A DNA stretch of 64,000 bases, from NCBI GenBank assembly GCA_028868825.1, contig JAGWTU010000005.1:1-64000 (forward strand). Direction: 5' to 3'. Below, in pieces: positions 1 through 64,000 of this stretch. Within the stretch, counting starts at the first letter, position 1. Each line of letters opens with the position of its first letter. The notes beneath the pieces are model-generated. The model was not told the DNA's origin, ran no database searches, and was given only the letters and a program-made list of their open reading frames with translations. The stretch is from Burkholderiales bacterium (GTDB lineage Bacteria > Pseudomonadota > Gammaproteobacteria > Burkholderiales > Burkholderiaceae_C). A program made the translations under genes and the position numbers.

Positions 1-148
1 GACGCTGCGCGCGCGCGGCCGCGACGCCGTGCTCGACTACGACGCCACCTGGTCCGACAGCCACCCGCGCACGCTGTTCCTGCTGCGCGAGGAGGTCATG
101 GCCTGGTCGCGCAGCGGGCCGCTGCGCCTGCTGCTGGGCAAGGGCTGA
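1..148 (+). CDS. C-terminal end of an unrecognised protein (partial)
   Basis: The reading frame starting at base 2 is open from the window edge to a TGA at 146-148 and gives 48 residues ending in a basic, leucine-rich tail (RLLLGKG). Codon use is typical of the neighbours, with G/C at almost every third position, so it is probably the end of a real gene that starts outside the window. The visible part contains DYDATWSD and FLLREEVMAWSR but no motif I recognise. I assign no function. Confidence 0.55.
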   Translation, partial: TLRARGRDAVLDYDATWSDSHPRTLFLLREEVMAWSRSGPLRLLLGKG

Positions 149-179
149 AGGCGCGCGGCGCCCGCGCCAGGCCGACAGC

Positions 180-854
180 ATGTGCACGCGCTACATCGCG
201 CCCGAAGTCGGCGACATCGAGCGCCATTGGCAGCTCGGCGCGCGCAACCCGCCGCCCTGGGCGCGCGAGATCTTCCCGCGCTACGCCGGCCCCTTCATCC
301 GCGCCGCGCGCAACGCCGCGACGTACGAGCGCGAGCTCGTCGTCGGGCTCTGGTCGCTCGTGCCCTGGTTCGCGAAGTCGGCGCGCCTGACCTACCCGAC
401 GTGCAACGCGCGCTCCGAGGAACTCGCGGCCAAGGCCAGCTACAAGCAGCCCTGGGCGCGCGGCCAGCGCTGCGTGATCCCGGCGCAGGCCTTCTACGAA
501 CCCTGCTGGGAGAGCGGCCGCCACGTGCCCTGGTGCATGCGCCGCGCCGACGGCGCGCCCTGGGGCCTGGCGGGGCTGTGGAACACCTGGCTCGACAAGG
601 CCAGCGGCGAGGTCGTCGAGAGCTACACGATGCTGACGATCAACGCCGACGCGCATCCGTTGATGCGCCGCATGCACCGTCCCGACCCGAAGCGCGCGAG
701 CGACCAGCAGGACAAGCGCAGCGTGATCCCGATCGCCGACGAGGATGTCGACCTCTGGCTCGCGGCACCGCTGGCGCAGGCGGCGACGCTGCTGCGACTG
801 CCGGCGGTCGAGCTGTTCGACGCCGCGCCCGAGCCGCCACCACCAAGACCCTGA
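180..854 (+). CDS. SRAP-domain protein (YedK/HMCES family)
   Basis: 224 residues, one SRAP domain. The family forms a thiazolidine DNA-protein crosslink with abasic sites in single-stranded DNA and so protects them. The sequence begins Met-Cys-Thr-Arg, placing the catalytic cysteine at position 2, where it must be exposed by removal of Met; this also fixes the start at 180. Other family residues are visible: Asn76 in CNARSE, Glu107 in PAQAFYEP, and the histidines of the HPLMRRMHRP segment (159 and 166). The usual EKRMPVIL stretch is replaced here by a longer KRASDQQDKRSVIPI version. It stands alone with no operon partner. The family assignment is firm; the cellular role is taken from E. coli YedK and human HMCES. 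Confidence 0.92.
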   Translation: MCTRYIAPEVGDIERHWQLGARNPPPWAREIFPRYAGPFIRAARNAATYERELVVGLWSLVPWFAKSARLTYPTCNARSEELAAKASYKQPWARGQRCVIPAQAFYEPCWESGRHVPWCMRRADGAPWGLAGLWNTWLDKASGEVVESYTMLTINADAHPLMRRMHRPDPKRASDQQDKRSVIPIADEDVDLWLAAPLAQAATLLRLPAVELFDAAPEPPPPRP

Positions 855-907
855 ACCCGGCGCGACCGCGGCTGGCACTGGACCGCACGGCGGCGTAGGC
901 TGGCGCG

Positions 908-1345
908 ATGCCATCGCTGATGGGTCGCACCTTGCTCCTCGCCGCGTTCGCCGTCTTCGCGCCGGTCGCCGCGGCGGCCGACGCGCCGGCCGTCTACCGC
1001 TGCCCCGACGCTTCGGGCAGGGTGACGTTCCAGCAGCAGCCCTGCCCCGGCGGTGCGCGCGTCGACGCCAGTCCGCTGAACATCGTCGAAGGCGACAACG
1101 AGGGCGATCGCGCCAGCCGCGAGCGCATCGCCGCCGAGTCGCGCCTGCGGGCGCAAGAGGAGCGGCGCCGGTCGCTGGGCGTGCGGCGACACCACCGCGG
1201 CGACCGCGCCAGGCCGCGCGCCGACGTCTGCTTCAACGAGATCGAGATCAAGAACGCCTACACCTCGGCCAACAGCATCACGCTGTCGCCGCGCGAGCGC
1301 GCGGCCCGGCTGCGCCACGCGCAGAGCCTGCAGCCCTGCCGCTGA
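908..1345 (+). CDS. Small exported protein with DUF4124-like domain
   Basis: 145 residues. A signal peptide is clear: MPSLMGRT, then a hydrophobic run LLLAAFAVFAPVAAAA, with likely cleavage after an Ala-x-Ala. The mature part starts with AVYRCPDASGRVTFQQQPCP, the pattern of DUF4124 (a Tyr-Arg-Cys, a Gly-Arg/Lys-Val turn and a second Cys), common in beta- and gammaproteobacterial periplasmic proteins of unknown role. The two cysteines probably form a disulfide. The middle is Arg/Glu-rich and probably disordered. A further cysteine occurs in DVCFNE and one near the C-terminus. No function can be given. Confidence 0.75.
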   Translation: MPSLMGRTLLLAAFAVFAPVAAAADAPAVYRCPDASGRVTFQQQPCPGGARVDASPLNIVEGDNEGDRASRERIAAESRLRAQEERRRSLGVRRHHRGDRARPRADVCFNEIEIKNAYTSANSITLSPRERAARLRHAQSLQPCR

Positions 1346-1384
1346 GGCGCGCCGCCCTCAGTGCGGTCAGGGCGGTCACTGCGC

Positions 1385-2104
1385 TCAGTGCGGCTCGTCG
1401 AGCGAGATGTCGACCTCGACCGGCGCCACGCGGGCCGCCTGGCGGATGGCATCGCGCGCCGCGGCGACGGCGCCGCGCGAACCGATCTCGCCCTGCACCT
1501 GGACCTCGGCGGGCGGTGCCGCCGTGCCGAGCGCGGCATAGGCCGCCGCGAGCGCGTCGTCGTCCGACACGGGATCGAGCTCGGGCTCGCTCGGATGGGT
1601 GCCGGCACCGCCGTCGAAGACGACCGCCGTGCGCCAGGGTTCGGGCTCGACCTCGGGATCCATGTGCTCGCGGTCGATGATCGCCACCGCCATCTTCGAG
1701 CGCAGCGCCGCCAGCCCCACCGGCGACCAGTTCGTGACCAGCGTCTCGAGCTGTTCGAGCGCACCCTGCAGCACGTCGACCGGCAGGCGGTCGAAGGCCC
1801 GCAGGCCCTTCTTGGCCAGCGCGTGCTCGACGAAGACGAGATGGCGCATCGTGCGCCGCGTCGTCGGCAGGTCGTCGAGCAGTTCGGTCAGCTGCTGGCG
1901 CAGCAGCGCGAATTCCTCGTTCTCGCGCCGCGCCGCGATCTCCTCGCGCGTCGGCGGCCGCGGCGGCGCCACCGGGCTGCCATCGCGCTGCTCGAGCACG
2001 AGGCGCATGCCCTTGTCGTCCACGCGGCGCAGCGCGACATCGTGGACGAAGAAGGCGCGCAGGACCTTGCGCAGGGGGTCGAGCAGCGGTGCGGAATCGC
2101 TCAT
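1385..2104 (-). CDS. Conserved hypothetical protein
   Basis: 239 residues, no signal peptide and no membrane segment. It starts MSDSAPLLDPLRKVLRAFF and is soluble and mostly helical by composition, with an acidic, proline-containing C-terminal third. A central stretch with LPTTRRTMRHLVFVEHALAKKG looks like a packed helical core. I recognise no domain. It lies upstream of, and on the same strand as, nothing obviously linked; the diguanylate cyclase gene begins 115 bases to its right. Codon use fits a real gene. The start is the first ATG after a stop-containing stretch. Confidence 0.65.
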   Translation of the reverse strand: MSDSAPLLDPLRKVLRAFFVHDVALRRVDDKGMRLVLEQRDGSPVAPPRPPTREEIAARRENEEFALLRQQLTELLDDLPTTRRTMRHLVFVEHALAKKGLRAFDRLPVDVLQGALEQLETLVTNWSPVGLAALRSKMAVAIIDREHMDPEVEPEPWRTAVVFDGGAGTHPSEPELDPVSDDDALAAAYAALGTAAPPAEVQVQGEIGSRGAVAAARDAIRQAARVAPVEVDISLDEPH

Positions 2105-2219
2105 GGCAGGGCTCGGGCGGCGGAATTGCCGGCATTGCCCTGGTCATCGGCCGCCGGCGTCCTGACTTGAGCCGAACTTGTGACGAAACGCAACGGCGCG
2201 GCTGGCGCCGCCGCCGGCC

Positions 2220-3920
2220 TCAGCCGATGCAGGTGCGGTTCTTGCCCGTGCGCTTGGCCTCGTACAGCGCCTCGTCCGCGCGTTCGAGCGAGGCCTGCAA
2301 GGGCTCCTCGGCGCGCCAGGCGGTGACGCCGGCCGAGAAGGTGACGAAGACCTCGCGGCCCTCGTGCAGGAAAAGCGCCTCGCTGAGGCTGCGCTGCAGC
2401 CGCGTCAAGGCCTGCTGGGCCTCGGCGACATCGCTGCCCGGCAGCAGGACGACGAATTCCTCGCCGCCGAAGCGCGCCAGGTGATCGGCCGGGCGCAGCC
2501 GCTCGCGCACCGCCGCGGCCAGCGCCTTCAGCGCCTGGTCGCCGGCCGCATGGCCCAGGTTGTCGTTGAGCTTCTTGAAGTTGTCGATGTCGATCAGCGC
2601 CACCGCCAGCAACGCCGGCTCGCCGGCGGCGGCGTGGCGGGCACAGCGGGCGACCTCGGTGTCGAACGACTGCATCAGCCCACGCCGGTTCGCGACCTGG
2701 GTCAGCGCGTCGGTCGACACCTCCTCCGAGAGGCGGCGCAACTCGGACTCGAGTTCGAGCACGCGGCCCTCGAGCTCGCCGGCGCGGCCGCGGTCGGCCT
2801 GCAGCCGCTCCTGCGTCTGGCCGACCGCCGTCTGCACCGTGCGCACGTCGTCGAGCAGCGCCTGGACGACGCCGGCCAGGCCCTCGACGCTGTCGGCGCG
2901 CTCGATGGCCTCGGCGTGGCGCACCGTCGCGAGCTGGAAGCGGCCGGTGTGCTCGCCGAGTTCGTCGACCTCGGCCAGCATCGTCTGGATCATCTGCTTG
3001 AGCGCGCTGCGCGCCGCCTGGCGCTCGCCGCGCAGGCGCTGCTGCTGCTGCCGCGTCTCGGCCAGCACGGCCGAGGCGGCACGCACGCCGCGCATCGACA
3101 CGCCCGCGTCATCCTCGTCGGCCGGCTCGTCGGCGGCGGCGAAGCCGAGGTGCGACTGCACGATCAGCGCCTGGCCGCGCACCCAGCTGTCGTCCTCGCT
3201 GAGCTCGCCCAGGCCGGCGGCGAGTTCGCGGCAGAGCTCGCTCAGGCCCTCGACGAGATGATGGCGGTGGGCGAACAGGCGGCGCGCGCGGTCGCACAGC
3301 GCGGCGACCGCGGTCACCGCCTCGGGCGTGACGCCGTCGCGGGCGATCGCCTCGGCCTGCTGCGCCAGTTCGGCGGCGAGCTCGGCGCCGCGCGGCGCGT
3401 CGGGCAGCAGTCCCGCGCGCACCGTGCCCTCGAGCTGCTCGACCAGCGGCGGCCAGTCGGGCGACGCGGCGGCAGCCGTCGCCACCGGCGCCGCGGCCTC
3501 CAGCGCCGGCATCTCGGCGCCGACCTCGGCCGCGTCGGCGACCTGGTCGCTCTCCCAGGCGCCCATCAGCGATTGCGCCCGCTGCAGCAGCCGCGCGGGG
3601 TCGCTGCGGCTGTTGTCGAAGACGCGCTTGATGCTGTCCTTGCGCCGCGCCTGCGTCCACTGGCGGCCGCCGCGTTCGAGGTTCTTCGCCAGCCGCTCGA
3701 CCAGCGCCGCCCAGGCCGCGCCCTGGGCCTTGATTTCGGCCTTGGCCTCGGCAGACGGATCGGCCTTGGCCTCGGCGGCGGCGCTCGCGCCCGTGCCGGC
3801 CTCCTCGGCATAGGCCTTGGCATAGTTCTCGGGCGTCGGCTCCAGCTTGGCGAGCGCGAGGCGGCGCAAGGCCCCCTTGGCCAGCGCCGCGGGCGTCGGG
3901 GCGACGGATTCGGTCGCCAC
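2220..3920 (-). CDS. Diguanylate cyclase (GGDEF protein)
   Basis: 566 residues. It makes c-di-GMP from two GTP. The C-terminal GGDEF domain (about 400-566) has an intact active-site motif GGEEF at 485-489 and, exactly five residues before it, an RPAD (RxxD) inhibitory site at 476-479, so product inhibition is expected. The N-terminal 380 residues are mostly helical, with a conserved-looking start (ALAKGALRRLALAKLEPTPENYAKAY) and coiled-coil-rich segments, but no TM segment and no named sensor domain. It begins three bases after the stop of the upstream REC-PAS-GGDEF-EAL gene and is most likely the third gene of that operon. Enzyme activity is inferred from the intact motif. Confidence 0.9.
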   Translation of the reverse strand: MATESVAPTPAALAKGALRRLALAKLEPTPENYAKAYAEEAGTGASAAAEAKADPSAEAKAEIKAQGAAWAALVERLAKNLERGGRQWTQARRKDSIKRVFDNSRSDPARLLQRAQSLMGAWESDQVADAAEVGAEMPALEAAAPVATAAAASPDWPPLVEQLEGTVRAGLLPDAPRGAELAAELAQQAEAIARDGVTPEAVTAVAALCDRARRLFAHRHHLVEGLSELCRELAAGLGELSEDDSWVRGQALIVQSHLGFAAADEPADEDDAGVSMRGVRAASAVLAETRQQQQRLRGERQAARSALKQMIQTMLAEVDELGEHTGRFQLATVRHAEAIERADSVEGLAGVVQALLDDVRTVQTAVGQTQERLQADRGRAGELEGRVLELESELRRLSEEVSTDALTQVANRRGLMQSFDTEVARCARHAAAGEPALLAVALIDIDNFKKLNDNLGHAAGDQALKALAAAVRERLRPADHLARFGGEEFVVLLPGSDVAEAQQALTRLQRSLSEALFLHEGREVFVTFSAGVTAWRAEEPLQASLERADEALYEAKRTGKNRTCIG

Positions 3921-3923
3921 GGG

Positions 3924-6182
3924 TCAGCGGAACGAGGGTCGCACGACGACCGCTCGCGGCGCCTCGGCGGGCGCCTCGACGACCTCGCGCACGGGCCCGA
4001 TCCAGGCCGCCTCGCGCGGCAGCACCGTCTCCTCGAGCCAGCGCTGCAGCGCGTCGGGCGGCAGCGCGCGGCTGAACAGGAAGCCCTGCATGACCTTGCA
4101 GCCCAGGCGCCGCAGCTGCTCCATCTGGCGCAGCGTCTCGACACCCTCGGCGACAACGCGCACGCCCAGCGTGCGCGCCAGGCCGATGATGGCGTTGACG
4201 ACGGCGGCGCTGCTGGGCTTGATGCCGAGCTCGCGGATGAAGCTGATGTCGATCTTGAGCTCGGAGATGGGCATCGTCGTCAGGTAGGACAGGCTGGAAT
4301 AACCGGTGCCGAAGTCGTCGATCGCGATCTCGACGCCGATCTCGTTGAGCCGGTGCAGCGAAGGCAGCACGCCTTCGAGCTCCTTCATCAGGCTGCGCTC
4401 GGTGATCTCGAGCTGGATCGCGCGCGGCCCGACGCCGGACTGGCCGGCGCATTGGTGGATATGTTCGATCAGGTCGGTGCGCTCGAACATCATCGGCGGC
4501 AGGTTGACGGCGATCGAGTCGTTGAAGTCGAAGGCCTCGCGCCACAGCCGCGCCTGGCGCGCCGCCTCGCGCAGCGCCCAGTTCGACAGCGGGACGATGA
4601 GCCCGGTCTCCTCGGCCAGCGGGATGAACTCCATCGGCGGCACCAGCGTGGCGCCGCGCTGCCAGCGCATCAGCGCCTCGACGCCGACCATCTTGCCGAC
4701 CTGCACGTCGACCTTGGGCTGGTAGTGCAGCACCAGTTCGTCGCGCTCGATGGCCTTGTGCAGCGCCGTCTCGAGCTCGAGCTTGGCGCGGCCCTGGCCG
4801 GCGAGCATGGGGCTGAAGATCGCGTGCGCATCCTTGCCCCGCGCCTTCACCGAGTACATCGCGAAATCGGCGTTGCGCAGCAGGTCGACGACCGAGTTGC
4901 CGTCGCGCGGGAACAGCGCCACGCCGATGCTGGCGGTGACGAAGCATTCCTGGCCGCTGACGAAGATCGGCTCGCGCAGCGCGTCGAGCACGCGCTGCGC
5001 GACGCGCTCGGCATCGGCGTCGGACTCGACCTCGGGCAGCAGCGCGACGAACTCGTCGCCGCCGAGGCGGCCGACGGCCTCGAGCGCGCGGTGCGAGCGC
5101 GCGCCGGCAGTCTCGATCGCGCCTTCCATGACCTGGTCGCTGTGGCGCACGCAGGCGCGCAGCCGGCGTCCCACCTCGACGAGCAGTTCGTCGCCGGCGC
5201 CGTGGCCCAGCGTGTCGTTGATGATCTTGAAGCGGTCGAGGTCGATCAGCAGCAGCGCGCATTGGTGCTGCAGCCGCCGTGCCTGCTCGAGCGCGCGCTC
5301 GGCGCGCCAGATCAGCTGGCGGCGGTTCGGCAGCCCGGTGAGGGCGTCGAAGTTCGCCAGCTGCAGGATGCGGTCCTCGGCGACGCGGCGCTCGGTGACG
5401 TCCTGCAGGATGCCGGTGTAGCCGGCGCCATGGCCGAAGTCGTTGAACTCGGGCTCGGCCTCGACGTGGATGACGCGCTGGCGGCCGTCGAGCAGCACCA
5501 GCGGCACGTCGGTGGCCAGCACGGCCGCCTGGCGCAGCGTCTGGTGCAGCTGGCGCATGAAGGCGCGGCGGTCGTCGCGCGGCACCATGCGCAGCAGGCT
5601 GCGCAGGCTGGTCGGCTCGTTGGGGGCGATGCCGAAGACGCGCAGCGCCTCGGGCGACATGATCAGGCCGCCCTCGCCGCGCTCGTTGCGGCGCCAGTCG
5701 AAGCTGCCCATGCGCGCCAGGTCCTGGGCGCGCGCGAGCTTGCTCTTGCTGCGCTCGAGCTCGATGCGCGTGCGCGACGCGCGCAGCAGGTAATGCAGCC
5801 GGCCGGTGAGCAGGCTCCACTGCGTCGACTTGACGAAGAAATCGGTCGCCCCGGCCTCGTAGGCACGCGTGATCGAGGCGTCGTCCTCGAGCCCGGTGAG
5901 CATCAGCACCGGCGTGTTCTCGAGCCCCGGGAGCTTGCGCAGGCGGCGGCAGGTCTCGAAGCCGTCGAGCTCGGGCATCAGCGCGTCGAGCACGACGATG
6001 TCGGGCGTCCAGTCGCGCAGCAGTTCGAGCGCCCGCTCGCCGCCCGAGGCCTCGACCGTCTTGAAGCCGCGCTCGCTCAGCGCGAGCGAGGTCAACAGCA
6101 CGTTGACCTCGTCGTCGTCGACGAGCAGCACCTCGGGCTGCGCGGTGTGGCCGGCGTCGGCGTAGGGTTGCGTGGATGTCAT
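3924..6182 (-). CDS. Response regulator REC-PAS-GGDEF-EAL
   Basis: 752 residues. An N-terminal receiver (about 17-130) has the acidic pair D22/D23, phosphoacceptor D66 in VVLDALMP, T96 and K118. A PAS-like domain (about 155-265) follows, then GGDEF (about 275-460) with GGDEF at 374-378, then EAL (about 470-715) with EAL at 502-504, LEITERS, AIDDFGTGYSS, KIDISF and VVAEGVET. Both catalytic domains look intact, so it could make or break c-di-GMP; a 20-residue loop (VMEGAIETAGARSH) is inserted just before GGDEF. Its ATG overlaps the stop of the upstream Hpt gene as ATGA, so the two are translationally coupled and the Hpt protein is the obvious phosphodonor candidate. Confidence 0.92.
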   Translation of the reverse strand: MTSTQPYADAGHTAQPEVLLVDDDEVNVLLTSLALSERGFKTVEASGGERALELLRDWTPDIVVLDALMPELDGFETCRRLRKLPGLENTPVLMLTGLEDDASITRAYEAGATDFFVKSTQWSLLTGRLHYLLRASRTRIELERSKSKLARAQDLARMGSFDWRRNERGEGGLIMSPEALRVFGIAPNEPTSLRSLLRMVPRDDRRAFMRQLHQTLRQAAVLATDVPLVLLDGRQRVIHVEAEPEFNDFGHGAGYTGILQDVTERRVAEDRILQLANFDALTGLPNRRQLIWRAERALEQARRLQHQCALLLIDLDRFKIINDTLGHGAGDELLVEVGRRLRACVRHSDQVMEGAIETAGARSHRALEAVGRLGGDEFVALLPEVESDADAERVAQRVLDALREPIFVSGQECFVTASIGVALFPRDGNSVVDLLRNADFAMYSVKARGKDAHAIFSPMLAGQGRAKLELETALHKAIERDELVLHYQPKVDVQVGKMVGVEALMRWQRGATLVPPMEFIPLAEETGLIVPLSNWALREAARQARLWREAFDFNDSIAVNLPPMMFERTDLIEHIHQCAGQSGVGPRAIQLEITERSLMKELEGVLPSLHRLNEIGVEIAIDDFGTGYSSLSYLTTMPISELKIDISFIRELGIKPSSAAVVNAIIGLARTLGVRVVAEGVETLRQMEQLRRLGCKVMQGFLFSRALPPDALQRWLEETVLPREAAWIGPVREVVEAPAEAPRAVVVRPSFR

Positions 6183-6580
6183 GGGCGTCTCAGGGACGCC
6201 AGCATAGCGTTAACCGAGGCCGCCGCGCCCCTTCCTTCGCGCAGCAATCGTGCGATCGCCACGCTCGCGTCGGCGGAGGAGCCGGCGGACGCGGCACGCA
6301 GCTCGCGCTCGACCTCGGCCGCGGCGCGCGACAGCGGCATCGCACCGATGCTCGCCGACGAGGACTTGAGCTGGTGCGCCAGCCGCGCCACGGTCTCGAC
6401 GTCGCCGCGGGTGGCCTCGGCCTCGAGCAGCCCGAGGATGCGCAGCAGCGAATTCACGTAGGTCGTCATCACCCGCTCGAGCAGGCCGTGGCGGCCCTGC
6501 GGATCGAGTTCGCGCAGCTTGTCCAGCGCCGCGGGGTCGAGCGCCGCAGGGGTCGGGTCCGGAGCGCCGCTGTCGTTCAT
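6179..6580 (-). CDS. Histidine phosphotransfer (Hpt) protein
   Basis: 133 residues, a single Hpt domain. The phosphorylatable histidine is His69 in ARLAHQLKSSSASIGA, matching the family pattern His-x-Leu-Lys-x4-5-Ile/Leu-Gly-Ala. Such proteins shuttle phosphate between receivers of a phosphorelay. The start is the ATG at 6580, which gives a complete four-helix domain; a much longer open frame upstream is an antisense shadow of the neighbouring kinase. The stop overlaps the start of the REC-PAS-GGDEF-EAL gene by ATGA. The histidine kinase gene diverging at 6776 lacks a receiver, so the kinase feeding this Hpt protein probably needs an extra receiver, here or elsewhere. Confidence 0.88.
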   Translation of the reverse strand: MNDSGAPDPTPAALDPAALDKLRELDPQGRHGLLERVMTTYVNSLLRILGLLEAEATRGDVETVARLAHQLKSSSASIGAMPLSRAAAEVERELRAASAGSSADASVAIARLLREGRGAAASVNAMLASLRRP

Positions 6581-6775
6581 CGGTGATTGGCGAGGGGGGG
6601 AGGGGTCGGGACGTTCCTGGGCCGGAACTCTATTACGTTCAGGCGGCCGGAAGCCTGCCGCTGCACCCTGTTTCGGCGCCCGGCCTGCGAACTTGAATCG
6701 GCGCGCCCGAGCGCGCCGGCCTGCGCGTCCGTGCGGCTGCGTATGGATCCGTACGGGTCCGTAGAATGAGCCGAC

Positions 6776-8299
6776 ATGCAAGCACCCTGCCCGGGCGGCT
6801 GCCGCCGTCACGGGCTGGCAGGCGCTGCCGCCACGACCCTGCTTTCGGGCTGCGCCGCGACGGGCGACGGCGTCGCCGGCATCGGTGCGCTGTTGCTGGT
6901 GGCCGCCATCGCCTACGCGCTGGGCGCGCTGCGCGAACGTTGGGCGCGCCGGCGCGAGCTCCACACCGAGCGCTCGCGGGTGCGCGAGCTCGAACAGCTC
7001 GCCGCGGCCTGGCTGTGGCAGACCGACGCCGCGCAGCGCCTGCGCTCCTGGCGTGCACCGGATGGCCGCTTCGCCGCCAGTTGCCCGCTGTTCGAAGCCG
7101 GCGACGCCGCGCTGGTCGAGCGCTTGCGTGCGCGCAGTCCCTTCGACGGCTTGCGCATCGAACTGGCCGAGCCGCTGGCGGGTGCCCGCGTCTGGGAGCT
7201 CGCCGGCGTGCCGCGCTACGACGATGCCGGCCAGTACGCCGGCTGCAGCGGCCGCGCGCGGCCGCTCGACACCGCCGAGGCCGCCCAGGGCCGCGCCGAC
7301 GCCGTCGTGCCCCTGCTGCAGGCGCAGGGCGCGCCGGCGCTGCTCGCGCTCGACAGGGGCCATGGTTGGCAAGTGCAAGGCCACAACGCGCCGGCGCAGG
7401 CGCTGTGCCCCGAACTGGACGCCGGCATGCCGCTGGATGCGGTGCTGGCGCTGCTGCCGCAGGGCCTGCGCGAGGCGGTCGCGCGGCTCGCGGCGCCGGG
7501 CGCCGAGGCCGCCTCCGCATCCGCCACCACGGAGGCCGACGGCTGGCGCGTCGTGCGCTTCGACAGCGGCGCCGCACGCGGCCTGCTGCTGCTGCCCGCG
7601 CGCGGCGCCGCCGCGGCGGGGACGAGCGCGGCGGACGAGAACGAGAGCTTCGGCTTCACCGTCTCGCACGACCTGCGCGCGCCGATCCGCGTCGTCGAGG
7701 GCTTCACGCGCATCCTCAAGGAGGACTACGGCAAGCAGCTCGACCGCGTCGGCAACGACCATCTCGACCGCGTGCTGAGCGCGGCGGCGCGCATGAACGG
7801 CATGATCGACGCGCTGATGACGCTGGCGCGGCTGAGCGCGCAGCCGCTGCAGCGCCAGCCGGTCAACCTGTCGCAGCTCGCCCATTACGTCGTCGACGAC
7901 CTGCGGCGCGCCACACCCGAGCGCGAGGCGACCTTCGACATCGAAGGCGGACTGACGGCGCGCGGCGACCCGACGCTGCTGCGGCTGGTGCTCGAGAACC
8001 TGCTGGGCAATGCCTGGAAGTACAGCGCGCGCTGCGCCCACACCGAGATCTCGCTGCGCGCGCAGCCGCACGGCGCCGGCGTGGCCTATGTCGTGCGCGA
8101 CAACGGCGCCGGCTTCGACATGCGCGCCGCCGACCGCCTGTTCGGGCTCTTCCAGCGCCTGCACAGCGCCAGCGAGTTCCCGGGGCACGGCGTCGGCCTG
8201 GCTTCGGTGCGGCGCATCGTCCACCGGCATGGCGGCTCGATCTGGGCCGAGTCCGAGCCGGGGCGCGGCGCGGCCTTCTTCTTCACGCTGGCGAGCTGA
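6776..8299 (+). CDS. Sensor histidine kinase
   Basis: 507 residues. A single TM segment near the N-terminus (about 33-52, GIGALLLVAAIAYALGAL) is followed by a short basic/coiled stretch and two poorly conserved PAS-like regions (about 70-275). The HisKA domain has the H-box FTVSHDLRAPIR with His298. The HATPase domain shows ENLLGNAWKYSA (N box), RDNGAGFDM (G1) and GHGVGLASVRRIVHRHGG (G2). There is no receiver. The SHDLRAPI/GHGVGL pattern is that of bacteriophytochrome-type and related kinases, but no chromophore domain is present. It diverges from the Hpt/REC-PAS-GGDEF-EAL operon with 195 bases between starts, so the products may act together; this is inference. Confidence 0.9.
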   Translation: MQAPCPGGCRRHGLAGAAATTLLSGCAATGDGVAGIGALLLVAAIAYALGALRERWARRRELHTERSRVRELEQLAAAWLWQTDAAQRLRSWRAPDGRFAASCPLFEAGDAALVERLRARSPFDGLRIELAEPLAGARVWELAGVPRYDDAGQYAGCSGRARPLDTAEAAQGRADAVVPLLQAQGAPALLALDRGHGWQVQGHNAPAQALCPELDAGMPLDAVLALLPQGLREAVARLAAPGAEAASASATTEADGWRVVRFDSGAARGLLLLPARGAAAAGTSAADENESFGFTVSHDLRAPIRVVEGFTRILKEDYGKQLDRVGNDHLDRVLSAAARMNGMIDALMTLARLSAQPLQRQPVNLSQLAHYVVDDLRRATPEREATFDIEGGLTARGDPTLLRLVLENLLGNAWKYSARCAHTEISLRAQPHGAGVAYVVRDNGAGFDMRAADRLFGLFQRLHSASEFPGHGVGLASVRRIVHRHGGSIWAESEPGRGAAFFFTLAS

Positions 8300-8338
8300 A
8301 TCGAACGCGGCCCGGCCGCCCCTGTCTGCGCCAGGCTT

Positions 8339-9145
8339 TCAATCGGGCGCCAGGAACGCAGCGATCGCCTGCTGCGCGACGACGCTGCGCGGCAGGCTGC
8401 GATGCGTCTGGCCGTCGATCTCGACCAGCTGCGCCGCCGTGCCCAGGCGTTGCAGCAAGGCCAGGCTGTGGCGCCTGGGCACGCGACGGTCGCCGCGCGC
8501 CAGCAGTACCAGCGTCGGGCAGCGCACCTGCGGCGCCTGCGCCCGCGTATCGAAGCGGTGGCGCAGCAACGGCACGCCGGGCGCCAGCAGCGGGTTCGCC
8601 GCCGCGATGGCGCCCAGGCTGTCGAAGGGCGAGACGAGCACCAGGGCCTGCGCCGGCACGGCCGCCGCGAGGCGGATCGCCACCGCGGTGCCGAGGCTGC
8701 GGCCCATGATCGCGGCAGGCGCGTCGCCGATGCAGTGGTCGTGGATGCGCAGCGCATCGGCGCAGACCACGGCCTCGGTCGCGCGGCCGAGCGAGGCCCC
8801 GAAGCCGCGGTAATTGAAGGCCAGCACCGACCAGCCGTGCAGATAGCCGCTCATGTGCGGCGCCCAGGCGGCGTTCTCGCCGCGGCCACCGAAATACAGC
8901 AGCGTCGCGCGCGGCGCCAGGCCGTCCAGCGGCAGCGACCGCCAGCCTTCGAGCGTGACGCCGGGCGCGACGCGCAGCGTCAGCGGCTCGATGCGGAAGC
9001 CCCCCGCCGCCGGTCCCGGCGGCAGCCGGCGCACACGGACCGGTGGCTTGAAGATCAGGCGCCGCTGCGCCGCCGCGACGACACCGAGCCCGGCCGCCCA
9101 GGTGCCGATGCCGATGCCCAGCGCTTCGGTCCACATCGCGGGCAT
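8339..9145 (-). CDS. Alpha/beta hydrolase
   Basis: 268 residues from the ATG at 9145. The nucleophile elbow is MGRSLGTA, with the serine in a Gly-x-Ser-x-Gly pattern. An FNYRGFGASLG strand-turn, a late acid region (LLARGDRRVP) and a histidine near THRSLPRS complete a plausible triad. An N-terminal hydrophobic segment (ALGIGIGTWAAGLGVVAAA) suggests a membrane anchor with the catalytic domain outside or on the membrane, as in BEM46/YqiA-type hydrolases. A second ATG three codons further in (9136) is equally possible. The substrate is unknown. It converges on the histidine kinase gene with 39 bases between stops. Confidence 0.8.
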   Translation of the reverse strand: MPAMWTEALGIGIGTWAAGLGVVAAAQRRLIFKPPVRVRRLPPGPAAGGFRIEPLTLRVAPGVTLEGWRSLPLDGLAPRATLLYFGGRGENAAWAPHMSGYLHGWSVLAFNYRGFGASLGRATEAVVCADALRIHDHCIGDAPAAIMGRSLGTAVAIRLAAAVPAQALVLVSPFDSLGAIAAANPLLAPGVPLLRHRFDTRAQAPQVRCPTLVLLARGDRRVPRRHSLALLQRLGTAAQLVEIDGQTHRSLPRSVVAQQAIAAFLAPD

Positions 9146-9281
9146 TCTAGGGACGCGGCGCAGCGCCTTGGCCTGGATCAAGCCGGCGCGATCTGACTCG
9201 AAATCGACACCGATCCGTCAAGCGCCCTTCATCTGGCGTCGTCACGCTTGCTTCACGCAATCGCGCAAAGGAGAGTGATCG

Positions 9282-9899
9282 ATGGCTGAATTCATGAAGA
9301 AGGTCGAGCAACTGCGCTGGGACGACCACCGCTACTACCACCAATGCCGCATCAACCAGACGCTGCACCTGATCAGCGCGCTGAGCTTCCTCGCGGCGTA
9401 CGCGATGCTCTTCGTCGACCCGGCCCAGGCCGGATTGATCGGCTGGCTCGTCGGCATGGTGACGCGCCAGTCGGGGCATATCTTCTTCGAGCCGCGCGGC
9501 TACGACCGCATCAACGGCGCGACCTACGAACACAAGGAAGCGATCAAGGCCGGCTACAACATGCGCCGCAAGGGCATCCTGATCACGGTCTGGCTCGCGC
9601 TGCCGCTGCTGCTGTACATCAGCCCGAGCCTGTTCGGACTCATCCAGCCGAGCAGCGACTGGCATCACTACGTGCACGATGTCGGCCTGATGTGGCTGGC
9701 GCTGGGCGTCGGCGGTCTGCTGTTCCGCACCTTCCAACTGTTCTTCCTGCGCGGGCCTGCCTGGGGCCTGGCCTGGGCGACGAAGATCATCACCGACCCG
9801 TTCAACAACGTCGTCGAGTACTGGAAGTCGCCGTTCATGCTGCTCCTCGGCCAGCGCTACGACCCGCTGGCCGACGAGGGCCACGGCGTCCGGGCCTGA
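9282..9899 (+). CDS. Multi-pass membrane protein, possibly DUF962/Mpo1-like
   Basis: 205 residues, preceded by a good ribosome site (AAAGGAGAG, nine bases before ATG). Hydrophobic segments lie near 28-48, 52-62, 98-118, 133-150 and perhaps 155-170. Polar patches carry conserved-looking histidines: H16, H20, N25 and H29 in DDHRYYHQCRINQTLHL, and H66/E70 in GHIFFEPRGY. This spacing resembles the His/Asn pattern of DUF962/Mpo1 proteins, where a GH-x3-E element and an upstream His-x4-Asn-x3-His recur; yeast Mpo1 is an iron-dependent dioxygenase acting on 2-hydroxy fatty acids. I treat the link as a suggestion only. It stands alone between a hydrolase and an exporter operon. Confidence 0.6.
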   Translation: MAEFMKKVEQLRWDDHRYYHQCRINQTLHLISALSFLAAYAMLFVDPAQAGLIGWLVGMVTRQSGHIFFEPRGYDRINGATYEHKEAIKAGYNMRRKGILITVWLALPLLLYISPSLFGLIQPSSDWHHYVHDVGLMWLALGVGGLLFRTFQLFFLRGPAWGLAWATKIITDPFNNVVEYWKSPFMLLLGQRYDPLADEGHGVRA

Positions 9900-9941
9900 A
9901 GCGGGCGGGTCGAGCCCTGCGCTCGGCTATCCTCGCGCCCC

Positions 9942-11186
9942 ATGGGAGAAACCAAGGCCGACCTGCTCAACGAACTGCGCATCGGCGGCGCGGACCGCGA
10001 CAGCATCGAGTCCACGGCGGCGCGCTGGCCCTGGATCGTCGCCGCGCTGGCGCTGCTGGCCTTGCTGGCCGCGGCCGCCGGCTGGTGGTACCTGGGTTCG
10101 CGCCCGCTGCCCGTGCGCACCGCCGCCGCGCTCGCCCCCGGCTCGGCAGCACCGGCGGCGCTGCTGCAGGCCACCGGCTACATCACGGCACGGCGCCAGG
10201 CCACCGTCTCGGCGCAGATGACGGGCACGCTGACCCAGGTGCTGATCGAGGAAGGCGACCAGGTGCGCCAGGGCCAGGTCATCGCGCGGCTCGAGGACAC
10301 CGGGCTGCGCGCGGCGCTTGCCGTCGCGCAGGCCAATCTGCTGTCGTCGCAGGCCCAGGTGGCGCAGGCACAGGCCACGCTGGCGCAGGCGCAGGCCGAT
10401 GCGCGGCGCCAGGACGAGCTGGCCGCCAGCGGCATGGCGACCAGGCAGGGCGCCGAGCAGGCGCGCACGGCCGTCGCCACGGCCGCGGCGACGCTCGACG
10501 CGCGCCGCCGCGAGGTCGATGCGGCGCGCGCCCAGGTCACGCAGTCGCAGGTCAATTTCGACTACACCGTCGTGCGCGCGCCGTTCTCCGGCGTCGTCAC
10601 CGTGAAGGCGGCGCAGGTCGGCGAGATCATCTCGCCGCTGTCGGCCGGCGGCGGCTTCACGCGCACCGGCGTCGGCACCATCGTCGACATGGACTCGCTC
10701 GAGATCGACGTCGACGTCAGCGAGACCTATATCGGCCAGGTCAAGCCCGGCATGGCCGCCGAGGCCGTCCTCAGCGCCTACCCCGACTGGCGCATCCCCG
10801 CCCACGTGATAGCCATCGTGCCCTCGGCCGACCGCGGCAAGGCCACCGTCAAGGTGCGCGTCGGCCTGGGCCAGAAGGACGCGCGCATCGTGCCCGACAT
10901 GGGCGTGCGCGTCTCGTTCCTCGCCGCCGCGGCGCCGGCCTCGAAGGAGCCACCCAAGGGTGTGCTGATCCCGCCCGAGGCCATCGCCACGCGCGGCGGC
11001 GCCAGCGTCGTCTTCGTCGTCGAGGACGGCCATGCGCGCCAGCGCGGCGTCACCCCGGGCAGCGACTACGGATCGATGAAGCTGATCCCCGCCGGTCTCA
11101 AGGCCGGCGACGCCGTCGTCCTGGCGCCGCCCGCCGCGCTGGCCGACGGCGCGGCGGTGACGACCGCGGCGCCCGACGCCCATTGA
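9942..11186 (+). CDS. Periplasmic adaptor (HlyD/MacA-type) of an ABC exporter
   Basis: 414 residues. One inner-membrane segment (about 28-52, WPWIVAALALLALLAAAAGWWYLG) anchors a periplasmic adaptor. The lipoyl-like half-motifs are visible as VSAQMTGTLTQVLIEEGDQV and VRAPFSGVVTVKAAQVGEII, flanking a long Ala/Gln-rich coiled-coil hairpin (about 120-205). The C-terminal barrel ends in the usual GLKAGDAVV turn. Such adaptors link an inner-membrane ABC exporter to an outer-membrane channel. It is the first gene of a four-gene operon with an ATPase and two permeases; no TolC-like gene is present in the window. The substrate is unknown. Confidence 0.9.
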   Translation: MGETKADLLNELRIGGADRDSIESTAARWPWIVAALALLALLAAAAGWWYLGSRPLPVRTAAALAPGSAAPAALLQATGYITARRQATVSAQMTGTLTQVLIEEGDQVRQGQVIARLEDTGLRAALAVAQANLLSSQAQVAQAQATLAQAQADARRQDELAASGMATRQGAEQARTAVATAAATLDARRREVDAARAQVTQSQVNFDYTVVRAPFSGVVTVKAAQVGEIISPLSAGGGFTRTGVGTIVDMDSLEIDVDVSETYIGQVKPGMAAEAVLSAYPDWRIPAHVIAIVPSADRGKATVKVRVGLGQKDARIVPDMGVRVSFLAAAAPASKEPPKGVLIPPEAIATRGGASVVFVVEDGHARQRGVTPGSDYGSMKLIPAGLKAGDAVVLAPPAALADGAAVTTAAPDAH

Positions 11187-11220
11187 TCCGCGGCCGCGCC
11201 GCGCCAGGAAGGGAACCGAG

Positions 11221-11916
11221 ATGACCCGATTGATCGAGATCCGCGACCTCTCCAAGGTCTACGAGCGCGGCAAGCAGAAGGTCGAAGTCCTGCACCACAT
11301 CGACCTCGATGTCGAGCAGGGCGAGTACCTGGCGCTGATGGGCCCCTCGGGCTCGGGCAAGACGACGCTGCTCAACCTCATCGGCGGGCTCGACCTGCCG
11401 AGCGCGGGCAGCATCAGCGTCGACGGCCAGCGCATCGACCAGCTCGGCGCCGGCGCGCTGGCGCGCTGGCGCGCCGCCAAGGTCGGCTTCGTGTTCCAGT
11501 TCTACAACCTGATGCCGATGCTCTCGGCGCAGCGCAACGTCGAGCTGCCGCTGCTGCTGACCAAGCTCTCGGCGGCCGAGCGCAGGAAGCGCGCGGCGAT
11601 CGCGCTGCAGCTCGTCGGCCTCGCCGACCGCGCCAGCCACAAGCCGACCGAACTCTCGGGCGGCCAGCAGCAGCGCGTCTCGATCGCCCGCGCCATCGTC
11701 TCCGACCCGACGCTGCTGGTCTGCGACGAGCCCACCGGCGACCTCGACCGCCAGTCGGCCGAGGAGGTGCTGGGGCTGCTGCGGCTGCTCAACCGCGAGC
11801 ATGGCAAGACGGTGCTGATGGTCACCCACGACCCCAAGGCCGCCGAATACGCGAACCAGATCCTGCACCTCGACAAGGGCACGCTCGTCGAGGCGACGGC
11901 GTCGGCGCCGGCATGA
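11221..11916 (+). CDS. ABC transporter ATP-binding protein (MacB/LolD class)
   Basis: 231 residues. Walker A GPSGSGKTT at 41-49, Q-loop VFQFYNLMPMLSA, signature LSGGQQQR at 145-152, Walker B LLVCDEP at 166-171 followed by the TGDLD D-loop, and the switch histidine in MVTHDP. The FQFYNLMP Q-loop and the length are typical of ATPases that work with FtsX/MacB-fold permeases (LolD, MacB, FtsE). It sits 34 bases after the adaptor gene and its stop overlaps the start of the first permease (ATGA), so ATPase and permease are coupled. Confidence 0.95.
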   Translation: MTRLIEIRDLSKVYERGKQKVEVLHHIDLDVEQGEYLALMGPSGSGKTTLLNLIGGLDLPSAGSISVDGQRIDQLGAGALARWRAAKVGFVFQFYNLMPMLSAQRNVELPLLLTKLSAAERRKRAAIALQLVGLADRASHKPTELSGGQQQRVSIARAIVSDPTLLVCDEPTGDLDRQSAEEVLGLLRLLNREHGKTVLMVTHDPKAAEYANQILHLDKGTLVEATASAPA

Positions 11917-13079
11917 AGTACCTGCACCTGGTCTGGGCGGCGCTGTTCCGGCGCAAGACGCGCACGATCCTGACCCTGGTCTCGATCGTCGCCGCCTTCC
12001 TGCTCTTCGGCATGCTCGACGCGGTGCGGCACGCCTTCGACCAGGCCGGCCAGAGCGCCAACGGCGCGCAGCGGCTGCAGACCGGCTCCAAGCTCTCGTT
12101 CATCCAGACGCTGCCGCAGTCGCTGGACGCCCAGATCGCCGCCGTGCCCGGCGTCAAGGCGGTGACCTACGCGAACTGGTTCGGCGGCGCCTACCAGGAT
12201 CCGAAGAACCAGGTCTTCAGCTTCGCCGTCGCGCCGAACTACCTCGATCTCTACCCCGAGATGATCGTCTCCGACGCCGAGCGCAAGGCCTTCGCCGAGA
12301 CGCGCACCGGCGCCCTCGTCGGCGAGCGGCTGGCGCAGAAATACAAATGGAAGGTCGGCGACAAGGTGCCGCTGCAGTCGCTGATCTTCGCCGACCGCAG
12401 CGGCAGCAAGAACTGGTCGTTCGACATCGTCGGCATCATCCATTCGGGCGACAAGAAGGCCGGCGGCTTCTTCGACCAGCTGTTCCTGCTGCACTGGAAA
12501 TACTTCGACGAGACGACGACCTACAACGGCGGCGATGTCGGCTGGTATGTCAGCCGCGTCGCCGACGTCAACCAGGCCGACCGCGTCGCGCGCGCGATCG
12601 ACGCGCTGTCGGCGAATTCCGATCACGAGACGCGCACCCAGACCGAGCAGGCGGCGACGGCCTCGTGGATGAAGCAGGTCGCCGACATCGGGCTCATCGT
12701 CGGCTCGATCATGGGCGCGGTGTTCTTCACGCTGCTGCTGCTGTCGGGCAACACGATGATGCAGGCGGTGCGCGAGCGCACCAGCGAGCTCGCGGTGCTG
12801 AAGACGATCGGCTTCTCCAACCGCAGCGTGCTGGCGATGGTGCTGGCCGAATCGGTGCTGCTGCTGGTGCTCGGCGGCGTCATCGGCCTCGGGCTGGCGA
12901 CGCTGCTGGTGCCGGTCGTCACCGCCGGCAGCGGCGGCATGCTGAACCTGCCGCCGGTCGCTGCCGGCAGCTGGGCGCTGGGCGCGGTGCTGATGATCGC
13001 GATCGGACTCGTCGTCGGCTGGCTGCCGGCCTGGAGCGCGATGCGGCTGAACATCGTCGATGCCCTGGCCGGGCGCTGA
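11913..13079 (+). CDS. ABC exporter permease 1 (FtsX/MacB fold)
   Basis: 388 residues with the MacB topology. There is one TM near the N-terminus (about 18-36), a large periplasmic domain (about 40-260), then three TM segments (about 265-290, 310-345 and 355-380) in the FtsX-type domain. The cytoplasmic turn LAVLKTIGFSNRSVLAMVLAE is characteristic of the family. The gene starts inside the ATPase stop codon (ATGA). A second, longer permease gene follows 10 bases downstream, so the exporter is probably a heterodimer rather than a MacB homodimer. Confidence 0.9.
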   Translation: MKYLHLVWAALFRRKTRTILTLVSIVAAFLLFGMLDAVRHAFDQAGQSANGAQRLQTGSKLSFIQTLPQSLDAQIAAVPGVKAVTYANWFGGAYQDPKNQVFSFAVAPNYLDLYPEMIVSDAERKAFAETRTGALVGERLAQKYKWKVGDKVPLQSLIFADRSGSKNWSFDIVGIIHSGDKKAGGFFDQLFLLHWKYFDETTTYNGGDVGWYVSRVADVNQADRVARAIDALSANSDHETRTQTEQAATASWMKQVADIGLIVGSIMGAVFFTLLLLSGNTMMQAVRERTSELAVLKTIGFSNRSVLAMVLAESVLLLVLGGVIGLGLATLLVPVVTAGSGGMLNLPPVAAGSWALGAVLMIAIGLVVGWLPAWSAMRLNIVDALAGR

Positions 13080-13089
13080 AGGAAATCCG

Positions 13090-14400
13090 ATGCGCGTGCT
13101 GACGAATCTCGGATCTTTCCTGCTGCTGCTGGCGCTGCTGGCGGCCTGGATCTTCATGCCCTGGCCGGGCGCGGTGGCGCTGGCCGTGCTCGTCGTGGCC
13201 TGGCTGGCGCTGACGCGGCGCGGGCGCCAGACGGCGTCGGTGGCCCACGTGGGGGTCAGCACGCTGACGCAGCGCCTGGGCTCCTCGGCGGTGATCGTCG
13301 TCGGCATCGCCGGCGTCGTCGGCGTGCTCGTCGCGCTGCTGGCGATGGCCGAGGGCTACGGCCAGACGCTGCGCGGCACCGGCAACACCGACACCGCGAT
13401 CGTGATGCGCGGCGCCTCGGCCTCCGAGGTCGCCTCGGTGCTCGGCCGCGACGCCCTGGTGCAGATCGAGCAGGCGCCGGGCATTGCGCGCGACGCCGCC
13501 GGCAAGCCGCTGGCGTCGGCCGAGACCGTCGTCGCCGTCAACCTGCCGGTGCGCCGCGGCGCCCCAGGCGACGAGGGCAGCGCGCAGTTGCGCGGCGTCG
13601 GCGAGATGGCCTGGGCGGTGCGGCCGCAGATGAAGATCGTCGAAGGCCGGCGCTTCCAGCCGGGGCTGCGCGAGCTCGTCGTCGGCCGCGGCGCGGTGCG
13701 CCAGTTCGCCGGCCTGGCGCCGGGCAGGACGGTGCGGCTGGGCAGCGAGACCTGGACGGTGGCCGGCGTCTTTGCCAGCGGCGACGCGCTCGAGTCCGAG
13801 CTCTGGGGCGACGCCGCCGTCGTCGCCGACACCTTCCGCCGCGGCGCCAGCCGCAACGCCGTGACGGTGCGCCTGACCGACCCGGCGGCCTTCGCGACGC
13901 TGAAGGCGGCGCTGGACACCAACCCGCAGCTGCAGGTCGACACGAGCACGACGGCCGACTACTACGCCCGCCAGTCCGAGGGCGTGACGAAGGTGCTGCG
14001 CATCATCGGCATCACGGTCGGCTCGATCATGGCCGTGGGCGCCGTGTTCGGCGCGCTGAACACGATGTTCGCCGCCGTCGCGGCGCGCGCACGCGAGATC
14101 GCGACGCTGCGCGCCATCGGCTTCGCCGGGCTGCCGGTGGTCGTCGCGGTGATGCTCGAGACGATGCTGCTGGCGCTGATCGGCGGCGCCATCGGCGGGC
14201 TCATCGCCTACCTCGTCTTCGACGGCTACGGCGCGTCGACGATGGCCAACACCGGCCAGCTCAGCTTCGATCTGCGGGTGACGCCGGCGCTGCTGTGGAA
14301 CGGGCTCAAATGGGCGCTGGCGATCGGCTTCATCGGCGGCTTCTTCCCGGCCCTGCGCGCGGCGCGGCTGCCGGTGACGACGGCGTTGCGCGAGCTGTAG
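13090..14400 (+). CDS. ABC exporter permease 2 (FtsX/MacB fold)
   Basis: 436 residues from the ATG at 13090, which has the ribosome site AAGGAAA just after the stop of permease 1; an ATG at 13060 inside the previous gene is in frame but less likely. Two hydrophobic segments lie before residue 100 (about 5-45 and 70-95), then a periplasmic domain, then three C-terminal TM segments with the family turn EIATLRAIGFAGLPVVVAVMLE. Compared with permease 1 it has an extra N-terminal hydrophobic pair. It completes the adaptor-ATPase-permease-permease operon. No terminator is visible in the 119 bases that follow. Confidence 0.9.
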   Translation: MRVLTNLGSFLLLLALLAAWIFMPWPGAVALAVLVVAWLALTRRGRQTASVAHVGVSTLTQRLGSSAVIVVGIAGVVGVLVALLAMAEGYGQTLRGTGNTDTAIVMRGASASEVASVLGRDALVQIEQAPGIARDAAGKPLASAETVVAVNLPVRRGAPGDEGSAQLRGVGEMAWAVRPQMKIVEGRRFQPGLRELVVGRGAVRQFAGLAPGRTVRLGSETWTVAGVFASGDALESELWGDAAVVADTFRRGASRNAVTVRLTDPAAFATLKAALDTNPQLQVDTSTTADYYARQSEGVTKVLRIIGITVGSIMAVGAVFGALNTMFAAVAARAREIATLRAIGFAGLPVVVAVMLETMLLALIGGAIGGLIAYLVFDGYGASTMANTGQLSFDLRVTPALLWNGLKWALAIGFIGGFFPALRAARLPVTTALREL

Positions 14401-14519
14401 CGCCGCCCTGCCCCGCCTCGCCACGCCCGCCACGCCGGGGTGAACGTGTGCCGGAATCGGCGCCGTCAGGCCGCCGATTCCGGTTGACCGCCGCTCGCCG
14501 ACCCGACTATCGTCGAGAC

Positions 14520-16841
14520 GTGATCCCGTCCATTCGGCGTGTTGTTCTAGCTATACTTTTGTCTGTGTCGGCGGCCGGCGCGCCGGCCACCGGAGCGACC
14601 CGGGTGCTGGCGCTGATGTCCTACAACCCGCAGCTGCCCTGGACGCGGGCGGTGACGGACGGCCTGCTCGACGAGGCGGCGGCCCGGGGCACGGTCCAGC
14701 TCGACCTGCAGATGCTCGACCAGGCTCGCGCCGCGACGCCCGAGCTCGACGCCGCGCAGGCCCGGCTCATCGCCGAGCGCTACCGCCAGCTGCGCCCCGA
14801 CGTGGTGATCTGCGAATCGCTGCCGGCCGAGCTCTTCTACCAGCGCCACCTGCGCGAGGCGCTGGCCGGCGTGCCGACGGTCCTGCTGCGCGAACAGGCC
14901 GATCCCGAGCTGGGACTGGGCGCCGCGGCCGAGGTGTCGGTTTCGACCAAGTTCTCCGAGACGCTCGACGTGGCGCTGGCGATCCACCGGCCGACCAAGG
15001 TCTACCTGATCGGCGACCGCGCCAACGCGGAATCGCAGGCCGACATCGCCAAGCTCGCGTCGATGCTGGCCGTGCACCCCTCGATCCGCGTCGAGCGGCT
15101 CGACGATCTGACGCTCGACCAGCTGGCGGCACGGCTGGGCCAGATCCCCGCGGGTGGCCATGCCATCGCGCTCTATGCGCTGATCTTCCACGACGACGAA
15201 GGCCGGCCGCTGGCGCCGGCGTCCGCGCTCGAGCGCATCGCGCGCGCGAGCCGGGTGCCGATCTACTCGTTCTGGGACACGATGATCGGCCGCGGTGCCG
15301 TCGGCGGCCTGGTCACGCAGGCGGGCGAGGTCGGTCATCAACTGCTGGGCGTCGCGCTGCAGGCCGCCGGCGGCCTCGGCCACGCGCAACCATCGCGGGC
15401 GCCGGCGACGACGGTGCTGGCCTTCGACGAACGCCAGCTGCAGCGCTGGGGCATCGCCGAGAGCGCCCTGCCCGCGGGCGCCCAGATCCGCTTCCACCAA
15501 CCCTCGCTGTGGACCGATTACCGCCGCCAGCTGCTCGGCGGCGGCGCCCTGGTGCTGCTGCAGGCGCTGCTCATCGCCGTGCTGGTGACCAACATCCGCG
15601 GGCGCAGGCTGGCCATGCGCTCGCTGGCCGACGAACGCGAGAACCTCGAGCACCGCGTCGCCGAGCGCACGGCCGAGCTCACGCGCGCCGAACTGCGCTA
15701 CCGCACGGTGGCCGACCACACCTACCACTGGGAGAGCTGGAACGGACCCGACGGGCAATGGCTGTACTGCTCGCCCTCGTGCGAGCGCATCACCGGGCAC
15801 GCGGCGGCGGACTTCATGGCCGACCCGGATCTCTTCCTGCGCATCGTCCACGCCGATGACCGGGCGTCGGTGCGCGCCCATCTCGAAGCCACCGGCGTCG
15901 AGGACGGGCCCTTCGGCGAGACCCAGTTCCGCATCCTCCACGCCCAGGGCCGCGAGGTCTGGATCTCGCATTCCTGCCGGCCCGTCTACGACGAGGCCGG
16001 CGCCTTCGTCGGCCATCGCGCGTCGAACCGCGACGTCACGCAGCAGAAGGCGGCCGAGGCGCGACTGCTGACGAACAAGGCGGCACTGCGCCAGGCCAAG
16101 GAATACGCCGAGCTCGCGCTGCGCGCGAAATCGACCTTCCTGGCCAACATCAGCCACGAGCTGCGCACGCCGATGAACGGCATCATCGGCCTCACCGAGG
16201 TGCTGCGCGCGCGCGGCCCCGACGCGGCGACGGCACCGATGCTCGAGATGATCCGCAACTCGGCGCGGCGCCTGGCCGGTCTCGTCGAGGACGTGCTCGA
16301 CCTCTCGGCGCTCGAATCGAACCGGCTGCAGCTCGAGCCGCGCCGCTTCCGGCTCGGCGAGATGCTCGATGCGGTGGCCGCGGTGGCCGCGCCCGAGGCC
16401 GCCGCCAAGGGGCTCAGCTACGCCACCCACGCCGACGCGGCGCTGCGCGAGCGCACTTTCGTCGGCGACGCGACGCGCCTCGAACAGGTGCTGCGCAACC
16501 TGACCGAGAACGCGATCAAGTTCAGCGACCAGGGCCGCATCGAGGCACGCGTGGCCATCGCCGTGCCCATGGTGGTGGCCGACGAGGCCGCGTCGCCACC
16601 GCTGCTGCGCTTCGAGGTCGAGGACCAGGGCATCGGCATCGCCGCCGAAGCCCAGCGCGGCCTCTTCGCGCCGTTCGCGCAGGTCGACGGCTCGTCGACG
16701 CGAAGGCACGGCGGCGCCGGCCTCGGGCTGGCGGTCTGCCGCCATCTCGTCGAACTCATGGGCGGTCGCATCGGTGTCGCCAGCGAGCTCGGCCGCGGGT
16801 CGACGTTCTGGTTCACGGTCCGGCTCGCCGACCCGGACTAG
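14520..16841 (+). CDS. Histidine kinase with periplasmic ABC-type substrate-binding sensor domain
   Basis: 773 residues from a GTG at 14520, chosen because it directly precedes a signal sequence (IPSIRRVVLAILLSVSAAG). The periplasmic part (about 27-335) has the fold pattern of ABC_sub_bind proteins (VLALMSYNPQLPWTRAV, RPDVVICES, KVYLIGDRANAE, PIYSFWDTMIGRGAVGG). One TM follows (about 340-362), then a coiled coil, a PAS domain with PAC (about 395-515), HisKA with His546 in ANISHELRTPMNG, and HATPase with NLTENAIKFS, DQGIGI and GAGLGLAVCRHL. There is no receiver. Three unusual A/T-ending codons (CTA, ATA, TTG) sit in the signal peptide. It presumably senses a small periplasmic ligand. Confidence 0.88.
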   Translation: MIPSIRRVVLAILLSVSAAGAPATGATRVLALMSYNPQLPWTRAVTDGLLDEAAARGTVQLDLQMLDQARAATPELDAAQARLIAERYRQLRPDVVICESLPAELFYQRHLREALAGVPTVLLREQADPELGLGAAAEVSVSTKFSETLDVALAIHRPTKVYLIGDRANAESQADIAKLASMLAVHPSIRVERLDDLTLDQLAARLGQIPAGGHAIALYALIFHDDEGRPLAPASALERIARASRVPIYSFWDTMIGRGAVGGLVTQAGEVGHQLLGVALQAAGGLGHAQPSRAPATTVLAFDERQLQRWGIAESALPAGAQIRFHQPSLWTDYRRQLLGGGALVLLQALLIAVLVTNIRGRRLAMRSLADERENLEHRVAERTAELTRAELRYRTVADHTYHWESWNGPDGQWLYCSPSCERITGHAAADFMADPDLFLRIVHADDRASVRAHLEATGVEDGPFGETQFRILHAQGREVWISHSCRPVYDEAGAFVGHRASNRDVTQQKAAEARLLTNKAALRQAKEYAELALRAKSTFLANISHELRTPMNGIIGLTEVLRARGPDAATAPMLEMIRNSARRLAGLVEDVLDLSALESNRLQLEPRRFRLGEMLDAVAAVAAPEAAAKGLSYATHADAALRERTFVGDATRLEQVLRNLTENAIKFSDQGRIEARVAIAVPMVVADEAASPPLLRFEVEDQGIGIAAEAQRGLFAPFAQVDGSSTRRHGGAGLGLAVCRHLVELMGGRIGVASELGRGSTFWFTVRLADPD

Positions 16842-18967
16842 CGGCGCAGGGCCCGGGCGTAGTCGAAATAGCGGTAGGTGCGGCCGTCGACCGTGAGGTC
16901 CTTGACCGCGAGCTCGGCGCTGTAATGCCCGACGAGCGCCGCATCGGCGGTGGCGCCGCTGGGGTCGGTCGGCAGCTCGAAGCGCAGACCGCCGGCGTCG
17001 GCCTCGGGGCGCAGCACGTGCGCGACGACGCTGGGCGCCGAGCGGCTCGCCGGCGCCTCCAGCGCCTCGTCGAGGATGCGGCCGTCGGCCTGCGGCAGCG
17101 CCAGGCCGAGCACATGCGCCACCGTCGGCGCGAGGTCGACGTTGCCGCTCGGGTCCGTCACCGTCGTTGCGCGGCGGAACGAGGGGCCGGCGGCGATGAG
17201 CGTGTTGTGCACGTCGGTCGGTCCGAAGCTGCCGTGCATGCCGCGCTGGCCGGGGCCGAAGCTCTCGAACTCGATGCCCGGCATGCCCTGAATCACCGCC
17301 CGGTCGTCCCAGGCGTAGCTGACGACGACGTCGGGCTGGCCATGGTCGCGGCGCATGCCGTTCTCCAGCCGCACCTGGGCCAGCGGGAAGGTGCCGGGGA
17401 TGGCGCCGTAGCGCGTGTCGACGAAGATCGCGCCGTATTCCTCGCGCTGCTGCAGGAAGGTGACGAGGCGGCGCACGAGCGCGTCGTCGTGGCCGGGCAG
17501 GTAGAAGTAGTCGGAGCCGCCGTTGGCGGCGATGACGATGCCGTCGTCGGGCAGGCCGCCCGGCGCCGGCACCTTGAAGCTCGCCACCGGCTGCGCCAGC
17601 GTCGCGCTCAACGCCTGGTAGCGCGTGCCGGCCTTGCCGCACAGCGCGCCGCTGGCGTCGACGCGCAGCGGCAGCGTCGGCCGCGCGGCGGCGTCCAGCC
17701 CCGACATCGGCGAGGCGGCGCAGCCGTTGCCGTCGTAGGCCTTGAAGCCGCGGTAGGTCAGCAGGTCGGCCGAGCGCACGTCGCCCGAGAACGAATAGCC
17801 GCCGACCGGGTCGACGGCGCCGATCCTCGCCGCCGTGCGGCCGCTCGCCGCGCCGTTGACGGCCGGGCCGTCGGGCGGCGTCTTCGAAGGCTCGATGGCG
17901 CGCAGCGGGTACAGCGCGAACGGCCCCGAGACGCTGCTGTGGCCATGGTCGGAGACGACGACGACGTTGGTCGACTCGGCCAGCCCCTGCTCGCGCAGCG
18001 CGGCCAGCAGCTCGCCCAGCCGTGCGTCCTGCGAGCGCAGGCCGGCGCGCGCGTTGGCGCTGCCCGGGCCGTAGCCATGCTGGTTGTTGTCGGGCGTGCG
18101 GAACCAGATCAGCGACAGCATCGGCTGCTTGCGCGGCAGGATGTAGCGCGTGTAGACCGAGAGCATGTAGCGGTTGGCGGCGTCCTCGCCGGCGCCCTGG
18201 CTGCGATCGGAGCCGTCGCGCGCGGGGATCGCGAGCTGGCCCGCGGGGTCGAAGGCGGTGGTGTCGAAGGTGACGTAGCCGGGTCGGTTCGTCGGGTTGC
18301 CGTTGTTTGCCGCCAGCGTCACCGCGTCGGCGCCCTCGTAGCCGTTGACGACGTTGGCCGGCAGGGCGATGCCGGCGGCCTGCAGTTCGACCGCCAGGCT
18401 GCGCGGCAGCACCATGTTCTCGTCGACGAACGAGCCGCCGCGGCTCAGGTCCTGCAGGAAGGCAGCGCCCGACTTGCCGACGGTCGCCGTGCTCATGCCG
18501 GCGGCGCGCGCGGCGGCGAACAGGTTCTGCACCATCAGCATCTCGTTGCCGTAGGTCTCGTTGAGCGTGGCGAGCACGCGCCAGTCCTCGGTGAACACCG
18601 GCGCGACGTAATCCTGCTTGCCGCCCGCAGCCGATTTGCCCACGGGGATCGTCTTGCCCTGCGGCGGCGTCCAGAAGGTGTTGCCGTAGAAGCCGCTGTG
18701 CTGCGGGAACGCGCCGGTGGCGAACGACGAGCCGTTCATCATCGTGAAGGTCGGAAAGGTCGCGTGGTTGTCGGCGAAGTTCACACCCTGGTCGCGCAGA
18801 CGCGCGAGGTTGGGCGTCTCCTGCGCGTTGATCGAATCGGGCCGCAGCCCGTCCCAGACCATGATGATGGTGCGCGTCGGCGCCGGGGCCATCGATGGCG
18901 GCGCGGCGCAGGCCGCGACGAGGGCGGCAGCGATCAGGCTGGCGAGTGGGGCGAGATTCGACTTCAT
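16838..18967 (-). CDS. Type I phosphodiesterase/nucleotide pyrophosphatase-family lipoprotein
   Basis: 709 residues from the ATG at 18967. The N-terminus is a lipoprotein signal: LASLIAAALVAACAAP, with lipobox LVAAC. The alkaline-phosphatase-superfamily metal sites are visible: the first Asp in IIMVWDGLRPDSI, the nucleophile region ATFPTFTMMNGSSFATG, DNNQHGYGPGS (Asp and His), VVVVSDHGHSSV (Asp and His) and a late GMHGSFGP histidine. The family hydrolyses phosphodiesters or pyrophosphates, usually outside the cytoplasm. The length exceeds a bare NPP domain because of an insert of about 150 residues between 390 and 540. It diverges from an OprB-type porin gene. The substrate is not predictable. 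Confidence 0.85.
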   Translation of the reverse strand: MKSNLAPLASLIAAALVAACAAPPSMAPAPTRTIIMVWDGLRPDSINAQETPNLARLRDQGVNFADNHATFPTFTMMNGSSFATGAFPQHSGFYGNTFWTPPQGKTIPVGKSAAGGKQDYVAPVFTEDWRVLATLNETYGNEMLMVQNLFAAARAAGMSTATVGKSGAAFLQDLSRGGSFVDENMVLPRSLAVELQAAGIALPANVVNGYEGADAVTLAANNGNPTNRPGYVTFDTTAFDPAGQLAIPARDGSDRSQGAGEDAANRYMLSVYTRYILPRKQPMLSLIWFRTPDNNQHGYGPGSANARAGLRSQDARLGELLAALREQGLAESTNVVVVSDHGHSSVSGPFALYPLRAIEPSKTPPDGPAVNGAASGRTAARIGAVDPVGGYSFSGDVRSADLLTYRGFKAYDGNGCAASPMSGLDAAARPTLPLRVDASGALCGKAGTRYQALSATLAQPVASFKVPAPGGLPDDGIVIAANGGSDYFYLPGHDDALVRRLVTFLQQREEYGAIFVDTRYGAIPGTFPLAQVRLENGMRRDHGQPDVVVSYAWDDRAVIQGMPGIEFESFGPGQRGMHGSFGPTDVHNTLIAAGPSFRRATTVTDPSGNVDLAPTVAHVLGLALPQADGRILDEALEAPASRSAPSVVAHVLRPEADAGGLRFELPTDPSGATADAALVGHYSAELAVKDLTVDGRTYRYFDYARALRR

Positions 18968-19132
18968 GAGGAGAAGGTTCCGTGGATCAGGGGTGCAACC
19001 GGCCATCGTCGCCGTTGTCGATGACGCGCCGGTGACAGCGGCCGTCGCCGCGAGCGTCGCAGCGATGCCACGAACGGGACCGAGAATCGGCGTCCGCCAC
19101 CACGACGATCACGCCCGCCCCGCCGTCTGCCG

Positions 19133-20434
19133 ATGAAGACCCCGTCCGTCCTGCTCCTCGTCGCCGGCGCCTGTGCGCTCGCACCGACCGCCCATGCGCA
19201 AAGCGCCTGGTCCGCCTATGGCCAGGGCACCCTGGTCGTCCAGGGCCATGCGGGCTTTGCCGCCGCCTACAGCGGGCCGCAGAGCCTGAGCGCGACGGCG
19301 CAGCGCAAGGAGACCACCGACCTCACGGTCTACGCCGGGCGCGGGCTCTGGCAAGGCGCCGAGTTCTGGATCGATGGTGAGATCGACCAGGGTTTCGGGC
19401 TCGACAACACGCTCGGCACGGCCGGATTCCCCAGCGGCGAGGCCTACAAGGTCGGCGCCGACCGGCCTTATCCGCGCCTGCCGCGCGCCTTCGCCCGCCA
19501 GGTGTTCGAGCTCGGCGGCGAGATGCAGGCCGTCGACGCGGCGCCGAACCAGTTGGCGGCGAAGCGCGCCGCCGACAACGTCACCGTGACGCTGGGCAAG
19601 TTCTCGGTCGTCGATGTCTTCGACAACAACGCCTACGCCCACGACCCGCGCGCCGACTTCCTCAACTGGGCCATCATCGACGCCGGCACCTTCGACTACG
19701 CCGCCGACGCCTGGGGCTACACGAACGGCGCCGCCGTCGAATGGAACCAGAGCCGCTGGACGCTGCGCGGCGGCCTGTTCCAGATGTCGCCGGTGCCGAA
19801 CTCGAAGATCAGCGGCCTGCATGGGCGCGATCGCTCGGTCGTCGTCGAGGTCGAGGAGCGCCACGCCTGGCTGGACCATCCGGGCAAGGTCCGCCTGCTC
19901 GCCTGGAGCAACCGCGCCGGCATGGCGAGCTATGCCGACGCCCTTGCCTGGGGCCGCGCCCACGCTGCGGCGCCCGACCCGGCGCCCGTGCGGCGGCTGG
20001 CGACGAACTCGGGCTGGGCCGTCAACGTCGAGCAGGAGCTGGCGACCGGTGTGGGCTGGTTCGGCCGCGTTTCGGCCAACGGCGGCCGCAAGGAGGCCTA
20101 CGAGTTCAGCGACATCAACCGCTCGGCGAGCACCGGCGTGTCGGTGGCCGGCTCGCCGTGGGGGCGCGGCGACGACCGTGTCGGTGTCGCGCTGGCGGTC
20201 GACGAACTCTCGGGCGACGCGCGCGCGTTCTTCGCCGCCGGCGGCCTCGGCATCTTGATCGGCGATGGGCGCCTGGACTACGGCCGCGAAAGCATCGCCG
20301 AGGCTTATTACGCGCTGGCGCTCGGTCACTGGGGCCAGCTCGGCCTCGATTTCCAGCGCATCGCCAACCCGGCCTACAACCGCGACCGCGGGCCGGTCTC
20401 GATCTGGGCGCTGCGGCTGCACGCCGCGTTCTGA
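19133..20434 (+). CDS. OprB-family carbohydrate-selective porin
   Basis: 433 residues. Signal peptide MKTPSVLLLVAGACALAPTAHA, then alternating beta-strand sequence to a C-terminal aromatic residue (ALRLHAAF), as expected of an outer-membrane barrel. Family marks are DLTVYAGRGLWQGAEFWIDGEIDQGFGL near the N-terminus, VTLGKFSVVDVFDNNAYAHDPRADF in the middle and SIAEAYYALALGHWGQLGLDFQRIANPAYN near the end. OprB porins let sugars or small solutes pass the outer membrane. It is divergent from the phosphodiesterase lipoprotein, so the two may share a substrate route; this is inference. Its last 61 bases overlap the 3' end of the convergent reductase gene. Confidence 0.88.
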   Translation: MKTPSVLLLVAGACALAPTAHAQSAWSAYGQGTLVVQGHAGFAAAYSGPQSLSATAQRKETTDLTVYAGRGLWQGAEFWIDGEIDQGFGLDNTLGTAGFPSGEAYKVGADRPYPRLPRAFARQVFELGGEMQAVDAAPNQLAAKRAADNVTVTLGKFSVVDVFDNNAYAHDPRADFLNWAIIDAGTFDYAADAWGYTNGAAVEWNQSRWTLRGGLFQMSPVPNSKISGLHGRDRSVVVEVEERHAWLDHPGKVRLLAWSNRAGMASYADALAWGRAHAAAPDPAPVRRLATNSGWAVNVEQELATGVGWFGRVSANGGRKEAYEFSDINRSASTGVSVAGSPWGRGDDRVGVALAVDELSGDARAFFAAGGLGILIGDGRLDYGRESIAEAYYALALGHWGQLGLDFQRIANPAYNRDRGPVSIWALRLHAAF

Positions 20435-21345
20435 CGCAGACGCACGAGCGCCGTCAGCGCGGCATTGAAGGGCGTCGCGATGCCATGCCGCGCGCCAATG
20501 CGCACGACGGCGCCGTTGAGGTCGTCGATCTCGGTCGGCTTGGCGGCGGCGAGGTCCTGTGCCGTCGAACTGCGCTGCGTCGGCATCGCCACCGCGATGC
20601 GTTCGACGGCGGCGCGCAGGGCCTCGAATTCGAGCCCCTGCCCCTCGGCCCGCGCGACCGCGACCGCCTCGCGCAGCAGTGCGAGCTGCAGTTCACGCAA
20701 ATCGGCGTCGGCGGCGATGGTCGCGTAGTCGGCTTGCGTCAAGGCCGAGATCGCGTTCCAGGCGCAATTCACGACCAGTTTGTGCCAGAGCTCGGCGAGC
20801 GGCTGATCGCTCAGGCGCACGGCGACGCCGGCAGTGGTCCACCGCGCGGCGATTGCTTCCAGGCGCGCCGGCGCGAGCCCCGGCGTCACGGCGCCGAGCA
20901 CGAGCTCGCCGCCGCCGGCATGCCGCACGAGGCCCGGCGCCGGCAGCGACAGCGCCGCGTAGACGACGCCGGCGACGACGGCGCAGGGCAGATGGCGTGC
21001 CAGCCGCTGCGGGTTCTCGACGCCGTTCTGCAGGCTCAGCACGACCGCGTCGGCGCGCAGCAGCGGCGCGATCTCGCGCGCCAGCGCCTCGGTGGCGGCC
21101 GATTTGACGCAGCACAGGATCAGCTCGGCACCGCGCAACGCGCCGTAGCCGGTGTCGGCCTCGATGCCGGTGATGCGCAGGACGCCGGCCGCCGTCTGCA
21201 GCCGCAGCCCGTCGGCGCGGATCGCGTCGACATGCGCGGCGCGGCCGATCAACGTCACGCGAGCCCCCGCGCGGGCGAGCAGCGCGCCGAAATAGCTGCC
21301 GACGGCGCCGGCGCCGACGACGACGATCGATGGCGTTGAGGTCAT
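20374..21345 (-). CDS. 2-dehydropantoate 2-reductase family protein (PanE/ApbA)
   Basis: 323 residues. N-terminal NADP-binding motif VVVGAGAVGSYFG, the catalytic-domain lysine in ELWHKLVVNCAWNAISAL, a second lysine in CCVKSAAT, and the C-terminal KPTEIDDLNG segment with the conserved Glu. The family reduces 2-dehydropantoate to pantoate in coenzyme A synthesis, but several paralogues per genome are usual in Burkholderiales and not all make pantoate, so I give no symbol. The last 20 residues extend into the porin gene on the other strand and are probably a poorly conserved tail. The start is the ATG at 21345. Confidence 0.88.
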   Translation of the reverse strand: MTSTPSIVVVGAGAVGSYFGALLARAGARVTLIGRAAHVDAIRADGLRLQTAAGVLRITGIEADTGYGALRGAELILCCVKSAATEALAREIAPLLRADAVVLSLQNGVENPQRLARHLPCAVVAGVVYAALSLPAPGLVRHAGGGELVLGAVTPGLAPARLEAIAARWTTAGVAVRLSDQPLAELWHKLVVNCAWNAISALTQADYATIAADADLRELQLALLREAVAVARAEGQGLEFEALRAAVERIAVAMPTQRSSTAQDLAAAKPTEIDDLNGAVVRIGARHGIATPFNAALTALVRLRQNAACSRSAQIETGPRSRL

Positions 21346-21375
21346 GGTGCAGGACGCGAGTCTGCACCTTGGCGA

Positions 21376-21771
21376 TCAAGCCGGCGAGCCCGTCCCGCGC
21401 AAATCGCGCATGTCGCAATACGGCTCGAACGGCGTGCCGTCGACGAGCTGCAGCCGGACGACGAAATGCTGGCCCGAGCCGTCCTCGAGCGAGAAAGTGC
21501 CGGCATTGCCGGGCTCGAGGTCGAGCGTGATGCGCATCGTGCGCAGGTAGTCGAACTGCGCCTGGCTGGCCCAGAACGGGGTGCCGTCGATATGACCGAG
21601 GATCATGTCCTCGGAGTTGAGCGCCATCTCGCCCGGCGCGAAGCACATCGGCATGCTGCCCTCGCAGCAGCCGTGGCTCTGGTAGACCAGGATCTCGCCG
21701 TGGCGCTGGCGCAGCGACGCCAGCAGGGCGCGCGCGGCATCGCTCGCCTGCACATGGGTGTCCATCGTCAT
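21376..21771 (-). CDS. DUF779 protein (aldehyde dehydrogenase partner)
   Basis: 131 residues from the ATG at 21771 (an ATG at 21765 and an in-frame TTG at 21780 are alternatives). It contains the DUF779 marks QSHGCCEGSMPMC near the N-terminus, with three cysteines and a histidine that look like a metal site, DGTPFWASQAQFDYLR in the middle and an SLEDGSGQHFVVR strand. DUF779 genes commonly lie beside acetaldehyde dehydrogenase genes, as here, but their role is unknown. A hairpin terminator separates it from aldB upstream, so it may be expressed at a lower level or on read-through. Confidence 0.85.
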   Translation of the reverse strand: MTMDTHVQASDAARALLASLRQRHGEILVYQSHGCCEGSMPMCFAPGEMALNSEDMILGHIDGTPFWASQAQFDYLRTMRITLDLEPGNAGTFSLEDGSGQHFVVRLQLVDGTPFEPYCDMRDLRGTGSPA

Positions 21772-21783
21772 GTCTCGCAACCA

Positions 21784-21812
21784 GAAAAAGAGCGGCGGCC
21801 GAGGCCGCCGCT
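21784..21812 (-). terminator. Rho-independent terminator after aldB
   Basis: A perfect 10-base-pair stem (AGCGGCGGCC with GGCCGCCGCT, positions 21791-21812) around a two-base loop is followed on the minus strand by a run of five T (21789-21785). It lies 49 bases past the aldB stop and before the DUF779 gene, so it should end or attenuate aldB transcription. Confidence 0.85.
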
Positions 21813-21860
21813 GTCAAGCCGCCGCGTTCGCGCGGCAGCCCCGGTCGAATCGCCCGTTGA

Positions 21861-23384
<1,524 letters not shown>

Positions 23385-23414
23385 GACGGTCTCCTGAATG
23401 AAACGAGTGGACAG

Positions 23415-23430
23415 GGGGTGGATCCACCCC
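23415..23430. repeat. 16-base perfect palindrome in aldB leader
   Basis: GGGGTGGATCCACCCC reads the same on both strands. It lies in the expected 5' untranslated region of aldB, between the sigma-54 promoter and the ribosome site. In RNA it would form an eight-pair hairpin with no loop unless the centre opens; in DNA it could be an operator. No function is known to me. Confidence 0.5.
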
Positions 23431-23472
23431 TGGGCGGCCGGGCTGGATCGCCGCCGCTTGACCGCTTCAACC

Positions 23473-23487
23473 GCAATCGTCGTGCCA
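23473..23487 (-). promoter_or_regulatory. Sigma-54 (-24/-12) promoter of aldB
   Basis: On the minus strand the sequence TGGCACGACGATTGC fits the sigma-54 consensus TGGCACG-N4-TTGC at every fixed position. Transcription would start near 23461, giving a leader of about 77 bases before the aldB ATG. Sigma-54 control with an AcoR-like enhancer-binding protein is known for several acetaldehyde dehydrogenase and acetoin genes, which supports the call. Confidence 0.85.
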
Positions 23488-23622
23488 GCCTGCGGGGCCG
23501 TCGGCGCCGCTCGCGGGCCGGCAAAATGGGCTGAAATCGCCGGCGCGACGCGCTGTTCGATCGCGTGACACCAGGACTGCTGCTCCATCGCGAGACGCTG
23601 CAACAACAGTGACCTGCTCCAC

Positions 23623-23668
23623 GCCTATGCATTCGAGGGTTGGCACCGATGAATGCCTTTGCATAGGC
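23623..23668. promoter_or_regulatory. Interrupted inverted repeat between aldB and the DUF2478 gene
   Basis: The left arm GCCTATGCATTC (23623-23634) pairs with GAAT and GCATAGGC on the right (23651-23654 and 23661-23668), a perfect eight-base outer arm plus a four-base inner arm. It lies in the 328-base gap between divergent aldB and the DUF2478 gene, about 180 bases upstream of the aldB start site and 45-90 bases before the DUF2478 start. It could be an activator or repressor site. Apart from this repeat, the sigma-54 site and the 16-base palindrome, I see nothing else in the gap. Confidence 0.4.
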
Positions 23669-23712
23669 TGGCGGTCGATCGCGCTATGCTGGCGCACCGA
23701 AAGACAGCCGCC

Positions 23713-24252
23713 ATGAACGCCGACGATACGAACGACGAATTGCCCGCGGTCGCCGCGATCCACAACGACGGCACCTGCGACGTCGATGCGCTGCTCGCCG
23801 AATTCGCCGCCAGCCAGCGCGCCGCCGGGCGGCGCGTGCGCGGGCTGCTGATGCGCCTGTGCAATGCCGAGGCCGGCTGCCGCGCCGAGATGATCCTCAC
23901 CGACATCGACAAGGGCGACGAGTACCTCGTCTCGCAGCCCATGGGCAGCGGCTCGCAGTCCTGCGCCGCCGACCCGCAGGGCTTCGCGCGCGCGAGTAGC
24001 GTGCTGCGCGACGCGCTGGCCGCCGACACCGACCTCGTGATCTGCAACCGCTACGGCTCGCTCGAGGCCGAGGGCGGTGGCTTCGCCGACGAGCTGCTGG
24101 CACTGATGGCCCAGGGCGTGCCGGTGCTGACGGCCGTCTCGACGCGCCATCTCGAGGCCTGGAACCGCTTCGTCGGCAGCGCGCCGCTGCTGCCGCCGAG
24201 GCCGCAGGCCTGGGGTGACTGGCTCGACGCGGTGTGCCGCGCCCGCGGCTGA
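23713..24252 (+). CDS. DUF2478 protein (predicted NTPase-like)
   Basis: 179 residues from the ATG at 23713. The sequence follows the DUF2478 pattern: VAAIHNDGTCDVDALLAEFAA at the start, RVRGLLMRL, a DTDLVICNRYGSLEAEGGGF segment in the second half, and GVPVLTAVSTRHLEAWNRF near the end. The family, often found near molybdate transport or nitrogen-related genes, looks like a P-loop-derived fold without a proven activity. Two cysteines (CNAEAGC) lie in a loop. Here it is divergent from aldB; no molybdenum gene is nearby. An upstream in-frame ATG at 23653 is possible but lies in the inverted-repeat region. Confidence 0.8.
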   Translation: MNADDTNDELPAVAAIHNDGTCDVDALLAEFAASQRAAGRRVRGLLMRLCNAEAGCRAEMILTDIDKGDEYLVSQPMGSGSQSCAADPQGFARASSVLRDALAADTDLVICNRYGSLEAEGGGFADELLALMAQGVPVLTAVSTRHLEAWNRFVGSAPLLPPRPQAWGDWLDAVCRARG

Positions 24253-24471
24253 CCTCGCGACCTGGGATCACCGAATCCCTTGCGTCAGCAGGGGTCAATC
24301 AGACGCGCGATTCACGGCTCTCGATGCCTCGCGATAAACCCCTGCGCATCCGGTACTGGTCCGCCGGCCGATCAGGAACAGGCATCATGCGCGCGGCGCC
24401 GCGGTCGTCACGATCGCGCGCGTCGCCGCAGTCGGCATGCGGGTGGTCCGGGATGGGCAGCAGGAGACAGG

Positions 24472-25113
24472 ATGAGCCGGATTTATCTGGTCGATGATCA
24501 CGTGATGATGCGCGACGGCGTGGCGGCACTGTTGGGCGCGGCAGGCCACGAGGTCGCGGGCGAGACCGCCGACCCGACGGTGGCGCTGGCCGAGATCCAG
24601 CGCCTGCGCCCCGCGCTGGCGCTGCTCGACCTCAACCTGGGACCGCGCTCGGGCTTCGAGCTGCTGGCCGAGCTGCACAAGCGCCAGCTCGAGGTGCGCG
24701 CGATCGTGCTGTCGATGTCGACTCAACCGCGCGACGTGGCCGAGGCCCTGCGCTTGGGCGCCGCCGGCTATCTGCTCAAGGGGGCGCCGTCGGCCGAGCT
24801 GCTGCAGGCCATCGAGACCGTGCTCGCGGGCCGGCGCTACCTCAGCGTCGAGGTCGCCGAACTCGCGGTCCAGGGCCTCACGGCGGTCGACGAACAGGTG
24901 GCGCTGAAGTCGCTGTCGCCGCGCGAGCGCCAGATGGCCTCGCTGGTCGTGCGCGGACATTCCAGCGCCGAGATCGGCGCGCTGCTGCACCTGTCGCCCA
25001 AGACGGTGGACTCGTACCGCAGCCGGCTGATGTCCAAGCTCGGCGTCGCCGACGTGCCGGCCCTGGTGCGCTTCGCGATCCGCGCCGGCATCATCCGTGC
25101 AGATGAAAAGTAA
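24472..25113 (+). CDS. NarL/LuxR-type response regulator
   Basis: 213 residues from the ATG at 24472, with a strong ribosome site AGGAGACAGG directly upstream. The receiver (1-120) has D8/D9, phosphoacceptor D53 in LALLDLNLG, and lysine in GYLLKGA. The C-terminal LuxR helix-turn-helix (about 145-205) has LSPRERQMASLVVRG and LSPKTVDSYRSRLMSKLGV. It regulates transcription when phosphorylated. The next two genes on the strand are a REC-EAL phosphodiesterase and an unorthodox hybrid kinase, giving the same set as RocA1-RocR-RocS1 or BvgA with BvgS and BvgR. The kinase is therefore its likely partner. Confidence 0.93.
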   Translation: MSRIYLVDDHVMMRDGVAALLGAAGHEVAGETADPTVALAEIQRLRPALALLDLNLGPRSGFELLAELHKRQLEVRAIVLSMSTQPRDVAEALRLGAAGYLLKGAPSAELLQAIETVLAGRRYLSVEVAELAVQGLTAVDEQVALKSLSPRERQMASLVVRGHSSAEIGALLHLSPKTVDSYRSRLMSKLGVADVPALVRFAIRAGIIRADEK

Positions 25114-25224
25114 GGTGACCGCACCCGCGGCGTCGAGGATTCCCCGCAGACCCGCTGCACAGCGCCCTCTAGAGTGACTCGGGTCGGGCGTCCGGCCCCC
25201 AGGACGCCGTCAGGGAGCCCCTCC

Positions 25225-26529
25225 ATGCCAGCGCCGCCGGAACGCACCGAAGTCACCGCAGCCCCGCCGCGGATCGCCATCGTCGACGACGACGCTTTCC
25301 AGCGCGAAGTCATGCGCCAGCTGCTGTTCAACCTCGGCCACGACGCGGTCGAGGACTGGCCGTCGGGGGCGTTCGCGTTGCAGCGGCTGGCGCAGATCGA
25401 CAGCGCCCGCATGCTGCTCATCATCGACCTCGAGATGCCCGGCATGGACGGCGTCGAGCTGATGCGCGGCCTCGCCCAGCGGCGCTACGCCGGCGCGATC
25501 GCGCTCATCAGCGTCGTCGGCGGCCGCGTGCTCGAAAGCGCCGTGCGGCTGGCCCGCGAGCATGGCTTCAACGTCGTCGGCCATGCCCGCAAGCCGGCCT
25601 CGCTGCCGATGCTGCGCGCCGTCGTCCAGGCCTGGAGCGAAAGCGCGACCGCGGCGCCGCAGCGACCGCGCCGCAGCTACGGCGTGGCCGAACTGCGGCG
25701 CGCGCTCGTGCAGGACGAGCTGATCCTCGAATACCAGCCGCAGGTGGCCTTGTCCGACGGGCGTTTCGCCGCCGTCGAGGCCCTGGTGCGCTGGCAGCAT
25801 CCTTTCGACGGCGTCGTCGGTCCGGGGGATTTCGTCGAGGACATCGAGGCCCATGGCCTGATCGACGAACTCACCGACCGCGTGCTCGCGCTGGCGCTGG
25901 CCCAGGCCGCGTGCTGGCGCGAGCAGGTGGGCCTGACGCCGCGCATCGCGGTGAACATGTCGATGGACAACCTGTACCGGCTCGACTTCCCCGACCGCCT
26001 GCGCGCCGCGCTGGCGGCACACCGGCTGGGGCCGGCGACGCTGCTGCTCGAACTCACCGAGTCGCGCCTGATGTCGCACCGGGCCGCCTCGATGGACATC
26101 CTGACGCGGCTGCGCCTGCACCATGTCCAGCTCGCGATCGACGATTTCGGCACCGGGCACTCGTCGCTCGCCCAGTTGCGCGACCTGCCCTTCGACGAGC
26201 TCAAGATCGACCGCAGCTTCGTCCACGGCAGCACGCACAGCACGACGCAGCGCGCCATCGTCGCCGCCAGCATCGAGATGGCGCATCTGCTGGGCATGCG
26301 CACGGTCGCCGAGGGCGTCGAGGACGAGGCCGACTGGCTGGCCGTGCGCGCCGCGGGTTGCGATGTCGCGCAGGGCTGGTTCATTGCGCGACCGATGAGC
26401 GGCGCCGCCCTGCCCGCCTGGTGCGCGGAGCGCGAGCAATGGCTGCGCGACGCCGACCCCTATGTCGTCGATTTCGACGAATTTGCGGGGAGTTCTGGAT
26501 CGACGCCGCAGGGAGTTCCTATTCACTAG
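25225..26529 (+). CDS. Response regulator with EAL c-di-GMP phosphodiesterase domain (RocR-like)
   Basis: 434 residues from the ATG at 25225 (ribosome site AGGGAG). The receiver (about 15-135) has D21/D22, phosphoacceptor D68 in LLIIDLEMPGMDG and K123. The EAL domain (about 155-410) carries EAL at 185-187, VNMSMDNL, LLLELTES, AIDDFGTGHSS, LKIDRSF and TVAEGVED, all the metal and loop-6 residues of active phosphodiesterases. There is no DNA-binding domain. The build equals Pseudomonas RocR. It lies 111 bases after the NarL-type regulator and 110 before the hybrid kinase, so phosphate from that kinase could set c-di-GMP level and gene expression together. Confidence 0.92.
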   Translation: MPAPPERTEVTAAPPRIAIVDDDAFQREVMRQLLFNLGHDAVEDWPSGAFALQRLAQIDSARMLLIIDLEMPGMDGVELMRGLAQRRYAGAIALISVVGGRVLESAVRLAREHGFNVVGHARKPASLPMLRAVVQAWSESATAAPQRPRRSYGVAELRRALVQDELILEYQPQVALSDGRFAAVEALVRWQHPFDGVVGPGDFVEDIEAHGLIDELTDRVLALALAQAACWREQVGLTPRIAVNMSMDNLYRLDFPDRLRAALAAHRLGPATLLLELTESRLMSHRAASMDILTRLRLHHVQLAIDDFGTGHSSLAQLRDLPFDELKIDRSFVHGSTHSTTQRAIVAASIEMAHLLGMRTVAEGVEDEADWLAVRAAGCDVAQGWFIARPMSGAALPAWCAEREQWLRDADPYVVDFDEFAGSSGSTPQGVPIH

Positions 26530-26566
26530 TGCGCGCCGGGGATGGTCCCCCATACCCAGGTCCGAA

Positions 26567-26580
26567 CCACGGTAACGTGG
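26567..26580. repeat. Small inverted repeat upstream of the hybrid kinase
   Basis: CCACG and CGTGG are separated by GTAA, 60 bases before the kinase start. It could be an operator or an RNA hairpin; the 110-base gap shows no clear sigma-70 promoter. Confidence 0.3.
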
Positions 26581-26639
26581 CCGCTAGGAAACGTCGCTCA
26601 CCCATCCCGGTCGAGTCGACCTCACGACCCTACCGACCC

Positions 26640-29600
26640 ATGAGCCTCGAAGCCGCGTCACCGGCCGCGTCACCGGCTGCGCCATCGCCGCGTCCCGGCC
26701 TGCGCGCGGTGCTCTGGCGCCTGATCGGCTGGTCGATGGCGCCGCTGCTGATCCTGGCCGCGCTGCTGGCGCTGGCCGACCTGCGCCACGATTTCGATGC
26801 CAACGATGTCGCGGCCCTGCGCCAGGGCGAGCAATCCGCTCTCGTCATCGACAACGGGCTGGCGCCGGCGATGCAGTCGCTGCGCGTGATCGCCGCATCG
26901 CCCTGGCTCGACGACCCGGCGCGCTGGGCCGATCTGCACCGGCAACTGCAGGCCTTCGAGCGCGCCTTCGGCAGCGCGGTCGTGCTGGGCGACGGCGAGG
27001 GCCGCATGCTGCTGCACAGTGCCCACCCCTACGGCGAGCCGTTGCCGGCCCTGCCGCGGCCGCCCGGCGCCGCCGCGGCGCCGGCGGCGATCGGCAGCGG
27101 CCGCCCGGCGGTCGGCGACGGCTTCGTCGGCCCGCTGTCGCATCGCCTGCAGTTCGCGATCGCCGTGCCGGTCGTGCGCAGCGGTCGACCGACCCTGGTG
27201 CTGCTGACGGTGATCGACGCCGCGCGCATCCAGCAGATCGTCGACCGCCTGCGACTCGACGCCGGCACCACGGTGGTCGTGCGCGACAGCCGCGGCACCG
27301 TGCTCGCGCGGCGCGGCGCCCGCGGCGCCGCCGATGGCGCCGAACCGGGCCGTCGCCTGGCGCTGCCGAGCGCCCCCTGGACCGTCGAGCTGCAGTTCCC
27401 GCGCTCGGCCACCGTCGACCCGCTCGTGCGCACCGCGCTGGCGCTGATCGCGCTGATCGTCGCCGCCACGCTGGCCGGCCTGCTGATGGGCAGCCGCGTC
27501 AGCCGCCGGCTGGCGCGCGACGCGGCCCTGCTGGCCGAGCCGGCGGCCGGCGGCGAACCCGGGATCGCCGAGTTTGCCGCATTGCGTCGGCGCATCGACG
27601 CCGGCGCACGGGAACGCGAAGCGGCGCTGCAGGCGCTGGGCGAGCGCGAGGCGACCTTCAGGACGCTGTTCGACGGCCTGCCCGACGCCGTCGTCTACAC
27701 CGACGCCGAGCGCCGCGTGCGGCTCGTCAATCCGATGTTCAGCACCACCTTCGGCTACGCCGCCGCCGAGATCGTCGGCCGCACGACCGAAGCGATGTAC
27801 GCCGATGCCGGCGACCACGCCAGCATCGGCCGCGAGCACGAAGCCGCCGCCGCCGGCACGCCGCCGCGGACCTACGAGCTGTGCTACCGGCGCAAGGACG
27901 GCGTGCTGTTCTGGGGCGAATCGCGCGTGCTGACCATCCACGGCAGCGGCGGCGAGGTGATCGGTCGGCTCTCGGTGCACCGCGACGTCAGCCTGCGCCG
28001 CCAGGACCGCGAGCGCCTCGCGCGTTCGCAGGCCCAGCTCCACAGCTTCATCCGCCAGGCGCCGAGCTGCATGGCGATCTTCGACCGCCGCATGAACTAC
28101 CTCGCGGTGAGCCAGCGCTGGGTCACCCAGCACGGGCATGGCGCGGACGAACTCGTCGGCCGCCATCATTACGAACTCCTGCCCGACCAGCCCCCGCGCT
28201 GGCGCGAGATCCACCGGCGCGCACTCGCCGGCGAGACGGTGACGGCGGACGCCGACCATTGGCTGCGCGACGACGGCCGCGAGGAATGGCACCGCTGGGC
28301 CGTCGTGCCCTGGACCGACGCGGCCGGTGCGATCGGCGGCATCATCGTCGCGACCGAGGACATCAGCGAGCGCATGCGCGCCGAGCGGGCGCTGCACGAC
28401 GCCCACGAGCGCTTCGCCGGCGTGTTCGAGCACAGCCCGGTCGCCATCGCGATCGGACAGGCCGCGGACGCCCGCTTCATCGAGCTCAATCCGGCCTGGG
28501 AGGCGTTGCTCGGCCACCGCCGCGACGAGGCGATCGGACGCACCGGCGCCGAGCTCGGCATCTGGGTCGACCCGCAGGCCCGCGCAACGATGCTCGAAGC
28601 GGTGCGCGGTGGCCGAGCGCCGCCGACGCTGGAGACGCAGTTCCGGCGCCAGGACGGCCGCATCGTCGACGTCGAGCATTCGGCCTGCCCGATCGAGATC
28701 GGCGGCGTCGCGCACATGATCGCGATGGCCAGCGACATCACGCCGCGCAAGCAGGCGCAGCGCGAACTCGCGGACCAGCGGCAGCAGCTGGCGACGCTCG
28801 TCGAGCAGCGCACGGCCGAGCTCGAGGAGGCCTACCGCTCGCTCGAGGAGAGCGCGCGCTTCAACCGCGCCCTCATCGACAACCTGCCGGTGCGCGTGAG
28901 CTACTGGGACGACGGGCTGCGGCTGCGCTACGCCAACCGGACCTTCCTCGACTGGGTCGGCGCGCCGGCCTGGGCGCTGCTCGGGCGCGGCCTGGCCGAG
29001 ACGCTCGACGCCGAGCAGGCGCGCGTGTGCGAACCGCAGGCCCGCGCCGGCCTCGCGGGCGAGCGCCGGACCTTCGAGTACGCGAGCCGGCGCGACGACC
29101 GGCCCTACGTGCACCAGCTCGTCGTCGTGCCCGACCTGCGCGACGACGCGCCGCCGCACGGCATCTTCGTGATGGCCTTCGACATCACGGCGCTCAAGCA
29201 GGCCGATTCCGAGTTGCGGCGCACCAACGCCGAGCTCATCGCCGCGCGCGACCAGGCCGACGCGGCGAACCGCTCCAAGAGCGCCTTCCTGGCCAATATG
29301 AGCCACGAGATCCGCACGCCGATGAACGCCGTCATCGGCCTGACCTACCTGCTCGAGCGCGACAGCCGCGACGCGCTGCAGCGCGCGCGCCTGGCGAAGA
29401 TCGACGGCGCGGCCAAGCACCTGCTGCACGTCATCAACGACATCCTCGACCTGTCGAAGATCGACGCCGGCAAGCTCGCGCTCGAGCAGATCGAGTTCGC
29501 GCGCGACGAGCTGCTGGGATCGGTGTTCGAGATGGTCGCCCAAGCCGCCGGCGACAAGGGCATCGAGCTGGTCCTCGACGCCGACGAGATGCCCGAACGG

Positions 29601-31238
29601 CTGGTCGGCGACCGCAAGCACCTGGCGCAGGCGCTGATCAACCTGCTGGCCAACGCGGTCAAGTTCACCGATCGCGGCTGGGTGCGCCTGCGTGCCGAAC
29701 GGCTCGCCGAGCAAGGCGCTCGCTCGCTGCTGCGCTTCGAGGTCCGCGACACCGGCATCGGCATCCCGGCGGACCGCCGTGCGGCGCTGTTCAACGATTT
29801 CGAGCAGGTCGATGTCTCGACGACGCGGCGCCATGGCGGCACCGGACTGGGCCTGGCCCTGACGCGCCGGCTGGCCGAGCTGATGGGCGGCGAGGTCGGT
29901 GTCGAGAGCGAACCCGGCCAGGGCAGCGCGTTCTGGTTCACGGCCTGGCTGCAACAAGCCGGGCCGGCGCCGTCGCGGACCGATCCGGCGTCGCTGCGCG
30001 GGCTGCGCGCGCTGCTCGTCGACGACCTCGCCGAGGCGCGGCTCGTCATCGGCGCCCAGCTCGAGCGGCTGGGGCTCGAGGTCGAGGCGCTGAGCGACGG
30101 CGCCCAGACGCTGGCGCGCGTGGAGGCGGCCAGCGCCGCCGGCCGCCACTACGACCTGATGCTGATCGACTGGCGCATGGACGCGATGGACGGCCTCGAG
30201 ACGCTGCGCGCGCTGCGCCGGCTGCTCGGCGACGGCATGCCGCCGGCGATCCTCGTCACCGCCCATGGCGAGGACTCGCTGGGCGAGCAGGCGCGCGCCG
30301 CCGGCTTCGACGCCGTGCTCGCCAAGCCGCCCACGGCCTCGTCGCTGCACGACGCGCTCGTCCAGGCGCTGCGCCGCGGCAGCGACGCGCCGCCGCCGGG
30401 GCCACGGCCGGTCGGCGAGGCCGAGGCCGCGCTGCGCGGCCAACACGCCGGCCGCCGCGTCCTGCTGGCCGAGGACAACCCGGTGAACCAGGAGGTGGCG
30501 CTGGCGCTGCTGACGAATGTCGGCCTCACCGTCGAGGTGGCGGAAGACGGCCGCACCGCAGTCGAGCTGGCCCGCACGCGCGAATACGACCTCGTGCTGA
30601 TGGACATGCAGATGCCCGAGATCGACGGCATCGCCGCGACGCGCGAGATCCGCCGCAGCCTCGGCCAGGCGCTGCCGATCATCGCGATGACCGCGAACGC
30701 CTACGCCGAGGACCGCGAGAGCTGTCTCGCGGCGGGGATGAACGACCATGTCGCCAAGCCGGTCGACCCGCCGGCGTTCTATGCGCTGCTGCTGCGCTGG
30801 CTGCCGCCGCACGGCGGTGCCGGCGCGGCGGCGCCGCAGCCCGCCGACGACAGCGCCGCCTCGCAGCTGCACGAGCGGCTGGCGGGCATCGCCGATCTCG
30901 ACGTCGCGCAGGTGATGCATTTCGTCGGCGGCCGCGGCGAGACGCTCGAGATCGTGCTGCGCAGCTTCGTCAGGAACTACGGCGGCGGCGCGCCGGTGCT
31001 GCTCGAGCCGCCCTGCGCCGAGAACCTGGACGCCTGGCGCGGGGTCTGCCACTCGACGCGCGGCGCCTGTGCCGTCGTCGGCGCCCCCGAGCTCGCACGC
31101 GAGCTCGGGGAGATCGAGAGCGGCGTCGACGCCGGCGCCGCGGCCGTGCATTGGGCCGCGCGCGGGCGCGCGCTGCATGCGCGCTTCCTCGCCCTCGTCC
31201 AGCGCGTCGCGCAGGCGCTGGCCGCCGGCCCGCATTGA
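26640..31238 (+). CDS. Unorthodox hybrid histidine kinase (4 PAS, HisKA, HATPase, 2 REC, Hpt)
   Basis: 1532 residues from the ATG at 26640. TM1 about 28-48, an extracytoplasmic domain, TM2 about 265-287, then four PAS domains (about 330-450, 455-575, 585-705 and 735-860) with a coiled coil (QLATLVEQRTAELEEAY) between the third and fourth. HisKA has His889 in ANMSHEIRTPMN. HATPase has NLLANAVKFTD, DTGIGI and GTGLGLALTRRL. The two receivers have D1177 (LMLIDWRM) and D1322 (LVLMDMQMP). The C-terminal Hpt-like domain has His1471 in CHSTRGACAVVGA. This is a full internal phosphorelay of the BvgS/RocS type. The partners are probably the NarL regulator and REC-EAL protein just upstream. Confidence 0.93.
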   Translation: MSLEAASPAASPAAPSPRPGLRAVLWRLIGWSMAPLLILAALLALADLRHDFDANDVAALRQGEQSALVIDNGLAPAMQSLRVIAASPWLDDPARWADLHRQLQAFERAFGSAVVLGDGEGRMLLHSAHPYGEPLPALPRPPGAAAAPAAIGSGRPAVGDGFVGPLSHRLQFAIAVPVVRSGRPTLVLLTVIDAARIQQIVDRLRLDAGTTVVVRDSRGTVLARRGARGAADGAEPGRRLALPSAPWTVELQFPRSATVDPLVRTALALIALIVAATLAGLLMGSRVSRRLARDAALLAEPAAGGEPGIAEFAALRRRIDAGAREREAALQALGEREATFRTLFDGLPDAVVYTDAERRVRLVNPMFSTTFGYAAAEIVGRTTEAMYADAGDHASIGREHEAAAAGTPPRTYELCYRRKDGVLFWGESRVLTIHGSGGEVIGRLSVHRDVSLRRQDRERLARSQAQLHSFIRQAPSCMAIFDRRMNYLAVSQRWVTQHGHGADELVGRHHYELLPDQPPRWREIHRRALAGETVTADADHWLRDDGREEWHRWAVVPWTDAAGAIGGIIVATEDISERMRAERALHDAHERFAGVFEHSPVAIAIGQAADARFIELNPAWEALLGHRRDEAIGRTGAELGIWVDPQARATMLEAVRGGRAPPTLETQFRRQDGRIVDVEHSACPIEIGGVAHMIAMASDITPRKQAQRELADQRQQLATLVEQRTAELEEAYRSLEESARFNRALIDNLPVRVSYWDDGLRLRYANRTFLDWVGAPAWALLGRGLAETLDAEQARVCEPQARAGLAGERRTFEYASRRDDRPYVHQLVVVPDLRDDAPPHGIFVMAFDITALKQADSELRRTNAELIAARDQADAANRSKSAFLANMSHEIRTPMNAVIGLTYLLERDSRDALQRARLAKIDGAAKHLLHVINDILDLSKIDAGKLALEQIEFARDELLGSVFEMVAQAAGDKGIELVLDADEMPERLVGDRKHLAQALINLLANAVKFTDRGWVRLRAERLAEQGARSLLRFEVRDTGIGIPADRRAALFNDFEQVDVSTTRRHGGTGLGLALTRRLAELMGGEVGVESEPGQGSAFWFTAWLQQAGPAPSRTDPASLRGLRALLVDDLAEARLVIGAQLERLGLEVEALSDGAQTLARVEAASAAGRHYDLMLIDWRMDAMDGLETLRALRRLLGDGMPPAILVTAHGEDSLGEQARAAGFDAVLAKPPTASSLHDALVQALRRGSDAPPPGPRPVGEAEAALRGQHAGRRVLLAEDNPVNQEVALALLTNVGLTVEVAEDGRTAVELARTREYDLVLMDMQMPEIDGIAATREIRRSLGQALPIIAMTANAYAEDRESCLAAGMNDHVAKPVDPPAFYALLLRWLPPHGGAGAAAPQPADDSAASQLHERLAGIADLDVAQVMHFVGGRGETLEIVLRSFVRNYGGGAPVLLEPPCAENLDAWRGVCHSTRGACAVVGAPELARELGEIESGVDAGAAAVHWAARGRALHARFLALVQRVAQALAAGPH

Positions 31239-31288
31239 GCGCCCCGGCGGGATAGCGGGCAGCGGGATTCCGGGACTGCGCGATAATC

Positions 31289-31317
31289 GATAGCTCTCTA
31301 ATGATTAGATCGCTATC
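31289..31317. promoter_or_regulatory. Probable MarR operator
   Basis: A near-perfect 29-base palindrome: outer arms GATAGC/GCTATC, inner arms TCTAAT/ATTAGA around a single central G, with only the two-base spacers failing to pair. It ends three bases before the marR-family start codon and is strongly A/T-rich for this genome. Position and shape are those of an autoregulatory MarR site. A GATAAT hexamer at 31282-31287 may be the -10 box. Confidence 0.8.
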
Positions 31318-31320
31318 ACC

Positions 31321-31755
31321 ATGGCCTCGACCCCGATCGAGGAGCGCTTCAGCGCGGCGCTCCATCACAGCGCCCGCGCTTGGCGCCTGGCGGTCGACCG
31401 CCGGCTCAAGGACCTCGGGCTGAGCCAGGCCGGCTGGATGACGATCGCCGTCGTCGCCAAGGCGCCGCGATCGCAGACCGAGATCGCCCGCCATGTCGGC
31501 GTCGAAGGCGCGACGATGGTCGCGATGCTCGACCGGCTCGCCAAGGCCGGGCTGATCACGCGAGCGCCCTCGCCCACCGACCGCCGCGTCAAGCTCGTCG
31601 AACTCACGGACGCCGGCCGGCTGCTGTACGCGCAGGTGCGCCGCGAGGCCGACGCCGTGCGCCACCGGCTGCTCGCCGGCATCGACGCGGCCAGCCTCGA
31701 GGACGCGGCGCGGCTGCTCGAGCAACTGCACGCGGCGGCGGAGGCCATCGAATGA
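31321..31755 (+). CDS. MarR-family transcriptional regulator
   Basis: 144 residues, winged helix-turn-helix. Visible parts are LSQAGWMTIAVVAKAP, SQTEIARHVGVEGATMVAMLDRLAKAGLI (recognition helix region) and the wing RAPSPTDRRVKLVELTDAG. It starts immediately after a palindromic operator, so it very probably represses itself and the exporter gene behind it, with which it shares an ATGA overlap. No Shine-Dalgarno sequence is visible because the operator occupies that position; the message may be short-leadered. The ligand is unknown; the coupled pump suggests a drug-like or phenolic compound. Confidence 0.92.
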   Translation: MASTPIEERFSAALHHSARAWRLAVDRRLKDLGLSQAGWMTIAVVAKAPRSQTEIARHVGVEGATMVAMLDRLAKAGLITRAPSPTDRRVKLVELTDAGRLLYAQVRREADAVRHRLLAGIDAASLEDAARLLEQLHAAAEAIE

Positions 31756-33269
31756 GCCCCACCGCGGCGGCGGTGCCGCACCGCGGCATGATCACCCTGT
31801 CGATCATGCTGGCGACCATCATGCAGGCGCTGGACACGACGATCGCCAACGTCGCGCTGCCGCACATGCAGGGCAGCCTGCAGGCGGCGCAGGACCAGAT
31901 CACCTGGGTGCTGACCTCGTACATCGTCGCCGCGGCCATCGCCACGCCGCTGTCGGGCTGGCTGTGCGGCCGCTTCGGCCGGCGCCGCGTGTTCATGGGC
32001 GCGGTGATCGGCTTCACCGTCGCCTCGGCGCTGTGCGGCCTGGCCGACAGCCTGTGGCAGATCGTCGCCGCGCGGCTGCTGCAGGGCGTCTTCGGCGCCG
32101 CGCTGGTGCCGCTGTCGCAGGCCGTGCTGCTCGACATCAACCCGAAGGAGAAGGTCGGCCAGGCGATGGCGATCTGGGGCGCCGGCATCATGGTCGGGCC
32201 CATCCTCGGGCCCATGCTCGGCGGCTGGCTGACCGAGAACGCGAGCTGGCGCTGGGTCTTCCTGATCAACCTGCCGGTGGGGCTGATGGCGCTGTACGGC
32301 ATGGCGCGCTGGCTGCCCGAGAGCCGGCCCGAGGGGCAGAAGCTCGACCTCTTCGGCTTCGCCACGCTGAGCCTCGCGGTGGGACTGCTGCAGATGTTCC
32401 TCGACCGCGGCGACCTGCTCGACTGGTTCGACGCGCCCGAGATCCGCCTCGAGGCCGCCGGCTGCGTCGTCGCGACGCTGTTCTTCGTCGCCCACACGGC
32501 GACGGTGCGCGGCGACTGCTTCCTCAACCGCGCGCTGCTGCGCGACCGCAACTTCGTCACCTGCGTGTTGTTCGGCTTCGTCGTCGGCATGATCATCTAC
32601 GCGACGATGGCGCTGCTGCCGCAACTGCTGCAGGGCCAGCTCGGCTACCCCGTCGTCTACACCGGCGAGGTGATGGCGCCGCGCGGCGTCGGCACGATGC
32701 TGGCGATGTTCGTCGTCGGCCGACTCGTGCAGCGCGTCGACCTGCGCGCGCTGATGGCCTTCGGTTTCGGGCTCACGGCGCTGTCGCTGTACCAGATGGC
32801 GACGATCACGCCGCAGATGGACAGCCATATCGTGATCCTCTCGGGCTTCATCCAGGGCGTGGGCATGGGGTTCACCTTCGTGCCGCTGAGCACGGCCGCC
32901 TTCGCGACGCTGGACCCGGCGCTGCGCCACGACGGCACGCCGATCTACAGCCTGGTGCGCAACATCGGCAGCAGCGTCGGCATCTCGATCGTGCAGTCGC
33001 TGCACACGCAGCGCCTGGCCAGCGCCCATGCCGACCTCGCGGCTGCCGCGCACACGGGCGCGCTCGCGGGCGGCGCCTGGGACCTCGGCCAGGCCGGCGG
33101 CGTCGCGGCGCTGAACGCCGAAGTGACGCGGCAGGCGTCGCTGCTCGCCTATATTGCCGACTTCCGCGTCATGTTCATCGTCACGCTGCTGTCGATGCCG
33201 CTGCTGCTGCTGATCCGGCGCCCGCGGCGGCCCGGCGACCCCGAGGACAGCATCGCCTTCGTCGACTGA
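31752..33269 (+). CDS. MFS drug-resistance transporter (DHA2, EmrB type)
   Basis: 505 residues, about 14 hydrophobic segments. Family motifs: MQALDTTIANVALPHMQGSL in the first helix, a GRFGRRRVFMGAVIG loop motif and a GPILGPMLGGWL antiporter motif C in helix 5. The DHA2/EmrB group exports drugs and toxic compounds with proton antiport. The gene starts in the stop codon of marR (ATGA), so regulator and pump form one operon. No EmrA-type adaptor is present, unlike typical emrAB loci. An LtrA gene follows 14 bases later. The substrate is unknown. Confidence 0.92.
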   Translation: MSPTAAAVPHRGMITLSIMLATIMQALDTTIANVALPHMQGSLQAAQDQITWVLTSYIVAAAIATPLSGWLCGRFGRRRVFMGAVIGFTVASALCGLADSLWQIVAARLLQGVFGAALVPLSQAVLLDINPKEKVGQAMAIWGAGIMVGPILGPMLGGWLTENASWRWVFLINLPVGLMALYGMARWLPESRPEGQKLDLFGFATLSLAVGLLQMFLDRGDLLDWFDAPEIRLEAAGCVVATLFFVAHTATVRGDCFLNRALLRDRNFVTCVLFGFVVGMIIYATMALLPQLLQGQLGYPVVYTGEVMAPRGVGTMLAMFVVGRLVQRVDLRALMAFGFGLTALSLYQMATITPQMDSHIVILSGFIQGVGMGFTFVPLSTAAFATLDPALRHDGTPIYSLVRNIGSSVGISIVQSLHTQRLASAHADLAAAAHTGALAGGAWDLGQAGGVAALNAEVTRQASLLAYIADFRVMFIVTLLSMPLLLLIRRPRRPGDPEDSIAFVD

Positions 33270-33283
33270 GATCCCCGCGCCCC

Positions 33284-34513
33284 GTGAACCGGCCCCTCAA
33301 GCGACCGCCCGCCGGTCGCGACATCCACGAAGCGCACCGCGCGTCGACGCCGCTCGAGCTGCTGTTCGACCTGTGTTTCGCGATCGGCATCAGCGTCGCG
33401 GCGTCGAACTTCGCCCACGCGGCGGCGCAGGGGCGCATCGGCCACGCGCTGTTCGGCTTCGGCTTCTCGTTCTTCGCCGTCTGGTGGGCCTGGATGAACT
33501 TCACCTGGTACGCCTCGGCCTACGACAACGACGACGGCATCCACCGCCTGCTGACGCTGACGCAGATCCTCGGCGCGCTGATCATGGCCACCGGCATCCC
33601 CGACATCTACGCCGAGACGCCGCGCAACGGCACCGTCGTCGTCGGCTACGCGACGATGCGCGTGGCGCTGGTCGCGATGTGGCTGCGCGCCGCGCGCGGC
33701 GACCCGGCGCGGCGCCGCACCTGCCTGCGCTACGCGACGACGATCGCGCTGCTGCAGTTGGCCTGGATCGCCGGGGCGCTGTTCGTACCCGCCGCCGACT
33801 TGCTGCTGTACTACCCGGTGCTCCTCGTCGCCGAACTCGCGGTGCCGGTGTGGGCCGAGCGTGCCGGCCAGACGCCCTGGCACCCGCACCACATCGCCGA
33901 CCGTTATGCGGCCTTCGCGATCATCGTGCTCGGCGAGGGCCTCGTGGGCACGGTCGCGGCGATCCAGTCGGTGCAGGCCACCGAAGGCTGGTCGTTCGAT
34001 CTCGCGCTGGTCGGCGGCGTCGGCACCGCGCTCACTTTCTGCCTGTGGTGGATCTACTTCATCATCCCGCACGGCGCGGCGCTGGCGGCGCGGCGCGCCG
34101 TCGCGCTGCGCTGGGGCTATGGCAGCGCCTTCGTGTTCGCCTCGCTGGCCGCGATGGGCTCGGGCCTGCACGTGGCCGCCGACGCCATCGGCCACCCGCA
34201 CGCGCATGCGGCGCCGCTGGTGCTGGCGTTGATCGCGCTGCCCATCCTCGTCTTCGAACTCGTCTGCGTCGCCGTCTACGCCGCGCTCGCGGCCTTCGAC
34301 GGTGCGCATCTCGCGCTGGCGCTGTTCAACGCGTTGCAGTTCGCTGCCGTCATCGCCGCGGCCGCCGCCGGCGCGCCCTTCGTCGCCTGCCTCGCGCTGC
34401 TGCTGGCGGGGCCGCTGGCGATCATCGCGTTCGACATCCGCGTCGGCGCCCGGCGCCGCGCCCGCGCGCTGCAGGCGCTGGCCGCCGACGCGAGCGGCCA
34501 CCCCGCGTCCTAG
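33284..34513 (+). CDS. LtrA-family membrane protein
   Basis: 409 residues from a GTG at 33284, 14 bases after the pump gene. Family marks near the N-terminus are STPLELLFDLCFAIGISVAASNFAHA and AVWWAWMNFTWYASAYDNDD; about 11 TM segments follow, with PHHIADRYAAFAIIVLGEGLVG in the middle. LtrA was named after a Listeria low-temperature-requirement mutant; its molecular activity is unknown. Its stop codon shares the four bases CTAG with the stop of the converging kinase gene. The GTG start is chosen because it precedes the conserved region at the usual distance. Confidence 0.88.
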   Translation: MNRPLKRPPAGRDIHEAHRASTPLELLFDLCFAIGISVAASNFAHAAAQGRIGHALFGFGFSFFAVWWAWMNFTWYASAYDNDDGIHRLLTLTQILGALIMATGIPDIYAETPRNGTVVVGYATMRVALVAMWLRAARGDPARRRTCLRYATTIALLQLAWIAGALFVPAADLLLYYPVLLVAELAVPVWAERAGQTPWHPHHIADRYAAFAIIVLGEGLVGTVAAIQSVQATEGWSFDLALVGGVGTALTFCLWWIYFIIPHGAALAARRAVALRWGYGSAFVFASLAAMGSGLHVAADAIGHPHAHAAPLVLALIALPILVFELVCVAVYAALAAFDGAHLALALFNALQFAAVIAAAAAGAPFVACLALLLAGPLAIIAFDIRVGARRRARALQALAADASGHPAS

Positions 34514-37185
34514 ACGGGCGGCGAATCCGCACGGCGACGGCCGCCGCCCTGCGCGCCCTGCTCGTCCTCGATCCAGGCCGCCAGCCCCTGCAGATCGGCG
34601 TTGCGACAGAGCCCGATCGTCTGCTCGGCGAAATCCTGCCAGTCCGGCTCGCGCGCGGCCAACGCCTGCGCCCATTGCTCGATGCGACCGACGAGGCCGA
34701 GTTCGAGCAGTCCGGCGGCCGTCGCGAGCTCGGCGGCATCGGGTCGCGACAGGCGAGCGGGCGTCGCCGGCGGTGGCACCGGCTTGGCGCGCGACGGGCC
34801 CAGCCGCCGCGCGAGGAAACGCTCGACGGCGTCGAAATCGATCGGCTTGCCGAAACAGGCGTCGAAGGCCAGTCCCGGCGCCAGCCCCGGCGGCGGCTGC
34901 GGGCTCGACGCCGAGACCAGCGCCACCGGCAGCGCCGCCAGCGCCGGGTCGGCGCGCAACCGCTCGAGCAGGCCCCAGCCGTCGACGCCGGGCATGAACT
35001 GGTCGACGAGCAGCGCGTCGGGCCGCTCGACCCGGCATTGCTCGAGCGCGGCCTGGCCCTCCTCGGCCTCGACGACGCGGTAGCCCCAGTCCTCGCAGAG
35101 GTCGCGCAGGAACGCGCGGTTGGCGGCGATGTCGTCGACGACCAGCAGCGTCGCCGGCGCCGCCGGCGACGCCGGCGGTGCGCCGATATCCGCGTCGCTC
35201 TCGCGCGGCGGCGGCCCTTCGTCGACGACCGGCAGTTCGAGCGCGAACGAGAAGCGGCTGCCGCGCCCCGGCACGCTGGCGACGTCGAGGCGGCCGCCCA
35301 TCGCCTCGACCCAATGGCGCGCGATCGCCAGCCCGAGCCCGAGCCCGGCGGTGCCGGCGGCCGAGCTGCCGCGCTGGAAGGCTTCGAAGATGCGGCCCAG
35401 CTCGCCGGCTTCGATGCCGCTGCCGGTGTCCTCGACGCCGAAGGCGATGCGGCAGCGCGCAGGCGCCGCCGGCGCCGGCAGCGGCGCAACGACGAGGTCG
35501 ACGCGGCCGGCGCGCGTGTACTTGCAGGCGTTGGCCAGCAGGTTCTGCAGGACCTGCAGCAGCCGCTGCGCGTCGACGCGGACATGGTCGGGCAGTCCGC
35601 CGTCGACGTGGACCTCGAGCGTGTTGCCCGTGGCGCGCGCCATCACGCGGCCGGCGGCCTCGACCTCGGCGACTAATTCGCGCAGGCTCACCGGCGCCGG
35701 CATCAGCTTGGCCTCGCGGCTGTCGACGCTGAATTCGAGCAGGTCGTTGATCAGCCGCTCGAGCTGCACGCCGCTGCGCTCGGCGATCTCGAGCTGGCGC
35801 AGCTGGGCACCGCTGCCGCGCCGGCGCAGCAGCCGCAGATAGCCCAGCAGCGTGTGCACGGGCGTGCGCAGCTCGTGGTTGACGAGCGAGAGGAAGTTGG
35901 TCTTCGCGCGGTTGGCGTCCTCGGCTTCGCGCCGGCGCTCGGCCAGGGCCGCGTTGACGCGCTCGAGGGCGAGCTGGCCGCGCTTGCGCGCGCTGGTGTC
36001 GATGGCGATGGCGAGAAACTGCTCCTGCGGGTCCGGCCCCGGCAGCATCGCCAGCGCCAGGTCGACGGTGCAGCGGGTGCCGTCGCGGCGGCGGTACTCC
36101 TTCTCGTAGGGCATGCACGAGCCCGATGCACGCGCCTGCGCCAGCGCGCGTGCATCGGCCTCGCGGTACTCGGGTGCGGTGAATTCGGTCCAGCGCAGCT
36201 TCCCGCTTTCGAAATCCGCGCGCGTGCAGCCCAGCAGCGCGAGGTAGTGGTCGTTGGCGTAGCTGAGCCGGCCATCGGCGCTGCCGACCGCGATGCCGAC
36301 GATGTTCGCCGCGCTCAGGCGCTCGAAGCGTTCATGCGCCAGCGCGACGGCAGCCTCGGCGCGCTTGCGGTCGGAAATGTCATCGAAGATCAGCGCCACC
36401 TCGTCGGCGCCGGTCCGGCAGGCCGAGATCACGAGCCACTGGGCACGCCGCGGCAGATGGAGCTCGGTGCGCTCGGCGGGGCCGCCGCGCCCGACGCGCG
36501 CCAGCAGCGCCAGCGTCGGCGAGTCGTCCGCGACGAGCTCGGGCCAGACCTCGCCGAGCCGGCGCCCGGCGGCCCGGGCGACGCCGCTCAGCGTCGCGAA
36601 AGCGGCGTTGACGTCGATCAGCTCGAAGTCGGCGGCGCGGCCGCGCTCGAACAGCACCCGGCCCTGGGCCGCGCCGTCCTGCATGTTGTCGAACAGCGCG
36701 CGGTAGCGGCGGTCGCCGGCGATCAGCGCCGCCTGCTGCCGCGAGGCTGCGCTCTGCTCGAGATCCAGGGCCCTCGTCGTGCGCTCGAGCGCGAGCTGAG
36801 CGCGCTTGAAGCGCGTGATGTCGGTGACCAGGAGCTGGAAACCGCAGACGACGCCGCCGTCGATCTCGGGGACGAGCTGCACCCACAGGTGCGCCGCGCC
36901 GCCCTCGGGCCGTCGCAGGCGGTCCTCGAACGCCTGCGGCGTCCCCGCGAGCACACCGGCCAGGCGGCCCTCGAGGCGGGCGCAGGCCTGGCTGCCCAGC
37001 AACTCCTGCAGGTGGCGGCCGACGACGACCTCCGCGCCGCGACCGTAGAACTCGCGCCAGGCCCGGTTGGCGTAGCTGCAGCGCAGATCGCGCGTCCAGT
37101 GCGCGACCATGCCCGGCAAGGGCTCGGCCAGCGCCGGCGGGCGCCGCTGCGGCGCGGCGCCCTGGAGCGGATCGAAGACGGTCAT
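34510..37185 (-). CDS. Hybrid histidine kinase (PAS repeats, HisKA, HATPase, REC)
   Basis: 891 residues from the ATG at 37185. No TM segment is evident, so it is cytoplasmic. Three PAS domains lie at about 15-125, 145-265 and 275-400, then HisKA with His437 in SLVNHELRTPVHTLLG, and HATPase with NLLANACKYTRAG, DTGSGIEAG and GLGLGLAIARHWVEAMGG. The receiver has phosphoacceptor D728 in ALLVDQFMPGVDG. A helical C-terminal tail of about 100 residues has no known domain. Its start overlaps the stop of the REC-AraC gene (ATGA), so the two are one operon and probable partners. The operon diverges from the PYP-like/PAS-GGDEF-EAL operon. Confidence 0.9.
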   Translation of the reverse strand: MTVFDPLQGAAPQRRPPALAEPLPGMVAHWTRDLRCSYANRAWREFYGRGAEVVVGRHLQELLGSQACARLEGRLAGVLAGTPQAFEDRLRRPEGGAAHLWVQLVPEIDGGVVCGFQLLVTDITRFKRAQLALERTTRALDLEQSAASRQQAALIAGDRRYRALFDNMQDGAAQGRVLFERGRAADFELIDVNAAFATLSGVARAAGRRLGEVWPELVADDSPTLALLARVGRGGPAERTELHLPRRAQWLVISACRTGADEVALIFDDISDRKRAEAAVALAHERFERLSAANIVGIAVGSADGRLSYANDHYLALLGCTRADFESGKLRWTEFTAPEYREADARALAQARASGSCMPYEKEYRRRDGTRCTVDLALAMLPGPDPQEQFLAIAIDTSARKRGQLALERVNAALAERRREAEDANRAKTNFLSLVNHELRTPVHTLLGYLRLLRRRGSGAQLRQLEIAERSGVQLERLINDLLEFSVDSREAKLMPAPVSLRELVAEVEAAGRVMARATGNTLEVHVDGGLPDHVRVDAQRLLQVLQNLLANACKYTRAGRVDLVVAPLPAPAAPARCRIAFGVEDTGSGIEAGELGRIFEAFQRGSSAAGTAGLGLGLAIARHWVEAMGGRLDVASVPGRGSRFSFALELPVVDEGPPPRESDADIGAPPASPAAPATLLVVDDIAANRAFLRDLCEDWGYRVVEAEEGQAALEQCRVERPDALLVDQFMPGVDGWGLLERLRADPALAALPVALVSASSPQPPPGLAPGLAFDACFGKPIDFDAVERFLARRLGPSRAKPVPPPATPARLSRPDAAELATAAGLLELGLVGRIEQWAQALAAREPDWQDFAEQTIGLCRNADLQGLAAWIEDEQGAQGGGRRRADSPPV

Positions 37186-38039
37186 CAAAGCGCGCACTCC
37201 ACCGCGTCCGGATCGACGCCATCGATGGCGAGCGCGGCCGGCGCACCGGCGCCGGCGCGTCGGTACTGGCGTGGCCCGACACCGTAGCGGCGGCGGAACG
37301 CGCGCGAGAAGTCGCTGGCGTTGCGGTAGCCGGCGCGGTCGGCGATGAGCTGGATCTGCGTGTCGGCGCGCGCCAGCTCGGCGCGCGCAGCCTCCAGCCG
37401 CAGCTCGATCAGGTACTCCCAGGCCGTCATCCCCAGATGCTTGCGGAACAGCTCGGTGAGCCGCTTCTCGTTCGTGCCGACGCTGCGCGCCAGCGCCTCG
37501 AGACCGGGCCAGCCGGCGCCCTGGCGCTGCAGTTCGGCGACGGCGGCGGTCAGGCAGGAGGCCTCGCGTGCCTCGGACCGGCGCTCGTCCGACAGCCGCC
37601 ATGCGGGTTGGCTCAGGCGCAGGTGCACGAACAGCCGCGCCAGCACCTCCTCGGAGCTGAAGGGCTTGGCGATGTAGTCGACGCCGCCGGCGGCAAAGCC
37701 CTCGAGCTTGTCGGCCAGCGACGTCGCCGCCGAGAGGAAGACCACCGGGATCGCCGCCGTGCGGGGATCGGCCTTGAGGGCACGGCAGACGGCGTAGCCG
37801 TCCATGCCCAGCATCGAGACGTCGAGCAGGATCGCATCGGGGCGGCCGGCGGCGGCCTTGCGGATGCCGTCGGGGCCGTCGAGCGCGACCATCACCTCGA
37901 GCGCCTGACCTTCGAAGTAGTCCAGCAACAGCGCCACCGAGTCGGTGCGATCGTCGACGACGAGCACCCGAGGGCATGGACCCGTCGCCGATACCGGCTG
38001 CGAGACCCGCAGCGGCATGGAATCTGACTTTGACGGCAT
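37185..38039 (-). CDS. Response regulator with AraC-type DNA-binding domain
   Basis: 284 residues. The receiver (about 23-140) has D29/D30, phosphoacceptor D73 in AILLDVSMLGMDG and lysine in DYIAKPFS. The C-terminal AraC domain (about 170-270) has ALARSVGTNEKRLTELFRKH as first helix-turn-helix, then AARAELARADTQIQLIADRAGYRNASDFSRAFRRRYG, the typical second half and signature. REC-AraC proteins are less common in proteobacteria than NarL or OmpR types. It is the first gene of the operon with the hybrid kinase, and its start is 115 bases from the divergent PYP-like gene, whose promoter region it may control. Confidence 0.92.
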   Translation of the reverse strand: MPSKSDSMPLRVSQPVSATGPCPRVLVVDDRTDSVALLLDYFEGQALEVMVALDGPDGIRKAAAGRPDAILLDVSMLGMDGYAVCRALKADPRTAAIPVVFLSAATSLADKLEGFAAGGVDYIAKPFSSEEVLARLFVHLRLSQPAWRLSDERRSEAREASCLTAAVAELQRQGAGWPGLEALARSVGTNEKRLTELFRKHLGMTAWEYLIELRLEAARAELARADTQIQLIADRAGYRNASDFSRAFRRRYGVGPRQYRRAGAGAPAALAIDGVDPDAVECAL

Positions 38040-38154
38040 ACAACTTCAGACTGTTGCCTTTCATACTTTAGTTCAGACTCATTCAGCCTTCAAGACGGTG
38101 AACTGAAATCAACGGCCGCCACAACGGGGCACGAACGGACCGGAGATTCGCGCC
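38040..38154. promoter_or_regulatory. Divergent control region between REC-AraC and PYP-like genes
   Basis: This 115-base gap is clearly A/T-richer than its surroundings. It holds two direct copies of TTCAGACT (38045-38052 and 38072-38079, 27 bases apart) and an inverted pair AGTTCA/TGAACT (38070-38075 and 38099-38104). AraC-type regulators often bind direct repeats two to three helix turns apart, so this is a plausible binding region for the adjacent regulator. I see no clear -35/-10 pair. Confidence 0.5.
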
Positions 38155-38547
38155 ATGAATGTTTCAGACCTGCCCGGCTTCGACGCCGCGGACGCGCTGA
38201 CGCGCATCGCCGAGCTCGCCGACGAGGATTTCGACGCGCTCGATTACGGTGTCATCGCCTTCAATGGCGACGGCATCGTCCTGCGCTACAGCGCCTATGA
38301 GAGCGCGCAGACCGGGCTCGATCCGGCCGAGGTCCGCGGCCTGCACGTGTTCACGTCGCTCGCGCAATGCATGAACAACTATCTCGTGGCGCAGCGCTTC
38401 GAGGACAGCGCCGCCGCCGGCGTGCCGCTGGACGAGACGATCGACTATGTCCTGACCTGGCGCATGCGGCCGACCAAGGTGCGTCTGCGCATGCTCGCGC
38501 GGCCCGGGCTCGCGCAGCGGCTGCTGCTGTTGCGGCATCGCGTCTGA
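38155..38547 (+). CDS. Photoactive yellow protein (PYP)-family PAS protein
   Basis: 130 residues, one PAS domain of the PYP/xanthopsin family. Against Halorhodospira PYP from memory, the key residues line up with a constant offset of +3 and no gap: Tyr45 (Y42), Glu49 (E46), Thr53 (T50) and Cys72 (C69, the thioester site of the p-coumaric acid chromophore); Arg52 is replaced by Leu55. After one inserted residue, Met104 (M100), with RMRPTKV, matches YQMTPTKV. The N-terminal cap LDYGVIAFNGDGIVLRYSAYES is also conserved. It sits 14 bases before a PAS-GNDEF-EAL gene. Whether it binds a chromophore is unknown; no tyrosine ammonia-lyase or coumarate ligase gene is seen in the window. Confidence 0.82.
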   Translation: MNVSDLPGFDAADALTRIAELADEDFDALDYGVIAFNGDGIVLRYSAYESAQTGLDPAEVRGLHVFTSLAQCMNNYLVAQRFEDSAAAGVPLDETIDYVLTWRMRPTKVRLRMLARPGLAQRLLLLRHRV

Positions 38548-38561
38548 GGGCCCCGACCCAG

Positions 38562-40352
38562 ATGCCCGCCACCGCCATCGAGCTCCGATCGCCGGGCATC
38601 GACTACGCGCGCGAGTACCGGGCGCTGCTGAGCTTCCTCTACCAGGCGCCGTTCGGCCTCATGCAGATCGCGCCCGATGGCGCGATCGAGATGATCACGC
38701 CGGCGGCGGCCCGGCTGCTGCTGGCGCTGGCGGCCCGACCCGAACTCGACAACCTCTACACCGCGCTGGCCGACGTGGCGCCGCAGCTGCCGCGGCTCGT
38801 CCGCGAATACCGCGGGCCCTCGGGTGCCCTGTGCGAGGCATTGCGCTTTGCCCTGCCGGCGGGCAGCCTCGGCCCCGAAGCCAGCGTGCTGACACTGACG
38901 CTGACGAAGGTCGGCCCGCAGATGCTGATGGCCGTGCTCAACGATGTCACGAACGAGGTCCGGCGCGAACAGCGCGACCTCGACCAGCGCCTGACCGACC
39001 TCTCGCGCACCGATGCACTCACCGGGCTGCCCAACCGCGCGGTCGCCATCGAGCGCCTGCAGCGCCTGATCGATGCCCGGCGCGAGGATGAATCGACGCC
39101 ACCGTTCGCGCTCATCCTCGTCAATATCGACCGCTTCCACCAGGTCAACGACAGCCTGGGACATGCCGCCGGCGACGAGATCCTGCGCCTGCTCGCGGCG
39201 CGCCTGAACACCCAGCTGCGCCGCCATGTGCGCGACGACGGCGCGTCCGCGCCGGCCGTGGTGGCGACGCGCGTCGGCAACGACGAGTTCGCCATCGTCG
39301 TCGACGACCTGCGCCGCTCCGACGACATCCACGGCATCGCGATGCGGCTGCTCGACGTCGTGGCGCAGCCCTTCGGCGTCGGCGAGCAGCAGCTGCACGT
39401 GCGCGTCAGCGCCGGCATCGTGCTCGCGGCACAGGCGGCCCGCACCGGCGTCGAGATGCTCAACGACGCGAACATCGCGGTCAACGAGTCGCGGCGCGCC
39501 GGCCGCGGCCGCTACGCCGTCTTCGAGCCCTCGATGCGCGAGCGCGCGGCCAGCCGCGGCCTCATCGAGGAGGGCCTGCGCGGCGCGCTCGAGCGCCACG
39601 AGCTCTACGTCGTCTACCAGCCCGTCGTCGAGCTCGGCGAGGAAGGCGACGCCTTGCGCTGCACCGGGGTCGAGGCGCTGGTGCGCTGGCTGCACCCGCA
39701 GCGCGGCATCGTGCCGCCCATCGAATTCATCGGCATCGCCGAGGACAGCGGGCTCATCGGCGACCTCGGGCGCCACGTGCTGGCCATCGCCTGCGAGCAG
39801 TTCATGCGCTGGCGCGCGCGGCTCGGCGATCGCGCCCCGGGGACGCTGGCGGTCAACGTCTCGCGGGCCCAGCTCTTCCTGCCCGACCTCGTCGACATGG
39901 TCCGCGACACGATGTGCAGCACCGAGATGCCACCGGGCTGCCTGCAGCTCGAGATCACCGAGAGCATGGCCGCCGAGGACGACGAGGTGCGCGTGGCGCT
40001 GGCCGAGCTGAAGGCACTCGGAGTCTCGCTGGCGCTGGACGATTTCGGCACCGGCTATTCATCGCTGTCGAGCCTGCACCGGCTGCCGGTGGACCTGGTG
40101 AAGATCGACCGCAGCTTCGTCAGCCAGGTCGATTCCAGCAACTACCACCGCGTGCTCGTGGAAGCCACGGTGCAGGTCGCGCGCAGCCTCGATCTGGGCA
40201 CGGTAGCCGAGGGCATCGAGACCGAGTCGCAGGCGCGGCTGGTGCGCCAGCTCGGCTGCGAGAAGGGCCAGGGCTACCTGTACTCGACGCCGCTGACCGC
40301 GCCCGCGCTCGAGGCCTGGCTGGCGACCGGCGCCTGCGCCGCACTGCCATAG
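38562..40352 (+). CDS. PAS-GGDEF(degenerate)-EAL protein, likely c-di-GMP phosphodiesterase
   Basis: 596 residues. The N-terminal PAS-like domain (about 18-130, FLYQAPFGLMQIAPDGAIEMI) leads by a coiled coil into a GGDEF domain (about 145-325) whose motif reads GNDEF (239-243), with the rest of the fold (LTGLPNRA, DRFHQVNDSLGHAAGDE) retained. The EAL domain (about 330-590) is intact: EAL at 371-373, AVNVSRAQ, LEITES, ALDDFGTGYSS, VKIDRSF and TVAEGIET. It probably breaks down c-di-GMP, with the GNDEF domain as a GTP sensor or weak cyclase. It is the second gene of the PYP-like operon, and a direct contact of the two PAS domains is plausible. Its 3' end overlaps the next, converging gene by 79 bases. 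Confidence 0.9.
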   Translation: MPATAIELRSPGIDYAREYRALLSFLYQAPFGLMQIAPDGAIEMITPAAARLLLALAARPELDNLYTALADVAPQLPRLVREYRGPSGALCEALRFALPAGSLGPEASVLTLTLTKVGPQMLMAVLNDVTNEVRREQRDLDQRLTDLSRTDALTGLPNRAVAIERLQRLIDARREDESTPPFALILVNIDRFHQVNDSLGHAAGDEILRLLAARLNTQLRRHVRDDGASAPAVVATRVGNDEFAIVVDDLRRSDDIHGIAMRLLDVVAQPFGVGEQQLHVRVSAGIVLAAQAARTGVEMLNDANIAVNESRRAGRGRYAVFEPSMRERAASRGLIEEGLRGALERHELYVVYQPVVELGEEGDALRCTGVEALVRWLHPQRGIVPPIEFIGIAEDSGLIGDLGRHVLAIACEQFMRWRARLGDRAPGTLAVNVSRAQLFLPDLVDMVRDTMCSTEMPPGCLQLEITESMAAEDDEVRVALAELKALGVSLALDDFGTGYSSLSSLHRLPVDLVKIDRSFVSQVDSSNYHRVLVEATVQVARSLDLGTVAEGIETESQARLVRQLGCEKGQGYLYSTPLTAPALEAWLATGACAALP

Positions 40353-40666
40353 GGCGCGCGCGGGTCGGAGCCGGCCAGCGGATGGGCATTGAACTTGGGC
40401 TGCACTTGCTCGAGCTCGCAGATCAGGCCGTCGATATGGTGCAGGAAGGCGTCGCGGTCGACCTCGGGCGCACCCAGCACCATCGCCGACGAATGCGCCG
40501 CGAGTTCGCTCTCACCGGCGTCGCGCGCCCAGCGACGGACTTCGCAATACGCCAGCAGCGCGAGTCGACCCAGGTCGCGACCGCGGCGCGCGTAGCGCAG
40601 ATCGGCCAGCAGATCATCCAGACCCAGCTGCAAGGTAGTGGCGGTTCCCATGTTGCGGTGCAGCAT
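40274..40666 (-). CDS. Small conserved hypothetical protein
   Basis: 130 residues from the ATG at 40666 (ribosome site GAGAGG); an ATG at 40651 is also possible. The first 90 residues are helical with many charged and leucine residues (LQLGLDDLLADLRYARRGRDLGRLALLAYCEVRRWARDAG and a second helix ending LICELEQVQPK), which looks like a real conserved domain. The last 40 residues are Ala/Ser/Pro-rich and lie over the end of the EAL gene on the other strand, so they are probably a free tail. I recognise no function. Confidence 0.6.
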   Translation of the reverse strand: MLHRNMGTATTLQLGLDDLLADLRYARRGRDLGRLALLAYCEVRRWARDAGESELAAHSSAMVLGAPEVDRDAFLHHIDGLICELEQVQPKFNAHPLAGSDPRAPYGSAAQAPVASQASSAGAVSGVEYR

Positions 40667-40798
40667 CAACCTCTCGACTGACGCCAGGCTGACAATGGCT
40701 GGCCGCTCGACTAGGGGTTTCAGCCCAGCATGGCATCATCGTGCAGTGGAGCGCCGGCTCGTCCATACTCGGTCCCGATCGTCCCGTGCAAGGAATCC

Positions 40799-41578
40799 AT
40801 GCGCGACTGGAATCCCGCCCTTTACGGCCGCTACGAGCAGGAGCGCACGCGCCCTGCGGCGGAACTGCTGGCGCGGGTGCCGATCGAGGCGCCGCGAGAG
40901 GTCGTCGACCTCGGCTGCGGCCCCGGCAATTCGACCGAACTGCTGGCGCAGCGCTGGCCGCAGGCGCACATCGTCGGCATCGACAACTCGCCGGCGATGC
41001 TCGAGAGCGCCGGCCAGCGCCTGCCGGCGCTCGCCTTCGAGACCGGCGACATCGCGCAATGGCAGCCGCCGCGGCCGGTCGACGTGGCCTATGCCAATGC
41101 GTCGCTGCAATGGCTGGACGACCACGAGCGGCTGCTGCCGCGCCTGCTGGACCAGGTGAACGAAGGCGGCGTGCTGGCGCTGCAGATGCCCGACAACCTC
41201 GACCAGCCCAGCCATGCGCTGATGCGCGAAGTCGCGGCGCTGCCGCGCTACGCCGGCGCGCTGGGCGACGCGGCGCGGCTGCGTTCGCGACTGCTGGCGG
41301 AGCAGCGCTATTACGACCTGCTGGCGCCGCGGGCCGACGTGGATGTCTGGCGCACGACCTACCAGCACCCGATGGCCGACGCCGCGGCGATCGTCGAATG
41401 GCTGCGTTCGACCGGACTGCGACCCTTCCTCGATCCGCTGCCCGATTCCGAGCGGTCGGCGTTCCTCGCCGACTATGAACGGCGCATCGCGGCGGCCTAT
41501 CCGGCGCGGGCCGACGGCCGGCATCTGCTGGCCTTTCCGCGCCTGTTCATCGTCGCACGCAAGCGGGCACCGGGATGA
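40799..41578 (+). CDS. tam: Trans-aconitate 2-methyltransferase
   Basis: 259 residues from the ATG at 40799. It transfers a methyl group from S-adenosylmethionine to trans-aconitate, a damage product of cis-aconitate that inhibits the citric acid cycle. The sequence follows E. coli Tam closely: start [23 protein letters not shown] motif [33 protein letters not shown], then [17 protein letters not shown] and [21 protein letters not shown]. Its stop overlaps the start of a stand-alone receiver gene (ATGA), an unusual partner. Confidence 0.95.
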
Positions 41579-41985
41579 GCGTAGGCGACACGCAACTGTC
41601 GGGCACGGTGCTGTGCATCGAGGACGAGCCGGTGTGCATGGCGCTGGTCGAGGTCATCCTGGCGCAGCACCCGGCGGTGCGCCTGGTCAAGGCCACTGGC
41701 GGTCGCGACGGCCTGCGCCTGGCGCGTTCGGAGCACCCCGACCTCGTGCTGCTCGACATGAAGCTGCCCGACATCAGCGGACTGCAGGTGGTGCGCGAAC
41801 TCAGCGAGCTGATCGCCGAGCGCGCGCTGCGCGTCGTGCTGCTGACCAGCGACAGCTTCTCGATCGACGTCGTCAAGGCGCTGAGCCTGGGCGCCCAGGA
41901 ATACTGGCACAAGCCGCTGACCTCGGAACGCCTGACGGTGGGGCTGTCGCGGGCGCTGGAGGCGGTGCGGCGGCCGGGCCCATAG
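41575..41985 (+). CDS. Stand-alone receiver-domain protein
   Basis: 136 residues, a single CheY-like receiver with no output domain. The acidic pair is E16/D17 (VLCIEDEP), phosphoacceptor D61 in [13 protein letters not shown], Thr/Ser in VVLLTSDS and lysine in YWHKPLT. It could be a diffusible phosphate carrier or an adaptor for another protein. Its start overlaps the end of tam by four bases; there is no obvious link to trans-aconitate. Several nearby kinases lack an assigned partner, so crosstalk is possible but unproven. Confidence 0.88.
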
Positions 41986-41991
41986 GTCCGA

Positions 41992-42552
41992 TCAGAGGGC
42001 CAGGAAATGGGTCCGGTAATGGACCAGCTCGTCGATCGATTCGTGGATGTCGGCCAGCGCCGTATGCGCCTGGGCCTTCTTGAAGCCTTCGAGCACGCCC
42101 GGCTTCCAGCGCCGCGCCAGCTCCTTGAGCGTGCTGACGTCGAGGTTGCGGTAATGGAAGAAGGCCTCCAGCGCCGGCATGTAGTTGGCGAGGAAGCGAC
42201 GGTCCTGGCAGATCGAATTGCCGCACATCGGGCTCTTGCCCTTGGGCACGTAGCGCTGCAGGAACTCGATCGTTTGCTGCTGCGCGGCCGCCTCGTCGAT
42301 GGTCGACGCGCGCACGCGCTCGGTCAGGCCGCTGCGACCATGGGTACCCTTGTTCCAGGCGTCCATGCCGTCGAGGATGGCGTCGCTCTGGTGCACCGCG
42401 AACACCGGGCCTTCGACGCGCCGCGTCAGCTGCGCGTCGGTGACGACGACCGCGATCTCGATGATGCGGTCGCTGTCGGGCAGCAGGCCGGTCATCTCGA
42501 GGTCGATCCAGATCAGGTTCTGGTCGTTCGCGGCCAGTTCGGTTTCGCTCAT
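41992..42552 (-). CDS. orn: Oligoribonuclease
   Basis: 186 residues from the ATG at 42552. A DEDDh exonuclease that degrades two- to five-base RNA, including pGpG, the product of EAL phosphodiesterases. Visible: [11 protein letters not shown] with Asp17 and Glu19, [29 protein letters not shown] with the second acidic set, [14 protein letters not shown], and [14 protein letters not shown] with the catalytic His and Asp. Length matches the E. coli enzyme (181). Its presence beside many c-di-GMP genes fits its role in clearing pGpG, though it is a general housekeeping gene. It is divergent from the M48 peptidase gene. Confidence 0.97.
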
Positions 42553-42605
42553 GGAAGGCGCCTCGGTCAAAGCCGGTGATTCTCGCCCAACTACACTCCC
42601 GGCCC

Positions 42606-43880
42606 ATGTCGCCTTCCCTCGTCACCTACGCCTTCGTCGCCGCGCTGCTGCTGTCCACGGCCCTGCGCTGCTGGCTCTCGACGCGCCAGATGCGCCATGT
42701 GGCGCTGCACCGCGACGAGGTGCCGGCGATCTTCGAAGGCCGCGTCACGCTGCAGGCCCACCAGCGCGCCGCCGACTACACGCTGGCGCGCGGCCGCCAC
42801 GGCCTCGTCGCGATGGCCTGGTCGGCGGCGCTGCTGCTCGCCTGGACGTTGCTCGGCGGGCTCGATGCGCTCAATGCGCTGCTGCGCGACGCGCTGCTCG
42901 AGCGCCACGGCGCGCTCGTCTATCAACTGGCGCTGCTGGCGGCGTTCGCGGTCATCGGCTCGCTGGCCGAACTGCCGCTGGACTGGTACGAGACCTTCCG
43001 CATCGAGCAGCGCTTCGGCTTCAACCGCATGACGCCGGCACTGTGGTTCGCCGACCTCGCCAAGGGCGCGGCGCTGGGCGCGGCGATCGGGCTGCCGCTG
43101 GCGGCGCTGATCCTGTGGATCATGGGCGCGTCTGGCGGCCTGTGGTGGCTCTGGGCCTGGATCGCCTGGACGGCGTTCAACCTGCTGGCGCTGGTCGTCT
43201 ACCCGACGCTGATCGCGCCGCTGTTCAACAAGTTCGAGCCGCTGGCCGACGGCGCGCTCGTCGCCCGCGTGCAGGCGCTGATGCAGCGCTGCGGCTTCGC
43301 CGCCAAAGGCCTGTTCGTGATGGACGGCAGCCGCCGCTCGGCGCATGCCAACGCCTATTTCACGGGGCTGGGTTCATCCAAGCGAGTCGTCTTCTTCGAC
43401 ACGCTGCTGCAGCGACTCTCGCCGGGCGAGGTCGAGGCGGTGCTGGCGCACGAGCTCGGCCACTTCAAGCACCGGCACGTGCTGCAGCGCATGGTCAGCC
43501 TGTTCGCGCTCAGCCTGGCCGCCCTGGCGTTGCTGGGCTGGCTCGCCAGCCGCAGCGGCTTCTATCTCGGCCTGGGCGTCACGCCCAACCTCGGCGCGCC
43601 GAACGATGCGTTGGCGCTGCTGCTGTTCATGCTCGCGCTGCCGCCGTTCATGTTCTTCGTCTCGCCGCTGATGGCGCAGTGGTCGCGCCGTCACGAGTTC
43701 CAGGCCGACGCCTACGCCTGCGCGCAGGCCGACGGCAGCGAGCTGGCCAGCGCGCTGCTCAAGCTGCACGAGGACAATGCGACGACGCTGACGCCCGACC
43801 CGGTCTACGCGCGCTTCTACTACTCGCATCCGCCGGCCGGCGAGCGGCTGGCGGCCTTGCCGGCGCCGCACCCGGCGTGA
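42606..43880 (+). CDS. M48-family membrane metallopeptidase (Ste24/CAAX-protease type)
   Basis: 424 residues from the ATG at 42606. An N-terminal block of TM segments with the M48 N-terminal domain ([26 protein letters not shown]) precedes the zinc site HELGH (282-286, in [13 protein letters not shown]). A third zinc ligand, Glu, lies in [11 protein letters not shown]. Two further hydrophobic stretches lie between the zinc motifs. In bacteria, Ste24-type enzymes are thought to handle membrane protein quality control; prenyl substrates are absent. The order orn / M48 / rsgA is common in betaproteobacteria. Confidence 0.92.
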
Positions 43881-43923
43881 CCATGGCGTTGATGGCCTCG
43901 CGCGCCGCGCACGACTGGCAGCC

Positions 43924-44829
43924 TTGACGGCCGCACGCGAGCTCGACCTCGGCCTCGTCGTCGCCGCGCATGGCCGGCACGTGATGGTCGAGACGCCCGA
44001 GGGCGAGCGCGTGCTCTGCCACCCGCGCGGCAAGAAGAGCGAGCTCGTCGTCGGCGACCGCGTGCGCTGGATGCCGGCCGGCGACGGCGGCGTCGTCGAA
44101 CACCTCGAGCCGCGCCGCAACCTGCTGCTGCGGCAGGACGAATGGCGCACGAAATCCTTCGCCGCCAACCTCGACCAGATGCTGATGGTCGTCGCCTCGG
44201 AGCCGGTGTTCGGCGAATCGCAGCTGTCCCGCGCGCTGATCGCGGCGCAGGCGGCGGGCATCCCGGCGCTGATCGCGCTCAACAAGGTCGACCTGCCGAC
44301 CGCGCCGCTGGCGCGCCAGCGGCTGGCGCCCTACGTGGCGATGGGCGTGCCGGTGATCGAACTGGCGCTGAAGGTCGAACCCGAGCGCGCGGGAGCGACG
44401 CTGGCGCCGCTGCTCGCCGCGCGCACGACGCTGGTGCTGGGCGCCAGCGGCATGGGCAAGAGCACGCTGATCAACCTCGTCGTGCCCAGCGCTGCGGCGC
44501 AGGTCGGCGAGATCTCGCAGGCGCTGGGCACCGGGCGGCACACGACGACGAGCACGCTGTGGTACTGGCTCGACGCGCAGCGCAGCGGCGCCATCATCGA
44601 CACGCCCGGGTTCCAGGAATTCGGGCTGCGCCAGGTCGAACCCGAACACCTCGCGCGGCTGATGCCCGACTACGCCGCCGCGCTCGGCGCCTGCCGCTTC
44701 CACAACTGCAGCCACCGCCACGAGCCGGGCTGCGGCGTGCGCGCGGCGATCGAACGCGGCGAGATCTCCGCGTCGCGCCAGCGCATCTACGAGGAGCTCT
44801 ACGACGAGCTGTCGCGCAAGCGCTACTGA
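43924..44829 (+). CDS. rsgA: Ribosome small-subunit GTPase RsgA
   Basis: 301 residues. A circularly permuted GTPase that checks late 30S ribosome assembly. OB-fold domain first (about 1-75, KKSELVVGDRVRW), then G4 ALNKVD, G1 GASGMGKST, the G2 region GTGRHTTTS and G3 DTPGFQEFGL, and a C-terminal zinc motif CRFHNCSHRHEPGC. The only available start that keeps the OB fold is TTG at 43924; no ATG or GTG is in frame between it and the previous gene's end, so low-efficiency initiation is likely. It lies 43 bases after the M48 peptidase gene. Confidence 0.95.
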   Translation: MTAARELDLGLVVAAHGRHVMVETPEGERVLCHPRGKKSELVVGDRVRWMPAGDGGVVEHLEPRRNLLLRQDEWRTKSFAANLDQMLMVVASEPVFGESQLSRALIAAQAAGIPALIALNKVDLPTAPLARQRLAPYVAMGVPVIELALKVEPERAGATLAPLLAARTTLVLGASGMGKSTLINLVVPSAAAQVGEISQALGTGRHTTTSTLWYWLDAQRSGAIIDTPGFQEFGLRQVEPEHLARLMPDYAAALGACRFHNCSHRHEPGCGVRAAIERGEISASRQRIYEELYDELSRKRY

Positions 44830-44846
44830 AGAGTTCTTGCTGAGCC

Positions 44847-45836
44847 TCAGCCGACGATATTCGCGAGCGTCAGCAGGGCGACGAGCAGCATCCACAGCAC
44901 GACCGAGCGCCAGACGAGGCCGACGACGCTCTGCAGATGCCCCGTCTGCGCCGGCACGCCGGCCGTCGATCCATGCGCGTCGGCGAGGTCGGGCTGACCA
45001 CCGGCGTTGAAGGTCTTCGACCGGTCGGGCGTCACACCGGGCGCCGCGGCGCCGCCGAGCTGGACGCCGACCGCACCGGCCGCCGCGGCGAGGATGACAC
45101 CTTCGTTCTCGTGCAGCCACAGGCTTGAATCGCGACGCCAGCTCGCGATCGCCTCCTCGAAATTGCCGACGACGGCGAAGCCGAAGGCCGTCAGCCGCGC
45201 CGGCACATGGTCGATGGCGCCGAACATGCGGCGCGAGATCGCCAGCAGCGCGTCGTTGCTCGGCGCGTCGATCGCGCGCTGGCGGTAGCCCCAGTAGCGC
45301 GTGCAGAACTCGGCCATGCGGTAGCCGACCGCGCCCATCGGGCCGAGCCCCACGGCCGAGAGGACGACGAACCAGAAGAAGACGCCGAAGACATGGCGGT
45401 GTGCGGCCAGCAGCGCATGTTCGATGACATGGCGCAGCACCTCGGTGCGCGGCAACTCGCTGGCGTCGAGGTGGCGCCATTCGGCGAGCAGCCGCCGCGC
45501 CTCGTTCTCGTCGCCGCGCTCCAGCGCATCGCGGATGTCGGTGTAGTAATGGCTGAACTGGCGGAAACCCAGCGTCAGATACAGCAGCGCGACGTCGAAG
45601 GCCAGCGCCAGCAGCAGGCTGTAATGATCGATCAGCAGGTACGCGGCCGCCGCCAGCGTCGACGGCACGAGGACGGTCACGCACCAGACGACCCAGGCAT
45701 GGTGCGGCTGGCCGGCGTCGAAGTTGCGGCCGGTCCAGCGCACCCAGGCCGTCAGCGTCTCATGGACCCAGTTGTCGCGCGGCAGCGGTTTGAGCTGTTC
45801 GATCAGCAGCGCGAACAGGACGGCGAAGAAGCTCAT
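44847..45836 (-). CDS. CobD/CbiB-family membrane protein
   Basis: 329 residues with hydrophobic segments near 3-15, 45-65, 70-95, 150-180 and 305-328. The pattern LGFRQFSHYYTDIRDALERGDENEARRLLAEW and LRHVIEHALLAAHRHVFGVFFWF matches the CobD/CbiB (AmpE-like) superfamily. True CbiB makes adenosylcobinamide in cobalamin synthesis; without other cob genes here, and with the AmpE-like length, I would not claim that activity. It lies 19 bases downstream of the Nudix gene, in the same direction. Confidence 0.82.
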   Translation of the reverse strand: MSFFAVLFALLIEQLKPLPRDNWVHETLTAWVRWTGRNFDAGQPHHAWVVWCVTVLVPSTLAAAAYLLIDHYSLLLALAFDVALLYLTLGFRQFSHYYTDIRDALERGDENEARRLLAEWRHLDASELPRTEVLRHVIEHALLAAHRHVFGVFFWFVVLSAVGLGPMGAVGYRMAEFCTRYWGYRQRAIDAPSNDALLAISRRMFGAIDHVPARLTAFGFAVVGNFEEAIASWRRDSSLWLHENEGVILAAAAGAVGVQLGGAAAPGVTPDRSKTFNAGGQPDLADAHGSTAGVPAQTGHLQSVVGLVWRSVVLWMLLVALLTLANIVG

Positions 45837-45855
45837 CGCTGATGATGATAGAGGG

Positions 45856-46563
45856 TCACTCGGCCAGTACGCGGTAGAGGTTGCGCAACATCGCCGCCGT
45901 CGCGCCCCAGATGAAGTATTCGCGCCACTGCCCGTCGCTGCCGCGGCCCTCCCAGGGCATCGAGAGGAAGTGGCGCGCGCCGCCTTCGAATTCGTAGCGG
46001 TGGCGACGGTGATGGGCGGGGTCCATCAGGAACGCCAGCGGCACCTCGAAGGCCTCGGCGACCTCGTTGCGGTCGAGCTTCAGCGCGGCGGGATCGAGCG
46101 GCGGATGGATGAGGGCGATGATCGGCGTGACGACATAGCGTGTCACCGTCGTGTAGGTCGGCATCTGGCCGATCACGTCGACCCGGGCCGGCGGCAGGCC
46201 GACCTCCTCCTCGGCCTCGCGCAGCGCGGTCGCCGCGGCGTCGGCGTCGCTGTCCTCGGCGCGGCCGCCGGGGAAGGCGATCTGGCCGGCATGGTCGCGC
46301 AGGTGGTCGGTGCGTCGCGTCAGCAGGACATGCAGGCCGGACTCGCGCTCGACCAGAGGCACCAGCACGGCGGCACGTGCGAGCGGCCGCGACCCGGCAT
46401 GGGCGCCGGCGTCGCCGCCGAATTCGGGTTGCAGGGCAAGCGCCTGCGCGAAGCGCGAACGCAATGCCGCCGGGCGCAGCCTCTCGGGCGCCACGGCGGG
46501 CAGTTGCGAGTCGACCCCGACGACCGGGACGTCGCGCGGGTTGGCGATGCGGGGCGGCGTCAT
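45856..46563 (-). CDS. CoA pyrophosphatase-type Nudix hydrolase
   Basis: 235 residues. A Nudix domain (about 65-200) with a CoA-type signature: HAGQIAFPGGRAEDSD followed by AAATALREAEEEVGL, containing the REaxEE core. An LLTRRTDHLRDHAGQ stretch precedes it, as in NudL/PCD1 enzymes that cut coenzyme A to 4'-phosphopantetheine and 3',5'-ADP. An N-terminal extension of about 55 residues has no recognised domain. It sits 29 bases after rplS and 19 before the CobD-like gene. Confidence 0.9.
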   Translation of the reverse strand: MTPPRIANPRDVPVVGVDSQLPAVAPERLRPAALRSRFAQALALQPEFGGDAGAHAGSRPLARAAVLVPLVERESGLHVLLTRRTDHLRDHAGQIAFPGGRAEDSDADAAATALREAEEEVGLPPARVDVIGQMPTYTTVTRYVVTPIIALIHPPLDPAALKLDRNEVAEAFEVPLAFLMDPAHHRRHRYEFEGGARHFLSMPWEGRGSDGQWREYFIWGATAAMLRNLYRVLAE

Positions 46564-46592
46564 CGTCGCCGCCGGCTGGCGATCGTCCCGGG

Positions 46593-46946
46593 TCAGGCCA
46601 GCTTCTCTTTGATCCGCGCCGACTTGCCGCTGCGCTGACGCAGGTAGTACAGCTTGGCGCGACGGACGTCGCCGCGGCGCTTGACCTCGACGCTGGCGAT
46701 CAGCGGGCTGTAGGTCTGGAACGTGCGCTCGACGCCTTCGCCGCTGGAGATCTTGCGCACGATGAAGCTGCTGTTGAGGCCGCGGTTGCGCTTGGCGATG
46801 ACGACGCCTTCGTAGGCCTGGACGCGCTTGCGCGTGCCTTCGACGACGTTGACGTTGACGATCACCGTGTCGCCGGGTGCGAATGCGGGGATGGTGCGGT
46901 TGAGACGCGTGATCTCTTCCTGCTCGAGCGTGGCGATGAGGTTCAT
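46593..46946 (-). CDS. rplS: 50S ribosomal protein L19
   Basis: 117 residues, start [20 protein letters not shown] at the ATG 46946, with GGAG seven bases upstream. Typical L19 segments are [35 protein letters not shown], then [18 protein letters not shown] and [25 protein letters not shown]. It sits at the interface of the 30S and 50S subunits. It is the last gene of the rpsP-rimM-trmD-rplS operon, but a 154-base leader separates it from trmD, and that leader holds a possible own promoter. Confidence 0.98.
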
Positions 46947-47105
46947 GGGGCTCCGTAAGCCATCGTGCAGCGGGCGGTTGGAATGAGTGCGGCGGGCGCT
47001 GCCTTCTCGAAATCTCTCGAGGAGGGTTCTCGAAGGCTCGGCAGACCTTGCTGCTCGAGTCGCGCTCGCCATTCCCGGCAGAGGATGGGCAAGCCTATGA
47101 TTATA
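46947..47105 (-). promoter_or_regulatory. rplS leader with possible internal promoter
   Basis: On the minus strand a TATAAT hexamer (47105-47100) overlaps the TAA stop of trmD, giving a possible -10 box for rplS; no good -35 is seen. The 154-base leader carries two identical TTCGAGAA octamers (47011-47004 and 47034-47027, minus-strand reading) and CCTTC/GAAGG arms around them, so it may fold. Ribosomal protein leaders are often autoregulatory; this is only a possibility. Confidence 0.35.
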
Positions 47106-47847
47106 GCGTGAACGACGCCAGGTGCCGCTCGTCGCGCGCCGAGAGGCGCCCGGCGGCACGCGCCGCAATGATCAGGTCGGGGCGGCGCCGCGCCGTCAGC
47201 TCGAGCGCGCGGTCGCGACGCCAGCGCGCGATCTCGGCATGGTTGCCCGACAGCAGCACCGGCGGCACGGCGCGCTCGGCGCCGCCCAGCTGCAGCCGCT
47301 CGGGGCGGCTGTAATGCGGCCCCTCGAGCAGGCCGTCGCCGAAGCTGTCCTGTTCGTGCGACGGCGCATTGAGCACGCCCTCCTGCAGCCGCGCGACGGC
47401 GTCGAGCAGCGCCAGTGCCGGCAACTCGCCGCCCGAGAGCACGAAGTCCCCCAGGCTCAATTCATCGGTCACGGCGGCATCGATCAAGCGCTGGTCGATG
47501 CCCTCGTAGCGCCCGCACAGCAGCACGGCGCCGTGCCCCGCCGCGAATTCCTGCACCAGCGCCTGATCGATGCGGCGCCCGGTGGGTGTGAAATGCACGA
47601 CGCGCGACTTGCCACGCTCGGCCTCGATGGCGGCCAGCGCGCGCAGCAGCGGCTCGACCAGCATCACCATGCCCGGCCCGCCGCCGTAGGGGCGGTCGTC
47701 GACGCGGCGGTAGGTGTCGTCGGCATAGTCGCGCAGCGGCCACAGCCGCACGTCGACCTGCGCCGACTGGAAGGCGCGCCGCGTCACGCCCTGGCTCAGG
47801 TGCGGGGCGAACAGCTCGGGGAAGATCGTGACGACGTCGAAGCGCAT
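47101..47847 (-). CDS. trmD: tRNA (guanine-N1)-methyltransferase
   Basis: 248 residues from the ATG at 47847. It methylates G37 of several tRNAs and prevents frameshifting. SPOUT knot segments are visible: [13 protein letters not shown], the [13 protein letters not shown] loop, [33 protein letters not shown], and the C-terminal [18 protein letters not shown]. It starts eight bases after rimM in the conserved operon. The stop codon overlaps a TATAAT that may drive rplS. Confidence 0.98.
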
Positions 47848-47855
47848 CGCACGGT

Positions 47856-48428
47856 TCAGTAGTCGGCTTCCCAGTCGACCGTGATGCGCCTGGCCGCGAG
47901 GTCGACGCCGTCGACATAGGCGTCGACGAACGGGATCAGGATCTCGCCGACATCGGGCGCCGCGCCCTGCACGCGCAGCACGCAATGCGGGCCGGTCTCG
48001 ATCAGGCCGATGACGTTCCCCAGTTCGACCCCGGCGCGGTTGCGCACGGCCAGACCGATGAGGTCGACCCAATAGAACTCGCCGTCGTCGGGGGTCGGGA
48101 AGCTCGATCGCGGCACGAGCACGCGCGCGCCCTTGAGCGCCTCGGCCGCATCGCGGTCGGCGATGTCGTGCACGGTGGCGACGACACCGTCGCCATGCTC
48201 CTTGGCACCGACCACGCGCAGCAGCGTCGGCCAGGGCGTCGTCCGCTTGGACGCGGGCACGCCGGGGGCGGCCTCGGGCGGCAGGATGTACCAGCGCTTG
48301 GAAGAGAAGAGTGCCTGCGGGTCGGACGCGAAGGGCAGGACCTTCAGCGCTCCCTTGATGCCCCAGGCGCCGATGATGCGGCCGACCTCGACCGCGTCAT
48401 CGGGGACCGTGCCCTCGTCAGGGCTCAC
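47856..48428 (-). CDS. rimM: Ribosome maturation factor RimM
   Basis: 190 residues from a GTG at 48428, 13 bases after the rpsP stop; no ATG gives the full N-terminal domain. It helps 16S rRNA processing and binds S19. Segments: VEVGRIIGAWGIKGALKVLPF (RimM N-domain), GEFYWVDLIGLAVRNRAGVELGNVIG (start of the PRC barrel), then DVGEILIPFVDAYVDGVDLAARRITVDW. A linker of about 15 residues (PPEAAPGVPASKRTT) in the N-domain makes it slightly longer than the E. coli protein. Confidence 0.96.
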   Translation of the reverse strand: MSPDEGTVPDDAVEVGRIIGAWGIKGALKVLPFASDPQALFSSKRWYILPPEAAPGVPASKRTTPWPTLLRVVGAKEHGDGVVATVHDIADRDAAEALKGARVLVPRSSFPTPDDGEFYWVDLIGLAVRNRAGVELGNVIGLIETGPHCVLRVQGAAPDVGEILIPFVDAYVDGVDLAARRITVDWEADY

Positions 48429-48441
48429 GGCGGGCAGCGGT

Positions 48442-48690
48442 TCAGACCGCCTTCTTGGCCTGTTCGACCAGTCGCGCCACGGTGGGCGAGAGCTGGGCGC
48501 CGACGCCGGCCCAATGGGTGACGCGGTCGAGCGCGACGCGCAGGCCCTGCTCGGCACCCGAGGCGATCGGGTTGTAGAAACCGACGCGCTCGATGAAGCG
48601 GCCATCGCGGCGCTCGCGCGCGTCGGCGACGACGATGTTGTAGAACGGGCGCTTCTTCGCGCCGCCACGGGAAAGACGGATGACGACCAT
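48442..48690 (-). CDS. rpsP: 30S ribosomal protein S16
   Basis: 82 residues, [20 protein letters not shown], then the expected [18 protein letters not shown] and [16 protein letters not shown]. It is the first gene of rpsP-rimM-trmD-rplS. The start is the ATG at 48690, giving the standard S16 length. A good -10 box lies about 190 bases upstream, so the operon has a leader of roughly 175 bases. Confidence 0.98.
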
Positions 48691-48874
48691 TGCAGAATCC
48701 TCGAGGAACTTGGGTCGACGGTCCAGCACGGGAGACACACCGGCCGCGCCATCGGTTTGGCCGGCGCGCGGCGGATCCGACGTTTCTTCGTCGCTCGAAT
48801 CCGCCACGCACCGACCCTGATCGTCGCCGTAGATACGCCTGGATTTCCACCCAGGCCAGCGCCGAAAACCCAGC

Positions 48875-48880
48875 ATTATA
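48875..48880 (-). promoter_or_regulatory. Likely -10 box of the rpsP operon
   Basis: A perfect TATAAT on the minus strand, preceded by a weak -35 (ATGGAA with a 17-base spacer). It stands in the 233-base gap between rpsP and the divergent TM2-domain gene and faces rpsP. Transcription would begin near 48867. Confidence 0.55.
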
Positions 48881-48923
48881 AACTCGGCGGCATGGCCTTC
48901 CATCACCGCATTCACTTCCTTCG

Positions 48924-49379
48924 ATGAGCCCGCGCTCGAAAACCGTCGCCGCATGGCTCGCCGCGCTGCTGGGCCCCTTGGGCGCCCACCGCTTCTACCT
49001 CCACGGCTGGGGCGACCGCTGGGGACGTCTGTTGCCGTTGCCGACCCTGGTGGGCCTGTACGGCGTCTGGCGCATGGACCGCTGGGGCCAGGACGACCGG
49101 CTGGCCTGGGTGCTGATCCCGGTCCTCGGGCTGACGATCGCCGCGGCGATGCTCAGCGCCATCGTCATCGCCCTCACGCACGACGAGCGCTGGAATGCGC
49201 GCTTCAATGCCGGCCGCGCGCCGGCCGCAGCCGGCTGGGGCGCAGTCCTCGCGGCCATCGCGGCACTGCTGCTGGGCGGCGGCGTGCTGATGGCGACGAT
49301 CGCGTTCAGCGCCCAGCGTTATTTCGAATGGCAGCTCGAAGCGCCGGCCGACGCCGCGGCGTCGGCGCCGTCTAGCTGA
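48924..49379 (+). CDS. TM2-like small membrane protein
   Basis: 151 residues with about four hydrophobic segments (near 8-20, 38-50, 60-85 and 103-130). The N-terminal [20 protein letters not shown] has the Gly-x-x-Gly-x-His-Arg-Phe-Tyr turn of TM2 domains. The tail is Ala/Pro-rich. Function is unknown. The start is the ATG at 48924. The last eight bases overlap the end of the converging phosphate transporter gene. Confidence 0.7.
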
Positions 49380-50376
49380 ACGCGCGCGCCAGCGCGTAGA
49401 GCGCGGCGGCGATCAGCGCCGTGACGGGGATCGTGAAGATCCAGGCGATCACGATGTGCCGCGCCAGCCCCCAATGCACGGCCGATGGGTTGCGCACCGA
49501 GCCGACGCCGTAGATGGCACCCGTGATCGTGTGCGTCGTCGACACCGGTATGCCCAGCGACGACGCCATGAACAGCGTGATCGCGCCGCCCGTCTCGGCG
49601 CAGAAACCGCCGACCGGCTTGAGCTTGGTGATGCGCTGGCCCATCGTGCGCACGATGCGCCAGCCGCCGAGCAGGGTGCCGGTCCCCATCGCCAGATAGC
49701 AGGACCAGATGACCCAGGTCGGCGGCATCTGCGCGCCGGCGGGCGCGATGCCGGCGGCGATCAGCAGCAGCCAGATGACGCCGATCGTCTTCTGTGCGTC
49801 GTTGCCGCCATGGCCGAGCGAATAGAGCCCGGCCGAGATGAGCTGCGCCCGCCGGAAGCGCCGGTCGACGCGCAGCGGCGAGCTGCGCCGGCAGATCCAG
49901 GACACGGCGACCATCAGGAGTGAACCGAGGATGAAGCCGAGCAGCGGCGAGGCGAAGATGAAGATCACCGTCTTCAGCAGCCCGTCGCCGACGAGCGTGC
50001 CCGGGCCGGCCTTGGCGATGCCTGCGCCGACGATGCCGCCGATGAGCGCGTGCGAGCTGCTCGACGGGATGCCGAGCCACCAGGTGACGACGTTCCAGAC
50101 GATGGCGCCGCCGAGCGCGCCGAAGATGACGTCGGCATCGACGATGGCCGGGTCGACGATGCCCTTGCCCACCGTGGCCGCCACGTGCAGGCCGAATACG
50201 AAGATCGCGACGACGTTGAAGAAGGCCGCGAAGGCGACCGCCTGGCCCGGCTTGAGCACGCCGGTGGAGACGACGGTGGCGATCGAGTTCGCCGCATCGT
50301 GGAAGCCGTTGAGAAAGTCGAACAGGAGTGCCAGCGCCACCAGCGCCACCACGACCCCGAAGGCCACGGGCGTCAT
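49372..50376 (-). CDS. PiT-family inorganic phosphate transporter
   Basis: 334 residues, about ten TM segments. The two PiT repeats are visible: FDFLNGFHDAANSIATVVSTGVLKP at the start and SLGHGGNDAQKTIGVIWL in the second half, plus WWLGIPSSSSHALIGGIVGAG and SLGIPVSTTHTITGAIYGVG. It imports phosphate (probably as metal phosphate) with protons. The upstream DUF47 gene ends three bases before its start, the usual pairing in which DUF47 modulates Pit. Confidence 0.95.
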   Translation of the reverse strand: MTPVAFGVVVALVALALLFDFLNGFHDAANSIATVVSTGVLKPGQAVAFAAFFNVVAIFVFGLHVAATVGKGIVDPAIVDADVIFGALGGAIVWNVVTWWLGIPSSSSHALIGGIVGAGIAKAGPGTLVGDGLLKTVIFIFASPLLGFILGSLLMVAVSWICRRSSPLRVDRRFRRAQLISAGLYSLGHGGNDAQKTIGVIWLLLIAAGIAPAGAQMPPTWVIWSCYLAMGTGTLLGGWRIVRTMGQRITKLKPVGGFCAETGGAITLFMASSLGIPVSTTHTITGAIYGVGSVRNPSAVHWGLARHIVIAWIFTIPVTALIAAALYALARAFS

Positions 50377-50379
50377 CGC

Positions 50380-51027
50380 TCAGCTGTTCTCGAGCACGAT
50401 GCCTTCGACCAGATTCGCGACATCCTCGCAGCGGTCGGATATCGATTCCAGGTGCTCGTACACGGCCTTGAGCTTGATCAGCTCGCGCGTGTCGGGCTCC
50501 TCGCGGAACAGGCGCGACATCGCGCTGCGCATCACGCGGTCGGCGTCGGACTCGAGGCGGTCGATCTCCTCGCAGGTCTTGAGCACCGACTCGGCCGCCT
50601 CGCTGCGACGCAGGTTCGGCAGCAGCTGGATCACGTCCTGCACGCGTTCGCAGCAGCGCACCGAGATCTCCGACAGCCGCACGGCCTCTTCGGACAGGCG
50701 CTGCAGGTTGTACAGCGACATCACCTCGGAGGTGTCCTGGAGCATGTCCAGCACGTCGTCCATGGCGTTGATCAGGCGGTGGATCTGGTCGCGATCCAGC
50801 GGCGTGATGAAGGTGCGATGGAGCAGGCGATGAACCTCGGCCGTGATCTTGTCGGCGGCATGCTCCGAGGCGTCGACCGCGTCGGCCAGGCGCGCACGCT
50901 CGGCCGGATCGGCGAAATGCTGGACCATGGCCCCGAAGGCGCGCGCGCCCTCGGCGATGTGGACCGCATGCTGGTTGAAGAGCTCGAAGAAATTCCCGTC
51001 GCGTGGCAGCAAGCGGCCGAACACCAT
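50380..51027 (-). CDS. DUF47/PhoU-like protein (Pit accessory)
   Basis: 215 residues, all helical, of the PhoU-like DUF47 family (FGRLLPRDGNFFELFNQHAVHIAEGARAF; DADRVMRSAMSRLFREEPDTRELIKLKAVYEHLESISDRCEDVANLVEGIVLENS). The family shows acidic E/D-x3-D metal sites as in PhoU and regulates Pit transporters; here pit follows within three bases. A clean ATG start at 51027 gives the conserved N-terminus. Confidence 0.93.
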   Translation of the reverse strand: MVFGRLLPRDGNFFELFNQHAVHIAEGARAFGAMVQHFADPAERARLADAVDASEHAADKITAEVHRLLHRTFITPLDRDQIHRLINAMDDVLDMLQDTSEVMSLYNLQRLSEEAVRLSEISVRCCERVQDVIQLLPNLRRSEAAESVLKTCEEIDRLESDADRVMRSAMSRLFREEPDTRELIKLKAVYEHLESISDRCEDVANLVEGIVLENS

Positions 51028-51104
51028 GCACTCCCCTCGTTCGCTGTCATCGTTCCGTCACGATTCTGTCATACGGCCGGCGACTTCCAGCCGCGGGGGG
51101 CGGC

Positions 51105-51584
51105 TCAGATCAAGCGTTCGATGCGTTGGTCGCGCACACGCTCGGCGCAGGGTGCGAGCGGCCCCCAATCGGGGTGTACGAGATCGGGCGCGAGCTCGAG
51201 CAGCGGCAGCAGCACGAAGGCGCGCTCGTGCAGGCGCGGATGCGGCAGCACGAGTTCGGGTGTGACACAGCGCCGCTGACCGTGGAGCAGCAGATCGAGG
51301 TCGAGCGTGCGCGGCGCATTCCGGTACGGGCGTTCGCGACCGTGGCGCGACTCGATGGCCTGCAGCAGCCGCAGCAGCGGCAGCGGCTCGATCGCGGTCG
51401 ACAGTTCGGCGACCGCATTGAGGTAATCGGGGCCTTGCGCGTCGACCGGCGCGCTGCGATAGCGCGACGAGACGGCGACGAGCATCGTCTCGGGCAGCGC
51501 GGCGAGCTCGGCCAGTGCCGCGTCCAAGGTCGCGCCGGCATCGCCCAGGTTGGCGCCGAGGCCGACGAAGACGCGCTCAGCCAC
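51105..51584 (-). CDS. folK: 2-amino-4-hydroxy-6-hydroxymethyldihydropteridine pyrophosphokinase
   Basis: 159 residues from a GTG at 51584. It transfers pyrophosphate from ATP to 6-hydroxymethyl-dihydropterin in folate synthesis. Motifs: [45 protein letters not shown] with the metal Asp pair, and [16 protein letters not shown]. The GTG lies inside the end of pcnB, so the two genes overlap by eight bases, suggesting coupled translation. It ends the SirB1-hda-HAD-pcnB-folK run. Confidence 0.95.
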
Positions 51585-53193
51585 CGGCGCCGTCGCCGGC
51601 CGCGGCGCTGCCACCGTCGCCCGCGCCGCCACCGCCGGCGGGCTTGCGGCGGCGCCGGCGGCGTTTGCGCGGTGCGCCGCCCTCGCCTTCGATCCGGCCT
51701 TCATCCCGGCCTTCACCTTCGTCCAACGCGGCCGCGCGCGGCTCGTCCGTCGCTGCGGACGGCCCTGCGTCGCCGGCGGCCGCCGGCGCGCGCCGCGCCC
51801 GCTGCGGCGCGTGGCCACGCAGGTCGCGCAGCAGGGCCTCGCGGTCGTCGTCGCTGCCCAGGTGGTAGTCCTCCCACCAGTCGGCGAGCTCGGCCGGGAC
51901 TTCGCCGTTGTCGGCGCGCAGGCGCAGGAAGTCGTAGCCGGCGCGGAAGCGTGCCTGGCCGGCGAGCGCCGGCGCCGAGTTCGCCGTGCGGCGTTCGAAG
52001 CGCGGCTGCATGAGCCAGATCTCGCGCATGTCGGCAGCGAGCTTGCCGCGGCCGGAAATGTCGCCGATGCGCGCGTCGAAGACGGCATCGACGGCCTGCT
52101 GCAGCGCCGGGAAAGCGCCCTCGCCGCCGGCGCGCAGCGCCGTCCAGCGCGCCTGCACGTCGTGCCAGAGCATGCAGGCGAGCATGTAGCTGGGCACGAC
52201 GGCGCGGCCCTCGGCGACGCGGCGGTCGGTGTCCTCGAGCACCGCGCGGACGAACTTCTCGCGCGCCGGGTTGGGCGGCACCGGCGCCAGCGCGGCGTCG
52301 AGCACCGGGAACACCGGCGTCGTGCCGCCGATGAGGCCGAAGCGTCGCAACTGCTCGACGCTGGCCAGCGCATGGCCGGTCTGCAGCAGCTTGACCATCT
52401 CGTCGAACAGGCGCGAGATCGGCACGTTGGCCAGCAGCGGCAGCGCGGCGGCGATCGGTTTCTGTGTCGCCGGGTCGAGCGCGAATCCGGTCTTCGCGGC
52501 GAAGCGCGCGGCGCGGATGATGCGCACCGGGTCCTCGCGGTAGCGCGTGCCGGGGTCGCCGATCATGCGCAGCCGGCGCGCCCGCGCGTCGGCCAGGCCG
52601 CCGTGGTAGTCGACGACGGTCTGCGTCAGCGGGTCGTAGTACATCGCGTTGATCGTGAAGTCGCGGCGCGCCGCGTCCTCGATCTGCGGCCCCCAGACGT
52701 TGTCGCGCAGCACGCGGCCGCTGGCGTCGACGACATGCTTGCCGTCGGCGGCGCTGCCGCCCTTGCTCGTCTTGTCGCTGCCGGCGGCCTGATCGGCGGC
52801 GTTGGGGTCGAGGTAAGCGCGGAAGGTGCTGACCTCGATCACCTCGTGTTCGCGGCCGCGGCCGTAGACGACGTGGACGATGCGGAATCGCCGCCCGATG
52901 ATGAAGGCGCGCCGGAACAGCGCCTTGACCTGCTCGGGCGTGGCGTCGGTGGCGACGTCGAAGTCCTTCGGTCGCAGCCCGACGAGCAGGTCGCGCACGG
53001 CGCCGCCGACGATGTAGGCCGCGTGCCCCGCCTCCTGCAGCGTCTTGACGACGCGCACGGCGTTGGCGTCGAGCAGCGCGGGGTCGATGCGGTGTTCGGT
53101 CGCGGGGATCTCGACGCGGGCACCCAGCGGGATCGCCGGTGCTTCGTCGACGACGGACTTGCCGAGCAGGCGCTTGATGAGCTTCTTGATCAT
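51577..53193 (-). CDS. pcnB: Poly(A) polymerase I
   Basis: 538 residues from the ATG at 53193. It adds 3' poly(A) tails that promote RNA decay. The nucleotidyltransferase core shows [32 protein letters not shown], the [13 protein letters not shown] segment and [28 protein letters not shown] 30-residue Gly/Ser/Lys-rich insert (about 127-155) breaks the core before VLRDNVWG. The C-terminal 90 residues are low-complexity, with an Arg/Lys block (KRRRRRRK) and Gly-rich end, probably RNA-binding. It starts within the HAD gene's stop (ATGA). Confidence 0.95.
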
Positions 53194-53858
53194 GTGAAGA
53201 GCTTGAGGACGGGCCAGCCGCGATCGTCGGCGATGCGCTCGAGTGCGGGCCCGGGGTTGGTGGCCACCGGCGCGGTCACCCATTCGAGCAGCGGCAGGTC
53301 GTTGGTGGAATCGCTGTAGAACGTGCTGGTCTCGAAATCGGCGCGCTTCAGTCCGCGCGCGCCGAGCCAGGACTCCAGCCGCGCGACCTTGCCCTCGCGG
53401 AACGAGGGCACGCCGCGGATCGCGCCGGTGACGCGGCCGCGGGCGTCGCGCTCGAGTTCGGTGGCGATCAGCTCGTCGACGCCGAACAGCTGCGCGATCG
53501 GACGCGTCACGAATTCGTTGGTCGCCGTGACGATCGCGACGAGATCGCCGGCGTCCTGGTGCCGCCGCACGAGCGCGAGCGCCTGCGGCAGCAGCATCGG
53601 GCGCACGACCTGCTCGAGAAAGCGCGTCGTCGCCGCGGCGAGTTCGGCCGCCGGCCGCTCGCGCCAGGGCCGGGTCGCGAAATCGACATAGGCGCCGATG
53701 TCGAGATTGCCAGCGAGGTAGTCGGCGTAGAAACCGTCGTTGCGGCGCCTGAATTCGTCGCCATCGGCCCAGCCGAGCGCGATCGCGAATTCGCCGAAGG
53801 CATGGTCCGAATCCTGGGGGATCAGGGTGCCGTCGAGGTCGAACAGGGTCAGCTTCAT
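53190..53858 (-). CDS. HAD-family (SerB-like, class IB) phosphatase
   Basis: 222 residues. HAD motif I LTLFDLDGTLIPQDSDHAF with the nucleophile Asp, motif II AIVTATNEFVTRPIAQ (Thr), the lysine of motif III in FREGKVARLESW, and motif IV FYSDSTNDLPLLEWV. The class IB build resembles phosphoserine phosphatase and the histidinol-phosphatase-like family found beside hda and pcnB in Burkholderiales. The substrate is unknown; a histidinol-phosphatase role has been proposed for similar proteins. Both its ends overlap neighbours by ATGA. Confidence 0.9.
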   Translation of the reverse strand: MKLTLFDLDGTLIPQDSDHAFGEFAIALGWADGDEFRRRNDGFYADYLAGNLDIGAYVDFATRPWRERPAAELAAATTRFLEQVVRPMLLPQALALVRRHQDAGDLVAIVTATNEFVTRPIAQLFGVDELIATELERDARGRVTGAIRGVPSFREGKVARLESWLGARGLKRADFETSTFYSDSTNDLPLLEWVTAPVATNPGPALERIADDRGWPVLKLFT

Positions 53859-54550
53859 GCCGAGACCGCCGGGCTGCGTTCGGCGAGCATGCGGCGCAAC
53901 AGCGGCACGGTGATGCGCCGGGCATGGGCCAGCGCGTAGTGGTCGAGGCGGTCGATCAGTTGCATCAGGTGGCCGAGGTCGCGCGGGTGATGGTGCAGCA
54001 GATGATGAACGAGCTCGTCGGGCAATTCGATGCCGCGCCGCCAGGCCTCGCTTTGCAGCGCCGCCCGCGTGAGCTCGTCGTCGAGCGGCTGCAGCGCGTA
54101 GACCGGGCCCCAGCCCAGCCGCGTGCGCAGGTCGTCGCGCAGCGCCAGATCGACCGGCGGCAGCCGGCCCGCGGCGGCCATCTGCAGGCCGCGATCGGCG
54201 GCCTCGACGAAGAGCGCGAAGGCCGCATGCTGGGCCGCTTCCTGGAGGGCCTCGCAACGGTCGATGACGACCAGCGCGCCCTGCGGCTTGACGAGCCAGG
54301 GCAGCGGCGTGTCGGCGTCGAACCAGGCCACGCCCTGCCCGCCCTCCTCGCAGCGTCGCGCCAGCGCGCGCAGCAGATGCGTCTTGCCGCAACCGGCCGG
54401 CCCCCAGAGGTAGACCGGCGGCGACGGCAATGCCAATGCGCGCAGGTCGTCGACGGCCGCGGCGTTCGCGCCCGCGAGGTAGTTGTCGAAACTCGGCTGC
54501 GGCTCGGGGACGATCGCCAGCGGCAGCTGCTCCATCGCACCCATCGTCAT
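53855..54550 (-). CDS. hda: DnaA regulatory inactivator Hda
   Basis: 231 residues. A DnaA-like AAA+ protein that, bound to the sliding clamp, stimulates ATP hydrolysis by DnaA to prevent re-initiation. An N-terminal clamp-binding motif (EQLPLAI), Walker A WGPAGCGKTH at 49-58, Walker B ALVVIDR, and sensor regions in LRTRLGWGPVYALQPL are seen. It is shorter than DnaA and lacks the DNA-binding domain. The ATG at 54550 overlaps the SirB1 stop as ATGA; an ATG at 54535 is an alternative. The run of ATGA overlaps supports 54550. Confidence 0.93.
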   Translation of the reverse strand: MTMGAMEQLPLAIVPEPQPSFDNYLAGANAAAVDDLRALALPSPPVYLWGPAGCGKTHLLRALARRCEEGGQGVAWFDADTPLPWLVKPQGALVVIDRCEALQEAAQHAAFALFVEAADRGLQMAAAGRLPPVDLALRDDLRTRLGWGPVYALQPLDDELTRAALQSEAWRRGIELPDELVHHLLHHHPRDLGHLMQLIDRLDHYALAHARRITVPLLRRMLAERSPAVSA

Positions 54551-55398
54551 GGCAGGCGCCAGGCGGCGAGCTGGCGCCGCAATTCATGCGCGTCGGCGGC
54601 GTCGCCGCGGTGCTGCAGGTATTGGGCGAGTTCGCGCGCGGCCTCGGCCCGGCGGCCGAGCCGGCCCAGCACCAGCGCGTGGTCGCGGCGCTCGTCCCAG
54701 TCCTCGGGCAGCAGGATCACCAGCCGCTGCAGCACCGAGCGCAGACGCGGCCAGTCGCGCGCGCCGGTGTGGATCTCCTTGAGGTTGCGCAGCAGCCGGG
54801 CGATGATCTCGCGCGCCGGCGCCGCCTGCAGGAACAGGCCCAGCGGCGCCTCGTCGTCGCCGATGAGGCCGCTGTCGCGCCGGTACGGCAGCAGCAGGTC
54901 CTCGAGCTCCTCGCGCCCGAGCGAGCGGCCGCTGAAGGGATCGATCACGACCTCGCCGCGCGGCATGTGCAGCTTGACGAGGAAATGGCCCGGAAAGGCG
55001 ACGCCGGCGGCGCGCAGCCCGGCCTGCGTCGCGATCTCGATATAGAGCAAGGCCAGCGTCAGCGGGATGCCGCGCCGCGTGCGCAGCACCGCCGCCAGCG
55101 AGCTGTTGGCGAGGTCGTAGTAATCGTTGACGTTGCCCGAGAAGCCGAGCTCGTTGAAGAAATACTGGTTCAGCAGCCGCAGCCGCTGCAGCGGCGCGGC
55201 GTCGGCCGGCAGGCGCCGGCGCAGCCGCTCGGCGAGCTCGTCGACCTGGGCCAGCAGGCCCTGGACGTCGAGATCGGGCTCGTCGTCCTGCGCCACCGCG
55301 GCCGCCGCCTCGAGCACCGAGAAGCTGGCATCGTCGGCCACCAGCGCCGCGAAATAGTCGAGGGCGGTGGGCGCTTCGAACGAAAGGGGGCCGGCCAT
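54547..55398 (-). CDS. SirB1-family (transglutaminase-like plus TPR) protein
   Basis: 283 residues. The N-terminal half has the SirB1 transglutaminase-like pattern (LLNQYFFNELGFSGNVNDYYDLANSSLAAVLRTRRGIPLTLALLYIEIATQAGLRAAGVAFPGHFLVKL). The C-terminal 100 residues form TPR-like helices. The usual catalytic cysteine is not present, so enzyme activity is doubtful. Related genes sit beside prfA/hemK in enterics; the role is unknown. Its stop overlaps the hda start (ATGA). Confidence 0.88.
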   Translation of the reverse strand: MAGPLSFEAPTALDYFAALVADDASFSVLEAAAAVAQDDEPDLDVQGLLAQVDELAERLRRRLPADAAPLQRLRLLNQYFFNELGFSGNVNDYYDLANSSLAAVLRTRRGIPLTLALLYIEIATQAGLRAAGVAFPGHFLVKLHMPRGEVVIDPFSGRSLGREELEDLLLPYRRDSGLIGDDEAPLGLFLQAAPAREIIARLLRNLKEIHTGARDWPRLRSVLQRLVILLPEDWDERRDHALVLGRLGRRAEAARELAQYLQHRGDAADAHELRRQLAAWRLP

Positions 55399-55413
55399 TG
55401 GCGTCAGTGTAGG

Positions 55414-56970
55414 TCAGCCGCGGCGGACGAAATCGCGCCCGCGCAGGCCGCAGACGATCAGCGTGCCGAGGTAGGCCGCGGCGACCCCGCCCAGCGTCAG
55501 CGCGACCCAGGCCACGCGCTGGCCCGGGTGCGCGCGCAGGCCGATCCAGTCGATGTCGCTCGCCGCCAGCCACAGGATCGCCGCGGCGACGGCATTGCCC
55601 GCCAGCAGCCGCAGCGCGAACCGCCCCCATCCCGGGCTGGGCGCGTAGGTGCCGCGGCGCAGCAGCAACGCCAGCAGCAGTCCGGCATTGGCCAGCGCGC
55701 CGAGGCCGATCGACAACGCCAGCCCGGCATGGCCGAGCCAGGGCACGAAGACGAGGTTCATCAGCTGCGTCGCGACGAGGGCGCCGACGGCGACCTTGAC
55801 CGGCGTGCGCATGTCGTGGCGGGCGTAGAACGCCGGTGCCAGCACCTTGAGCGAGACGATGCCCATCAGCCCGACGCCGTAGCCGCGCAGCGCCCGCGCC
55901 GTCATCGCGACGTCGTCGGCGCCGAAATGCCCGTAATGGAACAGCACCGACACCAGCCCGACCGGGAAGATCAGCAGCGCCAGCGCGCAGGGCAGCGTCG
56001 ACAGCAGCAGCAGGCGCAGGCCCCAGTCGATCATCGCCGAATAACCGGCGCCGTCTTCGCGCGCCTTCGCCGCGGCCAGCTGCGGCAGCAGCACGACGCC
56101 CAGCGCGACGCCGAGCAGCCCCGTCGGGAACTCCATCAGGCGGTCGGCGAAGCTGAGCCAGGACACCGCGCCGACGCCGACATGGGTCGCGATCTGGGTG
56201 TTGATCAGCAGCGAGAGCTGCGCCACCGAGACGCCGAACACCGCCGGCCCCATCTTGCGCAGGACCTCGCGCACGCCGGGGTGGTGCCAGGCGGCGGCGA
56301 CGGCCCGCGGACTCCAGCCGATGCGCGGCGCGCAGCCGATGGCCGCCAGCGCCGGCAGCTGCACGAAAGCCTGCAGCAGACCGCCGACGACGACCCCGGC
56401 GGCCAGGGCGTAGATCGGCTCATGGCCATGGGCCTTGAGCCAGGGCGCGCCCCACCAGGCGCAGGCGATGATGGCGATATTGAGCAGCACCGGCGTTACC
56501 GCCGGCACCGCGAATCGCTTCCAGGTGTTGAGCACACCGGCGGCCAGCGCGACCATCGACATCAAGCCGATATAGGGGAACATCCAGCGCGTCATCACGA
56601 CGGCCGTGTCGAAGCGCTCGAGCGCCGCGCCCATCAACCAGACCAGCAGCGGCGCGCCGACGACGCCGGCGATGCACAGCACCAGCAGCACCCAAGCGAG
56701 CACGGTGGCGACGGCGTTGATCAGCAGGTGCGTGGCGTCGTCGCCGTCGCGCTCGCGCGTCGCCGCCAGCAGGGGCACGAACGCCTGCGAGAACGCACCT
56801 TCGCCGAACAGGCGCCTGAACAGGTTCGGAATGCGGAAGGCGACGTTGAAGGCGTCGGTGACGCCGCTGGCGCCGAACAGCGCGGCGACGAGCTGTTCGC
56901 GCACCAGACCGGCGATGCGCGAGAGCAGCGTCAGCAGCGAAACGGTGGATGCGGTCTTGAGGAGGTTCAC
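55414..56970 (-). CDS. murJ: Lipid II flippase MurJ
   Basis: 518 residues from a GTG at 56970 that gives the standard start (NLLKTASTVSLLTLLSRIAGLVREQLVAALFGASGVTDAFNVAFRIPNLFRRLFGEGAFSQAFVP). About 14 TM segments. It moves lipid II across the inner membrane for peptidoglycan synthesis. The conserved arginines in SRIAGLVRE and FRIPNLFRRLFGEGAF are present. It is divergent from rpsT, as in many proteobacteria. An ATG-less start and weak ribosome site suggest low expression, normal for this protein. Confidence 0.95.
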   Translation of the reverse strand: MNLLKTASTVSLLTLLSRIAGLVREQLVAALFGASGVTDAFNVAFRIPNLFRRLFGEGAFSQAFVPLLAATRERDGDDATHLLINAVATVLAWVLLVLCIAGVVGAPLLVWLMGAALERFDTAVVMTRWMFPYIGLMSMVALAAGVLNTWKRFAVPAVTPVLLNIAIIACAWWGAPWLKAHGHEPIYALAAGVVVGGLLQAFVQLPALAAIGCAPRIGWSPRAVAAAWHHPGVREVLRKMGPAVFGVSVAQLSLLINTQIATHVGVGAVSWLSFADRLMEFPTGLLGVALGVVLLPQLAAAKAREDGAGYSAMIDWGLRLLLLSTLPCALALLIFPVGLVSVLFHYGHFGADDVAMTARALRGYGVGLMGIVSLKVLAPAFYARHDMRTPVKVAVGALVATQLMNLVFVPWLGHAGLALSIGLGALANAGLLLALLLRRGTYAPSPGWGRFALRLLAGNAVAAAILWLAASDIDWIGLRAHPGQRVAWVALTLGGVAAAYLGTLIVCGLRGRDFVRRG

Positions 56971-57067
56971 GGGCGGGGGGCAGACCGCAGCGCAGCGGCG
57001 GCGGCGTTGCGGCGCGATGGCGGCGCAGGGCAACTCGGCAGTATAGGCGGACTCGACAGGGCCCCTG

Positions 57068-57094
57068 TTGCTGGACAACGCGGCGTGCTATACT
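57068..57094 (+). promoter_or_regulatory. Likely rpsT promoter (extended -10)
   Basis: TATACT at 57089-57094 is preceded by TG one base upstream (extended -10). A TTGCTG at 57068-57073 could be the -35 with a short 15-base spacer. It lies 61 bases before the rpsT start. Confidence 0.6.
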
Positions 57095-57154
57095 CGACAC
57101 TCTTTGCCCCTTACGGCAATACACCACCGTTCATCACGACACCGCTCATAACGC

Positions 57155-57457
57155 ATGGCCACCTCGTCCAAAGCCAAGAAGAAGACCGTTCGCCTCGCCT
57201 CGGGCCGCAAGCGCGCCCGCCAGGACGTCAAGCTGAACGCCGCCAACACGTCGCTGCGCTCGCATTTCCGCACCGTCGTCAAGAACGTCCAGAAGGCGGT
57301 GACCGGTGGTGACAAGGCCAAGGCGGTCGACACCTTCAAGGCCGCGCAGAGCGTCATCGACTCGGTGGCCGACAAGGGCATCTTTCACAAGAACAAGGCC
57401 GCGCGCCTGAAGAGCCGCCTGTCGGCCAAGGTCAAGGCGCTCGCCCTGGCCGCTTGA
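57155..57457 (+). CDS. rpsT: 30S ribosomal protein S20
   Basis: 100 residues. Lysine- and alanine-rich, with the typical [34 protein letters not shown] and [22 protein letters not shown]. The N-terminal extension [15 protein letters not shown] is slightly longer than in E. coli. Its own promoter and a strong terminator flank it, so it is a single-gene unit, divergent from murJ. Confidence 0.98.
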
Positions 57458-57474
57458 GCGCCAGCGCTTGCAAC

Positions 57475-57497
57475 GAGGGCCCGCCTGGCGGGCCCTT
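57475..57497 (+). terminator. Terminator after rpsT
   Basis: AGGGCCCGC pairs with GCGGGCCCT around a three-base loop, 18 bases after the rpsT stop, but only a short TT follows. The same hairpin can serve the converging DUF3579 gene, whose stop lies a few bases away. Confidence 0.7.
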
Positions 57498-57499
57498 CG

Positions 57500-57811
57500 T
57501 CATTGTGGCGGCGCTTCGACCTCGGTCACCGGCAGGTCGTTGTCGCGGGCGAAGTTCATCACGAAGTCCCAGGCCATCGGCTCGATCTCCTGCAGCGCGT
57601 CGTTGACCATCACGCAGCGCACGCCGTCGATCACCAGCGGCACGCAATAGGGCGAATAGCCGATGTAGGCGCCGATGCCCCCGGCCGATCCGGCGGGGCG
57701 GAAGCTCGACATCGCGCCCGCCAGCCGTTCGGCCCAGTCGCTGGGCCTGAAGGGACGTCCCGACCGCGTCACGCCGCGGATGTGATATTGGCGATGCTTG
57801 TTCTGGTTCAT
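57500..57811 (-). CDS. DUF3579 protein
   Basis: 103 residues from the ATG at 57811. The pattern QYHIRGVTRSGRPFRPSDWAERLAGAMSSF, then IGYSPYCVPLVIDGVRCVMVNDALQEIEPMAWDFVMNFARDNDLPV, is that of DUF3579, a betaproteobacterial protein of unknown function that regularly accompanies argD and argF. It has no signal peptide or TM segment. It ends at the rpsT terminator and is divergent from argD. Confidence 0.88.
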   Translation of the reverse strand: MNQNKHRQYHIRGVTRSGRPFRPSDWAERLAGAMSSFRPAGSAGGIGAYIGYSPYCVPLVIDGVRCVMVNDALQEIEPMAWDFVMNFARDNDLPVTEVEAPPQ

Positions 57812-58039
57812 CGACGCTCGCGGGCCCAGGGCCCTGATGGTCGGCGGTCGTCCGGCGACCGCCGCTGCCGGCATTGTGCCCCTTTGTTGTTGCATTGCAG
57901 CATGCATGCCTGACTTCCGCGTGACTCGACAGTCCCTCGCTACGGCCGTCACGAAGCGGCCTTTAGAATTCGCGCTCGCCGGAACGTGACCGATGCGTCG
58001 CCGACCGGCGTTTTCTTCTGTACTGCGAAGGAAACCGCG

Positions 58040-59238
58040 ATGAATGCGCCCGCCGACCCGAACACCCGCCCGCTGCCGCACGTGATGAACACGTACGGCC
58101 GCCTGCCGATCGCGCTGGCCTACGGGCGAGGCTGCTGGCTGTGGGACACGCAGGGCCGCAAGTATCTCGACGGCCTCGGCGGCATCGCCGTGAACACCTT
58201 GGGGCATGACCACCCCAAACTGGTGCCGGCGCTGCAGGATCAGGTGGCCAAGCTGATCCACTGCTCGAACTACTACGAGGTGCCGCTGCAGGAGCAGCTC
58301 GCGGCCAAGCTGTGCGAGATCTCCGGGCTCGAGGCGGCCTTCTTCTGCAACTCCGGTCTCGAGGCCAACGAGGCGGCGCTGAAGATCGCGCGCAAGTTCG
58401 GCCACGACAAGGGCATAGCGCGGCCCGAGATCATCGTCTACGAGCATGCCTTCCACGGGCGCTCGATCGCGACGCTGTCGGCCACCGGCAACCCCAAGGT
58501 GCAGGCCGGTTTCGGCCCGCTCGTCGAGGGCTTCGTGCGCGTGCCGCTGAACGACCTCGCGGCGATCGAGCATGAAGCGAAGACGAATCCCAACGTCGTC
58601 GCCGTCTTCCTCGAAGTCATCCAGGGCGAAGGCGGCATCAACCGCAGCCGCAACGAGTACCTGCAGGGCCTGCGCGCGATCTGCGACCGCCAGGACTGGC
58701 TGCTGATGCTCGACGAGGTGCAATGCGGCATCGGACGTACCGGCAGGTGGTTCGCGCACCAATGGGCCGGCATCAAGCCCGACGTGATGCCGCTGGCCAA
58801 GGGCCTGGGCTCGGGCGTGCCGATCGGCGCGCTCGTCGTCGGCGCACGCGCCAAGGATGTCTTCGGACCCGGCAACCACGGCACGACCTTCGGCGGCAAC
58901 CCGCTGGCGATGCGCGCCGGCGTCGAGACGCTACGCATCATGGAGGAGGACGGCCTCGTCGCCCATGCGGCGGAAATCGGCCACCTGCTGCGCGGCGAGC
59001 TCGAAGCGGGGTTGGCCGGCTTGCCGGTCGAATTCCGCGGCGCGGGGCTGATGATCGGCATCGCGCTGCCGCGCCCCTGCGGTGCGCTGCTCGGCCGCGC
59101 GGCCGAGGCCGGGCTGATGATCAGCGTCACGGCCGACCGCGTCGTGCGCCTGCTGCCGCCGTTGATCCTCAGCGCCGACGAGGCGCGCCGCATCGCGGCC
59201 ATCCTCTGCCCGCTGGTGCGGACCTTCCTCGCGGAATC

Positions 59239-59242
<4 letters not shown>
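58040..59242 (+). CDS. argD: Acetylornithine aminotransferase
   Basis: 400 residues from the ATG at 58040 (ribosome site GAAGGAAA). A class III PLP enzyme that makes N-acetylornithine in arginine synthesis (and may act on succinyl-diaminopimelate). Family segments: KYLDGLGGIAVNTLGHDHP, FFCNSGLEANEAALKIARK, the HAFHGRS turn, Asp225 in MLDEVQCGIGRTG and the PLP lysine Lys254 in MPLAKGLGSGVPIGA. Its stop overlaps the argF start (ATGA), so argD and argF form an operon. Confidence 0.95.
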
Positions 59243-60207
<965 letters not shown>

Positions 60208-60580
60208 AATGGAGGGGCGCGGCTCGCGCTCGGAGCCGTCCGGCCCACCTGCCGCGCGCAGAGGCCGCGTTACGACGTCGGCGCGAGATCAGGCCGACGG
60301 GGCAGCCTGCCGCGTCCATGTCCCCCGGGCCGGGTACGGCCCTCCTCCTTGACTTCCCGCGGCAGGCCGCCCCGCCGTCCTGATCCACCACCATCGCCGC
60401 AGGCCAGCAGGCGCACGACCCCGGGTGGTTGCCGAGGACGCCGGGTGCCCGTCGTAGGAAAGTCAAGGAGGAGGGCTGAGCGCCAGCTCAGACCGGGGGA
60501 CATGAACGGAGACGGGTACCCGGTGGCCTCGGCTCGCGCGGTGGTGGCAGTGGCCGCGGCAATAGTCGCACCTGCCCCGT
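60208..60580. other. Gene-free gap holding a repeat element
   Basis: The 373 bases between argF and the converging cupin gene contain no convincing gene. Short open frames exist on both strands but have no domain and do not respect the repeat borders. Most of the gap is the inverted-repeat element at 60313-60508. Confidence 0.7.
60313..60508. repeat. About 196-base inverted-repeat element
   Basis: The two ends are inverted copies. The left end reads CGTCCATGTCCCCCGG (60313-60328), a small hairpin (GCCG-GGTA-CGGC), then GCCCTCCTCCTTGACTTCC (60339-60357). The right end, read on the minus strand, has CGTTCATGTCCCCCGG (60508-60493), a different small hairpin (TGAGC/GCTCA), then GCCCTCCTCCTTGACTTTCC (60476-60457). 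About 100 bases lie between. The conserved blocks with different hairpin inserts suggest a mobile or REP-like dispersed element rather than a terminator. Confidence 0.7.
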
Positions 60581-60967
60581 TCAGGAAACCGAGCGCACAA
60601 AAAGCGTCGTCAGTTCCTCGTCGCCGAGCTGCCGGCTCCAATGACCGTGCACGGCGGGGTCGAAGGTCGCGCCCGGCGGCAGCGTATCGGCCGAATAGAA
60701 ATGCTCGCCCGGGCCGAAGATGCGCGAGCTGCCGTCTTGCAACCCGATTTCCATCCGGCCGCCGAGGATGAAGACCCATTGCGGATCGCCGGTGCAATGA
60801 AAACTGCTGCGAAAGCCCACCGGGCTGCGCCGCAGCTGGTAGCCACCGCTGGGCAGCAGCGGCGTCAGGCGCGACTGCGGCGTGCCTTCGGGCAATTCGA
60901 CGGACTCGCTGCGGAAGCGCGCGCGGCCGTCGCTGCCGGTGTAGAGGACGATCTTCTCGATGGACAT
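60581..60967 (-). CDS. Cupin-domain protein
   Basis: 128 residues, a single small beta-barrel cupin (about 45-120). Cupin motif 1 is visible around SSFHCTGDPQWVFILGGRMEIGL and motif 2 around FGPGEHFYSADTLPPGATFDPAVHGH, giving possible metal histidines, though the classic HxH of motif 1 is incomplete. The substrate is unknown. It diverges from the SDR gene (71 bases between starts), so a role with the SDR/FAH pair is possible. Confidence 0.78.
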   Translation of the reverse strand: MSIEKIVLYTGSDGRARFRSESVELPEGTPQSRLTPLLPSGGYQLRRSPVGFRSSFHCTGDPQWVFILGGRMEIGLQDGSSRIFGPGEHFYSADTLPPGATFDPAVHGHWSRQLGDEELTTLFVRSVS

Positions 60968-61038
60968 CGGGGCGTCGAACGGCTGGTGAGGCTGGGGCCA
61001 TACTATGCCGCGTCCGAAGCTTCGAGGAAGATCGCCGC

Positions 61039-61794
61039 ATGATGAATTCGAAAGTCGCCATCGTCACCGGCGCCGGCAGCGGCATCGGCCAGGTCTGCGC
61101 CCATGCGCTGTTGAAGGAAGGCTGGCAGGTCGTCTTCGTCGGCCGCCGCGTCGAGACGCTCGAAGCCGCGATCGCCGCCGCTGGCGCCGATGCGCCGCGC
61201 GGCATCGCGATGACTTGCGATGTCGGCGACGAGGCCGCCGTCGCGGCGCTGTTCGACCGCGTGCGCGAGCGCTGCGGCCGGCTCGATCTGCTGTTCAACA
61301 ACGCCGGCATGAGCCTGCCGCCGCAGACCCCCGACGAGGTCTCGGGCGCCGACTGGCGCCGCGTCGTCGACGCCAACCTCAACGGCTCGTTCTACTGCCT
61401 GTCGCATGCCTTCAGGCTGATGCGGGCGCAGCAGCCGCGCGGCGGCCGCATCATCAACAACGGCTCGATCTCGGCCCATGCGCCACGCCCCGGCAGCATC
61501 GCCTACACGGCGACCAAGCATGCGGTGACTGGGCTCACGCGCGCGGCTGCGCTCGACGGCCGGCGTCACGACATCGCCGTCGGTCAGATCGACATCGGCA
61601 ACGCGGCCAGCGAGATGACGGCGCGCATGGCCGTCGGCGTGCCGCAGGCCGACGGCAGCCTGCGCGCCGAGGCGCGCATGGACCTGGCCCAGGTGGCCGA
61701 CACCTTCATGGCGATGGTGCGGCTGCCGCTGTCGGCGAACGTGCTGTTCATGACCGTGATGGCCACCCAGATGCCCTACGTCGGCCGCGGCTGA
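61039..61794 (+). CDS. Short-chain dehydrogenase/reductase
   Basis: 251 residues. NAD(P)-binding TGAGSGIG, NNAG at the end of strand 4, catalytic Ser in NNGSISAHAP and YTATK as the Tyr-x3-Lys. Substrate is not predictable from the motif. It lies 14 bases before an FAH-family hydrolase gene. In some bacteria an SDR plus an FAH hydrolase act in non-phosphorylated L-fucose or L-rhamnose breakdown, but no other gene of such a path is seen. Confidence 0.9.
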   Translation: MMNSKVAIVTGAGSGIGQVCAHALLKEGWQVVFVGRRVETLEAAIAAAGADAPRGIAMTCDVGDEAAVAALFDRVRERCGRLDLLFNNAGMSLPPQTPDEVSGADWRRVVDANLNGSFYCLSHAFRLMRAQQPRGGRIINNGSISAHAPRPGSIAYTATKHAVTGLTRAAALDGRRHDIAVGQIDIGNAASEMTARMAVGVPQADGSLRAEARMDLAQVADTFMAMVRLPLSANVLFMTVMATQMPYVGRG

Positions 61795-61808
61795 CCCGGA
61801 GACCCGCG

Positions 61809-62672
61809 ATGAAACTGCTGCGCCACGGCCCCAAGGGCCACGAGAAACCGGGCCTGCTCGACGCCCAGGGCCACGTGCGCGACCTGAGCCCGCTGATTGC
61901 CGACATCACCCCGGCCACGCTCGCGCCGGCGGGACTGGCGGCGCTGCGCGCGATCGACGTGCAGGCGCTGCCGATCGCACCGCTGGGCCGCCTCGCGGTG
62001 CCTTGGTCGGGCATGGGGAAGTTCATCGCCATCGGGCTGAACTACGCCGACCATGCGGCCGAGGCCGGCATGCCGATCCCGCGCGAGCCGGTCGTGTTCA
62101 TGAAGGCGATCGACTGCGCGATCGGCTGCAACGACCCCGTCGTGCTGCCGCAGGGATCGCTGAAGGGCGATTGGGAGGTCGAACTCGGCGTCGTCATCGG
62201 CAAGCGGGCGCGCTACGTGTCCGAGGCCGACGCGCTGAACCATGTCGCCGGCTATTGCGTCGTCAACGATGTCTCCGAACGCGAGTACCAGCTCGAGCGC
62301 GGCGGCCAATGGGACAAGGGCAAGGGCTGCGACACCTTCGGCCCCATCGGGCCCTGGCTCGTCACCGCCGACGAGATCGGCGACCCGCAGGCGCTCGAAC
62401 TCTGGCTCGAGGTCAACGGCGTGCGGCGCCAGAGCGGCCACACGAAGACGATGATCTTCGGCGTCGCGACACTCGTGAGCTACCTCAGCCGCTTCATGAC
62501 GCTGAGCCCGGGCGACCTCATCACGACCGGCACTCCACCCGGCGTCGGCATGGGCATGAAACCGCAGCCGGTGTTCCTGAAGCCGGGCGACGTGATGCGG
62601 CTGGGTGTCACCGGCCTGGGCGAGCAGCGCCAGACCGTGCATGCCTGGGATCCGGCGCTCATCGACGACTGA
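61809..62672 (+). CDS. Fumarylacetoacetate hydrolase-family protein
   Basis: 287 residues from the ATG at 61809. The FAH fold: FIAIGLNYADHAAEAGMPIPREPVVFMKAID, the metal Glu pair and Asp in DWEVELGVVIGKRAR and YCVVNDVSEREYQ, KGCDTFGPIGPWLV, and PGDLITTGTPPGVGMG. The build fits the group with 2,4-diketo-3-deoxy-sugar-acid hydrolases and ureidoglycolate-lyase-like proteins. The ATG has no strong ribosome site, but the start MKLLRHGPKG is conserved in this group. Operon with the SDR. The exact substrate is uncertain. Confidence 0.9.
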   Translation: MKLLRHGPKGHEKPGLLDAQGHVRDLSPLIADITPATLAPAGLAALRAIDVQALPIAPLGRLAVPWSGMGKFIAIGLNYADHAAEAGMPIPREPVVFMKAIDCAIGCNDPVVLPQGSLKGDWEVELGVVIGKRARYVSEADALNHVAGYCVVNDVSEREYQLERGGQWDKGKGCDTFGPIGPWLVTADEIGDPQALELWLEVNGVRRQSGHTKTMIFGVATLVSYLSRFMTLSPGDLITTGTPPGVGMGMKPQPVFLKPGDVMRLGVTGLGEQRQTVHAWDPALIDD

Positions 62673-62687
62673 GCGACCGTTGGGTGA

Positions 62688-63275
62688 TCAATGCGCGACC
62701 GGCACCGCACCGGGCGTGAACAGCGAGGTCGCCAGGCTCAGCACCGCCATCGCGACGATGCCGCAGATCGTGACCACCGCGGTATAGCCGGCGGCCTTCT
62801 CGGGCGGGCATTTCATCAGCACCGGCAGCCCGAGGTAGAAAAGGTAGATCGAGTACAGCGCCGCGACCACACCCAGCACCGAGATCGACGGCAGCAGGCT
62901 GAAGATGCCGCCGACGAAACCCGCGGTGCTGCCGTAGGCGACGAGCTTGAGCGCGTCATTCGGGCTGCGGGTGCCGCCGAAAGTGGGCGCGAGCGCGTCG
63001 GTGATCAGCGTCAGCACGAACACCGAGACGAGCGACATCACGTAGCCGACGACCATCTGCGCCAGACCGACGCCGAACGGCAGATGGACCCTGACGCCGA
63101 AGGCGCCGGCGCCGACCACCGTCAAGCCGATGAACCCGGCCACCGCGGGGATCGCCGCCAGGATCATCACGTAGCCGGTGTAGATCGACGCCGGGTCGCC
63201 GCCCTCCTGGGCGATCTCGGGCCAGGTCTCCTTGGGCTTGAGCAGGATGTCTTGGGCGCGCTGGATCAGGTTCAT
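62688..63275 (-). CDS. Yip1-domain membrane protein
   Basis: 195 residues with about five TM segments (near 32-52, 65-90, 115-130, 135-160 and 168-188). The start MNLIQRAQDILLKPKETWPEIAQE and the YVMILAAIPAVAGFIG helix are typical of the bacterial Yip1 family. The ribosome site AGGGGA precedes the ATG at 63275. Function is unknown. The stop lies 15 bases past the end of the converging FAH gene. Confidence 0.88.
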   Translation of the reverse strand: MNLIQRAQDILLKPKETWPEIAQEGGDPASIYTGYVMILAAIPAVAGFIGLTVVGAGAFGVRVHLPFGVGLAQMVVGYVMSLVSVFVLTLITDALAPTFGGTRSPNDALKLVAYGSTAGFVGGIFSLLPSISVLGVVAALYSIYLFYLGLPVLMKCPPEKAAGYTAVVTICGIVAMAVLSLATSLFTPGAVPVAH

Positions 63276-63388
63276 GGTGGTTCCCCTCGATGGGCCGCGG
63301 CGCCGCGGCCTGGCCTCGGCATTCTCGGCCCGGCGAGCCATAGCCCCCATCCCGCATATCCATGAAGGCCGGCCGGGCCGGCTGCGGC

Positions 63389-64000
63389 TCAGTGCGGCGC
63401 GATGGCGGCCGTCATCGCTCGCGCGAGCGCCTCGGCGGTCTCGATGCCGTCGACCGCCGCCGACATGATGCCGCCGGCATAGCCCGCGCCCTCGCCCGCC
63501 GGGTACAGCCCGGCGACATTGACCGACTGGCGGTCGGCGCCGCGCGGGATGCGCAGCGGCGACGAGGTGCGCGTCTCGACGCCGGTGAGCAAGGCGTCGG
63601 CGCGATCGAAGCCGGGGATCTGGCGTGCGAACGCCGGCAGCGCTTCGCGGATCGCGTCGAGCACGTAGCCGGGCAAGCTGGGCCGCGCCGGGTCGGCGAG
63701 ATCGGTCAGCGTCACGCCGGGCTTGTACGAGGGCAGCACGTCGCCGAGCACGGCAGAGCGCTGGCGCCTGATGAAGTCGCCGACGAGCTGCCCCGGCGCG
63801 CGGTAGCCGCCGCCGCCGAGTTCGTAGGCGCGCGACTCCCACTCGCGCTGGAACGCGACGCCGTCGAGCGGATCGACGGCGCCCTCGCCCGGGCTGCGGC
63901 GGTAATCGCGCGGATCGATGCCGACGACGATGCCGGCGTTGGCGTTGCGCTCGTTGCGCGAATACTGGCTCATGCCGTTGGTGACGACGCGCTCGGCCTC
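63389..64000 (-). CDS. FAD-dependent oxidoreductase, C-terminal part (partial)
   Basis: The frame is open from the window end (64000) to a TGA at 63391-63389, giving 203 residues without the start. The visible part has TNGMSQYSRNERNANAGIVVGI, a linker with DPLDGVAFQREWESRAYELGG, and the C-terminal flavin-binding turn NVAGLYPAGEGAGYAGGIMSAAVDGIETAEALA, typical of the large (about 540-residue) bacterial NAD/FAD-dependent dehydrogenases of unknown substrate. The N-terminal Rossmann motif lies outside the window. Confidence 0.85.
   Translation of the reverse strand, partial: EAERVVTNGMSQYSRNERNANAGIVVGIDPRDYRRSPGEGAVDPLDGVAFQREWESRAYELGGGGYRAPGQLVGDFIRRQRSAVLGDVLPSYKPGVTLTDLADPARPSLPGYVLDAIREALPAFARQIPGFDRADALLTGVETRTSSPLRIPRGADRQSVNVAGLYPAGEGAGYAGGIMSAAVDGIETAEALARAMTAAIAPH

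Follow-up and report, generated by a model that had tools for sequence, protein, structure and literature searches.

PYP is a model photoreceptor, and its occurrence beside c-di-GMP genes is already known: PYPs neighboring GGDEF/EAL genes were published as clade C, the members of which were proposed to modulate the adjacent GGDEF/EAL proteins (PMC9664959), and among 113 predicted pyp operons GGDEF was recorded in 29 and EAL in 22 (PMC12826048). Furthermore, binding of the Idiomarina loihiensis PYP to the c-di-GMP enzyme encoded next to it, with an effect on biofilm, was proposed (cited in PMC9664959). The signal relay from single-domain PYPs was described as unknown in 2022 (PMC9664959), and the signaling partner of H. 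halophila PYP was still called unidentified in an abstract from 2026 (PMC13250908). A receiver domain common to PYP neighbors was not encountered in the PYP literature searched, which consisted of openly accessible article text, titles and abstracts. The part not found in this literature is the probable coupling element reported here, a domain of predicted PAS fold referred to as RCV.

The analyzed DNA, referred to as the window, is a stretch of 64,000 nt from Burkholderiales bacterium GCA_028868825.1 (contig JAGWTU010000005.1, positions 1-64,000, forward strand). Features of the pyp locus are compiled in Table 1. The RCV profile did not match the receiver-AraC and hybrid kinase gene regions of the table. 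Elsewhere in the window, the regions 2223-6209 (-), 25114-26526 (+) and 27003-31235 (+) encode GGDEF, REC-GGDEF-EAL and REC-EAL proteins and a large PAS hybrid kinase.

Table 1. Features of the pyp locus within the window (positions counted from the first nucleotide of the window).
Feature	Position	Strand	Basis
PAS-rich hybrid histidine kinase, after the receiver-AraC gene	34513..37290	-	domains
Receiver-AraC response regulator, divergent from pyp	37185..38039	-	domains
Interval from pyp to the divergent REC-AraC gene, 115 bp, putative promoter region	38040..38154	.	ORF coordinates
pyp homolog, clade-C type, 130 aa	38155..38547	+	ORF, PDB-sequence phmmer, alignment, AF2, tree
Cys72 codon TGC, counterpart of chromophore cysteine Cys69	38368..38370	+	sequence and alignment
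Spacer between pyp and partner gene, 14 nt	38548..38561	+	sequence
Partner gene, RCV-GNDEF-EAL protein, 596 aa	38562..40352	+	ORF, Pfam, motifs
RCV domain, PAS fold by prediction, unmatched by Pfam, candidate receiver of PYP	38613..38981	+	profile, AF2
GGDEF domain reading GNDEF, no RxxD I-site in the stretch examined	39009..39509	+	Pfam span, motif
EAL domain	39576..40292	+	Pfam span, motifs

The product of the window's pyp gene is a PYP homolog. Each of the 33 matches obtained with phmmer against PDB sequences (E 1e-3) was a PYP, a derivative of PYP (FAST) or the PYP domain of Ppr, the best of them reaching an E-value of 6e-15. The first-pass annotation had recognized PYP residues in Tyr45, Glu49, Thr53, Cys72 and a methionine, and their register was borne out by phmmer and by multiple alignment: Y45/E49/T53/C72/M104 align to PYP Y42/E46/T50/C69/M100, and in the alignment with characterized PYPs that had been suggested along with this reading Cys72 falls on Cys69. 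The numbering offset is 3 through C72 and grows to 4 at the methionine because of a one-residue insert. The AF2 model (36-row alignment, pLDDT 93.3) retrieved exclusively PYPs among the top 25 rows of a comparison with the PDB, at TM values of 0.86-0.92 and an rmsd of 1.6-1.8.

Residue conservation was evaluated in an alignment of 121 sequences comprising the window PYP, its paralog and 119 of 157 database relatives (the best 120 of 157, the window PYP being among these). Among the 121 sequences, position 50 is occupied by Thr in 43, Ala in 47 and Ser in 31. The replacement of Arg52 by Leu, pointed out earlier, is correct and unremarkable, as Leu occupies this position in 113 of the 121 aligned sequences (best 120 of 157 relatives) and also represents the published PYP consensus (PMC12826048). 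In the window PYP, Ile, Leu and Leu take the places of H. halophila Phe92, Phe96 and Trp119, respectively, and Met100 is retained. Against the NCBIfam model TIGR02373 photo_yellow, the protein scored 61.4 bits (E 8e-17), below the cut-off of 143.05; coverage of PYP homologs by this model was given as 20% (PMC9664959). Based on residue and neighbor features (Met100 present, Phe92/Phe96/Trp119 absent, GGDEF neighbor), the window PYP resembles the published clade C, the published sequences of which lie outside the tree described below.

Both open reading frames of the gene pair and the 14-base gap between them were recovered as initially annotated. The description of the partner as a PAS-GNDEF-EAL protein likewise holds, with GGDEF (E 2e-30) and EAL (E 2e-65) assigned by Pfam and the N-terminal PAS domain by predicted fold. 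The EAL domain contains the motifs EALVRW, VNVS, LEITES, DDFGTG, VKID, AEGIE and GQGY, which we take to be the catalytic set of EAL c-di-GMP phosphodiesterases, and is predicted to be such an enzyme. GNDEF replaces the GGDEF/GGEEF motif in the window partner, its paralog and L021, and the RxxD motif of the I-site is missing from the stretch examined of the window domain (Table 1); this domain is likely not a cyclase. Since the EAL motif set is complete and the GGDEF domain reads GNDEF, the expected output of the window protein is c-di-GMP breakdown.

The N-terminal domain of the partner, approximately 125 residues in length and here termed RCV, escapes Pfam: in a scan of 24 RCV domains (E 0.01), none matched any model. 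Its AF2 model shows PAS topology (pLDDT 91.6), and membership of RCV in the PAS superfold is predicted on this structural basis. A natural PYP-RCV fusion was not found among 124 RCV proteins (4 plus the best 120 of 746). Two 729-residue proteins (P0132, P0133) feature two RCV-like domains in tandem followed by GGDEF-EAL. At two loci, belonging to Ideonella azotifigens and Sphaerotilus hippei, RCV is located at the C-terminus of the partner and not at its N-terminus (L015 4334-4681 (-), L024 7206-7538 (+)).

Co-occurrence of RCV and PYP was evaluated in several genome samples. In the order sample (399 genomes; PYP profile at 1e-12, RCV profile at 1e-8), PYP was detected in 12 and RCV in 11 genomes, and these 11 were exactly the 11 genomes featuring the window's PYP type. 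The twelfth PYP genome, G125, encodes four distant PYPs only. These are arranged as two tandem pairs within approximately 3.5 kb (L085, G125:C1:127000-144000), none of them with RCV. Of the 23 RCV copies, 22 were located within 2 kb of a window-type PYP, one pair (G164) being broken by a contig end. The remaining copy, the RCV-GGDEF gene L082 (G164:C41; 77 bits), is unlinked, shows an altered active-site motif and resides in a genome encoding PYP elsewhere.

Within the family sample, consisting of 185 genomes of one family and overlapping the order sample (5 RCV genomes and some others in common), RCV was detected in 37 and PYP in 36 genomes, and all 36 PYP genomes also encode RCV. One genome of this sample, G826, harbors an RCV-GGDEF gene without a PYP match in the genome. 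When the two samples were pooled, RCV was matched at 1e-8 in 43 genomes, and 42 of these encode a window-type PYP. Moreover, 39 of the 40 window-type PYP genes of the family sample are followed by a same-strand RCV start 30-88 nt downstream, and the fortieth is located at a contig end; among 11 distant PYP genes from 11 of the same family-sample genomes, none had RCV downstream. The majority of RCV copies (65 of 72) lie within 5 kb of a window-type PYP. Six of the other seven, namely L112, L113 and four RCV-GGDEF-EAL genes located elsewhere, were found in genomes with window-type PYP. The L113 copy is placed at a contig end, and in L112 a short PYP remnant of 25 bits (6589-6705 (-)) directly precedes the RCV-GGDEF gene, an arrangement suggestive of pyp decay with retention of the partner.

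Further datasets were also screened. Among 72,556 plasmid records (1e-5), PYP was detected in 13 and RCV in 11, all 11 being included in the 13. Of the two plasmids without RCV, one belongs to Niveispirillum, and its PYP (77 bits) is of the other kind. The second, CP099603.1 (L086), carries a window-type PYP; RCV was absent from the 5 kb flanking this gene on each side, and tblastn yielded no RCV match on the plasmid. Next to this PYP are a BLUF gene and a PAS protein of 1368 residues, which possibly represent another partner. In the phylum sample (398 genomes, RCV at 1e-6), four genomes matched RCV, two of them weakly (33 and 31 bits) and in genomes in which no PYP was found; TIGR02373 at 1e-8 matched five of the 398 genomes, three of these matches lying in open frames of approximately 900 residues in genomes without an RCV match. 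Furthermore, among gathered loci, which were picked for having PYP and include near-copies (SBC1/SBC2, L025/L026), RCV follows downstream on the same strand for 35 of 37 PYP genes with a score of at least 120 bits. The exceptions are L015, with RCV in a divergent neighbor, and L086. Of the ten PYP genes scoring below 120 bits, only that of L083, broken by a contig end, adjoins RCV; at L090, L091 and L096, RCV is located 3-4 kb from the low-scoring PYP, beside a second, high-scoring PYP.

The adjacency of pyp and RCV spans Beta- and Alphaproteobacteria, Spirochaetota MAGs and MAGs labelled Geobacteraceae. PYP and RCV distances are correlated (r 0.72, 34 pairs), a value that cannot show contact because linked genes share history. 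In the samples searched, RCV appears near-exclusive to the company of one PYP branch.

The enzymes attached to RCV are diverse. The RCV-GNDEF-EAL architecture is represented by the window protein, the host paralog and L021, and in L016 additional PAS domains are inserted between RCV and GGDEF-EAL. The order pyp, RCV-GGDEF, RCV-GGDEF-EAL was observed in L072-L075, and in L077 and L078 RCV-GGDEF-EAL is followed by an RCV-kinase. RCV kinases with HisKA and/or HATPase domains occur in L017-L020, L022, L023 and L025, and L024, one of the C-terminal RCV cases, is a HisKA_3 kinase. Since RCV outputs vary among GGDEF, GGDEF-EAL, HisKA and HisKA_3, it is the domain, not one enzyme, that accompanies PYP. 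The first-pass annotation had made its reading depend on a conserved neighborhood with the EAL gene; the adjacency is indeed conserved, but its constant part is RCV, which recurs across cyclases, phosphodiesterases and kinases, and not EAL.

A tree of 45 PYPs was calculated, comprising 36 of the RCV-linked branch and nine of the other kind, including H. halophila PYP. Both groups are split by one branch with a support of 100/99, for which a long-branch warning applies on both sides. L086 is nested inside the 36-member RCV-linked branch. A second gene set consisting of pyp, RCV and GNDEF-EAL is present in the host genome (G000:C57); its PYP shows 60% identity to the window PYP and groups with that of MAG REEB41 (L021; support 100/96), not with the window copy. 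Because of this grouping, a recent duplication as the origin of the two host pairs looks unlikely. Both PYP kinds were found within a few kb on plasmids (L090, L091 and L096, and L089 by annotation), the other-kind PYP scoring 74-77 bits. In public records, PYPs of the RCV-linked branch are masked by the name 'phosphonate transporter' (L086, L087, L089, L090, L092, L096).

Seventeen positions are specific for the RCV-linked branch, being kept in at least 90% of the 121 sequences (best 120 of 157 relatives) and shared by no more than 2 of 10 PYPs from outside the branch: 33, 52, 68, 70, 72, 75, 76, 77, 81, 89, 93, 96, 97, 99, 107, 108 and 110 in H. halophila numbering. Six of them cluster at 68-77 around the chromophore cysteine, and this segment is a candidate docking patch for RCV. 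In window numbering, branch-specific residues ascribed to the patch are Asn75, Val78, Gln80 and Arg112. Others of the seventeen, such as position 96, belong instead to the chromophore pocket (PMC12826048).

Based on the PYP residues, the co-occurrence and the gene linkage, a split blue-light switch is proposed for the gene pair and considered quite probable: by docking on RCV, the domain of predicted PAS fold, PYP would control how active the predicted EAL phosphodiesterase is. Points that count against this reading are the lack of a natural fusion among the RCV proteins inspected, the RCV genome G826, the window-type PYP of CP099603.1, the two weak RCV-like matches of the phylum sample, the altered unlinked copy L082, the negative search for TAL and a dedicated coumarate ligase in the host genome (see below) and the replaced aromatic residues. 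In this switch, p-coumarate would be carried by PYP on Cys72, and its isomerization by blue light would alter the PYP surface. The altered surface may change the PAS-PAS contact with RCV, the C-terminal helix of which could relay the change to GNDEF-EAL. As judged from the linkage data, RCV is likely the PYP receiver. On balance, the results also lean toward RCV being a dedicated PYP-reading PAS family, a socket moved among cyclases, phosphodiesterases and kinases, with one PYP driving opposing enzymes in a push-pull manner. In operons with two outputs, in which RCV is common to a GGEEF and a GGDEF-EAL protein, one PYP could steer both; that the two enzymes respond oppositely is a guess.

RCV could instead sense some other signal in the manner of ordinary PAS domains, PYP and RCV forming a co-transcribed and co-inherited light-plus-ligand module without contact. 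PAS domains are often ligand binders, and such a function would suit both the closest solved folds to the RCV model, which are generic PAS and LOV domains, and the presence of one cysteine conserved in 94% of 169 RCV rows. However, this cysteine is absent from L020, L022, L023, L025, L026 and L037, and a free-standing sensor would be expected to occur without PYP too, yet a single genome of the pooled order and family samples with an RCV match lacked the window-type PYP, and even the four unlinked RCV-GGDEF-EAL genes sit in PYP-bearing genomes. An independent sensory role of RCV is thus rated as unlikely.

A second alternative concerns the light sensor itself, namely that the window PYP homolog receives no chromophore and acts as an apo-PAS adaptor or binds another ligand. 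The first-pass annotation had suggested a search of the host genome for tyrosine ammonia-lyase (TAL) and p-coumarate ligase (pCL), and neither was found with PF00221 and TIGR02372: the genome, 98.5% complete, contains a single PF00221 (aromatic amino acid lyase) match, which looks like HutH, with no TAL beyond it, and no TIGR02372 match to a dedicated coumarate ligase above the cut-off, the Caballeronia ligase as query yielding a best match of 42 bits. General CoA ligases or uptake may nevertheless provide the chromophore. The substitution of several aromatic residues near the chromophore points in the same direction. On the other hand, Tyr42, Glu46 and Cys69 are conserved in all 121 aligned sequences (best 120 of 157 relatives), and an AMP-binding gene adjoins a window-type PYP or is located one gene from it in Caballeronia sp. 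M1242, Sphingomonas insulae and Methylobacterium sp. FF17. In Indioceanicola profundi, a run of genes consists of an other-kind pyp, pcl, an aromatic ammonia-lyase gene, the window-type PYP gene and a GGDEF gene, the last four overlapping by their end bases; Pfam confirmed the Caballeronia sp. M1242 ligase and the Indioceanicola profundi lyase. Moreover, absence of TAL and pCL near pyp is usual, because these genes were recorded in only 5% and 32% of published pyp operons, respectively (PMC12826048). A PYP without light-sensing function is accordingly regarded as distinctly improbable. Finally, a chance placement of a PAS protein beside a GGDEF-EAL gene, for which the presence of other GGDEF, EAL and kinase genes within the window might speak in a genome rich in both, is contradicted by the adjacency counts across Beta- and Alphaproteobacteria, Spirochaetota and Geobacteraceae-labelled MAGs and has a negligible probability.

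If RCV is the PYP socket, as favored here, it would serve an entire branch of stand-alone PYPs as their natural partner domain, and it would explain how one PYP branch may serve c-di-GMP as well as phosphorelay pathways. RCV accompanies this branch across several bacterial classes irrespective of the output enzyme and provides a testable answer to an old signaling question. Furthermore, it offers a direct binding test, a mutable docking surface and possibly a light-controlled pair of parts, each of approximately 125 residues, for optogenetics.

Compared with described systems, the locus is closest to the clade C PYPs of Xing, Gumerov and Zhulin 2022 (PMC9664959), with which it shares membership in a Burkholderiales-rich branch, frequent GGDEF neighbors and the combination of a retained Met100 with the loss of the three aromatic residues. 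In the available text of that account, neighbors are named only by their output domain, whereas the neighbor is defined here by RCV, and the output is sometimes a histidine kinase. GGDEF/EAL genes beside pyp are also a feature of the inferred operons of Dohmen et al. 2025 (PMC12826048), according to whom information is insufficient to explain the associations mechanistically; in contrast to the present findings, the text available does not mention an N-terminal domain common to the neighbors. The Idiomarina loihiensis PYP similarly stands alone with an adjacent GGDEF protein, but belongs to clade A (cited in PMC9664959). In Ppd, the PYP-phytochrome-GGDEF/EAL fusion of Thermochromatium tepidum (cited in PMC12826048), PYP likewise serves as blue-light input to a c-di-GMP enzyme; unlike this single polypeptide with phytochrome, the window proteins are separate and lack an intervening phytochrome. 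CetA/CetB of Campylobacter jejuni (cited in PMC9664959) resemble the proposed pair in that a PAS protein standing alone passes its signal to another protein that provides the output; they differ in representing a FAD redox sensor and a chemoreceptor, and the passage citing them mentions no RCV-type PAS domain in the output protein.
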